This document shows, piece by piece, positions 1 to 64,000 of a stretch of 64,000 nucleotides of DNA (its first letter is position 1; every line of letters starts with the position of its first letter). A program made the position numbers and the translations under genes. Where the stretch lies: the NCBI GenBank assembly GCA_020002185.1, contig CM034539.1, positions 4,412,031-4,476,030 on the forward strand. Reading direction: 5' to 3'. This DNA is from Paraescarpia echinospica. Its lineage: Eukaryota > Annelida > Polychaeta > Sabellida > Siboglinidae. A model generated the notes under the pieces. It did not search any database. It was not told the DNA's origin and saw nothing but the letters and a program-made list of their open reading frames with translations.

Positions 1-2425
1 CCTAGTCCAGAATACAACAAGTGTCACATTGTGTCATACACTGTCTCCTAGTCCAGGATACAAGTGTCACACACTGTCACATAGGCTAGGACTACAACAA
101 GTGTCACATGCATCATACACTGTCACCTAGTCCAGGACTACAACAAGTGTCACATTGTGTCATACATTGTCACCTAGTCTAGGACTAAAAGTGTCACATT
201 GTGTCATACATGGTCACCTAGTCCAGGACTACAACAAGTGTCACATTGTGTCATACACTGTCACCTAGTCCAGGACTACAACAAGTGTCACATTGTGTCA
301 TACATGGTCACCTAGTCCAGGACTACAACAAGTGTCACATTGTGTCATACACTGTCACCTAGTCCAGGACTACAACAAGTGTCACATTGTGTCATACATG
401 GTCACCTAGTCCAGGACTACAACAAGTGTCACATTGTGTCATACACTGTCACCTAGTCCAGGACTACAACAAGTGTCACATTGTGTCATACATGGTCACC
501 TAGTCCAGGACTACAACAAGTGTCACATTGTGTCATACACTGTCACATAGGCCAGGACTACAACAAGTGTCACATGCATCATACACTGTCACCTAGTCCA
601 AGATACAACAAGTGTCACATGTGTCATACATGGTCACCTAGTTCAGGAATGCAACAAGTGTCACACTGTGTCATACACTGTCATATAGGCCAGGACTACA
701 ACAAGTGTCACATGCATCATACACTGTCACCTAGTCCAGGACTACAACAAGTGTCACATTGTGTCATACATGGTCACCTAGTCCAGGACTACAACAAGTG
801 TCACATTGTGTCATACATGGTCACCTAGTCCAGGACTACAACAAGTGTCACATTGTGTCATACACTGTCACCTAGTCCAGGATCCAACAAGTGTCACATG
901 CATCATACACTGTCACCTAGTCCAGGATACAACAAGTGTCACATGTGTCATACATGGTCACCTAGTTCAGGACTGCAACAAGTGTCACACTGTGTCATAC
1001 ACTGTCACATAGGCCAGGACTACAACAAGTGTCACATGCATAATACACTGTCACCTAGTCCAGGACTACAACAAGTGTCACATTGTGTCATACATGGTCA
1101 CCTAGTCCAGGACTACAACAAGTGTCACATTGTGTCATACATGGTCACCTAGTTCAGGACTACAACAAGTGTCACATTGTGTCATACATGGTCACCTAGT
1201 CCAGGATACAACAAGTGTCACATTGTGTCATACATGGTCACCTAGTCCAGGACTACAACAAGTGTCACATTGTGTCATACACTGTCACCTAGTCCAGGAC
1301 TACAACAAGTGTCACATTGTGTCATACATGGTCACCTAGTCCAGGACTACAACAAGTGTCACATTGTGTCATACACTGTCACCTAGTCCAGGATACAACA
1401 AGTGTCACATGCGTCATACATGGTCACCTAGTCCAGGATACAACAAGTGTCACATGCGTCACACACTGTCACCTAGTCCAGGACTACAACAAGTGTCACA
1501 TGCATCATACATGGTCACCTAGTCCAGGATACATGGTCACTTAGTCCAGGATACAAGGGACACACTGTGTCATACACTGTCACCTAGTCCCGGATACAAT
1601 AAGTGTCACATGCATCATACACTGTCACCTAGTCCAGGACTACAACAAGTGTCACATTGTGTCATACACTGTCACCTAGTCCAGGATCCAACAAGTGTCA
1701 CATGCATCATACACTGTCACCTAGTCCAGGACTACAACAAGTGTCACACTGTGTCATACACTGTCACCTAGTCCAGGACTACAACAAGTGTCACATTGTG
1801 TCATACACTGTCACCTAGTCCAGGATCCAATAAGTGTCACATGCATCATACACTGTCACCTAGTCCAGGACTACAACAAGTGTCACATGCATCATACATG
1901 GTCACCTAGTCCAGGATACAAGGGACACACTGTGTCATACACTGTCACCTAGTCCAGGATACAATAACTGTCACATGCATCATACACTGTCACCTAGTCC
2001 AGGACTACAACAAGTGTCACACTGTGTCATACACTGTCACCTAGTCCAGGACTACAACAAGTGTCACATTGTGTCATACACTGTCACCTAGTCCAGGATA
2101 CAACAAGTGTCACATAGCATCATACACTGTCACCTAGTCCAGGATACACAAGTGTCACACTGTGTCATACACTGTCGCCTAGACCAGGATATAACAAGTG
2201 TCACACTGCATCATACACTGTCATCTAGTCCAGGATACACAAGTGTCACACTGTGTCATACACTGTCACCTAGTCTAGGATACAACAACAAGTGTCACAT
2301 AGCATCATACACTGTCACCTAGTCCAGGATACACAAGTGTCACACTGCATCATACACTGTTACCTAGTCCAGGATACAATAAGTGTCACATTGTGTCATA
2401 CACTGTCACCTAGTCCAGGACTACA
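1..2425. repeat. 47-bp minisatellite in ERK intron
   Basis: About 50 tandem copies of a 47-bp unit around cctagtccaggactacaaca, with the unit start recurring exactly 47 bases apart (for example 264 and 311). Variants differ mainly in catacactg versus catacatgg, and tgcatc versus tgtgtc. It lies in the ERK intron after the exon ending at 2660 and runs off the left edge. Many frames stay open because the sequence is repetitive; none is a gene. No similarity to the neighbouring exon was seen. Confidence 0.95.
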
Positions 2426-2659
2426 AGTACTTTGATCAACATTAATGAACATTTCCTATTTGCTGGATAAATGGCTTTAAAAATGTATAATATCAACCAT
2501 TTAGTTTCGCAAACTTGTTTTCAGTGTATGAGCATGCGTGTGTGTGTGTGTGGGTGTGTGTGTGTGTGCCCGTGCGTGTGTTCACGTATACTTGTAATTG
2601 TGTTGTTTTATGTCCATCTATACACCCTTCAACACGGTTAGTGACAAAGTGGCACTCAC

Positions 2660-2741
2660 CCTTTGGATCTACATTGGGATAGTAGAGTTTGTTCCAGGGC
2701 ACCTTGGGCTTGTAGGGCAGCGACTGGAGATAGCCCCGCGC
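2660..2741 (-). CDS. ERK1/2 MAP kinase, eighth coding exon (MAPK insert region)
   Basis: This 82-bp exon of the ERK gene begins at phase 0 after a tttcag acceptor and ends after one base of a split codon at a gtgagt donor. It reads ARGYLQSLPYKPKVPW and ends in VDPKG, the segment after the MAPK insert that packs on the C-lobe of ERK family kinases. It has one residue more than vertebrate ERK2 (KLYYPN for RLFPN, from memory). The kinase C-terminal exons lie beyond the left edge. ERK is the cytoplasmic and nuclear Ser/Thr kinase activated by MEK. Family assignment is very secure because all eight exons join in frame. Confidence 0.93.
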
Positions 2742-2750
2742 CTGAAACAT

Positions 2751-3397
2751 GCACACAATCACACTGTCTGACAGCAATACTAGAACACATTCACACTGTC
2801 TGACTGCAATACTAAAACACAATCACACTGTCTGAGTGCAATACTAGAAAACATTCACACTGTCTGACTGCAATACTAGAACACCTTCACACTGTCTGGC
2901 TGCAATACTAGAACACAATCTCACTGTCTGACAGCAATACTAGAGTAGAACACTTTCACACTGTCTGACTGCAATACTAGAACACAATCCATTTGTGGCT
3001 GCAATACTAGAACATAATCATTGTCTGACTGCAATACTAGAACACAACCACACTGTCAGATTGCAATACTAGAACACAATCACTGTCTGACTGCAATAGT
3101 AGAACACAATCACACTGTCTGACTGCAATACTAGAACACAATCATTGTCTGACTGCAATACTAGAACACAATCACACGGTCTGACAGCAATACTAGAACA
3201 TAATCACACTGTCTGGCTGCAATACTAGATCACAATCACACTGTCTGACTGCAATACTAGAACACAATCACACAGTATGGCTGCAATACTAGACACAATC
3301 ACTGTCTGACTGCAATACTAGAACACAATCACATGGTCTGACTGCAATAATAGAACACAATCACACGGTCTGACTGCAATACTAGGACACAATCACC
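2751..3397. repeat. ~32-bp minisatellite abutting an ERK 3' splice site
   Basis: About 20 copies of a unit near aatactagaacacaatcaca followed by ctgtctgactgc. The array begins within 10 bases of the acceptor of the exon 2660-2741. Read on the gene strand, each unit holds a pyrimidine-poor tattgcag that could mimic an acceptor, but it does not clearly copy exon sequence. Confidence 0.9.
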
Positions 3398-3460
3398 GTC
3401 TTATATTTAATTATACAATAGATTTGATCTATCTGATATGCAACCGAGTCAAAATACCTT

Positions 3461-5174
3461 CTAATTAATGATACAATAGAGTTGACCTACCTTCCCAATA
3501 ATGATACATTTGAGTTGACCTACCTTCCCAATAATGATACATTTGAGTTGACCTACCTTCTCATTAATGATACAATTGAGTTGCCCTAGCTTCTCATTAA
3601 TGATACAATTGAGTTGCCCTACCTTCTCATTAATGATACAATTGAGTTGCCCTAGCTTCTCATTAATGACACAACTGAGTTGCCCTACCTTCTCATTAAT
3701 GATACAATTGAGTTGCCCTACCTTCTCATTAATGATACAATTGAGTTGCCCTACCTTCTCATTAATGATACAATTGAGTTGCCCTAGCTTCTCATTAATG
3801 ATACAATTGAGTTGCCCTAGCTTCTCATTAATGACACAACTGAGTTGACCTACTTTCTCATTAATTATACAATTGAGTCGACCTACCTTATCATTAATGA
3901 TACAATTGAGTCGACCTACCTTCTCATTAATGATACAATTGAGTTGCACTACCTTCTCATTAATGATACAATTGAGTTGCCCTACCTTCTCATTAATGAC
4001 ACAACTGAGTTGACCTACCTTCTCATTAATGATACAATTGAGTTGCCCTACCTTCTCATTAATGATACAATTGAGTTGACCTACCTTCTCATTAATGATA
4101 CATTTGAGTTGACCTACCTTCTCATTAATGATACAATTGAGTTGCCCTACCTTCTCATTAATGATACAATTGAGTTGCCCTAGCTTCTCATTAATGACAC
4201 AACTGAGTTGCCCTACCTTCTCATTAATGATACAATTGAGTTGCCCTACCTTCTCATTAATGATACAATTGAGTTGCCCTAGCTTCTCATTAATGATACA
4301 ATTGAGTTGCCCTACCTTCTCATTAATGATACAATTGAGTTGCCCTAGCTTCTCATTAATGACACAACTGAGTTGACCTACCTTCTCATTAATGATACAA
4401 TTGGGGCAAACCTACCTTCTCATTAATGATACAATTGAGTTGCCCTACCTTCTCATTAATGATACAATTGAGTTGCCCTACCTTCTCATTAATGACACAA
4501 CTGAGTTGCCCTAGCTTCTCATTAATGACACAACTGAGTTGACCTACTTTCTCATTAATGATACAATTGAGTTGCCCTACCTTCTCATTAATGATACATT
4601 TGAGTTGACCTACCTTCTCATTAATGATACAATTGAGTTGCCCTAGCTTCTCATTAATGATACAATTGAGTTGCCCTAGCTTCTCATTAATGACACAACT
4701 GAGTTGACCTACTTTCTCATTAATGATACAATTGAGTCGACCTACCTTCTCATTAATGATACAATTGAGTCGACCTACCTTCTCATTAATGATACAATTG
4801 AGTTGCCCTACCTTCTCATTAATGATACAATTGAGTTGCCCTACCTTCTCATTAATGACACAACTGAGTTCACCTACCTTCTCATTAATGATACAATTGA
4901 GTTGCCCTACCTTCTCATTAATGATACAATTGAGTTGACCTACCTTCTCATTAATGATACATTTGAGTTGACCTACCTTCTCATTAATGATACAATTGAG
5001 TTGCCCTACCTTCTCATTAATGATACAATTGAGTTGCCCTACCTTTTCATTAATGACACAACTGAGTTGACCTACCTTCTCATTAATGATACAATTGAGT
5101 CGACCTACCTTCTCATTAATGATACAATTGAGTTGCCCTACCTTCTCATTAATGATACAATTGAGTTGACCTAC
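3461..5174. repeat. 33-bp array copying an ERK exon end plus its 5' splice site
   Basis: About 50 tandem 33-bp units. On the minus strand each encodes LNCIINEK followed by VGQ, LGQ or [11 protein letters not shown] is the last eight codons of the neighbouring ERK exon and VGQ is the translation of the donor gtagggcaa. The array starts exactly at the functional donor at 5174 and decays toward its far end (3461-3560). Units reading VGQ keep the GT of the donor; units reading LGQ have GCT and lose it. Because 33 is a multiple of 3, the frame stays open across long stretches (the reading frame entering from the exon runs to about 4389). Recurrent SCVINEK variants suggest higher-order duplication. 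Confidence 0.97.
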
Positions 5175-5254
5175 CTTCTCATTAATGATACAGTTAAGGT
5201 CCTCCTGTGTGGGGGACCCAAGTACTCCGAGGATGTGATTGAGTTGGTCCAGGT
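5175..5254 (-). CDS. ERK1/2 MAP kinase, seventh coding exon
   Basis: 80-bp exon, acceptor cctcag, donor AAG|gtaggt. It completes the Tyr codon split from the previous exon and reads [19 protein letters not shown] then NCIINEK, the start of the MAPK insert. Its last 24 coding bases and its donor are the source of the 33-bp array that fills the following intron. The exon-proximal donor at 5174 is taken as authentic because it joins in phase to ARGYLQ at 2741. Any of the downstream copies could in principle be used instead, which would add 11 residues per unit at this loop. Confidence 0.95.
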
Positions 5255-5735
5255 CTGAGGCCATTAAAGACGTCTACACTCAAGACACACACGCCACTTA
5301 CAAGTATCCTCATTCAACAATTTGCTGTTGTTTTTAAATAAAATTTTGTTCACGTACATATCAAACTAAACCACTAACTACATGTTCTTTCTTCCCATCA
5401 TCGATATTGATAATCATAGATTTATAATAACTAACACTGAAAAATAAGAAACTAAAGATGCTGACACTTCTAGTAGTATACATCTGTAAATACAAACTGT
5501 TACATCGATGGCATAGTAATTTCTGTAACAAGTTCACAATTTTTTTGGGTCTTTATTTTTATTCTAGCATTACAATTATAATTGTTACCAATTTGCAATA
5601 TAATTTCTTATTAATTACCATGCTGCAGTGTTGATGCCTTTAAAAGGAAAAAGGCAGTCAGATTGTGGTTCAGATTTCTCAAAACATGAACTTTTGTGGT
5701 ACATTTTTAGAATATGCGCCTTGTTGAAAGGATAC
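5255..5735 (-). other. ERK intron, no array
   Basis: 481-bp AT-rich intron between the exons at 5254 and 5736. It has a gtatcc donor and a cctcag acceptor on the minus strand. No repeat, open frame or element was seen; it is the only medium-sized ERK intron besides 12035-12427 without a tandem array. Confidence 0.85.
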
Positions 5736-5807
5736 AGTGTTTGCCGGGGAAGATCGGTCGATTAGACAACATCTCCGCCAGGATGCAGCCCACTGACCAC
5801 ACGTCAA
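5736..5807 (-). CDS. ERK1/2 MAP kinase, sixth coding exon (subdomain IX)
   Basis: 72-bp exon with acceptor gtgacag and donor CACT|gtatcc. Joined to the previous exon it reads [20 protein letters not shown] then PGKH, which is kinase subdomain IX with the conserved DxWSxG. The Ile codon is split with the exon ending at 6675 and the Tyr codon with the exon starting at 5254, and both joins are clean. The acceptor and first exon bases resemble the unit of the array just upstream. Confidence 0.95.
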
Positions 5808-5814
5808 CTGTCAC

Positions 5815-6616
5815 CATGGTCAAGGAGAGTCTCTGAACACTGTCACCAACTCGCACAAAACACACGTTGACACTGTCACCAACTCACAAAAACACATGTT
5901 GACACTGTCACCAACCCACATAAACACATGTCAACTGACACTATCACCAAATCACATAAACACATGTTGATATTGACACCCGCTCACATAAACACATGTT
6001 GACACTGTCACCAACTCAAATAAACACAGGTTGACAATGTCACCAACTCACATAAACACATGTTGACACTGACACCAACTCAAATAAACACATGCTGACA
6101 ATCATCAATAAGCACACTTGATACTGTCCATAGCTTCAATAAACACATTTTAACATTTTTACAAGCACCAGTACACATGCTGACACTGTCGCCAGCTCCA
6201 AACCTACAATAAATACATTATGACAATTTCACAAGCATCAATAAACACATATTGACAATACTGCCACCCACACCAATAAACACATGCTGACACTGCCACC
6301 CACACCAATAAACACGTGCTGACATTGCCACCCACACCAATAAACACATGCTGACACTGCCACCCACACCAATAAACACATGCTGACACTGCCACCCACA
6401 CCAATAAACACATGCTGACACTGCCACCCACACCAATAAACACATGCTGACACTGCCACTCACACCAATAAACACATGCTGACACTGCCACCCACACCAA
6501 TAAACACATGCTGACATTGCCACCCACACCAATAAACACATGCTGACACTGCCACCCACACCAATAAACACATGCTGACACCATCACCCACACCAATAAA
6601 CACATGTTGACACTGC
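5815..6616. repeat. 32-bp minisatellite next to the ERK subdomain IX acceptor
   Basis: Roughly 24 copies of a unit such as cacccacaccaataaacaca followed by tgctgacactgc. It is homogeneous at 6240-6600 (exact 32-bp spacing, 6361 and 6393) and more variable near the exon. Exon-proximal units contain cacacgttgacactgtcacc, close to the junction cacacgtcaactgtcacc at 5797-5814, so the array may have grown from the 3' splice site. All minus-strand frames are open here only because 32 is not a multiple of 3 and stops are lacking; they are not genes. Confidence 0.93.
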
Positions 6617-6636
6617 CACGGTGTCAGCACGACCTA

Positions 6637-6897
<261 letters not shown>

Positions 6898-7039
6898 TCA
6901 ACACATCACACACACAACAGAAGCAGACAAAGCTAGACACAAAGTAATCCTCCATAACCGAGGGGGTAGGGCAACACAAACATACTAGAACACAATGTAT
7001 TTTAAAGTCACCTGGTACTTTGAAGTCACCTTTGATCTG

Positions 7040-8474
<1,435 letters not shown>

Positions 8475-8625
8475 TCAAGGGCTCACAGCATCTTACTCTT
8501 TACATTTATTCTAAATTGTTTTAATTCATTTTGATTTCACCTTCTATCTTTGTCAAGAATTGGTAAATTGATTCAAGATTTGGTTTTTAATTGTGATGTA
8601 ATTTTAGTTATATCCCCTACTGTCA

Positions 8626-9085
8626 GGCTGATGCCACCACAGCTTCAAGACTGAAATGATGATGCCAACAGAACTTCAAGACTGACAGGTTGATGCCACC
8701 ACAGCTTTAAGAATGACATGATGATGCCAACAGAACTTCAAGACTGACAGGCTGATGCCACCACAGTTTTAAGAATGACATGATGATGCCAACAGAACTT
8801 CAAGACTGACAGGCTGATGCGACCACAGCTTCAAGACTGAAATGATGATGCCAACATAACTTCAAGACTGACAGGCTGATGCCACCACAGCTTTAAGAAT
8901 GACATGATGATGCCAACAGAACTTCAAGACTGACAGGCTGATGCCACCACAGCTTTAAGAATGACATGATGATGCCAACAGAACTTCAAGACTGACAGGC
9001 TGATGCCACCACAGCTTCAAGACTGACATGATGATGTCAACAGAACTTCAAGACTGACAGGCTGTTGCCACCACAGCTCAACGAT
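8626..9085. repeat. 62-bp minisatellite, left half of an interrupted array
   Basis: About seven copies of a 62-bp composite unit (ctgatgccaccacagctt, aagaatgacatgatgatgcc, aacagaacttcaagactgac). The unit start recurs 62 bases apart (8626, 8688). The cttcaagactgac and ctgatgccaccacag segments are shared with the 41-bp array at 11480-11962, so one array was probably split by the insertion between them. Confidence 0.9.
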
Positions 9086-11485
9086 AGAAATGAGCCAGAA
9101 TATTTACTTGTCCACCGGACAAGTAAGTTTTGAAATCTACTTGTCCGCCAAAATGTGAACTTGTTCGAGTGGTTGTCAAGGGGAATCAAAGCTTCGGAAA
9201 AAACTTTGTCTTATTTTTATGATAACAACACAATGTTCCTGCTGTTTCGTTGCATGTACATCTGAGTGACTTGTGATCAAAGACACAATTTGATTTCATC
9301 TGCAAATTTTTAAATTGCAAAATTATATTTGCAACTATTTTCCCGTCCATTACTGGAATATTGTAAGATGACCTGAAATACTGTCACCTGAAATGTGTAT
9401 CTACCGGGACATTTTGAACTGAGAAAAATGTGGTCCTGCATATAGGCATGCTTTACAGTGGCATAGAAAAAACAAACAATACGGTTGCAACTTCAGGCAA
9501 AGCCTTTTGAAATGTTGGTTCCCCCAACATCCCCATCCCACAAGGCCTCAGGGGTTTAGTCTGAGACCTGTCTGCCTGTCTTCAAGACTGGTATATGACT
9601 GGCCAAGGCGAATAATTACAAATGATAACACTGGTGGAATTTAGAGTGGGCCAGCTGGACACTAGATTAACTAATACTTCCTCCAAGTCTAGGGGCCCAC
9701 ATTAATGGGTATCACTGGCACAGCTGGTAGTGAAACAAATCAGTTGGGTCAATATTAATTAAATAAATGGCTCAAATGACACTGACTTGTCATTAAAAAA
9801 GCTAAACTGGCCATTGATGGCTGTGATTGACTTCCCGAAGCCACTCATGTGCTAAAAGGCACACATTTGTCTCATTCAAGATTGGCAAAAAATTATTTCT
9901 GGCTAAGGGGGTCACCTGGGTGAAATATAGTCTCAATTTAGGAACCACCCTAATGGACCAGTTAATATTGGCCAGTTAATATTCTTGCAAAACATCAGCC
10001 TCATACTAATACATGCAAAACAAACAGAGATCAAATGTGGGCATCATAAAAACAAACAGACACAGTCCCACACTAAGATTTTAGACTATAGATTGGACAA
10101 AGATTGGGGGTTCAGGGGGTGGGGTGTGAACTGTTTTGTCTTACACCTACATGACAGGTCCATTATTATTCATCATGAATATTAAAAGTAGACACATTAC
10201 ATGATGTATAACAATATTTTAGTCATGCTGATATGAACGCTTTTATTAATAACAAATAATTATTACGATGATAGGAATGTGACAATTATTTTCCTTGCTA
10301 TTTGTTTTATAATGTTGCAAAAACTGTTTATGTTTAATATGGTATATATATAACATATAACACTGCTGTAAAATGTTGCCATCAGTTTGTTATTGAACAT
10401 GCCACTCAACCAAGAACACGACCAATGCAAAGACAGGAAATGTTGTCACAAAAATCATAATAAACTATACAATCTGATATTAGTTTGTTCAACCTCTATG
10501 AACTTCAATATTAACATAGTTCTGTATTTTACAAATGAAGATAATATTCAACTGATCATCAGCAAACAAACGCATATTTTACCTAAATGTTATATTACCA
10601 TTTCAATGATGATAAAACAGTTTTAACAGTGCCCGAATTACATTTACCAGGCGGAATACAATTCATAGATTTAGTTACGTTGTAACGTTGCTGCTGCACG
10701 CAGACCACTGTAGTTGGCGGAAGCCAACATGTCAACGGCGGTTGGCGCCTCGTCCCCGGCCACACATCTTGCCTAATTCGGTTTTGAAAACTTGCAATTT
10801 ATGGTTAAAATAAATGTTACATAGATACAACACTTCTGAAATTTCATTAATATTCCGTTTATCAACCAGCACCATAGATTTACCGGAGCCAGAACTTTAC
10901 AAGTTTTGAAAAATGTCACCAATCTGGATCGGCTAACGTTCGATGACTTGGAAGACTGCCGAGTCTGCATGGGTTAGGCGTAATAATGGTTAAAACTATA
11001 TAATTATTCAAATAACAGGTAAAGATTCAAAGTCTACTATTTCCAAAGTTCATCAAATATGATCCGTGAGTGGAAGCAAGTTGTACGTCGGCCAAACTGA
11101 ATGATTTATGATTGTGTGAAATACAGCATCGATCAACGATGGCTGATGCGGAGTCTGTCCTACGCGTATGACAGAGCTAGGTCGGTGTGCTCAGCGGATG
11201 ACCCTGTTAACGCAGGCAGTAAACTCGGTCAAACACTGACGAACAACACACTGGCGGCAGAACGACGACATACTAACAAAATTGGAACGCGCAAGATTGC
11301 TAGCGAACTTAATTTACGTTTGAATTTCCTCAAATAAAAGTTTGCAATGTTGCACGCGTCACTATTTACTATATAAATTTTCACTTGTCCACCGGATAAC
11401 CATGTAGAGTCATTTTACTTGTCCCGGCCAAAAATCACTTGTCCCGGACAAACGGACAAGTGCTATTTCGAACTCTGCAGCTTCA
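9086..11485. mobile_element. hAT-like non-autonomous insertion inside a minisatellite
   Basis: Both edges carry repeated acttgtcc/ggacaag motifs (9107-9170 on the left, 11383-11461 on the right), the style of hAT subterminal repeats. The right edge, read inward, starts cagagttcgaaatagcac. It is flanked on both sides by the same cttcaagactgac minisatellite family, as expected for an insertion that split it. No transposase was found inside. It contains an ~810-bp segment also present at 12670-13476. Exact ends and target duplication are not resolved. Confidence 0.5.
9352..10163. repeat. ~810-bp interspersed duplicate, copy 1
   Basis: Nearly identical, in the same orientation, to 12669-13476 for its whole length, starting near ggaatattgtaagatgacct and ending at cacctacatgacaggt. 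Differences are scattered single bases and small indels. No open frame was seen. It could be a SINE- or MITE-like family member or a local segmental duplication. Confidence 0.85.
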
Positions 11486-11962
11486 CGACTGACTAAGACT
11501 GACATGCTGATGCTACCACAGCTTCAAGACTGACTGAGACTGGCAGGCTGATGCCACCACAGCTTCAAGACTGACTGAGACTGGCAGGCTGATGCCACCA
11601 CAGCTTCAAGACTGACTGAGACTGGCAGGCTGATGCCACCAACAGCTTCAAGACTGACAGAGACTGGCAGGCTGATGCCACCACAGCTTCAAGACTGACT
11701 GAGACTGGCAGGCTGATGCCACCACAGCTTCAAGACTGACTGAGACTGGCAGGCTGATGCTACCACAGCTTCAAGACTGACTGAGACTGGCAGGCTGATG
11801 CCACCACAGCTTCAAGACTGACTGAGACTGGCAGGCTGATGCCACCACAGCTTCAAGACTGACTGAGACTGGCAGGCTGATGACACCACAGCTTCAAGAC
11901 TGACTGAGACTGGCAGGCTGATGCCACCACAGCTTCAAGACTGACTGAGACTGGCAGGCTGA
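11480..11962. repeat. 41-bp minisatellite next to an ERK 5' splice site
   Basis: About 11 copies of a 41-bp unit (acagcttcaagactgactga, gactggcaggctgatgccacc). It ends about 17 bases from the donor of the exon 11979-12034. The unit does not resemble the exon. It is related to the 62-bp array at 8626-9085. Confidence 0.93.
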
Positions 11963-11978
11963 AGACGACAAAGGATAC

Positions 11979-12034
11979 ACATCTTTCATCTCATCCAGGT
12001 TTGGCGAGCGGATTATGTCTTGAATGTTGATTAT
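11979..12034 (-). CDS. ERK1/2 MAP kinase, third coding exon
   Basis: 56-bp exon, acceptor ttttag, donor GATGT|gtatcc. It reads IINIQDIIRSPNLDEMKD and two bases of Val, which the next exon completes (VYIVQ). This is the region between the regulatory alpha-C helix and the hinge. With the 127-bp exon upstream it sums to 183 bp, the size I recall for the single vertebrate MAPK1 exon 2, so an intron separates pieces that are one exon in vertebrates. Confidence 0.93.
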
Positions 12035-12427
12035 CTAAAACAACAATGTCAAGCATGTTAACCATTATTTTGTAGCATTGCGAACCAGTCACAGTGTCAA
12101 CATGTCACATTTAAACAATAATCGAGCAAGCGCATCTTTGTTGTCATCTTAACGTTTCCTCCTAGAATGCTTTCACCACTGATGCCAAACTTTGAGGGAT
12201 TAACTAACCACATGATTTAAGCGTAATGTCTTTATATCTATGAAATTTCCCATATATCAAGCTTTTTGGCTTTTTACGGAAAACCAACAATATTCACAAT
12301 TTAGAATGTAATTGGGTCAGAACACAGTACTGGTATACACTTGTGGTGCCTTAATTATACGTGAAATAAATATTATACAATAAACAAAAATGTTATCTTT
12401 GACTTATTATATATTTACAATACATAC
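12035..12427 (-). other. Short ERK intron
   Basis: 393-bp AT-rich intron with donor gtatgt and acceptor ttttag. No repeat or open frame seen. Confidence 0.85.
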
Positions 12428-12554
12428 ATTTTCATGTTTGAAGCGTGTGAGGATCTTAATCTCCCTCAGTGTTCTCTGGCAGTAGGTCTGGTGCTCAAAT
12501 GGAGATATCTTCTTAATGGCAACTTTCGTCTTCGTCGCGTTGTCATGGGCCGAT
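12428..12554 (-). CDS. ERK1/2 MAP kinase, second coding exon (ATP-binding Lys)
   Basis: 127-bp exon, acceptor tttcag, donor GAAAAT|gtatgt. It supplies the last base of a Val codon split with exon 1, then [22 protein letters not shown] and [13 protein letters not shown]. The Lys of VAIKK and the Glu of REIKIL are the conserved salt-bridge pair that positions ATP. Sequence matches ERK family expectation throughout. Confidence 0.95.
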
Positions 12555-12584
12555 CTGAAACAGTTCACAGAACAATGTGAAGCA

Positions 12585-12700
12585 TTGTGATAAGATGACC
12601 TGAAATATTGCGATAGGATGGCCAGGAACATTGTGATAAGATGACCTGAAACATGCGATATTATGACCTGGAATATTGTAAGACGACCTGAAATACTCAG
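12585..12700. repeat. Short ~26-bp tandem repeat beside the ERK exon 2 acceptor
   Basis: Four to five imperfect units like cattgtgataagatgacctg. On the gene strand each has a tttcaggtcat segment resembling an acceptor. The last unit merges into the 810-bp duplicate. Confidence 0.6.
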
Positions 12701-13476
12701 TCACCTGAAATGTGTATCTACCAGGACATTTTGAACTGGGAAAAATGTGGTCCTGCATATAGGCATGCTTTATAGTGGCATAGAAAAAACAAACAATACG
12801 GTTGCAACTTCAGGCAAAGCCTTTTGAAATGTTGGTTCCCCCAACATCCCTATCCCACAAGGCAATAGGGGTTTAGTCTGAGACCTGTCTGCCTGTCTTC
12901 AAGACTGGTAGATGACTGGCCAAGGCGAGTAATTACAAATGATAACACTGGTGGAATTTAGAGTGGGCCAGCTGGACACTAGATTAACTAATACTTCCTC
13001 CAAGTCTAGGGGCCCACATTAATGGGTATCACTGGCACAGCTGGTAGTGAAACAAATCAGTTGGGTCAGTATTAATTAAATAAATGGCTCAAATGACACT
13101 GGCTTGTCATTGAAAAAGCTAAACTGGCCATTGATGGCTGTGATTGACTTCCCGAAGCCACTCATGTGCTAAAAGGCACACATTTGTGTCATTCAAGATT
13201 GGCAAAACATTATTTCTGGCTAAGGGGGTCACCTGGGTGAAATATAAAGTCTCAATTTAGGAACCACCCTAATGGACCGGTTAATATTGGCCAGTTAATA
13301 TTTTTACAAAACATCAGCCTCATACTAATACATGCAAAACAAACAGAGATCAAATGTGGGCATCATAAAAACAAACAGACACAGTCCCACACTACGATTT
13401 TAGATATAGATTGGACAAAGATTGAGGGTTCAGGTGTGGGGTGTGAACTGTTTTGTCTTACACCTACATGACAGGT
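12669..13476. repeat. ~810-bp interspersed duplicate, copy 2
   Basis: Partner of 9352-10163. Here it abuts the short tandem repeat upstream of the exon 2 acceptor. Homology stops at acaggt on the right in both copies, after which the two flanks differ, which marks an element or duplication edge. Confidence 0.85.
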
Positions 13477-15840
13477 GAATGAGCAGTGTTGTTCCCTGTA
13501 ATCCTTCCCCTGGCTCTAGCCACACACCTGGCCTGCCTTCCACACTCATTAATCCCTCATTGCCCTCCTTTCTCTGACAGTGGGAGGCACACCTCCCTCC
13601 CCTCTCTCCTTCACCTCAGTCTGCAGTTCACATGAAAACAGCTGTCAACAGCCCTTCCTCAGTGAGGGATGAAACCACCACTGCTGTAGGGAATCAGGCC
13701 CTCACCGAGTCACCCGTCATGTGGACGGGTAATATTCAAAAATTGCGTTTTTGGACGGTTTCAAATTGATTGTGGATGGGTCCGTCCATGTCTTTTTTTG
13801 CGTGAGTCTGCCCGTCCATGCCATTTTTACGACATCATTGATACTGCTGCGAAGCCAGTTACAAAATCTATGAAGACTGGTTTTGAAAATCGCCTACCCG
13901 GATCACCTGGCCTGCTCCCCGACACACGCCAGAAACCAATTAAGCCAGGCCTCCACATGCTAGGATAATTGTCACCTACTCGCCAGCGGCGTCTTGCTAG
14001 GATAATTGTTACCTACCCGCTAGGTTTATTGGCGATATTTTGAAACAAACATGATTACTATGCAACGGTATTCGTTTATTTTTGTGAATTTGTGACGATT
14101 TTTCAAACGCGCATGGCAAATCGTTACGAGTGTAATGGCACCGGTGCTACCAGTTGAATTATTTCAAATGTCCACGTCAATATATCAACAAAATACATGA
14201 TAGTATTAGTGGATCAAGTTATTATACTAGTTCAGACAGTTACAGACTTTGGGGGCTGTTTTGAAGTGGATATTATGCAAGTTGCTGGCGAGTAGTCACC
14301 GGACATCGCTGTCTTGCACCCAGACTTGGGCCGATTTGGCCGGTCTACTCGGTCCGCCAGCGAAGGATACGATGCATTCAGAGTTCAAATACAACATGTT
14401 GACCTGATGACATATATGTGTGTAATTAGGAACTATAGGTATTACTTACTTTATTGATATGTAAGGAAATTGATAATAGACATGTCATGTTATCGGACAG
14501 GTGCGCCATGGCGCGCAACGATAGGCCTACGAGGTCTATTGCCGTATTAGTTGTATTTGAATGTTCTACGAAAAATACAATAAAATGAAAAGTTCTGAAT
14601 ATATTTGAGTCAAGTTTTCATTATCATGCATCTGAAATGTATAGCTACATTTGCCACACTGCATGCATGAACATACAACCGCTCAATAATTATTTTGTCA
14701 CTGGGCAAACTTGGGTTTCTACTTTACCCTCGTTCTGACGTTCATGAAGAATAGTAATAAATTTTACATGGGTCTACCTAAAAAATCATATAAATAAAAC
14801 TTCTGAGTATATTTGATTAATTTTTTCTGTACTCATTAGCTTATATACATGGCTACATTTCTCTAATTGGACATTGACACATACAACCACTCGGAAATTA
14901 GCTACTAGTAGGGTGACACAAATAGTTTGTTGCATTTATTTTACATAAATTTTAAACAGTTATATCTTCAAGATTATTTGATATTATGCAAATATTATCA
15001 TTGCATAATAATAAAGGGTCTTTTTGCCAACAAAATGATAGCTCAATCATATTTTTGCGATACGTATTAGTGAAGTTGTGATTTTTTAAAAGCACCCCTA
15101 CAAATAGCTCCAAATTGTGTACACCGGGGAAGTTTACTATTACCTGTAGGGTTAAAATGAAACAGCATCAGTGATTAGAACATTCATAATTCTTAATATG
15201 ATTGCTTGTGTAAATTACATTTGTTAACATATATATATATATATATTAAGCACTGCTGCATGAGAAACAACCAGACATTTATGTTATTGTGTTACAGGAA
15301 TTATTTTATTATCTAAATTTATTATGTACGGTTGTTATTGTGTTATAAATATTTCACAAATAAATGTTGTTAGAAAAGTTAACATCACAGTAAAACAGTA
15401 TTATTTAGATGCAGAGATCATAACATTATGATATTGTAGATATTTCACAGAATGTATTATTTTTCAAAGTTAACTTTGAAATAAAATGTTACTTTTCTGA
15501 ACAGAAATGTACTTCTGTTTTCACTTTTAAACAGAAAATGCATCATTTGACACGAAAATTGCTACTTACATTTCTGATCACACGAGATGTGCATTCAGCC
15601 ATGTTCTCTGCCTTGCCTTCATAAATGGTAATAGTGCTTTTAGTTTATTTTTATATTTTATGATTGGACACACTAAGTATGATCACCAAAATTTACCATG
15701 CTAGTGTGTATATATATATATATATATACACACTCATAGATGCATATGTCCTATCGCGCATCCGATCGCGCGTTTGATCGCGTGCCCGACCGCACTGTGT
15801 AGCATGTCGGAAAAAATTTGGACTGACAAAAATCTGATCC
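13477..15840. other. ERK intron 1, unassigned sequence
   Basis: No gene or clear element. At 13710-13820 several ccgtccat/gacggg motifs of both orientations sit close together and may be subterminal repeats of an unrecognised transposon. Simple TA runs occur at 15226-15247. At 15700-15733 a TA run is bracketed by gtgtgta and tacacac, making a perfect palindrome. Confidence 0.5.
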
Positions 15841-15844
15841 TGGG

Positions 15845-16235
15845 TGAGGCCCTGAGGGGATGATACCCAGTGCCATGGGGGATGATAATCACACTGACCT
15901 GGGGGGATGAAACTCGCACTGACCTGGGGGGATGATACCCACACTGACCTGGGGGATGATACCCATACTGACCTGGGGGATAATACTCGCACTGACCTGA
16001 GGGGATGATACCCACACAGACCTGGGGGGATGATACCCACACTGAGCTGGGGGATGAGACCCACACTGACCTGGGGGATGAGACCCACACTGACCTGGGA
16101 ATGAGACCCACACAGATCTAGGGGGATGATACCCACACTGACCTGGGAATGAGACCCACACTGATCTAGGGAGATGATACCAACACTTACCTGGGGGGTG
16201 ATACCCACACTAACCTGTGGGTATGATTCACACAC
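15845..16235. repeat. ~24-bp minisatellite in ERK intron 1
   Basis: About 16 units like gatgatacccacactgacct with a variable run of G. The open minus-strand frames here are repeat artefacts. Confidence 0.9.
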
Positions 16236-16799
16236 TAACTACCTCATGGTAACATGACAGCAGAATTTCCACCAGCAGTGTAAAATTGCGTACCCAAAAA
16301 TAATTCTAAGGCACAGATACGTGCTCAAAATAAATTGTTTTTAATGGTGAAGAATGAGCCCATGCCAACACGTTTATGTTAGCTATTCTGTGATTGGCTA
16401 AATGTGGTATTCACTGCGGGATTGAAGCCTTCACCTCAGGATAGAATATGGCATATCAGTATATTGGTAGGTCTGGTGTCAACAATACAGCGTGCTGTCA
16501 TGGCTGTACATTTTTCGCAATGTTTTCGAGTATTAATTGTTTCTTGGTGAAGAAAAATAACACAAATTACCTTGCTGCATCATGAATCGGACCATTTATT
16601 CTAAAATGTGAAGGCAAGTTTACAATTTTCCTGCTGACTGTTACATTTGGCATACATTCTCCTACAAAACATGGAAATGATCACCATGAGTCAGGCAGGA
16701 TTTCTGATTCCAAATGACAGGAAATTACTTCTCCAAGCATCTAGAAATCCTATTTTTCTGGGGGAGGGCACCCAGACTCCCCGCCTGTTCATACAACTC

Positions 16800-17391
16800 T
16801 CTTTATTGATAGTCACTTGTCAGACAGGTGCTCGAGCTTATTCTCAAAGCGCACTTCCCCCATTGCCGTATTCACATCCTCCCAGATGTGATCAAGTCGC
16901 TGCTGATGGCCATCCACTGTGGTGACAGCATTGTCTTCTAGAAGCTGGAGGTCTTCAAATTAATCTTATTCAGTCGTTTTCGTCCTCTTACACTTGAACC
17001 GCTTAGCGATCTCACTTTCTGAGAACATTTGGCAGGCCAGGTTGGTAAAACGGTCCGCCAAAAGTGCGGGCAGGTTGTGCTCGACCACAAAGAACGAAAA
17101 CAATACCTCCGCTTTTGTGGTCGAGTTGACAGAGTCCGTAGACTTGGGCTTGAAAAAGCTGGTTACTTGCGAACACTTCAATTGTCGCTCGTGTGTCTTG
17201 GATTTAATGTGCTCGCACACATCGTACACGCCGGAGGGGTCCACTTTAATATCTCGACAACAGACAGTACACCATGCGTGGTTGCTCCCTAACTTGCTTT
17301 CACTGATGATGCCTTTAAACAGGCCATTCCAACTGGACTGACACGTCCCGGCATACTGCTTCTGTTTTCGCTTCTTCGCCAGAGTTTCCAT
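16800..17391 (-). pseudogene. hAT transposase relic (N-terminus plus C-terminal scrap)
   Basis: A 141-codon minus-strand frame (16966-17391) starts METLAKKRKQKQYAG and has a BED-like zinc finger, WCTVCC then HIKSKTH, followed by a segment ending EIAKRFKCKRTKTT before a stop. This layout is typical of hAT-family proteins just before their catalytic domain. Downstream, in another frame (about 16815-16955), is an acidic tail ending KLEHLSDK, with AATAAA on the minus strand at about 16801. The whole catalytic core is missing, so this looks like an internal-deletion derivative. Family assignment is by pattern only. Confidence 0.6.
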
Positions 17392-17699
17392 CTTCGTCGA
17401 AATTTACATGCGGTATGAATTTTCGCCAGTTGGTTTGCTGCGCTCAAAAGGTATCTGCAGTGTGCAATCTGGGATATATTCTTCGCATCTCGCGAGACTT
17501 CGATTAGCACACTGAACTCCGCTAAAATGCTCGGGACAAATGTTCGTTTCTCGATTCAGGAAGGATCGTTTAGTTAGACGATAACGAGTCAGATAAAAAT
17601 AATAAAACAATTAAATACATGAAAACGCGTGTTACCCATTAAGCATTAAGAATTTGTCCTGTGCCCATAAGACAGTCAAATCTGATGTGTAAGAGTTGG

Positions 17700-17825
17700 T
17701 ATGTATGGTTACACACCATCGAGTCACTTAAGTGACACACAATTAGGTCACTGAGGTGACACACTATCAGATCACTGAGGTGACACGATTAGGTCACTTA
17801 AGTAACATGCAATCAGGTCGCTAAA
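17700..17825. repeat. Short palindromic tandem repeat
   Basis: Four units of about 33 bases built on gtcacttaagtgac, itself a perfect 14-base palindrome, alternating with gtcactgaggtgac. Confidence 0.7.
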
Positions 17826-18089
17826 TATTTTTTGATATCAACTGTTTTAATTTCCTCAAAATGTATTAATTGGACACAGACTAACCCACTTAACATTAAT
17901 ATTATAAACTTATCATGAGACTCAAACTTACGTCATGTGATATGATGTCGTGCAAAACTGTTTTAATCTCTGTATATAATAACAGTTATACAGAGAAGCT
18001 TCAAGCTTTGATACATGCCAAAATTCATAGATCTATCTAAACTTATGAATTGTTACCCAAAAATACATTTCTGCATTATTGGTGAGAAT

Positions 18090-19527
18090 CACCGACATGT
18101 TTTGTCATGTAACGTGGCATGTAACGAAGTAAAACCACTTTGTTACTGTTCTTGAGTAGTTTGTTCAAGTAACGGAGAGTAACAAAGTTCTATTTATATT
18201 AACTACTTCTACTTGTAACAAAGTACTTTGATCTAAGGTAACGCTACTTTTTACTTCGTTACTTTAATTTACTTTGCGATATATTTTCGTTACATTTTTT
18301 ATGAAGTACGTCGACCTGTTGGTCCATCAACATTTCATTAAACGTATTTAATTACAAGAAATGAGAGCTATGGTAAACTATGTGAATGCGGTAATAATTG
18401 TCACTTGTTTTGTGTGACTATGGTCAAGTCATTAGGAACAGTAAATGAGCCATTCTTTGTTTTGCACAGACATCAATCGAATCGTTTCCCTTCTGCCAGT
18501 TGTGGCTTCAACGAATAGTCACCTACAGCAGGTTCGCCTGGATTCAGTGACTTGTAAAGTGCAATTGAAATTCACACATAGGCTATGCCTTGCATAATAA
18601 TGGAATTGATATGTTTAATGCATCATAGTAGGGAAGATCAGCTAACATTGCACAAATATTTTCATTTTGCTGCGATAAACACAAATTTGCTTGGTGCGTC
18701 AAAATATGAATTCGTCAACCGCATACGAAACGGCCAATTGAACACTGTATTATTCAGCATGGTAAATTTGCATTCTAAATCGGGGCTTTGGTTTTGATTG
18801 AAAAACGATGTTAAGCCAGCTATGAGCGTTATTATATATATTATAGTTTCTCAATCTTTAGTCAACCTTAGCACTGCATTTGTCAACTCATTTGCGTGTT
18901 CGGCTGCTGATGTCTTATTACGTCATCGGTACCATATCATTGTTCAGTTCACCGTGGCCTGTTAAGCCGTGATCTATTTTAAAACTGTACAACATAAATG
19001 AATTTTATTTAGTTTATCATTTAACAGTGTATGTATGGCATTTAAACATAACATTGGCTGGCATCTTAATAAGCTTCATGAACCACGTATATAATTATAT
19101 ATATAGATAACGCGGCCTGCACAGTGACTGGCTTCGACCTGGGCTTCGACGGCGTTCTTGGTCAGTTGGTGTAGATACTGAAACACATTTCTGTGCCCCA
19201 CTGTCGAATTTGCGAAAACATAAAATACAGTTTTGTATAGAACATTATTCATATACATAACTCATAGCCTATGTGTGAATGAGTTAAACAGTCATTATTT
19301 TCACTCTGTCTTCATTTTTGTTCGTCGATGCAGTAATTATTGTTGGTTACTTGCCTAACAAAACATCTTTCCATTCTACTTTGATTTGAAGTACTTTTGG
19401 AAAGTAGTTTTACTTTTTACTCAAGTAGGTTTTTAGAAGCTACTTTTACTTCTATTCAAGTAGTTCCAAGGTTTAATTACTTTTACTTCTACTCAAGTAT
19501 AAAATTCAAGTAATTCAGTCACCCCTG
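18090..19527. mobile_element. Non-autonomous hAT-like element
   Basis: The right end, read inward from 19527, is caggggtgactgaattactt, followed by repeated tacttgagtagaagtaaaag motifs. The left part (18100-18290) carries related gtaac/acttcgttac motifs in the opposite sense. Short terminal caggggtg and such subterminal repeats are typical of hAT elements. No transposase frame is present. The left end is not fixed. Confidence 0.5.
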
Positions 19528-19649
19528 CATACATTATACTGACATAGAACTAGTCTTGCCAATGGTCTGATTGGATAGTTACTACGGGGCATGACAGATG
19601 GTATAAATTAAACTGGCAATCATTGTATTCAGTTAACAAAATGCCCATC

Positions 19650-19855
19650 CTACAGATGGTGCTACAAATTGATGGCGCTACACACACACTAATGCATGCA
19701 CGGAGAAGATGGGTTTCTCCAGATGGTGCTACAAATTGATTGCGCTACACACACACGAATGGACGCACGGAGAAGATGGGTTTCTCCAGAAGGTGCTACA
19801 AATTGATGGCACTACACACACACGAATGGACGCTTGGAGAAGATGGGCTTCAAGA
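19650..19855. repeat. ~67-bp tandem repeat, three copies
   Basis: Three units with agatggtgctacaaattgat, then ggcgctacacacacac and a ggagaagatgggtttctcc end. It lies in ERK intron 1 just left of the hAT transposon. Confidence 0.85.
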
Positions 19856-20478
19856 GTATTCATAAATGACACTTGTTGTGATGTAACTCATCCTCAACGG
19901 ATCGGCAGTCTCCGATCAATTCGTCAAAATATTTCTAACATTAAGAACAACTGATTTACATCTGTCTAACATTCAGTATGAACCCTAAAACCAATAAAAC
20001 CTCTTAAACAACAGCCAAGTCTTAATAATATACAAATAAGGCGTTAATTTTCTTCCATGGGGTTGTAGATTATCCTCCGAACATTTGGCATCTAAGATGC
20101 ACACAAGGGGTAGAACTACCCACTAGTCCGCTAGTCCGTACACTAGTAAAGATTACGGCTGTCTATTAAAAATCAGCGTGTTGCGTGGCGCCACCAACCG
20201 TACAATTGACAAAGTAAATCTTCACCTAATGTGAATCGACAGTGAAACGGTACTTTTGATTGGTTGTTGTGTGACATAGAAATCTGAAACGACCGTTTTG
20301 TTTGGCTTAGCATATCATGTAGAGGGGTACCGGCTAATGAGCGCAATTGGCGTCCATTTTCGCGTCTATTTTCTAATCTATTTTCAAATGCGCGGATTTC
20401 GAATACGGTTCACATCTTCAGTTCTACATCAATTATTTTGTTAATTCATTACTAATTATTTTGTTACGTTTACGCACG

Positions 20479-20879
20479 ATGCATCGTTATTTAACTGGGG
20501 TTGCAAAACCAGAAGTTAAACGCAAGGTGGAAAAGCGAGAACGGGACACGCTGTACGACCAGCAGAAACGACAGCGTGGCTATTAGAAGGTTTGGGAACG
20601 AGACCACACTTGGCTGTCCTACGATGACAACAACGATTTGATGTTTTGCAAAGTGTGCAGGACACACAACGTAACTGGTGTCCGTGGCAAGAATGCGTTC
20701 TTGACTGGCACGGACAACTTTCGTCCAGACTCGCTACGCGCACACAGTACAAGCGAGGCGCACACACGAGCTGTCTTCCGGCAAACTGCGTTCGAAGCCC
20801 GTCCCGGCACTGCACCTGCCCACCGAGCCATCCAAGCGCTGAACACGGCCACCATGGACCGTCTGACGCATTTGTTTAG
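20479..20879 (+). pseudogene. hAT transposase, first exon (zinc finger), one in-frame stop
   Basis: From ATG at 20479 the frame is open except for a TAG at 20584, then reads MFCKVCRTHNV, KNAFLTGTDNFR and LRAHSTSEAH. Cys-x2-Cys followed by His-x5-His is the N-terminal zinc finger found on hAT-family proteins of the ZNF862/KIAA1586 type. The exon ends TTTAG|gtaatt and joins in phase to the exon at 21359, giving F-R-T-C-H. The stop makes this copy non-functional unless read through. Confidence 0.8.
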
Positions 20880-21358
20880 GTAATTATGTTACCCATGTGA
20901 TATAATGTTATAAAATGTAAAAAAATATTGTGTTTGATTGTACTTTGTTAGGGTTAGCACTATATGGTTTAAATTATTATCCCTCATTTCTCTGTTATCT
21001 CTCATTTCAAGCGTGCCGTGCAGTAAACAATGCCATGGGAAATTATTAATTTGCATTTGATGTAGATCTGTGTTATAACTTGCCTGGATCTTCGGGTTCA
21101 AAAGTAATACTATTTAGTGTTGTATTTCCCGCCTTTATGCATCATATTTTTGGTTTTGAGAACGTGGCTTGTCTTGTGATTTTTGTGCTTTTATTAAAAT
21201 TTAAACCTGCCCATCTTCAAATCTTCGTCAAGTTTTGTTTTGAAAGCGAGGATGTTTTTAGTATTCACTGTTTGCTGAGGAAGGTTGTTATGTTGTGACT
21301 ATACTCAGTATTTACTTAATACTATGATATTTAATATTTCCTGCATTGGATGTTTCAG

Positions 21359-23060
21359 GACTTGTCACGCGATAGCAAAGCACCGGCGTCCGTTCACAGA
21401 TTATGTGTGGCAGTGTACCCTGGACGCACAGAAGGGCCTTGATGTGGGGAACACTTATCGGAATGACAAGGCATGCAAGCAGTTCGTGCGTGCCATCGCT
21501 GAGGTTGAGCGCCGTCACCTCGCACAGCACCTGGAGAGTGCTCACTTTCTCGCCCTCATCAGTGACGGTACGACAGATGCGTCCATCACGGAAGCGGAGA
21601 TAGTGTACGTGAGGTATGCGTGAATGGTCGTCTCTACTGCCTTCGCTGGTATTGAGAACGTCGGCAAGGCAGATGCTCCGTCAATCAAGCGGGCAATTGA
21701 CGGTGTCGTGGAGCGCTACCTCCACATCCCGAAAGAGACACTCATGAAGAAGCTTGTCGGATTCGGCAGTGATGGCGCCGCTGTTATGACCGGATCAGCC
21801 AACGGTGTCGCCACGCTCTTCCGAAATGAGCAGCCGTGTCTGCAAGCAATCCACTGCTATGCGCATCGCCTGGAACTTGCATATAAGGACGCATTGTGTC
21901 GGTTGCCCATGTACACAAAGTTGAGCGGTCTCCTCCTGAGCCTCTACTTGTTCTACCATCACTCGCCACTGAACCGTAGCAACTTGAAGGCAGCATTCGA
22001 CACATTGTCTCTGCCATGTGCCCTTCCACCACGTGTCGGTGGCACTCGCTGGTTGCCACATCTGCTGAAGGCACTGCAGGCCCTTGTGAAGGGATATCCA
22101 GCATATGTCCTGCATCTGACGCAGATGCAAGTGCCCGGGGGCTCCGGAGATGCCAAGGCAAAGGCCATTGGCTTCTTGGCGACACTGCACCGACGAGACA
22201 TCATCGAGATGGCACACTTCCTTCTCGATGTGCTGTTTGTTCTGAGCAAGCTGTCGCTGGTGGCTCAGACAGTGACTGCGACAGTTGCTGATGTACATGC
22301 CACGCTGACATCCGTTGTGGCCACCCTTGTGATGTACAAGACGACCACAACTGCCAAGGAGCGTGCCCTGGCGCGCATGGAAGACTTCCATGGTGAGACA
22401 CTCACAGGTGCTGTCTTCGCCAAGCAGACCCGACTGCAGATCTTGGGCAACCTGGTCAGCTGTCTGGAGGGTCGCTTCGTTGACAGCAATTCGGACGTTG
22501 TGCGTGCATCATCAATCGTTAGCTTCAAGCTGTGGCCTGAAGCTGCAGGTGACTATGGAAATGACGCTGTGGCCACACTCAACAACCATTTTGGCCCTGT
22601 GCTTCGCGACGCTGGCATCGATACTGCTAGTGTGGAGACGGAGTGGACACTTCTGAAGATGATCCTGTATGAACAGTCCCCAGACGTGCGACAGCTGACA
22701 TGGTCTAGTGTCAATGCAGCCCACCAGGCAGAGTATGGAAACATACTTGGGCTTGTTGACGCCATTCTGACTCTGCCAGCCAGCTCGGCTGATGCGGAGA
22801 GAGGCTTCAGTCAGCTGAAGCTGACGAAGAGCAGCATCCGGTCAGTCCTGAAGGCAGATCGACTGACTGATCTGTTGACCATTCAGCTGAGTTCACCAGA
22901 CATCACTGCATTTGAACCGAAGGAGGCAATCGAGCTGTGGAGTGCTGGTGGAGCCCGGAGGCCAGACACTCAGCCGCTTAGGCCAAGGCCCGACTGTAGT
23001 AGTTACACTGACAGCAGTGACACCGACTGTGATGTCAGTAGTGCCTCCGACTCTGAGTGA
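21359..23060 (+). pseudogene. hAT transposase, main exon with catalytic core and dimerisation region
   Basis: Acceptor tttcag at 21353-21358. The frame includes LISDGTTDASITE, then an in-frame TGA at 21621, then 478 open codons. Recognisable are GFGSDGAAVMTG and CYAHRLELA of the RNase H-like core, and near the C-terminus LPASSADAERGFSQLK, the hAT C-terminal dimerisation motif, with an acidic Ser/Asp tail. Only the two stops (20584, 21621) break an otherwise intact coding region, so the insertion is fairly young. It lies in ERK intron 1. Confidence 0.88.
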
Positions 23061-23266
23061 CACTGACTGACTGACAGGCAGTGTTAACGCCAGGCCTGGA
23101 TGACACTGTGGTTTTTTGTGTTTTAAATAAAATTGTTGTGACCTAAATTTGTGCTATGTTTTTTTATTTGCAGGACTAGTAAACCTTTTGGCGGACTAGT
23201 AAACTTTTGTCTTTACTAGTCCTGCTGTCTAGTAAAATAAATGCTGAAGTTCTACCCCTGCACACT

Positions 23267-23895
23267 GTCGTGGAGGAAAATGTTAAATACAAACCTCCCC
23301 AACGACCCCAAGTACATAACATGCCTTATAAACAGATTCACAATTATAATGTTAGACACAACTGGTGTAGTATAACTGTTATATAACAATTAATAACTAC
23401 AATATTTAGTCAAACGCAATAACTAGAGTTTGCCAGTTACTAGTTGTGTTCGTGTTTGTCCATGTCCGTGTCACTGTGATTCTGTGTGTGTATGTGCGTG
23501 TGTATGTGTGTATGTCATATGTAAAGCATCGTTATGAACAAGTAAACAACAACTGTTGGATCTGATCGGGTGATTCTGCCTTCTGGCTTCCATTTTTCAC
23601 AAATTCACTAAAAATGACAACCTCTTTATGTTACGATAATCAATGTACAACATTTACCGCGGATAGTGTTGCAGTAGCATACGTCACAATGAGCCAGTGG
23701 TTTCTATCGCTTAGGACATTTGTATGTCACGGTAGTATCGAGCTTATTTATTCTAAGACTAAGACGGCGAATGTGACACCATTTTAGCCATTTGACAGGA
23801 ACCAGGTATCGCGGAGACAACAATTTGAGAGCACCTGAAATCGTGTGTTCGCAGTAATCCGCAAGCGTATCGGTAGAAAGGAAACGCGCACTTAC
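23267..23895. other. ERK intron 1, exon-proximal part
   Basis: No gene seen. A gt-rich simple tract lies at 23480-23520. The ERK donor gtaagt is at 23890-23895 on the minus strand. Confidence 0.7.
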
Positions 23896-24014
23896 ACAAC
23901 CATTCCATATGCTCCTTCGCCGATGTATGCTAAGTTTGTGTACCGTGGTCCAACTTCAAATAGCTGGCCTCGAACGAGCTCAGGATTTCCCTTCCTTTCC
24001 ACCTGCGTCGCCAT
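23896..24014 (-). CDS. ERK1/2 MAP kinase, first coding exon (start and Gly loop)
   Basis: The ATG at 24012-24014 opens [20 protein letters not shown], then [19 protein letters not shown] and two bases of a Val codon before the donor gtaagt. GEGAYGMV is the glycine-rich ATP loop. The split Val is completed by the exon at 12554, so the kinase reads MVVSAHDN across an 11.3-kb intron. The N-terminus length suits invertebrate ERK. This is the only ERK exon far from the others, which is why it is easy to miss. Confidence 0.95.
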
Positions 24015-24400
24015 TTTGAGTTGTCGTACTTCTTTCACTTGATTGGATAACCGTGGTCACGTGGGTCGTGTTCTGACGTAGCCTCCAAGGGGCCGTCCCA
24101 TTTCGCAATCCTACATTCACCAGGGAGATCATATTTATTTTCAAAACTGTTTATATCACATAACGATTTCACCCTGCTACTAGTCACGGAGTAGTGTACT
24201 CTGATTGCGTCAATCATATATTCCGAAGCCCTCTCATAGACAACGTCAACGGTCGCGACGATGAGTGGCGTAATTTATGAAATGACATTTTATATTATAG
24301 CCGGCCAACAGTGATCGACGAATTAAACGCTGTCTTCAGACTTCTACTTCAAGCGACGATGAACACTTGTTTTGGGATGACAGGCAGGCGCTCTAGTTTA
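24015..24400 (-). promoter_or_regulatory. Probable ERK 5' UTR and promoter region
   Basis: Sequence directly upstream of the ERK start codon. No TATA box was recognised. A short upstream frame (24035-24217) could be a uORF or chance. The transcription start cannot be placed from sequence. Confidence 0.35.
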
Positions 24401-24404
24401 GACG

Positions 24405-24620
24405 CTGCAAGCATAGAGCTAGGCAGGTGCATAAGGCAGGCGTAGCAGGCACGCGCAGCTATGCAAGGGTAGAGTTAGGCAGGCGCAGCTAGGCAGATGC
24501 AGCAAGCAGGCGCAGCTAGGCAGGCGCAGCAAGCAGGCGCAGCTAGGCAGGCGCAGCCGCGCAAGCAAGCAAGCAGGCAGACAGACAGACAGATACAGTA
24601 GGTATGCAGGCGCCGGCAGC
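24405..24620. repeat. aggcaggcgcag simple repeat
   Basis: Irregular tandem repeats of aggcaggcgcagct, grading into agacagacag. The low-complexity Ala/Cys/Leu frame on the minus strand is an artefact. Confidence 0.85.
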
Positions 24621-24699
24621 GATAGACAGACAGACAGAGTATTTAAACTATACAACTTAGGGAGGGGACAAACGTTTTTTGGCAAATTTATAAATAAGT

Positions 24700-26440
24700 G
24701 TCTTTGCCTTTGGATTTTGAAATATATATATGCTATAGATCAGCGGTATATTTCACCTGTGTGCATAGAGATGTCATTGAAAATTTCAAATTGCAGATAT
24801 ATATGTCGTTTTATAGTTTTATTATATGGTGGAACCCAGGTGAAAGTGAACAGTGAAAACAATATCAAAATCGGTAAAATACTTTTCGAGATATGAATTT
24901 TTGAAGATGCATTTTTTTTACATTGAAAGCCTATCTCATATACAGTATCAGTGAACTGGAAAAGAGCACCAAAACGTGTGCATATGTTTATTAAAACTAC
25001 AATAAAAACAGTTCTGTTCAATGTTTATCGATGAAATTTGGCAAACTTGTAGTCCTACTTTTCAAATATGTCAAAAAGTTATATTTTACTCATTTGTATT
25101 GGCATAGTTTGCATAAATTGGCATGATTTTCGGGGAAATTTTGTAATTAAATTATATTTTATCATTATTTTGTTGCACATAATAATCACGTTTAAACTAG
25201 CAAATGTAAGGGAAGCTCAGTAGGGAAAGTGTAACTGTTTGTTGACGGTAAACCATATTAATTGATTAATTTAAATATTAATTAATTAATAAATCAATAT
25301 AGCATTTTTGTAGTGATCAGTGTGTAATTTGGCAATTTAAAGCTGCATAGCTCAGCATTTAATATATGTATACCATATGTGTAGACGGAACAGTATGTTA
25401 ATTAATTCATTAATTAACATAAGAAATTAATTAATTAAAAACAAGATGAATGTTTTAGTGATTACTGCGTGTAATACAGCAAATAAAAGCTGAAGTGCTC
25501 AGCAATCAATATATACCGACAATTCAAATAGACAGAAAAATACATTAATTAATTAATAGAACAATATTAATTAATTAATAAAACAAGATAACATTATGTA
25601 GTGATCAGTGTAATATAGCAAATTAAAACTGTGTGGTTCAACATTCAATGTATGTATACCATTGTGTAGACAGAACAATACATTAATTAATTAATTAATA
25701 TAACAAGATTAATTAATTGCTAACTAGATGGATTTTTTTATAATGGTCACAATGTGTAATATAACAATCGAAAGCTGAGGATTTCAACAATTAGTTTTTT
25801 TTTATTGTAGACAAAATAACTATTTATTAATTGATTACAAAAATAATAAATTAACAAATTGACTAAGATGAACAATTTACAGGTAATTTGCACTGAGCAC
25901 AGTGTATATCATCGATCAAATGAAAGCCAAGTAGCCCAGTAATCAAATGTGCATTACAATTTTTTTGGAACAATAAGGTAATACAATAATATTAAATAGT
26001 TAATAGAACGAGACTATAGTTATTTTGAAGTGATTCTTGTGTTTTATTACAAAATATAATTATTATATAAAAATCTTCCTTCATTAATATATTATGTCAT
26101 TATTATAAGCTGAACAATAACATTTTCTGAGTAATATGTATTATGATTTAAAAACGAGAAATTGTAGTACAGGTCTACTATACCTGTATTTAAATTATTC
26201 TGCTAAAACAGAACATGCATATCAGTACACATGTATTATATTATTTCATAATGTTACAAGAAACTGCCTGCAATGCAATTCAGGATGTAATAAATATGCT
26301 TTTACTTGTATGTATCAAAAGTGTGTGGGATGTTGGTCTCACGTACAATATTTTGGGAAATGCGTACCCCGAAACGAAAAAAACCCGTGATATGGTCCTG
26401 CCCTCTGCTGATTATCATGTAATACGGACAACAGTATAAA
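24700..26440. repeat. AT-rich tract with diffuse taattaat repeats
   Basis: At about 25200-25990 diverged units alternate ttaattaattaat blocks with a gtagtgatcagtgtaat-like segment and gctgagtgctcagcaatc-like segment, roughly 150-180 bases per unit. No coding signal was seen in the tract. Confidence 0.6.
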
Positions 26441-28935
26441 TAAGAAACTTTCATTTTTCATATCCAAGATGTTTAATTTACCTGGTAGAGGCTTTCGTCA
26501 ACGTATCACGTCGATTTCATCAGTACCGATTACGCTGAATGACGTCATCGTACACGTGAGGCAGTTCGTAAATGCCCTCGTCTCTGTTGATGGGTGTTTT
26601 GGTTTTCCTGATCCAGATGGCTTCCTTGATATGCCGAACTCTTCTGTTGGGTTACTTGTCTACAATTTTCACTTCCTCCCAGTCTATGATGTGGTTTTCA
26701 GTTGTCGTATGGTCTGTAAGGGCGGATTTATTGATGGTAGACATCAATTTTTTTTTTTCGCTCCTTGTGTATATCTCATTTTTCGTGTTGTCTACGTCCT
26801 TTCTGTGTCCCTCCAGTCTTGGCGCCATCAACACAAAATTCGGCGCTTGGAAGCGAAGAGAGACAGAACAAACGAAGCTGACCTTACCGGAACCCAGCTA
26901 AAAAGGTGGGTGATAAACCTGTCGAAATACAAACTGTCCGGGGCCCAGAATAATATTTTAGCGAAGGGACTAAATTACACGGTAACACCAGAAAAAGTAC
27001 CGACCGAGGAGTTCGTCGTAGCGGCAAAACAAGCGACATGGAACCTACCACAAGAACAAAAAAGACAAACTTCGTGCAGACATCGCGGGAGTTCTGAAAT
27101 CAGCAAAAGTTCCAAAACAGAACCTAGCCAGACAAGAAAGAACAACTTTAAAAGAGCTACAGAATGAGAAGTCCATCATCATACTCCCAGCGGACAAGGG
27201 AAAGGCCACAGTCATCATGGAAACGAAAGAATACCAGGAACAAATGAAAGAAATGCTAAGTTACGAAGCGACATATGAGAAGTTAAAGAAGGATCCGACC
27301 AAGAACTATAAGGCAGAACTCATCAGAATGGTAAATTCCTTGGAGAAGGAAGGAACGATCACCAAAGATCAGTACTGGTACTTGTATCCTACGCTAGAAA
27401 AAGTACCACGGATGTATCACCAAAAATCCACAAGGAGAGGGTGCCACTCAGACCAATTGTCGACTACACACAGACAATAGCATACAGAGTATCCAGAGAA
27501 TTGGCCAACATACCACTTGTTGGAAAAACAGAACACCATACGGAAAACTCACAAGAATTGGTGAAAGAAATGACAAAGCTGAGAATGGAAGAAAGAGAAT
27601 CATTTGTGTCATATGATGTTGTGTCACTATTCACGAAGACCCCGATCAGAGAAGCTTGCAAAGTCATCAGAAAAAGACTAGAGAATGACAAGACACTAAA
27701 GAAGAGAACAAACCTAAACGTAGTCGACATCATGGAGTTGTTGAAATTTGTCTTGGAGACGACATACTTTAGATTTGGAGGAGAAATTTACCAGCAGAAA
27801 TTTGGGGTAGCCATGAGCAGTCCAGTATCCCTTATTGTAGTGAACCTGTACATGGAGGACCTGGAGCAGAAAATCATAGCCACAGCACCAGTCGATTGCC
27901 AACCGAGAAACTGGAAGCGATATGTGGACAATGTAATTTGCCTGGTACACACAGGAAAGGCAAATAAATTACAACAACACATGAACACTGTAAACCCCAC
28001 AGGTATAATCATTTTCACGCGGGAAGACGAAGAGAACAACAGCATGCCCTTCTTGGATGCAAAGTTCACCAGAAAGGAAGATGGCAGTGTGAAGTCCACA
28101 GTGTACAGGAAGAAGACGCACACTGACCAATACCTGAACCTTTGCGTCCCACCACCCCAAACATCAGAAGTTGGGAGTTGTCAGAACCCTTATGAACAGG
28201 TGTGAGACAATAACTTCGGAGGAGGGGGACAAGAAAGAAGAGGTGGAACACTTGAGAGGAGCTCTAAGAGTATGTGGCTGTCCGTCGTGGGCCTTGATAG
28301 CAGTAAGAAGAAACATACCAACAAAAAGACTAAGGACAAAAACTATCGGAGCCAAGTAGTCATCCCATACATAGATGGGGTCTCAGAGAGACTACATCGA
28401 GTACTGAAGAACTATGGAGTAGCAACAGCCATGCGTCCCCACACCACCCGCAGGCACCTGTTGGTACATCCCAAAGACAAAATACAGCTAGAAGAACAGG
28501 GCGAATTGGTGTACCAAATACCGTGCAAGAATTGTGGTGCTGAGTACATTGGGTAGACAGGAAGACTACTCAAAACAAGTCTAGAGGAACACAGAAAAGA
28601 CGTAGACAACACGAAAAATGAGAAATACACAAGGAGCGGAAACAAAAATCCGCCCTTACAGACCATACGACAACTGAAAACCACATCATAGACTGGGAGG
28701 AAGTGAAAATTGTAGACAAGTAACCCAACAGAAGAGTTCGGCATATCAAGGAAGCCATCTGGATCAGGAAAACCAAAACACCCATCAACAGAGACGAGGG
28801 CATTTACGAACTGCTTCACGTGTACGATGACGTCATTCAGCGTCATCGGTACAGTTGAAGTCGACGTGATACGTTGACGAAAGCCTCTACCAGGTAAATT
28901 AAACATCTTGGATATAAAAAATGAAAGTTTCTGAT
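26441..28935 (+). mobile_element. Penelope-like element with inverted terminal copies
   Basis: Left 26441-26820 and right 28590-28935 are an inverted pair of about 350 bp, beginning agaaactttcattttt and including ttacctggtagaggctttcg. The left copy equals the reverse complement of the element's own 3' end, the pseudo-LTR arrangement known for Penelope-like elements. Between them lie RT and GIY-YIG remnants on the plus strand. The left copy has an extra ~30-base insertion near 26735. Confidence 0.85.
26832..28720 (+). pseudogene. Penelope-like reverse transcriptase with GIY-YIG endonuclease, decayed
   Basis: N-terminal part reads VINLSKYKLSGAQNNILAKG and IIILPADKGKATVIM in two frames. The RT core shows RPIVDY, SYDVVSLFTKTPI, KFGVAMSSPVSLIV and RYVDNV. 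The catalytic YVDD is YVDN (27921-27932), which should kill the polymerase. FLDAKFTRKEDGS follows. The GIY-YIG domain reads YQIPCKNCGAEYIG with TAG at 28554 where Gln is usual, then TGRLLKTSLEEHRKDV. At least three frameshifts and several stops are present. Confidence 0.85.
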
Positions 28936-30736
28936 TTGAAAACGAACTATCCTGAAGAATGTTCAGTAATCTTAGGACAACAGTATAGCCGATGGATATT
29001 GCCGAAGCCGCTCACGGAAACATCCGAACGTTCTAAATTGGAGGGTAGGTGTCTTCTAAGCTCTAGGGGCACATGAGTTGGACCAACAGTGGTGTTTTTC
29101 ATTGTGTATTTTAGAAGTAGAAACGTAATAGATTATCTTGGCAAAACGACATCAAACTTACATTTTCACAAGTATGGGAACGAAACAACAGTTGTTTTCG
29201 TTGTAATTTTTCACAACGTTACACTAAACTCCCTACAATGGCGTTCTGGATATAAACAGGTTATTATATTACCTTTAATTAGATGCATCACATTAATATG
29301 TCAGATATTGAGCTCATGTGCCCAATTTTCGTTGTTTCGAGGGCCCCTAAACGCGAAGCCGGGCCGCGTCAAAATCAATTGGACGCAAATTACCCGACGG
29401 GTATAGCAGCTTCAAAGCACGCTTGTATAATAACCGTTTCAAGTTGCCGCGAAATCAATGATCCTAAAAATGCTAGTTTTATTCAAAAGAAACAACATTT
29501 ATGATCAACTGCGTTGTTACATGGAAACAAGTTGAAAGTCGGAAAAAAATCTTAACAGATTCTCCTCCGACTGAATTAGCAGCGCCGTCTGTTGACACTT
29601 CAGAAGCGGTTTTTAACGTACAAAGTGGGGGGCATTGCCCCACCAGCCCTTTCGTTTGCCTCCCCCAGTCAGCCCCCCCCCCCCCAGTGTGACCCCATTC
29701 TCCCAAACCAACACATTATCTGTACTATGGCAAGGCAGCATATAGATCTATGCAAGTGTTTATGAAGTGACTTCGGCTACTTCATAAACAGTTAATATGC
29801 TACAGGCAACATTACACAACTAAATACATTATGCTAAACTAACATGTAATGTGTTTCAACACCAATACACTGTATTAACACAACACAATTACGTACGTTA
29901 ATATCAATACAACTAATTACGCTGACATCAATACAACTAATTACGTAAATATCAATACAACTAATTACGTTAACACCAACATATTTGAAACATACCTAGT
30001 GGTTTTCTTTGTTATTCAATTAGTATTCGCGTTCTACATTAACGCCGACGTGAGTGGACCGGCCGTCATAATGTCCGCGGTCGAACTGTGGCGATCTGCG
30101 GCGCTTGGCGACAGACATGCATGTCAGGGCTCAGCACACCGTTAGTTTTCCCATTGCCGACCATCTTAACGTTTTGTGTGATTATAAGAAAACATGACCT
30201 ACAAAGTTTCTTAAACTTCTCACCTGCTGGTATTATCATCTCATTGACATGCTGGTCGAGTTTAGTCAAAATCTATTATTTCTAGCTCTCGTAAAATACC
30301 TGTATGTGTGACACCCATCAATATTTACGAATGGATGCAGGCAGTAATCCGGCCAAATACCCTTCCGCTTAGTAAAATCAGCTACTAATGCACCGTTTTA
30401 CTGTCAACAGCATCTACAATCTCACCGAGAAATCTGAATACTCAAATGCATTTATATCAGAGCAGGTGAATTTAGTAAAAAAATAATTTCTCAAAAATAA
30501 ATTGCACTTTTTCGTTTGTAACCAAGCAGGAAGTCCAACAGTGTCTTGACCCCGTCATGTAGTCCGGGGTTTGTGGGAACGCCCACCCATCACCGCCCCG
30601 ACAGCATGCAACAACCGCTCTTCATACATACTGATCTGACTTAGCCATTCAGTCAGTCATCAGCACCGTACCTGAGTTAAGAATCTGGAAGTCCAATCTA
30701 CTGGGGCTCGTACGATTCATCCGGACGCCGAGACGG
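28936..30736. other. Intergenic, short repeats only
   Basis: No gene recognised. A C-run lies at 29675-29690. A 26-base repeat with caatacaactaattacg occurs about four times at 29890-29985. Sequence at 29205-29290 distantly resembles 26240-26300 on the other side of the Penelope-like element, possibly an old flanking duplicate. Confidence 0.5.
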
Positions 30737-31733
30737 ATGAAGATGTCAGCGCAGACCGGGAATGTCGAACAGTCCCACCGGCACCACGATGTCAGGTTTG
30801 CCCAGCACAAGCTGCAGCTGGTGGATGCTGTGCTAAACATCCTACCAGCTTGCATTATGGTGTGGGAACAGACGCAGGCGCTAGAAAGTACCAGCGACAG
30901 AAAGGAGAAGGCTGAAGCCAAAGGGTTCCTGAGAATCTGGAACCACCAACAAACGTTGATCACCGCGCTGATGGGCGACATCCTGGAGATATTTGAAACA
31001 CTCCAGAAGAAGTTGCAAAGGAGTGATTTGTTCATCAACGATCTTCTCACTGTGACTGATGGGGTAATCAAGAAGTTGAACCTAATGGGGGATGGACCAT
31101 TCCCGGGAAGAAGGGAGGAGAAAGTGAGTTGTCCAACCGATAATACTAAAGAGGACCTAACACAAAGTGTAATCACCAGTTCGTTTGTACAAACCGCCGC
31201 GACAGACGAGCAATCAGGTTGGAGGTCGTGCAGGCATCGCACGAATACCTGTCTGAACGCATGCACCCGGACCAGGAGGACGTCATCAAAGACATGAAGG
31301 AGTTAGTGATGTCACGCAGTCTGAGACCATTCGTTGAGCATGGTGTGTGCGTCGTCAGGCGCCTTTTCCCAGAGAAGATTTCTGACTTTGCAGACGGAGC
31401 AGCCGAGCAGTGGGAAAACATGATGAATTTGTCATTCCTGCCTGATGTATGTGATCACAGCTGTAAGTTGACTGTCAGACTGCGCCAACTTCTGCCAGTC
31501 ACAACTGGTTCAGTTCAGAAAGTGTTTGCATCTTTGGCTTGTATGATTACATACGCTATGCAGACCGAAAGATCGTGAGTCACCACAACCTCTTGGTCAA
31601 TAATCACCGCACCAGTATGAATGATAACACGAGAAACGCACGACTCATGGTGGCACTGAGAACTGTGGGCACCGCCTGCTATGACCCTCGACCCGCTGTC
31701 GTCAAAGTCTTGGAGAAGACAAGAAGATGCTAG
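30737..31733 (+). pseudogene. Broken transposase-like gene, family uncertain
   Basis: Three overlapping frames (30737-31297, 31219-31578, 31539-31733) give non-repetitive protein-like sequence, including HHDVRFAQHKLQLVDAVLN, GFLRIWNHQQTLITALMGD, VVRRLFPEKISDFADG and LVNNHRTSMNDNTRNARLM. Frame changes near 31200 and 31560 break it. The helical ALMGDILEIFETLQKKLQ part resembles the middle of ZNF862-like hAT-derived proteins, but I do not recognise a catalytic motif. It lies immediately left of the minisatellite that received the Polinton. Confidence 0.35.
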
Positions 31734-31899
31734 ACTACATACTTGGACATCTGCGGACAGCGTGAATTCGTTCGGAAATTCACCCGGTAAACGGGATTCG
31801 TCTAGTCAAATTGAGGCAACAATTTCGGTTGGCCCAACAGTACTTTTGCTCGTTGGTTAAACGTTGCCACAACCTAGCAACATAATGTTCCTCCAACGT

Positions 31900-31996
31900 A
31901 AACGGCAGACATGCTGTGCCAACGTTATCCCAACCATCTATGCCAACCATGAACCAACGTTGTCACAACCATCTATGCCAACCATGAACCAACGTT
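31900..31996. repeat. Minisatellite, left flank of the Polinton
   Basis: Units with caaccatctatgccaaccat and gaaccaacgtt. The same family resumes at 50490. The last six bases, aacgtt (31991-31996), are the left target duplication. Confidence 0.85.
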
Positions 31997-32155
31997 AGTA
32001 GTAGTCTCGGCCATCTGGATAAGCATCCAGGGAGGGACAGGGGCAACCATGGATAAATTCTAAGATGGCGCCTGTTTGAGGTATCTATTTGTGTGTGTAT
32101 GTATGTATGTATGTGTGAGTAGTCACGTGACCGGATATAGTGCACCCCCTGACGG
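31997..32155 (+). repeat. Polinton left terminal inverted repeat
   Basis: Matches the reverse complement of 50381-50489 through tctcggccatctgg, aagcatccagggaggg, aagatggcgcctgt, cacgtgacc and caccccctgacgga. An extra ~45 bases of gtat microsatellite lie at 32075-32120. Confidence 0.88.
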
Positions 32156-32209
32156 AAGAGAGCGGAGTGAGTAACCCTTGAAGTCCTATCGTGTATATCG
32201 AAGATATGA

Positions 32210-32560
32210 ATGAAAGATCATATATGAAAGTTTAAAAGGTGTTAGAAGGTGGGTAATTAGAGATAAAGAAGTATACTGAATGATGTTTAATAATGTGTTT
32301 TGTATGTATGTATGTATATAAGAATAAGTCTTCCTATGTTGTATCGTGTATAACGAGCGTAAAAGGTGTTGGAAGGTGGGTCATTAGAGATAATGAAGTA
32401 TACTGAAAGATGTGTTGATAGTGTTTTTAATTCGTGCTATGTGTTATCGTGTATAACGAGGAATAAAAGAAAGAGGATATATGAAACTTTAAAAATATGT
32501 GTTGTTAATGAAATTGTATGTGTGTATGTATGTATGTATGTATGTATGTATGAAAGAATG
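32210..32560. repeat. ~125-bp direct repeat and tgta microsatellite in Polinton left arm
   Basis: Segments with aaggtgttagaaggtgggt and gagataaagaagtatactga recur near 32236 and 32362; tatcgtgtata motifs accompany them. A tgta run lies at 32519-32551. Confidence 0.75.
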
Positions 32561-32612
32561 ATTCCTAAGGTAATAACCAACAAAACAACATATTTCCATA
32601 TTTGAATAATAT

Positions 32613-32882
32613 TTAATCGATAATATCAACGAAACCATCATCCTCATCATCCGTATTCGACACCCAATTGTCTTTATCACCCGTGTCCAGAGGAACGATA
32701 TCATCTTCATCATACCAAGGAGATGGCGGATCATAACGCGGTCGTGTAGCCAGCAGCTGACGCATGACGGGAACGAAGAATACCTCGTGTTCAGTGCATA
32801 ACTCTTCGTCTCTGGAACATATATCAAAACTTTGAAAACGAGGTAAAGTCGGTGGGAATAGGCCAGCGATGTAACCAGACAC
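32613..32882 (-). CDS. Acidic hypothetical protein in Polinton left arm
   Basis: About 89 codons on the minus strand ending DDEDDGFVDIID, with WYDEDDIVPLDTGDK before it. There is no ATG; the frame may start after an atgttccag acceptor-like site near 32820. A separate acidic micro-exon-like segment (33188-33240) with tttttag before and gtaagtg after lies upstream on the same strand. I do not recognise the protein. The frame is non-repetitive and could belong to a spliced transcript, or be chance. Confidence 0.3.
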   Translation of the reverse strand: MSGYIAGLFPPTLPRFQSFDICSRDEELCTEHEVFFVPVMRQLLATRPRYDPPSPWYDEDDIVPLDTGDKDNWVSNTDDEDDGFVDIID

Positions 32883-33100
32883 CGCGTAGGTAGCTCACAT
32901 GAGAAGGGGGCAGGCTAGGTCAACAGACGGGTAGAGATAAGAATGGACTATGACACAGGATGTAGTTTTCAACAAGTAAGTGCTGCCGGAATACGGCAGC
33001 AATTTAACCAGACACCGCGTAGCTAGCCGACACGAGAAGAGGGCAGCCGAGGTCAACAGACGCATAGATAATGAAGGACTATGACACAACATGTATATGA
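32870..33100. repeat. Diverged ~130-bp tandem duplication
   Basis: taaccagacaccgcgtagg at about 32872 and taaccagacaccgcgtagc at about 33006 each start a similar ~85-base stretch containing gaggtcaacagacg-like and actatgacaca motifs. Confidence 0.8.
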
Positions 33101-33399
33101 CATTGTGGAGAATGAGGATCGTGGTAAGTAGGTCATACATTAGTAATATTAGTAAAAGTAGGTATATAATCGTTGAACACTTACGTTCACGCCGAGACAT
33201 TGCTGTCGCAGTCACTGCTCACACTGTCATCATCATCTTCATTCCTAAAAAGTAAATATAGACAACTGATACACATAACGAATGAAGTGAGTATAAAGAT
33301 TTAACAAGATTGCCATCCAGAGAATTAACTCTAGATGGCAGGTGGACATGGAAGCCCTTTGGCTTATCGAGAGTCCAACCCTTTTATTTACATATATCC

Positions 33400-36170
33400 A
33401 GCCCTTCTGAGGTATGTGTCGATTTTATTTTTAAACATATTCACACTACTAGCACTCACACAATCATCAGATAATCTGTTCCATTAATTCACAGTCCTTT
33501 GTGAAAATTAGAACTTTCTCACGTCTAATCTACACTGCTCCTTTACTAATGTAACTTCATGTCCTCTAGTCTTTCTATCTTTCTTAACTGAAAAAAAAAT
33601 ATTTCTATCAATATTTTCATAACCATTCAATATTTTAAACACTTCTATCTGATCTCCTCTCAATCTCCTGGTCTCTAGTGTTGTTAAACCACATTCTTTT
33701 AGGCATTTTTCATAACTAAGATCCCTCAGTTTTGGTATCATTTTAGTCGCTCTCCTCTGTACTCTTTCTAGCATATCTATGTCCTTCTTGCGGTATGGCC
33801 TCCACGCTTGTATACAATATTCTAAATGAGGCCTAACTATTGTTTTGTACAGCGGTATTATTAGTTCTTTTTCTTTATATGCTATATTTCGCCTAATCAA
33901 TCCAAGGATTTGATTTCCCTTTGAAGCTGCAATTCCACACTGCTCTGAAACCTTCATGTCAGCACTAATTGTCAGCCCTAAGTCTTTTTCTTTTACAGTA
34001 GTACTTAGTACAGTTCCCCCCATTGTATATTCTACATATTCGTTCCCATGTCCTGTGTGAAGGCATTTACATTTCCCAAAATTGAACAACATTTGCCACT
34101 TTTCAGACCATTTGATCAACCTGTCAAGATCATCTTGTAAATGCTGTCTATCCCCATCACTTTTAATCTTTCTAAATACTTTTGTATCATCTGCAAATTT
34201 CAACACCTTGCTAGCTATATCATCGTCCAAATCGTTTATATATATTAAGAATTATATTGGTCCCAGTACTGATCCCTGTGGAACCCCTCAAAACTGATTT
34301 CCAGTTTGAAGCCTCCCCATCAACAACTACCCGTTGTCTTCTGTCAATCAGCCATTTTTCTATCCAGTTAATTATACCATTTCCTATGCCATGGGCCTTT
34401 AGTTTAAGCAGTAATCTCTGATGTGGCACTTTATCGAAAGCTTTTTGAAAATCTAAGTAGATGATATCTACTGGTGATCCATCATCTACCCACTTAGTGA
34501 TATCTTCCAAAAAACATAACATATTTGTTAAGCATGACCTCGTTTTTAGAAACCCATGTTGAGATGGGTTTATCAAGTTATGTTTAACAAGAAAATCCAC
34601 CATGTGATCTTTAATTAGTCTTTCTAATAATTTACAAATCACCGATGTTAAACTAACTGGTCTATAATTATTTGACTTGTTTCTCGAACCTTTTTTAAAT
34701 AACGGTATAATGTTTGCTTCTTTCCATTCTAAAGGAACCACTCCCTCTTCTAATGACAAGTTGAAAACTGTTGCAAGCGGTATGCTAATTTGTTCTACAA
34801 TATCCAATAGTAGTTTGGGTGAAATACCATCCACTCCAGGTGATTTATTTTCCTTCATAGCCCTAATTTTCTTAGCTACCATTTCTGGGGTTACAATTAA
34901 CTGTCTTAAATAGTCTGAATCTTTCCCCTTGAACTTAGCTTCTGGTACTGGCAGTGAACTAGAGTCTTCTCTGGTAAACACTGAACTAAAATAATTATTT
35001 AGGTCTTCTGCCATTAAGAATCCTTCTGATATTATATTTCCAGCACTATCTTCTAGAGGACCGACCTTATCCTGAACTTTCTGTTTGCTTCGAACATACG
35101 CATAAAAACTCTTGCTGTCATGTTTTATATTACAAGCTAATTTATGTTCATAGCTTCTCTTTGAATTTCTAATTTCAGCTGTAGCTTGGTTTAGTGCTTC
35201 TTTATAAATGTTGTAGTCTTCGTCATTTCCAGTATGTCTATAATATGACTTCCACATCATTTGTTTATACTTAATTTTCTAATGGCTTCTTTCGATAAGT
35301 ATTTCTTTCTGGTCCGTTTACCTTGTTTTTTGAAGGGAACAAATTTATCTACGATGCACTCTATTTCATTCTTTAAGATATTCCAGCATTCTGTTGCTGT
35401 CTTATTCTTCAGTGTATTATTCCAGTCTATCTTTGCTAAATATTTCCTCATTTCCTTATATCTTCCTTTGTGGAAATTTCTCCTGAACTGCTTTTTATTA
35501 TTTCTTTCTGATTTTACTTTGATGGTAAAATGTATCTGGTTGTGATCACTACTTCCCAGAAGCTCACATAATTTAACATTGTCAACTAATTCATTCTGTG
35601 AGGACAAAACTAAGTCTAACACATTCTCTCCCCTGGTTGGTTCTAGCACATGTTGAGAAAGGAAACTATCTTGTACTAAAACTAAAAACTTGTGGTCCTC
35701 ACTACCCATACTCTGTAGAGATGTCCATTTTATATGCCCATGGTTAAAATCCCCCATAATAACACAGTCCCGTTTGCTCACTTCCCTTATAGCGTTTTGT
35801 ATTTTTTCATTCTCTTCTATGCTTATGTTTGGACTTCGATAAACTAATCCAACCGTTAACGTTGAGTTTCCTGTAACTATGTTACACCAAACAGCTTCTT
35901 CGCAATCTGCTTCTCTTTCTAATTTTATTTCATAAGCCTGGATAGATTCTTTAATATATAAAATAACTCCACCTCCCTTTCTTCCTATTCTATCTTTCCT
36001 AAACATTACATATCCTGTCAGTCCAAATTCGGCATCTGATATATCGGTGGTTCCATGATTCGGTTATACCTATTATGTGAGGGTCAATATCTTCTACCAT
36101 AATGTTTAGTTCATTTCTTTTGTTTACTATACTCCTTGCATTTAAAACAAACACATTTATAACTGGGGAA
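33400..36170 (-). pseudogene. CR1-like LINE ORF2: endonuclease and reverse transcriptase
   Basis: The endonuclease begins near 36165 (VINVFVLNARSIVNKRNEL), has a frameshift near 36030, and shows MGDFNHGHIKW and LLGSSDHNQIHF, the catalytic D/N/H residues. The reverse transcriptase shows NKSPGVDGISPKLL, NNYRPVSLTS, IYLDFQKAFDKV and KFADDTKVF. A frame break and a TAA near 34250 interrupt the usual VPQGSVLGP block. The tail includes YCIQAWRPYRKKDIDMLE and ETRRLRGDQIEVFK. It copies LINE RNA into the genome when intact; this copy is dead but recent. Confidence 0.9.
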
Positions 36171-36261
36171 CAGTTTTCCAGACTGTTCTTTGCTGAATAT
36201 TATTTTGCTGCCTTTATGTATGCCTCCGGTTTCAGGCTTCTCTGCGAGTCCCCCTGCGAAT

Positions 36262-36921
36262 TTAGTTTAAATAGATGCAACCTGTCCCACTGTCAACAGA
36301 TCGCAGCAGATTCTCTGAGAATACTGCTGCCCCCTTTCCACTTAGATGGAGGCCTTCTCTCATGTACATATCTTCTCTCCCAACAAAGTACCCCCATAAA
36401 TCTAGGAATCCCACGCCCTCTTCCTCACACATCTGCTCAACTAGTGCGTTGATCGCCATCCTCTTACAGTTTCTGTATCTTGCCCCCCTTCCTCCCATTA
36501 CTGGCAAAATTCCTGAGAGAATAACCTGTTCCTCTCTTGTCTTCTTTAGCTTCCTCACTAGATGTCTGTACTTCTGAACTATCCCAGTTGTTCCCTCCTT
36601 GTCTGCATTGTTTGTCCCAACGTGTACTAGTATAGACCCTCCCTTGCCATGCCCCAATACCTTCTCTACCCTTTCGGTCACATGCTCTATCCTAGCCCCC
36701 GGTAGACATACAACAACGTCCTTCCCCTCGCATATAGTCTTGTCTGTTTTTCTCAGAATTGAATCGCCCATAAACACTCTCTCTTTTCTCCTTGCCCCCT
36801 CAATCACTGCCTCGGAGTAGCTCCTCCGGTTTGCATATGTCTGGTTGTTGTCTTTTCCTCTTGTCGTCTTCTCTCCTGTCACATTCTCTTCCATTCCCTT
36901 CTTTCTCTTCTTTACTCTCAC
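36262..36921 (-). CDS. CR1-like LINE ORF1, SGNH-hydrolase part
   Basis: 219 codons. RVFMGDSILRKTDK holds the nucleophile Ser of the GDS block, VHVGTNNADK is the third block, and REGLHLSGKGAAVFS carries the His. This esterase-like domain is found in ORF1 of some CR1 elements. It overlaps the zinc-finger frame by four bases (36918-36921), so the two parts are split by a -1 or +1 shift or by ATGA coupling. Confidence 0.75.
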   Translation of the reverse strand: MRVKKRKKGMEENVTGEKTTRGKDNNQTYANRRSYSEAVIEGARRKERVFMGDSILRKTDKTICEGKDVVVCLPGARIEHVTERVEKVLGHGKGGSILVHVGTNNADKEGTTGIVQKYRHLVRKLKKTREEQVILSGILPVMGGRGARYRNCKRMAINALVEQMCEEEGVGFLDLWGYFVGREDMYMREGLHLSGKGAAVFSENLLRSVDSGTGCIYLN

Positions 36922-37616
36922 TCCTTTCGTCCCTTCTTCTTTCCTCCCATCGCATTTTCTTCTCTCCTCTCCCGTCCCTTTTCCCCGGCTACCTCCTTCA
37001 CTACGGTCACTTTCTCCCCTGTCACCTTCACGCCTGTCATGTTTTCTGTTTTTTGCTGAACACTCTGTCTTCTTCCATCAATCTTCTGTCTCACAGTCTT
37101 ACTAACTGCCTCTGTGGTATCTGCCTCTTCACCACCTGTATCGCTGTCGTGTCTCTCCTCGTTCTCTACAGTCTGACTACCTGCTGATCTATCCCCACTG
37201 GCCCGTTTTCTTTTTCTCTGCCGAACACTTTTCCTCCGTCCCTCTGTTTTCTCAATGTTTTGTTCCTTCACACCGGTCACCTTCCTTCCTCTCAGTCTCC
37301 TTTCTTCAGTCTCCGTGTCACAACTCTGCTCCTTCTGTGTTGTAGAATTCTCAACTCTCTCCGCGCCATCCCTCTCTGCTCCATCTATTTCTATGTTGAG
37401 TCTCGCCTCCATCTCCTTCACTATATCCGTCAACTTACACACCTCCTTCATCAGACATTCCACCCTCAAACACCCCATACACCGAAATGTGAATCCGTCA
37501 TCTTTGGTCTCTGCCCATGATTTTGGACAGCCAGACAACGCAAAATCCACCCAGCTCTGGCAGTCGTTGCAAACTAGGTGTCGTTTTGCCCTGAGTTGCC
37601 GCTTGCAAGGTGCCAT
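36918..37616 (-). CDS. CR1-like LINE ORF1, PHD-like zinc-finger part
   Basis: 232 codons from ATG at 37616. HLVCNDCQSWVDFALSGCP then FRCMGCLRVECL form a PHD-like cysteine pattern seen in ORF1 of CR1 elements. The rest is charged (Lys/Arg/Glu) and is probably a nucleic-acid-binding, coiled-coil region. Confidence 0.7.
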   Translation of the reverse strand: MAPCKRQLRAKRHLVCNDCQSWVDFALSGCPKSWAETKDDGFTFRCMGCLRVECLMKEVCKLTDIVKEMEARLNIEIDGAERDGAERVENSTTQKEQSCDTETEERRLRGRKVTGVKEQNIEKTEGRRKSVRQRKRKRASGDRSAGSQTVENEERHDSDTGGEEADTTEAVSKTVRQKIDGRRQSVQQKTENMTGVKVTGEKVTVVKEVAGEKGRERREENAMGGKKKGRKE

Positions 37617-37950
37617 ATCATAATTTATTTATGTTCAAAGTAGTTTTTATGTAGTCTTTGAAAAGACTTTTCTGTGTACAATTTACACCAGATTGTTTAG
37701 GTTATAGTTAGTTATATTTGTTAACACACAGTGACACACCGTGCCTTACCTAGTTACGATGTCGATGACAATGTATTCAAGTTAGGCTTAGATACAAGGT
37801 AGTCTTTACAAAGACTGTTTCCTGTGTACTATTATACACTTTAAAAGATTGTTATTTCAGGTTTTAATTACTCATCTAACTACACCGATTATATCAAATA
37901 ACGCTATTCTATTGTCGTTCACGGTACGCTAACTTCGCCAGTGACCTACT

Positions 37951-38863
37951 TTGTAAACAACGTTCCGATTACATTAACGTCCCCAATTATCGCTCGCAAA
38001 TCGCCTACTTTTAATCTACCCTAGATTACTCCCTCTAGCTAACTTTTAACAAAAAATATTGCTTAATATATATATATAATTACGTTATGTATGCTATACG
38101 CTCAATAATATCACTTATCTTGATCAAATATCCTTATATTTTCGGAAGTTTGCTGCACCAAATTCAAAACAATTCACCACCGGAAGTCCCCCAGGACATA
38201 AATAAGCGTAAAGAAGGCTAACAAAAAAAGAGGAGGTAACGACGTATCAGAAATAGGCGTTAGATACGTCACAGGTAATTTGCGTTAAGAACACTGTGTA
38301 ATTACCCATATGAAGTAAGTGCCTAGTCGTATAAATCGAACGAAACAAAGCAAAGAGAGAAAGAGATATCTATATACTGTATGAAAGTACTTACATTTAT
38401 GCAACGCATGCATCACGAAGGCACCATTGTGCAAGAAGTTCGTTCCAAGGTAGTGTCGACATATTTGTAGATATGAAGGGAATGATTTGAATGTAACAAA
38501 CGAGAGATATATACAGGATAAATGATATGCAGACACATTGTATGGAAAGTTTTAAAGTACAAACGTATATCAGCAAGGAGAGTCGTATGACGTAGGGACC
38601 AGCTGGCAATGAGCGCGTACCCTAACCCGCGCGTGTGATGTGCGAAGGGCAGCTATCAGCAAGACAACAATGCATGAATGTACCTTATCGGAACACATAT
38701 TATAGAGGCGAGGACAGACAGACAGCAACATGTAGACGATAAGAACTCTGTGTGTGAGCTCGCGCGCGCGTCAGTGCTAACGGTGTCAACATATCTAGTA
38801 CGACATAACATTCTCTGTGATTCTCTGCCGATCGAACACCTTCACCCCTGAACGAGCGACAAG
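37951..38863. other. Polinton left arm upstream of the plus-strand genes
   Basis: No confident gene. On the minus strand a short frame with MSTLPWNELLAQWCLRDA ends just before a gtaagtac donor-like site near 38396. An alternating gcgcgcgc run lies at 38761-38770. Sequence just before 38864 may hold the promoter of the first plus-strand gene. Confidence 0.4.
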
Positions 38864-39316
38864 ATGGCGGCTGCTAACTACGAGTCAAGCCCCGAGGAAA
38901 TCGACTTGACAGGACTCGAAAAAGTAAGTGATGGATCTTACGCATTTGATCGCCCACTCACACTCGTAACATGCGCTCTGTTATCTAAATACGTATGTTA
39001 TTGAGCGTGTCGCCTCTGTAACCGCAAAGTTCTCATCGAAGTGAAAGCAAATCATATCGTCAGTGCATGCCCGGTCCACGGGCGACAGAAGGGTGGCTCT
39101 GTATACAAATACGCTATGGGCATCTTGTTGGCCGATCGTAAAGGCTCTGAGCTGTGGGCGACAAGGTTCGACCATGTAGTCCAGCGGGTCTTAGGGGGGC
39201 TGTCAGCAAGCGACTATATGTCGCTGAAAACCGACGAAGATCGCTACCAGACATTGAGTATCTTACATGGCAAACAGGTTAGGGTGACAATTAGAAAGTC
39301 AACAAAAGCAAGCTAG
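38864..39316 (+). pseudogene. RPA-like single-stranded-DNA-binding protein, one in-frame stop
   Basis: ATG at 38864 (MAAANYESSPEEIDLTGLEK) opens a 150-codon frame broken only by TGA at 39002. Around the stop is a zinc ribbon, CRLC then CPVHG, followed by YKYAMGILLADRKGSELWA, TRFDHVVQRVLG and LHGKQVRVTIRK. A zinc ribbon inserted in an OB-fold with LxxADxxG...F and a final beta strand is the pattern of the replication protein A large-subunit C-terminal domain. The size equals one such domain. It is the first plus-strand Polinton gene, before the polymerase, so a role in coating displaced strands during protein-primed replication is a reasonable inference. RPA homology is by pattern and should be tested. 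Confidence 0.6.
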
Positions 39317-39392
39317 TGAACTACGCCGTGACGGCACTGGAAATCATTCAACCGTAAGTCCTGTCTGTCTGCCAACAAGGTGGCGCTATGGT

Positions 39393-40234
39393 ATGTGTAT
39401 TGTCACCGGAAGTGATGCCTGGTTGAATGATACACAGGACGCGACGGGGCAGTCTACACCGTCTCGCGAAGGCTCCCAATGCGTAAAACGCCGTCTGAGT
39501 TACTCGGATATCACCGACGACGACGAGGCAAGTGTGCTTGTGTATGGGTCATGTACGTGGTCTAGCGGTGATGATGATGATGATGATATCAAAGAGGACC
39601 GTAGTGATTTACGGGAGGCGGTAGCGAAGGTGAACGCTATTCAAAAGCACACGGAGAAAATGATAGACGACGATATCTTTATCACTACTGTAACCAACGC
39701 CTGCGTGCGCTACGCATCCAACGGACTGTGGTGCCGGCATGCAGGCGTTCACGAGGCACTGTACGGGGTGGATCGGTCAAGGATTTATAATAGTCTCCGT
39801 ATGGCAGTGACTGTGCATCGCATACGCCGGGTTGGGCTGTTGATACTATACCACGGGTGAAAGAGAGTCTGCGTACTCGAGGTATATCCCTGCTGAATGA
39901 CCCGGAGGACGGGGACGGGGCCGTGACGTCGGTGAGAGGTATACAACAAGAACAGCTCACGGAGGGAATGATGGACTGGGAGTTCCTTCACACAACCGCA
40001 GTCAACGCCTGTGTTCGTTTCGTGGCCAACGAACTGTGGCGCACGTTTGAAGACGAAGAAAACGGCCTGTCCAAGGTGGGCTTTCATTTGATATACGACA
40101 ATGTGAAGTGGACAATGGCCCATTACAGATTTACAGTGGATACACCGGAGTGGACACGTGACACTATAGCACGTGTGCAAGCCATCCTGCATATGCGTGA
40201 TAGAGCACTGCTGGACGAAAATGAATATAACTAA
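39393..40234 (+). pseudogene. Unrecognised Polinton protein with a tandemly duplicated ~80-residue domain
   Basis: Two overlapping frames (39393-39860 and 39857-40234). The first reads TTVTNACVRYASNGLW and SRIYNSLRMAV; the second reads TTAVNACVRFVANELW, LIYDNVKW and TPEWTRDTIARVQAIL. Just before the second domain, in its frame, is TPGWAVDTIPRVKESL, the missing end of the first domain. So the two frames are one protein with two copies of a domain, split by a single frameshift near 39820. A poly-Asp stretch lies before the first copy. I do not recognise the domain. Confidence 0.6.
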
Positions 40235-40285
40235 ACAAAATAAAGTGACACACCTTGAAATGTTGTCATTGTGTTTGACAGGACG

Positions 40286-40891
40286 ATGATGCTGCCTACT
40301 GGGCTAGGACATATACGGGACGCCTATACGGAGAAGGAGTTGACGGGGGCACCACGGAAAAAGGTTCCGCGACGATCCCGTGTCGACGTGCCATTACGTC
40401 GCGCTCTCCTTATCCACCTGCATGAACAGCAGCAGCGATATACGGCATCTCCGCCATCATCATCATCATCGTCACGTCCGCACACGAGTGCACCACCACT
40501 GGACATGTCGTGTGACGATGTCCCGCCACCACCACCAGTATCCGACACACCCCTCCAGATGATATGTGACGACGACGATGATGACGTCAGCGCCCCGGTA
40601 TCGGAATACACAGCCCTCCGGAACGACAAGTCGACGCTCGATCTAGGCCCCGACGGACATATCATCTGGTCTAAATTGTATAATTCTATGTCTTTGGGGT
40701 ATGCAGCACTGTTCGAAGGTGTACGTAACATAGAGCGAGAAATAGAACGCTTAGCCGGTGTCGTATTTGTGACTAGAGCATGTACTCTAAAAGACTCTGT
40801 ACGCCTTATCTGTCAGGAACTGGCGCGAAATATAATCCGCGACGAACACGGTGATTACGTGACCGAGACACTCCGTAGCCATCTGCAATAG
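40286..40891 (+). CDS. Hypothetical Polinton protein, low-complexity middle
   Basis: About 201 codons from ATG at 40286. N-terminal part is basic (RKKVPRRSRVDVPLRRALL), then Ser, Pro and Asp runs, then a predicted-helical C-terminal ~80 residues with LKDSVRLICQELARNIIRD. That last motif faintly resembles VNACVRFVANELW of the gene before it, so it may be a third, diverged member of the same family. A tttgacag acceptor-like site precedes it. Function unknown. Confidence 0.5.
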   Translation: MMLPTGLGHIRDAYTEKELTGAPRKKVPRRSRVDVPLRRALLIHLHEQQQRYTASPPSSSSSSRPHTSAPPLDMSCDDVPPPPPVSDTPLQMICDDDDDDVSAPVSEYTALRNDKSTLDLGPDGHIIWSKLYNSMSLGYAALFEGVRNIEREIERLAGVVFVTRACTLKDSVRLICQELARNIIRDEHGDYVTETLRSHLQ

Positions 40892-40933
40892 CCTGTTGTG
40901 TTTGATGATATGTAACAAAGGTATATTACGGCA

Positions 40934-40997
40934 GTGACGCAAAGAGGAAATGCGCCCCTACATCAGTTGGGGTGAGAGGCGCCTCTATGTGTCACAC
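40934..40997. promoter_or_regulatory. Conserved hairpin element, copy 1
   Basis: Downstream of the gene ending at 40891. The core gaggaaatgcgcccctacat then cagttggggtgagaggcg closes on a perfect palindrome agaggcgcctct, with outer arms gtgac and gtcac. A second copy sits at 45697-45757. Position after gene blocks suggests an RNA 3'-end or boundary element. Confidence 0.6.
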
Positions 40998-41383
40998 AGA
41001 GCCACACCTATAACAGTATATTAGTTGCATATTATCAGTAATGAGGTAGTATTGGTCGATTTCATTATTGTAATTGCTAGTAAAATAATAAAGGTACATG
41101 TAATTCCGGGTTCCGGCGTCTGTTGTTCTTTCACGTTGACGAGTGACTTTGCAGTATATCACATACAAGGTATCGGTGTATACGTAGCCACGCCCCTTCT
41201 GTTCACACGCTGACATCTATCTGACACCTCTACCCAATGATGCATTAATCGCATTAAACGTAGCCACGCCCCACCTCTGTCCACACGCCTATATGACGTC
41301 ACGTAGTGTATGATATATGGAAACATGCAAGGATCACGCATCCTTCAGTTGTAGGTAGATACAGCACGACGAAGCAACGCTCA

Positions 41384-44300
41384 TGCCGCCACTGTGGAAT
41401 CGTCCACGATACATACGACGACTTACAACGTCACATAGTCCTGACTCATTCATAACCGTCGATCCAGTCACCACACGTTGACGACCATGCCTACAGCAAA
41501 CCACCGTCGCGAGTGGCGCCATCTGTCGAAACACCGAAAAGCACTAAGCACCGCTGTCCGACATGTGGAAGAGACTTCACGAGACGATATCACCTGGTAC
41601 GTCACATTAGGAGGTCATGCGGCAGGCTTCCCTCACAGAAAACCGATACGCACCGCTGTGAGACTTGTGCACGTGAGTTCACGAGACTTGACAACTTGTT
41701 ACGTCATATCAAGACGGTATGTAGCAGACGTGAAGAGGTTATCGACCCACCCATACCCAAGCGAACGAGACACGGAGAGCGGCCACGTGTGAGCAACGAC
41801 GTCGACGACGATCCAATACGTCCTCCGCCACAACTCCTCTTCGCCGACACTCTATCGAGGGAGCTGCGAGACGTCGTTCGAGACCACTGGTCGGCTATCC
41901 GAACCCACATGACCAGAGGACCTGTTCAATCCAGGTACAATTACAGAGTGTCGACGCCGGACACATCTGTTCTAGAACCGACACTGAAAAGCATGTTCCG
42001 CGAAAAGACGCACGCGTTCAAGATGAACCTTAGGTACGGGTGCGTGCTGAGGAACAAGAACACTAACCGATGCAGATACTACCATTCTTCCTGCAACTGT
42101 TGTGGTCGTTACCTTGATGAACCGTATCTTATTACCAACACCGAAAACTTTGATGCATTTCTGGAGCGTATCCGAGAAACAGACGTGAAATTGAGACGTC
42201 TCCACCTCCGATAGGAGGTGGGAACGTCTCACTTTCGAAGTACATCAAAAGAAACAAAGCCGTCATCGGATTGGAAAGAGAACGCAATTATAACAAGAAG
42301 TATACCGACAATGTGTGTCTCTTCCGCTGTCTGCCCCTGCATCATGGGAGTGACCTACACTGCTTGGAACCCGTGTGAAGGTACTCTACGAGAAGTACGA
42401 CCAAGACGGAGTGCCTATGAAAGACTTTGACGGGGTTACGATGGACGACCTCTATCGCGTCGAGATCACCTTTGTGCGCATACACACTCGTCGAACCGGA
42501 GGAAGAAGAAGAAGAAGGTGGAAAGGCGACTGCCGAACTCGTGCGCCGTTCGTTGTGTCACTATTCCAACACGTTGTATGTCAATCTCCACGTGACACAC
42601 TTTTCCTACATACAAGACGTGAACATGTACTGTCACTCTTATCGATGTAGGAAGTGAGGCGACTCGTTATGAAAATACGCATCCAAACTAGAGACACGAG
42701 CGCACGTGTATGGGAGGCGTGCGAAATATCTATCCCGGGGGCGTCTACCATCGGAAACCAACGTGACAGAAACATTCGTGTTCCCGAGTGGTTGCGCTAC
42801 TATCCCTATCGCGCCACCTTTGACATCGAGTCCTGGTTTGATACGTCACAGCTTCCATTGGACAGCACCAAGGTCCATTGGCTGGCTCGTCACGTACCGT
42901 TGAGTGTCTCTGGAGAGTAACGTACCCGGATTTGAACAAGTGCAATGTCTCATCACGGACGGCGATAGCAACAAGTTGGTATCCGACATGATGTCCATCC
43001 TTCAGTCTATGAACGATGCTACCTACGAAGCCATCGTAGACCAATACGAGAGCGTGCTTCACCAACTCGCGGAGGCGATCGTGACATGGGACGAACAGGA
43101 GGCACACGCTGAAAGGGGGACAATCGGCGACAACTGACTAATCCTACAAAACACTCATGGGTCAATTGTACAGTTCGCTTCATCAGTTGCTTCATCATCG
43201 GATTCAGGTCAGGTACGATCTGAACGTCGTCAAACAGTTCCTGGTACCCTACTTCCTGTCCACGAAAGAAATAGAGGATGAAAAAGAAGAAGAAGACGAA
43301 GACAAGGAGGAGGATGCCGGAGCATTTCGTGTGAACAACCGTGGCAACACGTTTATGTGTCTATCGATGGATGGCCTGAAATTCCTCGACATGACTCATA
43401 ATATCGCCCCGGGATTCTCGTACGATAAGTATCTGAAAGCGTACGGTTGCGAGGTCACGAAAGGACACTTCCCGTACGAATACATAGACAGCTTGGAGAG
43501 ACTCGACGATACCGCTCTACCTCTCAAAGAGGCCTTCTTAAGTCGCCTGAAGAACAAGGTATATCCGACGACGACTACACCCGTTTTCGGGAGGTGAGGC
43601 GAGACAACGACATGACGACGTTGCAGGACTTTCACGTCTGGTACAACAACAGGGACGTCGTACCGTTCTTGACGCCATCGCCAAACAGTTTGCCTTCTAC
43701 CAACAACGCGGTCTCGACATGTTCAAATAAGCCATCAGTATACCCGGTTTGACCTTGATCTACCTGTTCAACTACGTACCGGAGAAGACCTTCTTTACGC
43801 TCTTGAACGAGACGAACAAGGATGTCCATCAGCTGGTCAGAGAGAACATCGTCGGAGGGCCGTCACTCATCTTCACCACACATCACGAGAAGGGAGTCAC
43901 GAAGATACGTCGGAACGACTACGGTGATGCGGCTCGAACGTGTCAGTCCATAGTTGGCTATGATGCAAACGCACTCTACCTGTGGTCGTTATCGCAAGAC
44001 ATGCCGACGGGATGGTACACGCGACGACGGGAAGAGAAGAAGTTCCAACCCGAAGCGGCACAGCCCACAGGTGACGTTGGAGTCCGAAAGCACGGGACGC
44101 GCCATATGTCACCAGTCCAACGGACGAGAGAAGCGAATCGGTAAACTGCTGGTGGACGGTTGGTGCAGCGAAACGAAGACGGCCTATCAGTTTCACGGAT
44201 GCTTCTACAACGGCTGTCCTTGCACCGGTCGTGAGGTCAACGGGAAACCCATGACGGAACTGCGCCGAAACGCGAAAGAACATGGCCTACCTTCGTCACT

Positions 44301-45679
44301 TTATGAGAGTCGTAGAGTTGTGGGAATGCGAGTGGAAGATCACGAGATGCGATCAGTGCATGAAACTGTTTCTGGACATCACCTTTCGCTGCCGCTGCGT
44401 GCGCTGGAAAATGACGTCACAACAGATCCTGACAGGTGTACGCAACGGTACCGTTTTCGGAATGATTCAGTGCGACATACGTGTACCGGAGGAACTGCGC
44501 GCGCACTTTGCCTAGATGCAGCCCATCTTCAAGAACATTCACCTGAGCCGCGATGACCTCGGACCGTTCATGCGTCGCTACGCCGAAGAACACGACATCA
44601 TGGCAACCACGCGTCGCATGCTCGTCGGGAGTTATCTTGGGGATAACATCTTGCTGGCGACACCTCTCTTGCGATGGTACCTGGAACACGGACTCGAGGT
44701 GACGCAAGTCTACCAGGTCATCGAGTACACACCGGTCGCCTGCTTCTGTGTCTATTCGGCGAGGAGGTGTCCACTGCACGTCGCGAGGAGGACGTCCACC
44801 CCAACAAGGCCATGATCGCGGACACCAAACTTATGGGGAATTCTTCCTATGGGAAATGTATCACCAACGTCGATAGGCACCGCGAAGTCACCTACTGCAC
44901 GGAGAAGAGGGCGTCGATCGTGATCAACGATCGCCGCTTTCGACAACTCGACGTCGTCACCGACGATGCGTACAAGATTGAAATGCACAAGCGCAGCGTC
45001 AAATACGCCTTGCCCACGCACGTGGGATTCTTTGTTTTGCAGTGGGCCAAACTGCGCCTGTTGGAGTTCTACTACGATTTCATGGTCAGGTACGTGGAAC
45101 GTCCGCTGTTCGAGTACTGCGAAACCGATACGGACAGCGCCTATTTAGCTCTGGCCGGAGAGTCCGTCGACGGCCTCGTGACCCCGACACTGCGCGAACA
45201 CTACTTTCGTCACCGCTCCGAATGGCTATCGTCCGAATGTTGCGCCGATCATCAGAGCGAGTACGTGCGCTGTCGACTGGGCAGACGTCTGTGGAGCGGC
45301 ACCGAGACGTGTTGCAAGGCGCGCAAGGCGTACGACAAGAAAACACCGGGACTTTTCAAGGACGAATGGTCCGGCGAATGTTTCCTGGGTTTGTGCAGCA
45401 AGACCTACTATTGTTCGGGTTCTATCGACAGATACAGCACCAAGGGACTGAACAAACGACTCAACACCATCGATAAGCAGGCGTTCCTGGACGTGCAGAC
45501 CAATCGCAAGAGCGGAAGCTGAAAGAATCGCGGGTTCAGAGTGAATCACTCGTCCGTGCTGACGTACATCCAGGAACGTGCGGCGTTGACATACTTCTAT
45601 GCCAAGCGTGTGGTCCACGAGGACGGAGTCACAACGGGTCCGGTGGACGTGCAACGACGACGATCGATTGCCGTGTAAG
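41384..45679 (+). pseudogene. Protein-primed DNA polymerase B (Polinton pPolB), many frameshifts
   Basis: N-terminal C2H2 fingers: CRHCGIVHDTYDDLQRH (41384, cut off by TAA at 41453), then CPTCGRDFTRRYHLVRH and CETCAREFTRLDNLLRH in the frame from about 41470. LRYGCVLRNKNTNRCRYY follows. Exonuclease motif I is FDIESW (Asp at 42822), motif II YDLNVVKQ (43214). Polymerase motif A is YDANALYLWS (about 43960), motif B KLMGNSSYGK (about 44828), motif C DTDS (45127-45138). All catalytic motifs survive, but the reading frame changes about ten times (for example near 42214, 42490, 42650, 42905, 43600, 43740, 44090, 44280, 44515, 44760, 45520). It would replicate the element from a terminal protein. This copy cannot make a full protein. 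Confidence 0.93.
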
Positions 45680-45696
45680 TCTATGCCGAACCACAG

Positions 45697-45757
45697 CTGA
45701 CACAATGAGGAAATGCACCTCTACGTCAGTTGGGGTTAGAGGCGCCTCTAGCTGTCA
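45697..45757. promoter_or_regulatory. Conserved hairpin element, copy 2
   Basis: Just after the polymerase gene. gaggaaatgcacctctacgt then cagttggggttagaggcgcc; inner stem cctcta/tagagg, palindrome agaggcgcctct, outer arms tgaca/tgtca. It shares about 85 percent of bases with 40943-40986 and keeps the pairing where bases differ in the outer arm. Confidence 0.6.
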
Positions 45758-45830
45758 CGTGGTTAGTAGGCAGAAAGTAGACACATAAAAAGATAACACT
45801 ATGTCACGCAATCGATAGTCATAGTGCACC

Positions 45831-46010
45831 ATGTCACGGACGCGAGCAGTCGTAGGAGTTGCACTAGTAGGAACAGTCGGAGTGTACCTGTACGTCTTGT
45901 ACGTGTTGTTGTACGTTCCCTTCCTTCGCTCCTCGTGTGGTGGAGGTATCATCGTATCTAACGCCACAGTGGACAACGCGACATTGTCGAACGTGACCAC
46001 CACCTACTAG
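45831..46010 (+). CDS. Small single-span membrane protein of the Polinton
   Basis: 59 codons, ATG at 45831, stop at 46008, intact. A short basic start (MSRTR) is followed by about 25 hydrophobic residues (VVGVALVGTVGVYLYVLYVL) and a Cys/Gly turn, then a C-terminal tail with three N-x-T sequons (NAT, NAT, NVT). Such a layout suggests a membrane protein with a glycosylated outer tail. It starts 150 bases after the polymerase and ends 13 bases before the ATPase start. I do not know a named family for it. Confidence 0.55.
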   Translation: MSRTRAVVGVALVGTVGVYLYVLYVLLYVPFLRSSCGGGIIVSNATVDNATLSNVTTTY

Positions 46011-46023
46011 AACACGCGCAATC

Positions 46024-46580
46024 ATGGACACGCGATGGAGACATCCCTTCACCTGCATCGTTGCGGGTCCGACGGGGTGTGGTAAGAATACGTTCGTAAC
46101 TCGCATGCTACATCACGCCGCAACGATGATCGATCCGCCTCCCGAGAAGATCACGTGGTGTTACGGAGAATGGCAGAGCGCCTATGCCGCTGTCGACAAC
46201 GACTCGGTACACTTCGAGGAAGGCTTACCGAGCGGCGCGTTCGACGCGTCGACACGCAACCTCGTGGTCATCAACGATCTGATGGCGGAAACGGACGAAC
46301 GGGTCACGACCTTGTTCACGAAAAAGATTCCTCACCAGAACACGTCTGTACTGTATCTCGTGCAGAACCTGTTTCCGAAAAACAAGGAGAGTTGCACGAT
46401 CAGTCTGAACACAAAATACATGGTTGTATTCAAGAATCCTCGCGACGTGTCACAGGTAGGTCACTTGGCGCCCAGATGTATCCGGGACGCTAGAAGTTGG
46501 CCGGTGCGGTCTTTCTACCCTTGCGCAAAGAGGTGCTACTCAAGTAGACGACGACGATGGAACACGCACGGAAGATGACC
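46024..46580 (+). pseudogene. A32-like genome-packaging ATPase
   Basis: Starts MDTRWRHPFTCIVAGPTGCG, with the Walker A loop GPTGCGKNT, and has Walker B NLVVINDLMAE and the sensor-like SVLYLVQNLFPKNKES. These are the FtsK/HerA-type packaging ATPases shared by Polintons and related viruses. Two points are odd: the usual Ser/Thr after GK is Asn (GKNT), and the acidic pair of Walker B is Asn-Asp. The frame breaks near 46465, where the conserved RQMYPG-like end appears in another frame (AQMYPGR). It is probably inactive. Confidence 0.85.
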
Positions 46581-46817
46581 TTGATAGATGTTGGACAGTC
46601 TACGCGCGCCACCACCACCGACGGATACCTTAGGACGCAAGATGCAGATCCTCGATAACGAGAAGAAAGCCATACTCGACAGACACGATCTCACCGACGG
46701 AGACATGTTCGTCATGTATAATCAAGTGTTGCAACGCTACAACGCGTTGGCCGATCGACGCACGCGCGAACTGGTGCGCGTGATGACTGTAACAAGGACG
46801 TGTCCCCAGTGGCCACA

Positions 46818-46857
<40 letters not shown>

Positions 46858-47299
46858 ATTAGGCGCCGACCCCGTCGGAGGCGGGGGCGGGAGGTATAGA
46901 AGCGGACGTCGACAGCGTTCCCAAGGCGCTGAAGGCCAAAGCCAGACGTCGCGCGGAGAGCTCATGCATAAAGAAGTAGCGGTACCCGGAAGTAACGTGG
47001 TGGACCTCGTGAACGATCTGTTGCGTCAGCGCACGACCGTCGGCGATTCGACGGGATGGCAGGTGTTTGCGCGCCAACTCTGCGACATGAATCTACCCAT
47101 GGAGTTGGTGGGTAACGAGGCCAGGAGACTCCACATTCAAGAGGCGCAAAGGAAGAGTGCAGTGGCGGCAGCGGCCACACGATCGCTCGGTAGAGTACGT
47201 CGAATGCTGCAGTGGACACCCCTCGCGCGGCGGCAACGAATGAGCCCATCCGCCGCCCTACCTACGTGGGAAGGACGCAATACATGGGAGCGACTTTAA
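46556..47299 (+). pseudogene. Polinton protein of unknown function with Gly/Ala-coding GCG run
   Basis: ATG at 46556 begins MEHARKMTLIDVG; after a shift near 46605 the frame reads PPPPTDTLGRKMQILDNEKK and MYNQVLQRYNALADRR. A (gcg)n run of about 40 bases (46818-46856) then encodes Gly, Ala or Arg depending on frame. The C-terminal block, frame from about 46857 to 47299, reads NVVDLVNDLLRQRTT and FARQLCDMNLPMELVGNEA. I recall the RKMQxLDxE...LYNxxLQRY pattern as common in animal Polintons, without known function. The start overlaps the end of the ATPase gene. Confidence 0.6.
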
Positions 47300-47463
47300 A
47301 GGAGGCACACTGTCCCGAATCGACAGCATAATGTTCGATCCACCACGGGACAGTCTACGTTGTCTGTTTACCGCTGTCGCTTACGCCGGACTTTACATCA
47401 TGAGCGGGATTACCATCGATTATATCATCCGTACATCATCATGGGCCACCGTAGCAAATAGCT

Positions 47464-48462
47464 GCAGGAAGTCTACTTCGATCCCGCCAAGGTGGGGAGT
47501 AATGGGGGAATCGAGTCTTTGCGCCGAGTCGCCTTCTGAACCATACAGAGTGTACCGAGAAAGGTCGTCGAACAATGGCTATCGGAACAGAACGCCTATA
47601 CCCAACACAAACCGGTGAGAGTTCGTTTCCGGCGGCGACGCGTGGTCGTCGGAGGCCGGACTCAACAGTGGCAGGCCCATCTCGTCGACTTGTCCAGTTT
47701 GAAACGAGAAAACGACGGTACGATGTTCCTACTCACGGTGATCGACGTCTTCTCGAAAGTCGCCCAATGCGTTCCGCTGAAGACAAAGTCGGCGACGTCG
47801 ATGGCGAGGGCGCTGGACGGACTGTTCACCGACGACGGCGATCGTCCGCTGACGTTGCAGACCGATAGAGGTCTGGAATTCCTGAACCGTGGCGTTCGGG
47901 TGTATTGGAAAAGTACGGTATCCATCACTTCTCCACCTACAACGAGGAGACCAAGGCGAGCATCTTGGAACGCTTTAATCGCACGGTAAAGTCGCGTATG
48001 TTGCGATACCTGACGAAACACAAGACGTGGCGTTACACGGATATCTTTCAGGACCTGGTACGCTCGTACAACGACACCCCTCACCGCAGCATCGGTAAGG
48101 CTCCGTCGCAAGCGAATACGTCGAATCATGAAGAGGTGTGGCAGCGCCTGTACGGAGGTCAGCACGGTAAGGGTGTGCCCAAGAATCACGTGCCGGATCG
48201 CGTGCGTATCAGCAAGGTCAAGAGACGCTTCGATAAAGGGTACACGGCGAATTGGACCGAGGAAATATTAACAATATACGAGGTGCATCCGTCCGATCCG
48301 CCCGTCTATCGCCTGACGGACGATCTCGGCGAAACACTGGACGGTACCTTCTACGAACCGGAGTTGCATAAGGTGACGGTTCCGGCCGATAAACGGTACC
48401 GTGTGGAATCGATAGTGGAGCGACGCAAGGTGGGCAGGCGACGGGAGGTGTTGGTGAAATGA
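47464..48462 (+). pseudogene. Polinton retrovirus-like integrase (RVE)
   Basis: N-terminal part near 47464 (LQEVYFDPAKVGSNGGIESL) precedes the catalytic core. The core shows WQAHLVDLSSL, FLLTVIDVFSKVAQCVPLK, LQTDRGLEF and KASILERFNRTVKSRML. The last two give the second Asp and the Glu of D,D-35-E. The first catalytic residue, normally Asp in WQxD, is His here (WQAH). A frameshift lies near 47905. The C-terminal part with VYRLTDDLGE and GTFYEPELHKV matches the SH3-like tail. Both changes predict loss of strand-transfer activity. Confidence 0.9.
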
Positions 48463-48561
48463 TTCGGATACCCTTCGAAATTCAACAGCTGGATCGATGC
48501 CAAGGCCCTCGTCGGCTATAAAGACTAGTCACGCGACCGACAAGATTTCATTCGCCCACCC

Positions 48562-48830
48562 ATGACGGGCGAGACGACATCGCAGGTCACCGTTAGCGAC
48601 GTCGACGACGAAATCGACGATCCGCCGCCGCCACAGAAAGAGAGGACTCTTCGTGGCACATATTCGGCACCGCGTGTCCCAAATAGGAGATCGTGCTTCT
48701 GTGTCAGGTCGTCGTCTTGTACACGGTCATCTTGGTCAGCATCTACAACTTGTCATTCGGACACCACGGGAATCCGACTGTGTGGACGGCCCTGTTGAGC
48801 AGTTCGTTGGGTTACCTGCTACCCAGCCCG
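48562..48830 (+). pseudogene. Small two-span membrane protein of the Polinton, frameshifted
   Basis: ATG at 48562 opens an acidic N-terminus (SDVDDEIDDPPPPQKE). After a frame change near 48690 comes IVLLCQVVVLYTVILVSIY, a transmembrane segment, then NPTVWTALLSSSLGYLLPSP. The last motif is one I associate with a small conserved membrane protein of animal Polintons. The coding sequence then runs straight into the virion-type protein without a stop. Confidence 0.5.
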
Positions 48831-49490
48831 ACGTTGAAACACTACGTCACGACGCTACCGCAATGTATCCTATTACTGGGGCGATGGGAGTGTGGACTGG
48901 TGGAGATACAGTACCAGCACAGTTGGTACAACGTCGTAGACGACGACGCGGGGTTCGCTGTAATGCTACCGGTAGACGCGGAGGCGAACGTGTGGCCCAT
49001 GCACATGAAGAGTGCCAGAATCGAGACCGGATACTGTAAAGATCCGTGGTCACTAGTCCTCGCGATTAACGCCGCTCTACGTCGCGTGGCTGGGAAGGGA
49101 AGGGTGAAACTGAGCTACAGTACCGTCACGCATAAGATAGCGGTGCAAATGCTACCGAATACCGTCTTCCGCGGCGCTATACTGACAACCATTCTCGGCT
49201 TTCGCAACATACGTTGCCGGCTCTCCCGAAGAATCCCGCGAATCCCGAGTTCAAGGTATATATCATGGAAGCCGACACCGTGGTGAACATGGAACGAGGG
49301 CTCGAATCGGTCTACGTCTACACGAATGTCGTGGAACCACGAGTTGTCGGTGACAGCCTCGTACCGCTGCTGCGCATCGTCCCACTGAGCGGTAGCCACG
49401 GCGACATCGTGTCAAAGAGTTCGAGACCGTGTTGGAGATCGACAAGAGTCGCAACGTCATCTACGACTACTGGTGGAAACCCTGCAGTTA
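48800..49490 (+). pseudogene. Polinton virion-type protein (candidate minor capsid)
   Basis: The part from about 48830 reads HYVTTLPQCILLLGRWECGL, VEIQYQHSWYNV and KIAVQMLPNTVF. After a frameshift near 49205 it continues YVYTNVVEPRVVGDSLVPLL, RIVPLSG and VLEIDKSRNVIYDYW. The LPxxxxLxGxWExGLxEIxY pattern recurs in a protein of many animal Polintons that I take to be a virion component, possibly the minor capsid protein; that assignment is from memory and tentative. Its expected start is missing and appears fused to the membrane protein upstream. Confidence 0.6.
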
Positions 49491-49925
49491 GTCCGCCTAC
49501 TCGCCCTCGATTCGCACGCCCGTGCCATCATTCGTGGGATCGTACCCAAAGATGTACTCCTCGCTCTACAGATAGACGCTTACCCGGTCGCCTTCGTGTG
49601 CAATACGCACGACACGGGTAAACCCGACAAACATTGGATAACGCTCTACGGAGACGCCAAAGGTCACGGTGAATACTTCTGCTCTTACGGCTTGGCGCCA
49701 CGGCACGTCGAGTTCCGTCGATTCTTGAATAAACATTGTGTAACATGGACTCATAATTCAAAGAGACTTCAGAGTCCCGTGTCTAACGTTTGCGGACAAT
49801 ACTGTGTTGCTTATCTCATGTTTCGCTGTCGTGGACTTCCCATGAAGGAATTCGTGAACGGTTTCGGCACTGATCTGGTAGCAAACGATTGCCGTGTATT
49901 TGATTGGCTTAAACAACTGCAATAA
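49473..49925 (+). CDS. Adenain-like cysteine protease of the Polinton
   Basis: 150 codons open to TAA at 49923. DKHWITLYGD carries the catalytic His and SNVCGQYCVAYLMFRCRG the Cys; EYFCSYG and LAPRHVEF lie between, as in adenovirus-type maturation proteases (family C5) of Polintons. The frame begins at GTG 49473 (ETLQLVRLLALDSHARAI), where family members normally start with ATG, so the start codon may be mutated. Apart from that it is the best-preserved gene of the element. Confidence 0.85.
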   Translation: METLQLVRLLALDSHARAIIRGIVPKDVLLALQIDAYPVAFVCNTHDTGKPDKHWITLYGDAKGHGEYFCSYGLAPRHVEFRRFLNKHCVTWTHNSKRLQSPVSNVCGQYCVAYLMFRCRGLPMKEFVNGFGTDLVANDCRVFDWLKQLQ

Positions 49926-50380
49926 GATGTGTGTGTTTCGTGCATGTACTGTGTTTCATTAACGGGCAGGTATCATCATTATCATTCGAGCCTATGGCGC
50001 GGTGATCACACACCCGTAAGCTCATGGCCTCTGCCACGGTGTTCAGTCACCCGTAAGTCGTACTACCATCCTACGAGCCACTTGCGTGGTCGTCATGACC
50101 CCTGAGCTCACGACCGCTGACGTGGTGTTCGCACACCCGCAAGTCATGTCACATCGTCGTCCACTTGTCTTCGGTTTCTAAAACACGGTTTCATATATGT
50201 GATATCACACGTATGCTTGTATATTTCGTCAATAAAATTCGTGTGCACTCGTATACTCTTGTGTTTCGTTAGTTCTTTCATACACGCGCATTCATACACA
50301 CATATTTCTAAGTCTTTACACCCGCAGGAGGCATTACCTCCATTACATTCCGACAGGTGGTAGCAATACTTCAACTTCTT
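49926..50380. other. Polinton right arm, non-coding
   Basis: Three related segments ending in acacccgtaag, cacccgtaagt and acacccgcaagt (about 50017, 50050, 50141) are spaced 35-90 bases apart. No gene was seen. Confidence 0.6.
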
Positions 50381-50489
50381 TCCGCTAGGGGGTGGTAGGT
50401 CACGTGGGGACAGGCGCCATCTTGGAATTTCCCCATGGGTGCCCCTGCCCCCTCCCTGGATGCTTACCCAGATGGCCGAGACTATTACT
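50381..50489 (-). repeat. Polinton right terminal inverted repeat
   Basis: Inverted partner of 31997-32155. Ends ggccgagactattact; followed by target duplication aacatt (50490-50495). Confidence 0.9.
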
Positions 50490-50870
50490 AACATTGGCAC
50501 AACCATCTGCCAACCATGAACCAATGTTACCCTAACCATCTGCCAGCCATGAACCAACGATGTCCCAACCATATCTGCCAATGAAGAACCATCATTGCCC
50601 CAATCATGAATCAACATTGCCCCAAACATCTGCCAACCATGAACCAACGTTGCCCCAACCATCTACTAACCATGAACCAATTAACGTTGCCCTAACCATC
50701 TGCCAACCATGAACCAACGTTGCCCCAACCATCTGCTAACCATGAACCAATTAACGTTGCCCTAACCATCTACTCACCATGAACCAACGTTGCTCCATCC
50801 CAACCGTCTGGTAACATTGATCCAACCTTGCCCCAACCATCTGCCAACGAAGAACAGCCAGCGTCCTTCC
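50490..50870. repeat. Minisatellite, right flank of the Polinton
   Basis: About ten imperfect units of 33-37 bases such as accatctgccaaccatgaac followed by caacgttgcccca. Same family as 31900-31996, now separated by the Polinton. Confidence 0.9.
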
Positions 50871-52618
50871 GTTGATGGTATCATGCCGCACATATAGGTC
50901 CATTGAGGAATCTATCACTGGGTCTTTCCCGGGTCAGGGACACCGTGAGATACATGATTCAGTGGACGAAGAAGTCATCAAAGACGATTAAGGGAGTGTT
51001 CCTTGGCTTGTGAAAAGCTTAAAACAGATTTTCAGGATTCCCGATTTCATGTATTTATTGAAACACAGGCGCAACGAAATGTCTAAAGCCATGGACAATA
51101 GTTACAAACAGTGGTGTAAGAAGACGAAAATCACAAGACATACGTATATGGTGTAATCTGTATCTCAAAAAGGTAATAGAATGAGGTATACTACTTACAG
51201 ACAACTGCATGTACTTATTCAGCACTTTAAAAAAAGTTTCACAGTAATTTTTGCGAGCATATTAAAGTCAAAGACACACTATTTTAAGTTTCCAAAAACT
51301 GTTGCCCCCTAAACAGAATCACACACACGCTCGCACGCACGCACGCACGCACACACGCCGGTCCGCCCGCCCGCACGCTCAAACACACACATTTCATAGC
51401 ACATTTTAGCCTTTAGTGACACACATGCTGTATAAAATTCGTTAAGTTACCATACCTCATTTTCCACACATCCATTCCTAACCTGACACCCCTTCATTAT
51501 TGCTAGGACCAGGCCAGTGATCGATAGATAACTGCCATAATTCGACAGCTCTGGCGCCACGGTGCACAACAAACTATGTGTTGTGTTCACGCTCAGAAAT
51601 TAACACAAACTGCACAGTTGTCATTTTATTATGGATTCTTCGACCGCATGGGTAAGTGAAGTCGGCCCAACTTTCTGGTGAATTCGGCCCGCGTTTTTTT
51701 TATAGAGTTTTAAGTCATTATGTAGGTACTAATTGAAGTGTTTCTGGCGATATGGCGCTGGTGCGAAGTTAGACGTGCGAAAATCCGAGCCTTAAAAGGT
51801 GTTAAAAAGGTGGATACATTTAATAAATTCTAAGCTCCAGTGCCCTCTTGCGCTTTTCTAGCGCTATCTCGTGCGGGTTCATGAAAGGCGCGAGATGGTG
51901 CTGGTGCGAAGTTAGACGTGCGAAAATCGAGCCTTAAACGGTGTTTAAGGGTGTTGTTTTAGTGACCACATGTTCAATAACTGACATGTTCCGTGTAAAA
52001 TATATATTGCATGCGATGTAACCAATTACTGTACAGTTTGCATGTTAAAACAGTGATTTCGGGGTGGGCCTAGCGGCCAGGATACAACAAAAATGTCAAA
52101 ATTACTTCCCAGTGTCTCCTGCTACGTAAACTCTCATAAACTAACCCCCGCAAAGTGAATCTTGTTATTAATAAATTATGAAAGTTTTGAGCTGCATATA
52201 TTAACAATGAGGTTTGTATGAAATCGCACTTTCCAAAACGGCCACCCCCAAAACAACCTAAACCTCGCTGCGGGCTAATACTGGTGATGCTAATGGGTTT
52301 GTTCTAAAGATGAAACCACACGAATAGACAAACCGACTGACAGACACAATAAATCCATATCATGATATGATACCATATACAATACATATCATACTTAAAG
52401 TTGCATTCTGAGATCACCCATCATTAGATACAAATTCCAAGTAAATCGACATGCCCCATTTTGAAAAAGCATAATTTAGCGAAGAACATATCAAACTTAC
52501 ATAAATATGGTCACAAGTAGGAAACAAGTACATATCTTGCACGCGCACACTTCCTTAAAATAGTACTTAGTTTAATTAATTCAGAATGCAACTGTTACAA
52601 GTCAATCGATAAAATAGA
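50871..52618. other. Intergenic, small repeats
   Basis: No gene. A cgca-type simple tract lies at 51320-51380. A 55-base segment with ctggtgcgaagttagacgtg is present twice (51755 and 51899). A gtgaattcggccc motif at 51676-51690 is the inverse of the repeat at 54785-54965. Confidence 0.6.
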
Positions 52619-52882
52619 TTACAGTAAAATTAATTTGAACACGCACCTTTGCATAGCCTTCAGCATGTCATAGCTGCCATTGGTGAAGGCGCAGGATTGG
52701 CAGAGAAAATGTGTATCATTCCCGATCCAGCTCTGCAGCACCGTCTGGTCCATCGGGATGCAAGATGCATGCGTCCAACAATCGCACTCTGAACACACTA
52801 TCCAATCTTTGTCACATTCTTTTCTACACTTATCATAAGGATAGCGACACTTTCTAGCGCGTTTGGAGATCCCTGTTGCCAT
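52619..52882 (-). CDS. PHD-finger exon, probably transposon-derived
   Basis: From ATG at 52882 (MATGISKRARKCRYPYDKC) the frame gives CRKECDKDWIVCSECDCW, THASCIPM and FLCQSCAF: a C4-H-C3 zinc finger of PHD type. The coding part probably ends MLKAMQR at a gtgcgtg donor near 52645; the remaining codons to 52619 would then be intron. No partner exon was found on the minus strand. Similar stand-alone PHD proteins occur in animal transposons, which I take as the likelier origin. Confidence 0.5.
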   Translation of the reverse strand: MATGISKRARKCRYPYDKCRKECDKDWIVCSECDCWTHASCIPMDQTVLQSWIGNDTHFLCQSCAFTNGSYDMLKAMQRCVFKLILL

Positions 52883-53439
52883 GATAATTGTTGTTGTGAT
52901 TAATGATGATTTGAAGCGCTTATATAGCAACCAGTAGTCTTTCTGGCTCATCCCGGTTTGACACCTTGACCAATGAATAGCTTCTGACCAGACCATTGGA
53001 CCCGGTCAATGGACAGACCTGCTGCTGCTTTCTATAATGTACGCTGACGACCGTTAATCCTATCACACCCCTTCAATCATGTTTACCGTTGTCAATAATT
53101 ATACATTATTATTAATTTACATATATATATATATATATATTTCATGTCATTATCAATATCCAATCCAGATATTATACAAATACAAAACAACATAGATGTG
53201 TATTTCGGTGCTTTAAAAAATTCACTCAGAGATCGTCCATCGTTTAATAAAAAATACCCAGTGAATCAACATGCCGTATGAACTATATTTACGCTTTTCT
53301 CAGCACCAGATAATCTTTTTTGTACATTATATATAATTATAAGATACAAATGGCGCACAAGATGATCGAACAACTATATCCGCACACATGCGTTAGCATG
53401 TATGGTAATAGATTTCCGTAGATTTCAAACCCGTCTTTG

Positions 53440-54560
53440 TGTGTGCTTTGATATGTGATGGGACACAATGGGATAACTGGCCTGCGACTCCGTCATTGTT
53501 TTATTGAGCAGATACTTCTGAAGCGAATGTAGTTGTTTGTTTTATTCTTGTATTAATGTGTGAAGGGACACAATGGGATAACTGGCTTGCTACTCCACCA
53601 TTGTTTCATTGAGCAGATACGTATGAAGCGAATGTAGTTATTTGGCGGTTTCTTGTTTACTACAACATTATTTGTTGTGTGAAGGGACACAATGGGATAA
53701 CTGGCTTGCTACTCCGTCATTGTCTCATTGAGCAGGTACTTCTGAATCGAATGTAGTTGTTTGTCGGCTTCTTGTTTACTACAACAATATTAATGTGTGA
53801 AGGGACACAATGGGGTAACTGGCTTGCAACTCCATCATTGTTTCATTGAGCAAATACTTCTGAAGCTAATGTAGTTGTTTGGCGGCTTCTTGTTTACTAC
53901 AACATTATTTGTTGTGTGAAGGGACACAATGGGATAACTGGCTTGCTACTCCGTCATTGTCTCATTGAGCAGGTACTTCTGAATCGAATGTAGTTGTTTG
54001 TCGGCTTCTTGTTTACTACAACAATATTAATGTGTGAAGGGACACAATGGGGTAACTGGCTTGCAACTCCATCATTGTTTCATTGAGCAAATACTTCTGA
54101 AGCTAATGTAGTTGTTTGGCGGCTTCTTGTTTACTACAACATTATTTGTTGTGTGAAGGGACACAATGGGATAACTGGCTTGCTACTCCGTCATTGTCTC
54201 ATTGAGCAGGTACTTCTGAATCGAATGTAGTTGTTTGTCGGCTTCTTGTTTACTACAACAATATTAATGTGTGAAGGGACACAATGGGGTAACTGGCTTG
54301 CAACTCCATCATTGTTTCATTGAGCAAATACTTCTGAAGCTAATGTAGTTGTTTGGCGGCTTCTTGTTTACTACAACATTATTTGTTGTGTGAAGGGACA
54401 CAATGGGATAACTGGCCTGCGACTCCGTCATTGTTTCATTGAGCAGGTACTTCTGACGTGAATGTAGTTGTTCGTCGGCTTCTTGTTTACTATACAACAG
54501 TATTAATATGTGAAGGGACACAAAGGGTAACTGGCTTAACTCCACCATTATTGTTTAGCA
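53440..54560. repeat. 118-bp repeat with 237-bp higher-order period
   Basis: About nine units with gaagggacacaatgggataa, ctggcttgctactccgtcat and gcggcttcttgtttactaca. gacacaatggggtaact recurs at 53804, 54041 and 54278, exactly 237 apart, so two alternating subtypes form a higher-order unit. Confidence 0.93.
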
Positions 54561-54784
54561 ACTTTATTGAGTACGAGTGAATACAAAAATAAAGTTCATG
54601 ATCAATAGATGATTTGTCAGTCAGTCAAGCTATATGAGTCTTATTGCTATTTTGAAATTGGCTTGTACAAAAATTACACTCAAAATCTGCTCAGTAACCA
54701 TCGACTCAGCTCTTTTTATTCATGTACATGATTTCCAATTTTAAGTTGGACCTAGGTCACGCATGTACAATCACCAGAGTTGTG

Positions 54785-54968
54785 GGCCGATAAGAAAAAT
54801 CAACATCGTGCTCGGAGGCCGAATTCGTCCAAGCGAAGTGGGTGGGCCGAATTCACCAGGCTGAATTCACCGTAGGCCGAATTCACCAGAGTTATGGGCC
54901 GAATTCACCAAGCGATGTGGGCCGAATTCACTGGGCCGAATTCACCGTGGGCCGAATTCACCTGTATC
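54785..54968. repeat. gggccgaattcacc short repeats
   Basis: About seven irregularly spaced copies of gggccgaattcacc (or ggccgaattcgtcc). The inverse motif lies at 51676-51690, so these may be subterminal repeats of an element spanning 51.66-54.97 kb. Confidence 0.7.
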
Positions 54969-54969
54969 C

Positions 54970-56185
54970 TCGTCTACGATCTCGCGGTGTAAAGCGAGAA
55001 CGAAATGGGAGTTTTGTTTTGGTGCGAAATTTGAACATTGCTATGAGCGTGAGTATTTTTTACATTTTTATTGCATCTAATTGTTGTGCAAGCACAGCTA
55101 ATTCAGCACTAATTGAATTCCCACTAATTTATTGTAAAAAACCTGGCTCTCAACATTGGGGACTGTGTATCCCCCGTGAATCGGAGATCACGTTAATGTC
55201 GGTCCCGTCTCAATTTGGGACGTAAAAGAACCACTGAGGACGACAAGCACCCTGGCAGTGACCACCCTCAGTGCCAGCATAAAAAGGTCGGCTTGGCGAT
55301 AATGTTCTGAAAAAGGCTGGCTAGTTGAATGAGACCTCATAAGATCATAACATTGTAACCACAATATATACAGGCTAGGCAGTTAATAGAACGTTGCCGA
55401 GTGCTGGAAACAACTAGGAAACTAGGAAAAGTCCCCCGGATTTGTTGTCAAACTCACATTCACCAGGAAAAATGAGCAAACATTCGTGATTAGATTCGGC
55501 GTAATTCGTATAATTCGGCCAAACACATGTCCATCCTTGTTGGCAATATTGTCAGATCATCATTTTGTGAAATGTATATATACTGGATCTTAGCCCTGCT
55601 CCTAGTCTAGGCCGCCTTTGCCAGGCTAGCACCCGGCCTCTGTCTAAAGGCTGTAAAGCCTAAACTAAAGCCTAATAAAGGCTAAAACGTACAACTAGTA
55701 AAAACTTTCATTATCTTTTACGACTTTATGTAAACAATTATCTTAAAATCATTACATGTAATGATTATTATTGCACTTCCGATTTTCTGTGAGCCTCAAC
55801 TTCAAGACAGGTCCTCTCCAGAGTCAATCCCGGGAGGGTGCAGACTGCAGTTGGAGGTTCCAAGTCCAAGACCTAAAACAATACAACCCTTGAAAGGCCA
55901 GGCCCAGGGTTATGTCACAAAACATGTTCTACTGATTTGTCCCAATCACTAAAATTTTTACTCATCTAAATAAATAATTAAATGGTCATTATATCTGGCA
56001 GTTTGCAAATCCAATTGCCTGGTTGACATATGATGCTAACCATTTCTGTTGAAATTGGCAGTGACAAGGATTTCACGAGACAACAACAAGACACGTACAT
56101 GCATAACTTTTGTCAGTTGCACCATAGACTTTCCGAATAGAATTTTGCGTAAATTCTAAATTTATAAAGTTTTATCTTGTTGCAG
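54970..56185. other. Region upstream of the kinesin exon
   Basis: No exon recognised. 55150-55260 (gtcggtcccgtctcaatttg, ggacgtaaaagaaccactg) looks like an interspersed-repeat tail common in invertebrate genomes. The kinesin transcription start or a 5' UTR exon should lie here or further left, because the first coding exon is preceded by an acceptor. Confidence 0.4.
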
Positions 56186-56378
56186 TGTTCATGACCAGTG
56201 AAGCCGTGATGGCGCCTGTGTGTGACACGCCCAGGTCACGCCGCCCACTCATCAAGGTTGTGGTGAGAATTCGACCTGCATCAGACACCAGTAGTGACAC
56301 CTGTTGGGTGAAGCAAGTTGACCGGCGAACGCTACAGACCGTCAACCATCGAAATGTGAAAGAGTTCCTACATTATGA
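56186..56378 (+). CDS. Kinesin-10 (KIF22-like), first coding exon
   Basis: Acceptor ttgttgcag precedes the exon; the first ATG is 56191 (MTSEAVMAPVCDTPRSRR). The motor begins LIKVVVRIRPASD and continues CWVKQVDRRTLQTVNHRNVK to LHYE, with the Glu codon split by donor GA|gtaagt. The RNxxExLxYxF pattern and later GPTGSGKTHTMLGS favour kinesin-10 (KIF22/Kid), a chromosome-arm motor, over KIF18/19. The donor is the seed of the array that follows. Confidence 0.8.
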
Positions 56379-57655
56379 GTAAGTGTCAACATACAGTGAT
56401 AATGTGTGACTTGCCACAGCGAACCAGGTATTATTATTAATGAGTAAGTGTCAACATACAGTGATAATGTGTGACCTGCCACAACAAACCGGGTATTATT
56501 GTTATTCAGTAAGTGTCAACATACAGTGATAATGTGTGATCTGCCACAACGAACTGAGTATTATTATTATTAAGTAAGTCAACATACAGTGATAATGTGT
56601 GACCTGCCACAACGAACCAGGTATTATTATTATTAAGTAAGTGTCAACATACAGTGATAATGTGTGACCTCCCACAACAAACAGGGTATTATTGTTATTC
56701 AGTAAGTGTCAACATACAATGATAATGTGTGATCTGCCACAGCGAACCGAGTATTATTATTATTAAGTAAGTGTCAACATACAGTGATAATGTGTGACCT
56801 GCCACAACGAACCGGGTATTATTGTTATTCAGTAAGTGTCAACATACAGTGATAATGTGTGACTTGCCACAGCGAACTGGGTATTATTATTAATGAGTAA
56901 GTGTCAACATAGAGTGATGATGTGTGACCTGCCACAGCGAACCAGGTTTTATTATTATTAAGTAAGTGTCAACATACAGTGATGATGTGTGACTTGCCAC
57001 AGCGAACCGGGTATTATTATTAAGTAAGTGTCAACATACAGTGATGATGTGTGACTTGCCACAGCGAACCGGGTATTATTATTATTAAGTAAGTGTCAAC
57101 ATACAGTGATGTGTGATGTATTATTGTGATCTGCCACAGCGAACCAAGTATTCATTGATGATGTGTGACTTGCCACAGCGAACCGGGTATTATTATTAAG
57201 TAAGTGTCAACATACAGTGATGATGTGTGACTTGCCACAGCGAACCGAGTATTATTATTATTAAGTAAGTGTCAACATACAGTGATAATGTGTGACTTGT
57301 CACAACGAACCGGGTAATATTATTATTAAGTAAGTGTCAACATACAGTGATAATGTGTGATCTGCTATGGTGAACCGGGTATTATTATTAATGAGTAAGT
57401 GTCAACATACAGTGATGATGTGTGACTTGCCACAGCGAACCAAGTATTATTATTATTAAGTAAGTGTCAACATACAGTGATAATATGTGACTTGCCACAA
57501 CGAACCGGGTATTATTATTAAGTAAGTGTCAACATACAGTGATAACGTGTGACCTGCCACAGCGAACCGGTTATTATTAAGTAAACTTGTCAACATGCAG
57601 TGATAATGTGTGACCTGCCACAGTGAATCGGGTATTATTAAGTAAACCTGTCACC
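56379..57655. repeat. ~65-bp array copying the kinesin 5' splice site
   Basis: About 20 units, each starting with the donor gtaagtgtcaacatacagtg, then ataatgtgtgacctgccaca and gcgaaccgggtattatt. The first unit starts exactly at the exon boundary; gtaag recurs at 56379, 56444, 56509 and 56574. Preceding bases mimic the exon end (cattatga versus attaatga). Nearly all copies keep the consensus gtaagt. Confidence 0.95.
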
Positions 57656-60085
57656 ATATAATCAAATCAAAAGCGTTTAATCAAACACATCAAACAATTC
57701 AAGTGTACAAGTGAATGAGACATACAAAACCTATGGGTGACAAGTTTGAAAGGAGAAGCATAGAAGTGACATTACTTATAAAGGAATGCTTCTCCTTTGT
57801 TGACAATTCCTAACAGCATTTGTTTTACAAGATGTTAAATTAATTAGTTATATACAATATGACAATCATTACAAATGTTTTGGGTGCTTGCTACGAAAAC
57901 CTAACAGAAAAAAAAGAAAAAAGTGAGATTATATACGCATACAATAACTCTCAATTGTATGTTTGTTGTGGTGTGATTTAAAAGGTGAAACGAACTTATT
58001 GTGCAAAAATTAATATTTAACGAATTCCACATTTTGGATCCATGTACAATTAATGACACACATCTTCTAGTGGTTGAAGCACGGGTACGTAAAATTGATA
58101 TTGGCTTCATGTGGAGTACTTCTTAACATGTTTAACAAATAACCTTTTAATATTCAACGGTCATTCATTTTTATGGGCTTTATACATCAATAGTAATATC
58201 CTAAATTGTACCGAGTCAGTAAATTATAAAATGCGAGCTTTGTAAAAAAGTGGAGTTGTGTGATCGCTGTGCATTGTGTATAATCCGTATTACCCTCTTT
58301 TGTAACATACAGTGTAAGTTGGTGGGGTAGGTATTTCCCCATATTTCCACACAATACAATAAATACGGCAAACACAGAGTAGAATGTAACATGTACATAC
58401 ATTGGCGGTCGATTACTTTACTGCATCTGTACATAATAGCAACACTAACTGATAGTTTAGACTTTACTCGTCTGATGTGATCTTTCCAGTTTAATGCTTC
58501 ATCGATGAGCACGCCTAGTAATTTTGTAACTCCTACTCTTAATATCTGTGTATGTCTTATCTTGATATTTACATCAGGCGTTCATATTGAGAACGACCGG
58601 AAAATAACATGTAATTGGTCTTGGCTATATTAACAGACAATTTGTTGATTGAGAACCACAATTGCAGTTTAACCAGCTCGCTGCACACACTGTTTTCAAG
58701 CTGTTTTGATTCATTGGCTGAACATAAAATGTTCGTGTCATCAGCAAATAAGACAAACTTGATCATGTCATTGATGTATAGAATAAAAAGCTTCGGACCA
58801 AGTATAGACCCTTGTGGAACTCCACGTGTTATTCTTTGTGTGTAGCCATCAATGTTTACAAATTGGCTGCTATTATGCAAATAACTACTAATCCAATTAT
58901 ATGCGTTACCACGAATGCCATAGAATTCAAGATTTTTACACAACAGTTGGTGATCGACAGTGTCAAATGCTTTTTTAAGACCTATGAATACGCCTAACGC
59001 ACATTTCTTGTGTTCAAACGAATTTGTGATATCTTCAAGTAATTCAACCAAGGCATGCGAAGTTGACATGCCTTCTCTAAACCCATATTGGCATTCGTTT
59101 AGGATTGTAACATTTTCCATGTCCCCGACAAGTTGTCCCGATTCTCAGACAATAATTTACTAAAATAATCCCGTTTAGCATATCGTATAATGGTTGTTAG
59201 TTTATTCTTGTACAATTTATACCTTAATTCGGTAGCTTTGCTTCTATTAGAAATAAACTGTTTGTATAATTTATTTTTTTCCTACATGCATTTTTGAGAC
59301 TGTTCGTGAGCCAAGGGATTTTTTGTTCACACTTATTTTTATGATTAACTCGACGAAGCGGACAATGCTGATTATACAATGCAGTGAAATCGCTAAGAAA
59401 ATTGTTATGTGCCTTATTAGTATCAGTGTAACTAAGCACCTTGTCCCACGAATGAGCTTTCAACGCTGTATTTAGTGCAAAGGTATTATCAGCACTTAAT
59501 TGACGTTTGTATCTAGCAGGGCAACTGCAACTACGTCGACTACCATCAGGCTTACAAATGGCAAACACAGACAAATGATCGCTTATATCAGTGACATATA
59601 AACCACTCGTTATATCGCTATCAATATCATTAGTAAATATATTATCAATAAGTGTTGATGATGCAATTGAAATTCTTGTAGGTCTAGTAATTATTGGATA
59701 CATGCCAAGGCTAAACATCATATCCAGGAAATATTTTGTGCCACTATGCGAATCATGTTTCAATAAGTCTATATTGAAGTCGCCACAAATGAATATAGTT
59801 TTCTTAACTGCAGTTTGATTAAATAGGCGGTCAATGCTATCATAAAATAAAGATACGTCAGACCCAGGTGTTCTATATATGCAGGCAATGACAACATGTC
59901 TGTTGTTGGCTAATTTTAACTCTATAGTGACACATTCAAATACATCCCTTACAACTGTTGATTTACTCGATATAACAGAGCAATCGAGAACATTTTTGGC
60001 ATATAGAGCCACACCACCTCCTTGTTTATAATCCCTTACAATGTGAAAAGATGTATAACCTGGTAGTTGAAACTGGGAAGTTTGA
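57656..60085 (-). mobile_element. L2/CR1-group LINE inserted in the kinesin array
   Basis: A minus-strand LINE lies between two parts of the 65-bp array: the array stops near 57655 and one unit (gataatgtgtgacctgccac) resumes at 60086. Endonuclease and RT frames are present, ORF1 is missing, so the copy is 5'-truncated. Its 3' end is at the left. Confidence 0.85.
57901..60060 (-). pseudogene. LINE ORF2 remnant: endonuclease, RT, C-terminal tail
   Basis: Endonuclease (59224-60126) shows GGGVALYAKN, ACIYRTPGSDVS, CGDFNIDLLK, SSTLIDNIFTN and DISDHLSVFA, all catalytic landmarks. The RT (58569-59120) shows ECQYGFREGMSTSHAL, IGLKKAFDTVDH (normally DLxKAFD), GVPQGSILGPKLFILY and VLFADDTNIL. 58216-58512 gives LNWKDHIRRVKSKLSV, and 57901-58110 the tail VSLIVHGSKMWNSL. 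Frames change between these segments and stops interrupt, so it is dead. Confidence 0.88.
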
Positions 60086-60125
60086 TAATGTGTGACCTGC
60101 CACAGCGAACCGGGTATTATTGTCA
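60086..60125. repeat. Displaced unit of the kinesin array
   Basis: One unit, gtgtgacctgccacagcgaa with cgggtattatt, identical in type to 56379-57655. It marks the far side of the LINE insertion. Confidence 0.9.
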
Positions 60126-60159
60126 TTAATTAAGTTGCATATGCGTATTCTGCACACAA

Positions 60160-60480
60160 TAATAATAATGACAAACTTCTATAGTGCCTAAATCCCCAGG
60201 AATTTGGGCTCAGAGGCACAACATACAAGAATCATTGGGCAAAATTGTTAACAAGGACAAGCAAGAGTCGTCATTAGAGCAAGGGACCACCAAAGGTTAG
60301 GGTGGGAATGCAATTTCAAATAAGTCTAGTTTTTACAAAAGGTATTTATAGTCTCAGATGATTTTAAAGCGATAGGGGTTGATTCCAGATTGTGGGTGCA
60401 GCTACAGAAAAAGCACGTTTGCCGATATTAAGCTTGGTTTTCGGAACAAAAAGTCGTTGATCTGAGATTCCTGGGGATAT
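60160..60480 (-). pseudogene. LINE 3'-end fragment
   Basis: On the minus strand it reads FVPKTKLNIGKRAFSVAAPT then IWNQPLSL, the usual end of a CR1/L2-type ORF2. It is followed on the left by an aataataata run and gcctaaatccccaggaattt, a typical 3' UTR and tail. Separate from the LINE at 57656-60085. Confidence 0.65.
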
Positions 60481-61084
60481 CGGAAAAACGAAGGAGACTA
60501 AACAAATAGGATGGGTATATGTCTCCATAGCCAATAAATTTTGTGATTTTGACATAAATGTGTACCTTATATAATCTAAACTTACAATGTCCAGTTTATT
60601 TTCCAAAAAAACTAATAAAATACAAGCATTTACAAACATGTGAATTAAATAATAATAGATGATATGAGTCAAAACCACTTCATTTCTCAAAATGCTTCAA
60701 TTTTAGCATTAATCGAAAACTATGAAGATATTTTAACAAATGAGATATGATTTTAGAACTTGTGGTCTCTGGAATACAAAAAGGAATAAACTCCATTTCA
60801 CTATTTTGCGATCGAAACTAAACTCCATTTCAGTTAGCTGTGGCAGGTGAAGTATTACTGAACTAATTAGTTCTTAAGAGTTGTTGAACTGAACAAATTG
60901 AAGTAGGATAGATATCTTACCCATGGAGAACAACTGTGATGGAATTGTCCCAGAGGTGACTAAATGATTAGATGAGAGATGAGAGCAGATAGAGTGGAAC
61001 TCAGGAAGGTCGACTTATAGTGATGACATCATCAGGAAGGAAGGTGTCATTTCTAGATTTTAGCAGATCTAGATTGGAGTGGAT
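60481..61084 (+). other. Kinesin intron, unassigned
   Basis: AT-rich, no gene or clear repeat seen. Confidence 0.6.
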
Positions 61085-61557
61085 ACACACTGTGTCTGTT
61101 GTAGATTTGAGCTGGTCTATGTTCACACTGTGTATGTTGTAGATTTGAGCTGGTCTATGTTCACACTGTGTCTGTTGTAGATTTGAGCTGGTCTATGTTC
61201 ACACTGTCTCTGTTTTAGATTTGAGCAGGTCTATGTTCACACTATCTCTGTTTTAAATTTGAGCAGGTCTATGTTCACACTGTCTTTTTAGATTTGAGCA
61301 GGTCTGTGTTCATGCTGTCTCTGTTTCAGATTTGAGCAGGTCTATGTTCACACTGTCTCTGTTTTAGATTTGAGCAGGTCTATGTTCACACTATCTCTGT
61401 TTTAAATTTGAGCAGGTCTATGTTCACACTGTCTCTGTTGTAGGTTTGAGCAGGTCTATGTTCATACTGTCTGTGTTGTAGATTTGAGCAGGTCTATATT
61501 CACACTGTCTGTATTGTTGGTTTAAGCAGGTCTATGTTCACACTGTCTGTATTGTAG
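61085..61557. repeat. ~38-bp array copying the kinesin 3' splice site and exon start
   Basis: About 12 units, each with cacactgtctctgttttag followed by atttgagcaggtctatg. The real junction at 61557 is ctgtattgtag|atttgagcaggtctttgg, so each unit carries a pyrimidine-rich acceptor plus the first 14 exon bases. Some copies keep the AG (gttgtag, ttttag), others have lost it (ttttaa). The array ends directly on the exon. Confidence 0.95.
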
Positions 61558-61685
61558 ATTTGAGCAGGTCTTTGGGCCTGAGACGGGACAGGCCTTGATC
61601 TATGAGGGATGTGCGCGTACTCTTGTCACCGATGTCCTAGAAGGACGCAATGCATGCGTCTTTGCCTATGGACCAACAGGCTCAG
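61558..61685 (+). CDS. Kinesin-10 (KIF22-like), second coding exon (P-loop start)
   Basis: 128-bp exon. It completes the split Glu, then reads FEQVFGPETGQALIYEG, TLVTDVLEGRNACVFAYG and PTGS plus one base, ending at gtcagt. FAYGPTGSGKT is the kinesin P-loop, split across the next intron. The exon starts exactly where the 38-bp array stops. Confidence 0.9.
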
Positions 61686-62165
61686 GTCAGTAGAAAATAG
61701 AAATACATTCAAGAGTGTGAGGCAATAAAATGTAGGTTAGGTATTTGTTTTTAGTAATTCAATGTCCCCTTTACTGTTTGTGTTGATGATTGGTGTAGAA
61801 ATGATGATGTTTAACCATACTGATAATGATTAAGTGTATTTAAGGGAATTCACAGTTGTCAACATTTACCTAGATTCATTACTTTCATTTGTATAGTCTA
61901 TAGAACATACTAATTCTCAGACACCCCTCCGCCCCCTGAATTAATACTTGAAAATGTTTACAATTTGTTTACATCCATACTAATAATGTTTACAAACATA
62001 GTTTACAATAACTATGATTATACAATTCACATGCCACCAAAATTTTTTATAATTAGTATGCCGATCTTGACAGTAGGTGTAGTAGTAATACAGCCACATC
62101 GCAATTAAGGTCCCCCTAGAACAGATTATTTCCGTTATTGTAAAGGGTAGGAATTTAGTCCCGCT
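61686..62165 (+). other. Kinesin intron, unassigned
   Basis: No feature seen before the array at 62166. Confidence 0.7.
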
Positions 62166-62425
62166 AATACGGTCACCTCGCCATTCAGGTCACCTCGCCA
62201 TTCAGGTCATATCGCCGTTCAGGTCACCTTGCCATTCGGGCCACCTTGCCATTCAGGTCACCTCGCCATTCAGGTCACCATGCCATTCAGGTCACCTCGC
62301 CATTCAGGTCACCTCACCATTCCGGCCACCTTGCAATTCAGGTCACATTGCCATTCAGGTCACCTCGCCATTCAGGTCACCTCATCATTCAGGTCACCTC
62401 GTCATTCAGGTCACTTTTGCCTAGT
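62166..62425. repeat. 17-bp minisatellite upstream of a kinesin exon
   Basis: About 15 units of cgccattcaggtcacct. It ends some 65 bases before the acceptor of the exon at 62490 and does not resemble it. The open frames across it are artefacts. Confidence 0.93.
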
Positions 62426-62489
62426 CCTGATGACGTTCCACTGTGTATATCAACAATTGTGAACTAATGTTGATATGCTGCCTTTGCAG

Positions 62490-62644
62490 GAAAGACCCAC
62501 ACGATGTTGGGTTCAACAGATGATCTGGGCATGATACCTAGGTGTGTCACGGATCTGTTCACTGCGATCCGGGAGAAGGCAGTGAACAGATCCACAATAC
62601 ACTACCAACTCAGGTTCTCATATCTGGAGATCTACAACGAAAAG
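62490..62644 (+). CDS. Kinesin-10 (KIF22-like), third coding exon
   Basis: 155-bp exon, acceptor ctttgcag, donor GAAAAG|gtaaca. It completes GK of the P-loop, then KTHTMLGSTDDLGMIPRCV, LFTAIREKAVNRSTIHYQL and RFSYLEIYNEK. THTMLGS...G-IPR and SYLEIYNEK are motor-core landmarks; the GPTGxGKTHTMLGS string is the best KIF22 hint. The next exon, which should read V-x-DLL, is not found before the right edge. Confidence 0.9.
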
Positions 62645-62799
62645 GTAACACTGAAATGATATTGAAACTGTCAACATATTCTGTATGTTTGTGAAGGTTA
62701 AAACAAACCCACTGAATGTCGTTGGCAATTTCAAATGTTTGCAAGACATGTAAAAATCAGTAGTTAATGTAAATACCAGATTACTGGCTCCTGGTGTCA

Positions 62800-63690
62800 T
62801 TATTACACTTGTTGCATCATTACACTTGTTACATGTGTACAGTTGTTACACCTGTACACTTGTTACACCACTGTGTTTGTTACACCAGTACACTTGTTAC
62901 ACTAGTGCACTTGTTACATCGGTACACTTGTTACATTGGTACACTTGTTACACTTGTTACATCAGTACAGTTGTTACATCAATTCACTTGTTACATCAAT
63001 TCACTTGTTACATCAATTCACTTGTTACATTGGTACACTTGTTACATTGGTACACTTGTTACATCAATACAGTTATTACATCAGTTCACTTGTTACATCG
63101 GTACACTTGTTACATTGGTATACTTGTTACATCAGTACAGTTGTTACTTCAGTTCACTTGTTACATTGGTACACTTGTTACAACAGTACAGTTGTTACAT
63201 CAGTATACTTGTTACATCGGTATACTTCTTACATCAGTTCACTTGTTACATCGGTACACTTGTTACACTGGTATGCTTGTTACATCGGTACACTTGTTAC
63301 ACTGGTATACTTGTTACATCAGTACAGTTGTTACATCAGTACACTTGTTACATCGGTACACTTGTTACATCAGTACACTTGTTACATTGGTATACTTGTT
63401 ACATCAATATACTTGTTACATCGGTATACTTGTTACATCAGTTCACTTGTTACATCGGTACACTTGTTACACTGGTATGCTTGTTACATCGGTACACTTG
63501 TTATATCGGTATACTTGTTACATCAGTTCACTTGTTACATCGGAACACTTGTTACACTGGTATACTTGTTACATCAGTACAGTTGTTACATCAGTACACT
63601 TGTTACATCGGTATACTTGTTACATCGGTACACTTGTTACATTGGTATACTTGTTACATCAGTACAGTTATTACATCAGTACACTTGTTA
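62800..63690. repeat. ~16-bp cacttgttacatcagt minisatellite in kinesin intron
   Basis: More than 50 units such as acacttgttacatcggt and agttgttacatcagt. All three plus-strand frames stay open for about 300 codons because the unit lacks stops; these are not genes. Confidence 0.95.
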
Positions 63691-64000
63691 CGTGATCAAG
63701 GGTTTACCTGGATGTTTGTGGTCAAGGGTCCTCAGGACCTCCAGCCTTCTTTTGAGAGCTAAGGATATCAAGGAAGCCACAACTCACTTTGGAAGGCTTC
63801 ATGGTGATGACAGTAGCACAAGGAATAGCCAATATGCTGCTGATGGAACTGCACATTACTTTGTGGACACTTAATTTGATTTCGGCATTATGACAGTTGT
63901 GCCTAAATGTTAATCCTCAATGTGTTTATTCCATCAATCCACATCGTTTCAGGAATACAATGTCCCAAATAGCGCTCGCTCAGGTTTGAATCAGTGTGCG
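63691..64000 (+). other. Right-edge kinesin intron sequence
   Basis: No exon assigned. gtttcag at 63946-63952 precedes EYNVPNSARSG, which does not match the motor sequence expected after YNEK. Confidence 0.5.

Follow-up and report, generated by a model that had tools for sequence, protein, structure and literature searches.

Why should the end of an ERK exon, together with its 5′ splice site, stand dozens of times in the intron that follows it? The 64-kb stretch of DNA analysed here (the window) carries a minus-strand ERK (MAPK1-type) gene, eight exons of which were placed by reading frame and homology. Over its aligned parts, the joined protein is 90% identical to the ERK of Capitella, 90% to that of thrips and 92% to that of Haliotis. 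One intron of this gene holds a 33-bp tandem array at positions 3455–5192, for which TRF gives 52.6 copies and 92% matches.

The unit consists of the 24 final coding bases of the ERK exon at 5175–5254 (minus strand) and nine bases of its donor. The final 24 bases of that exon (5175–5198) form copy 0 of the array, which reads, on the minus strand, exon end CTTAACTGTATCATTAATGAGAAG and donor GTAGGTCAA, where the exon ends at 5175 and the G of the donor is at 5174. Beyond it lie 52 intronic copies, head to tail (3449–5165, minus strand), each made of 24 exon-derived and 9 donor-derived bases. The total including the authentic junction is 53, with a spacing of 33 bases in 51 steps and of 34 in one, near 4406. 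An earlier note on this DNA had proposed about 50 copies of a unit composed of exon end and donor, starting at the real donor, and both TRF and the alignment of copies confirm this. As the same note had it, most copies keep the donor GT (43 of 53; the remaining 10 have CT), and the copies with the residues LGQ are among those without it, three of them in the part of the array that has an open frame.

The intron that holds the array (2742–5174, minus strand) is 2433 bp long, and 97% of it is made up of two arrays, with a remainder of 69 bp. The second of these has a 32-bp unit and lies at 2753–3396 (minus strand); 11 bp separate it from the acceptor of the following exon. We saw no exon sequence in this 32-bp array, and a probe across the adjoining acceptor gave no extra copy. 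Residues identical or similar to LNCIINEK, which the 24 exon bases encode, occupy the equivalent place in nine aligned ERK orthologues. As these residues are normal for ERK, the 33-bp copies originate from the exon, and the intron is their recipient. Unlinked copies had been named in advance as evidence against an exon origin; at up to 8 mismatches, we found no further 33-bp unit elsewhere in the 64-kb window. Within the window, the unit is thus not one sequence spread across many unrelated introns, as an introner would be.

A decay of the copies away from the exon, which the earlier note had also described, is absent. Over the 52 intronic units, divergence does not follow unit number (Spearman 0.11, P = 0.44), nor does it when the last three units are left out (−0.07, P = 0.65). 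Those three distal units are diverged, with 4, 4 and 7 mismatches to the consensus, and the others have 0–4. The array contains 16 unit types among 49 units, with variants interspersed, and units 26 apart have a similarity of 0.974, above that at any lag in 500 shuffles (maximum 0.967), so blocks of many 33-bp units have probably been duplicated. Spread by replication slippage or by recombination, as had been suggested, fits this block similarity. The exon copy differs from the intronic consensus at three bases, which is expected if copy 0 lies outside the homogenisation of the array. Donor position +1 is among the most variable sites of the unit (80% consensus), and the nine intronic bases vary more than the 24 exon-derived bases (mean consensus 0.91 versus 0.97).

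Although only this array had been described before, further splice-site arrays are present in the ERK gene and in a kinesin gene of the window. The ERK exon at 8274–8463 (minus strand) ends with the residues NTTCDLK and the donor GTAGGG, and its bases 8274–8321 are copy 0 of a second array, at 7118–8273 (minus strand), which holds 15 further copies of these 48 exon bases and 9 donor bases, with a unit of 75 bp. Thirteen copies are near-identical to the exon copy (52–57 of 57 bases, or 54–55 of 55 where the match ends at base 55), three of them being identical to it over 57 bases, and they mostly alternate with an 18-base spacer, GACCTTACT-GTAGGGGGT. Beyond them, extending to 7118, come an 18-base piece and two copies that are degraded, matching at 42 of 57 and at 43 of 56 bases. 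A ranking of all 15 copies again shows no fall of identity with distance (Spearman 0.06, P = 0.83), with only the two most distal copies being poor. The D-L-K codons GACCTCAAG occur twice in this exon, 39 bases apart; the second occurrence ends exactly at the donor, and the 48 copied exon bases start exactly at the first. A match at 7066–7094 (score 15) was not counted as an extra copy, as shuffled sequence reached a score of 17.

The kinesin gene lies on the plus strand; its best solved relative is KIF22, and its third exon matches the Pfam kinesin motor domain. An array on the acceptor side (61104–61571, plus strand) has a 38-bp unit that contains a polypyrimidine stretch as well as AG and 14 bases of the exon start, ATTTGAGCAGGTCT. 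It has about 12 intronic copies, with a diverged thirteenth at 61056, and the authentic acceptor is at 61558; the AG is kept in 11 of the 14 matches listed, a count that includes the authentic site and the diverged first match. A donor-side array with a 65-bp unit (56379–57640, plus strand) begins at the 5′ splice site of kinesin exon 1, the last base of which is 56378; counting the authentic site, the scanned stretch has 18 occurrences of GTAAGT. However, it shares only about four exon bases (ATGA), in three intronic copies, and a 20-base probe across the junction found no extra copy; its standing as a boundary repeat is doubtful. A weak candidate for an acceptor-side boundary array fills the next ERK intron (5837–6619, minus strand), 29 bp from the acceptor, where copies of GGTGACAGTGTCAACRTGTG resemble the acceptor and exon start GGTGACAG/TTGACGTGTG and the 20-base probe found one extra copy.

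The earlier note knew of no named class of intronic repeat built in this way, but one exists. ‘Mirages’ are described, in the available text of PMC3087553, as minisatellite-like tandem duplications of exon–intron boundaries in amphioxus, which involve donors or acceptors and have units of 10–160 bp. According to that text and the accessible part of PMC3902484, they have a homogenised core from which diverged boundary units are excluded, and many, though not all, copies carry splice signals. The splice-site arrays described above share these features. The unit spans the boundary at ERK 5175, ERK 8274 and kinesin 61558, with 24, 48 and 14 exon bases, respectively; units of 33, 75 and 38 bp (and of 65 bp in the doubtful case) lie at donors and at an acceptor; and splice signals persist in many but not all copies, as the counts of GT and AG given above attest. 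The absence of a gradient, the diverged last three units and the 16 types among 49 in the first ERK array, and the degraded ends of the second, agree with a homogenised core that leaves out the boundary units, the diverged distal units of both ERK arrays resembling the edges of mirage clusters as portrayed in the text available of PMC3087553. The likeness to the amphioxus mirages of Adh3, BflGb6, BflGb9, troponin C and PGBD5 therefore lies in boundary-spanning minisatellites with a homogenised core and diverged edge units. The ERK array is real and of a known kind, in a gene that does not resemble one from amphioxus.

The differences concern number and place. There are about 52 copies in ERK here, compared with 3 and 6 in BflGb6 and 2–7 in PGBD5, and the window has two clear cases in one gene, with one clear and one doubtful case in a second. 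Whereas the reported mirages are from amphioxus, the ERK of the window groups with Capitella (support 94/86, below the starred level), in a molluscan–annelid set and outside Branchiostoma, in a weak tree that has a single starred branch among 18. This suggests that mirages extend beyond the cephalochordates in which these papers describe them, to an animal that is probably a lophotrochozoan, where their copy number is high. In the literature searched on the word itself, the accessible texts use ‘mirage’ in the sense of a boundary repeat only in the amphioxus reports; elsewhere it denotes a transposon family, a cultivar or a cited title. Papers on conotoxin genes and on an earthworm metallothionein describe intronic repeats, with no boundary array in the parts available, the latter mentioning fourth-exon duplications of “unknown purpose”.

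Two further systems are related. Human segmental duplications contain variable internal tandem repeats at exon–intron boundaries, which can alter splicing or form introns (available text of PMC2812944). Like the ERK array, these are minisatellites of roughly 30-bp units, but that text describes recent paralogues, about four repeats on average and transcript evidence, as opposed to dozens of repeats read here from DNA alone. In Rogers-type intron gain, as cited in the accessible parts of PMC3087553 and PMC2812944, AGGT is duplicated in tandem, and so, as here, a segment with a splice signal is involved. The copies here lengthen an intron whose position is also suggested by gene models of Branchiostoma: in two of these models V comes directly after CDLK, which would be expected if the intron there were older (models only).

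Whether arrays favour splice junctions was assessed in two ways. At the 21 ERK and kinesin junctions that could be placed by homology, a 20-base probe across each (at most 3 mismatches) found intron-side copies at four: ERK 5175 (51 copies), ERK 8274 (14), kinesin 61558 (8) and ERK 5807 (1). The other 17 gave no further copy with this probe. The position test covered 13 intronic arrays in nine introns of the two genes. It left out the arrays at 64–2426 and 62804–63691 (one intron end outside the window or unannotated), TRF rows with about two copies or short units, and arrays outside ERK and kinesin. Eight of the 13 cross a junction or adjoin one within 30 bp, compared with 1.2 expected from random placement in introns, and none of 2 million draws reached even seven. 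Four arrays cross a junction (three without the doubtful kinesin donor array). If seeds could fall anywhere in the present introns, 0.37 crossings are expected (P = 0.0003 for four, 0.005 for three); under a null in which arrays are collapsed to single units and introns are short, 1.63 are expected (P = 0.04 and 0.20). Short ancestral introns are plausible, because the ERK intron at 2742–5174 has only its 69 bp when stripped of its two arrays, and we therefore make no claim that exon edges attract duplication. A preference of nucleation for exon edges was dropped as a firm claim, since the result depends on the null chosen; seeding at the exon edge, from which the earlier note had the process start, is only weakly favoured.

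We consider it very probable that the ERK and kinesin arrays are mirages, that is, duplications straddling a boundary that were amplified by slippage or unequal exchange and are neutral. For the mutational steps, the neutrality and the use of the proximal site, we infer the following. A short tandem duplication would have happened to straddle a splice junction; in the CDLK array, misalignment between the two GACCTCAAG repeats may have set the unit. Replication slippage and unequal exchange would then have amplified the copies into the intron, while the array was homogenised internally. After a second copy had arisen on the intron side, extra copies would lengthen the intron and do nothing more; the exon-proximal junction, being part of the coding sequence, would remain under selection.

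Alternatively, the 33-bp array could be partly coding, with distal donors used and ERK isoforms that contain runs of 11-residue repeats. The unit is stop-free in the frame of the exon, 24 successive copies (0–23) are open, and each INEK decoy, if used, would lengthen the protein by a multiple of 11 residues. However, the frame is lost at the 34-base step near 4406, directly after which there are stops, and the CDLK array loses its frame before its second intronic copy. The variant types include 5 of 19 possible synonymous, 10 of 76 non-synonymous and 1 of 4 stop changes, which indicates no strong coding constraint. Among 7,995 candidates scored against the array translation, with E values up to 1e-5, the only relatives found were a kinase fragment of 154 residues and an ERK in which a stretch is duplicated. 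A coding repeat was rejected on the lost frame and on variation that is not coding-like, and partial coding seems quite improbable.

It is very improbable that the arrays are a selected splicing device, in which decoy donors hold U1 or slow splicing and thereby regulate ERK. The dozens of decoy donors that the earlier note foresaw are borne out, and their strength is similar to that of the authentic site by a simple U1 pairing energy. Among the donor sites found, 18 of 52 decoys in the first array and 13 of 15 in the second equal or exceed the authentic donor on this measure, which thus does not separate authentic ERK donors from decoys. Against a selected device stand the variability of donor +1, the greater variation of the nine intronic bases than of the exon-derived part, and the occurrence of comparable arrays both at an acceptor and in a gene unrelated to ERK. 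The same variability bears on the earlier idea that tolerance of the arrays rests on a usable junction being kept in every copy, which is not supported: ten copies have lost the GT, and any kinesin donor decoy, if used, would by our reading of the sequence give HYE and a stop directly after the exon. If the first full CDLK decoy were used, 25 extra residues would appear directly in front of ICDFG. It is more likely that the arrays are tolerated because the exon-proximal copy is intact. The donor of this copy is the likeliest site of use, given that mirages in amphioxus genes reportedly leave splicing undisturbed. In the available text of PMC3087553, Adh3 data and globin RT–PCR suggest that mirages do not interfere with splicing, and the Adh and troponin C mirages are said to yield no aberrant mRNA (accessible part of PMC3902484). 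For the PGBD5 mirage, undisturbed splicing is the suggestion of the authors in the text available, with an extra exon predicted within the repeats.

An assembly artefact, in which reads were collapsed or haplotypes wrongly joined, is highly improbable. The similarity of units 26 apart could reflect two alleles placed in series, and an assembled copy number is never certain. But the interspersed variants, the 34-base step, the diverged end units and the presence of several arrays that differ in unit, one of which is degraded at its distal end, all speak against it; an artefact might alter the copy number but would hardly make several different arrays at splice sites. There is next to no chance of an unrelated satellite that resembles the exon by coincidence, for which we found nothing in a window otherwise rich in arrays, and which is already contradicted by a register that stops at the junction, by the match of 24 and 48 exon bases, by the lack of copies elsewhere in the window and by the conservation of the exon in orthologues.

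Mirage formation at the CDLK exon end may have recurred. In an annotated MAPK1 of Branchiostoma lanceolatum (P0084), the 15-residue stretch of the CDLK exon end stands at 148, 196 and 228, with SNPPTYCSTPPVI at 181 and 213. Together with its preceding residue, SNPPTYCSTPPVI is compatible with the +1 frame of the codons of the same peptide, which none of 20,000 random 14-residue stretches was. The exon end repeated in this gene model is that of the second ERK array of the window (gene model only). The B. floridae model (P0221) has no such repeat, and that of B. belcheri (P0156) has only intron-like residues after CDLK. P0127, by its label a protein from a marine microbial transcriptome, has a duplication that restarts at DLK; in other proteins with two copies of the motif (from plants, a rust fungus, an alga and nematodes), the copies are 36 to 380 residues apart, and P0121 and P0124 repeat whole kinase segments. 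We tentatively suggest that conserved D-L-K...D-L-K codons, the second ending at the donor, could have independently seeded splice-site minisatellites here and in amphioxus MAPK1, although we consider this doubtful. If true, the place where an intron grows again and again would be determined by a conserved protein motif. An annotated ERK of Dreissena polymorpha (P0001) also has a duplicated stretch (residues 249 and 302), possibly a duplicated exon.

What gives the find its value is its place, its copy number and the possibility that one ERK exon end has been affected repeatedly. Arrays can form nearly the whole of an intron, as in the 2433-bp ERK intron, and a route of intron growth is visible in progress. 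The series of near-identical donors and acceptors also constitutes a natural test of how the spliceosome chooses among many equal sites.

Other features of the window include three ERK introns on the minus strand with GTATCCTT donors, at 11978, 6674 and 5735 (acceptors 8463, 5807 and 5254), which are putative U12-type introns by their consensus. Branch-point-like GCCCTTGAC, CTCCTTGAC and GTCTTTAAT lie 9–12 bases from these acceptors; a loose branch-point search also matched the acceptor at 12034, the donor of which differs in type. In none of these three introns does an array clearly include a splice site. ERK intron 1 contains a hAT-type transposon remnant (20481–23060, plus strand; outer limits by eye), in which an open frame at 21624–23057 matches the hAT dimerisation domain. 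Retroelement frames at 34223–35260 and 59227–60126 (both minus strand) encode a reverse transcriptase domain and an endonuclease domain. The region at about 38000–50400 resembles a Polinton/Maverick-type element by reading only, the one open frame searched having no Pfam match, and similar CCAACGTT...CCATCT repeats are present near 31919 and 50500. A dispersed repeat, delimited by eye, occurs twice in ERK introns in the same orientation (9361–10160 and 12690–13480), and a 23-bp array at 12578–12695 adjoins its second copy.
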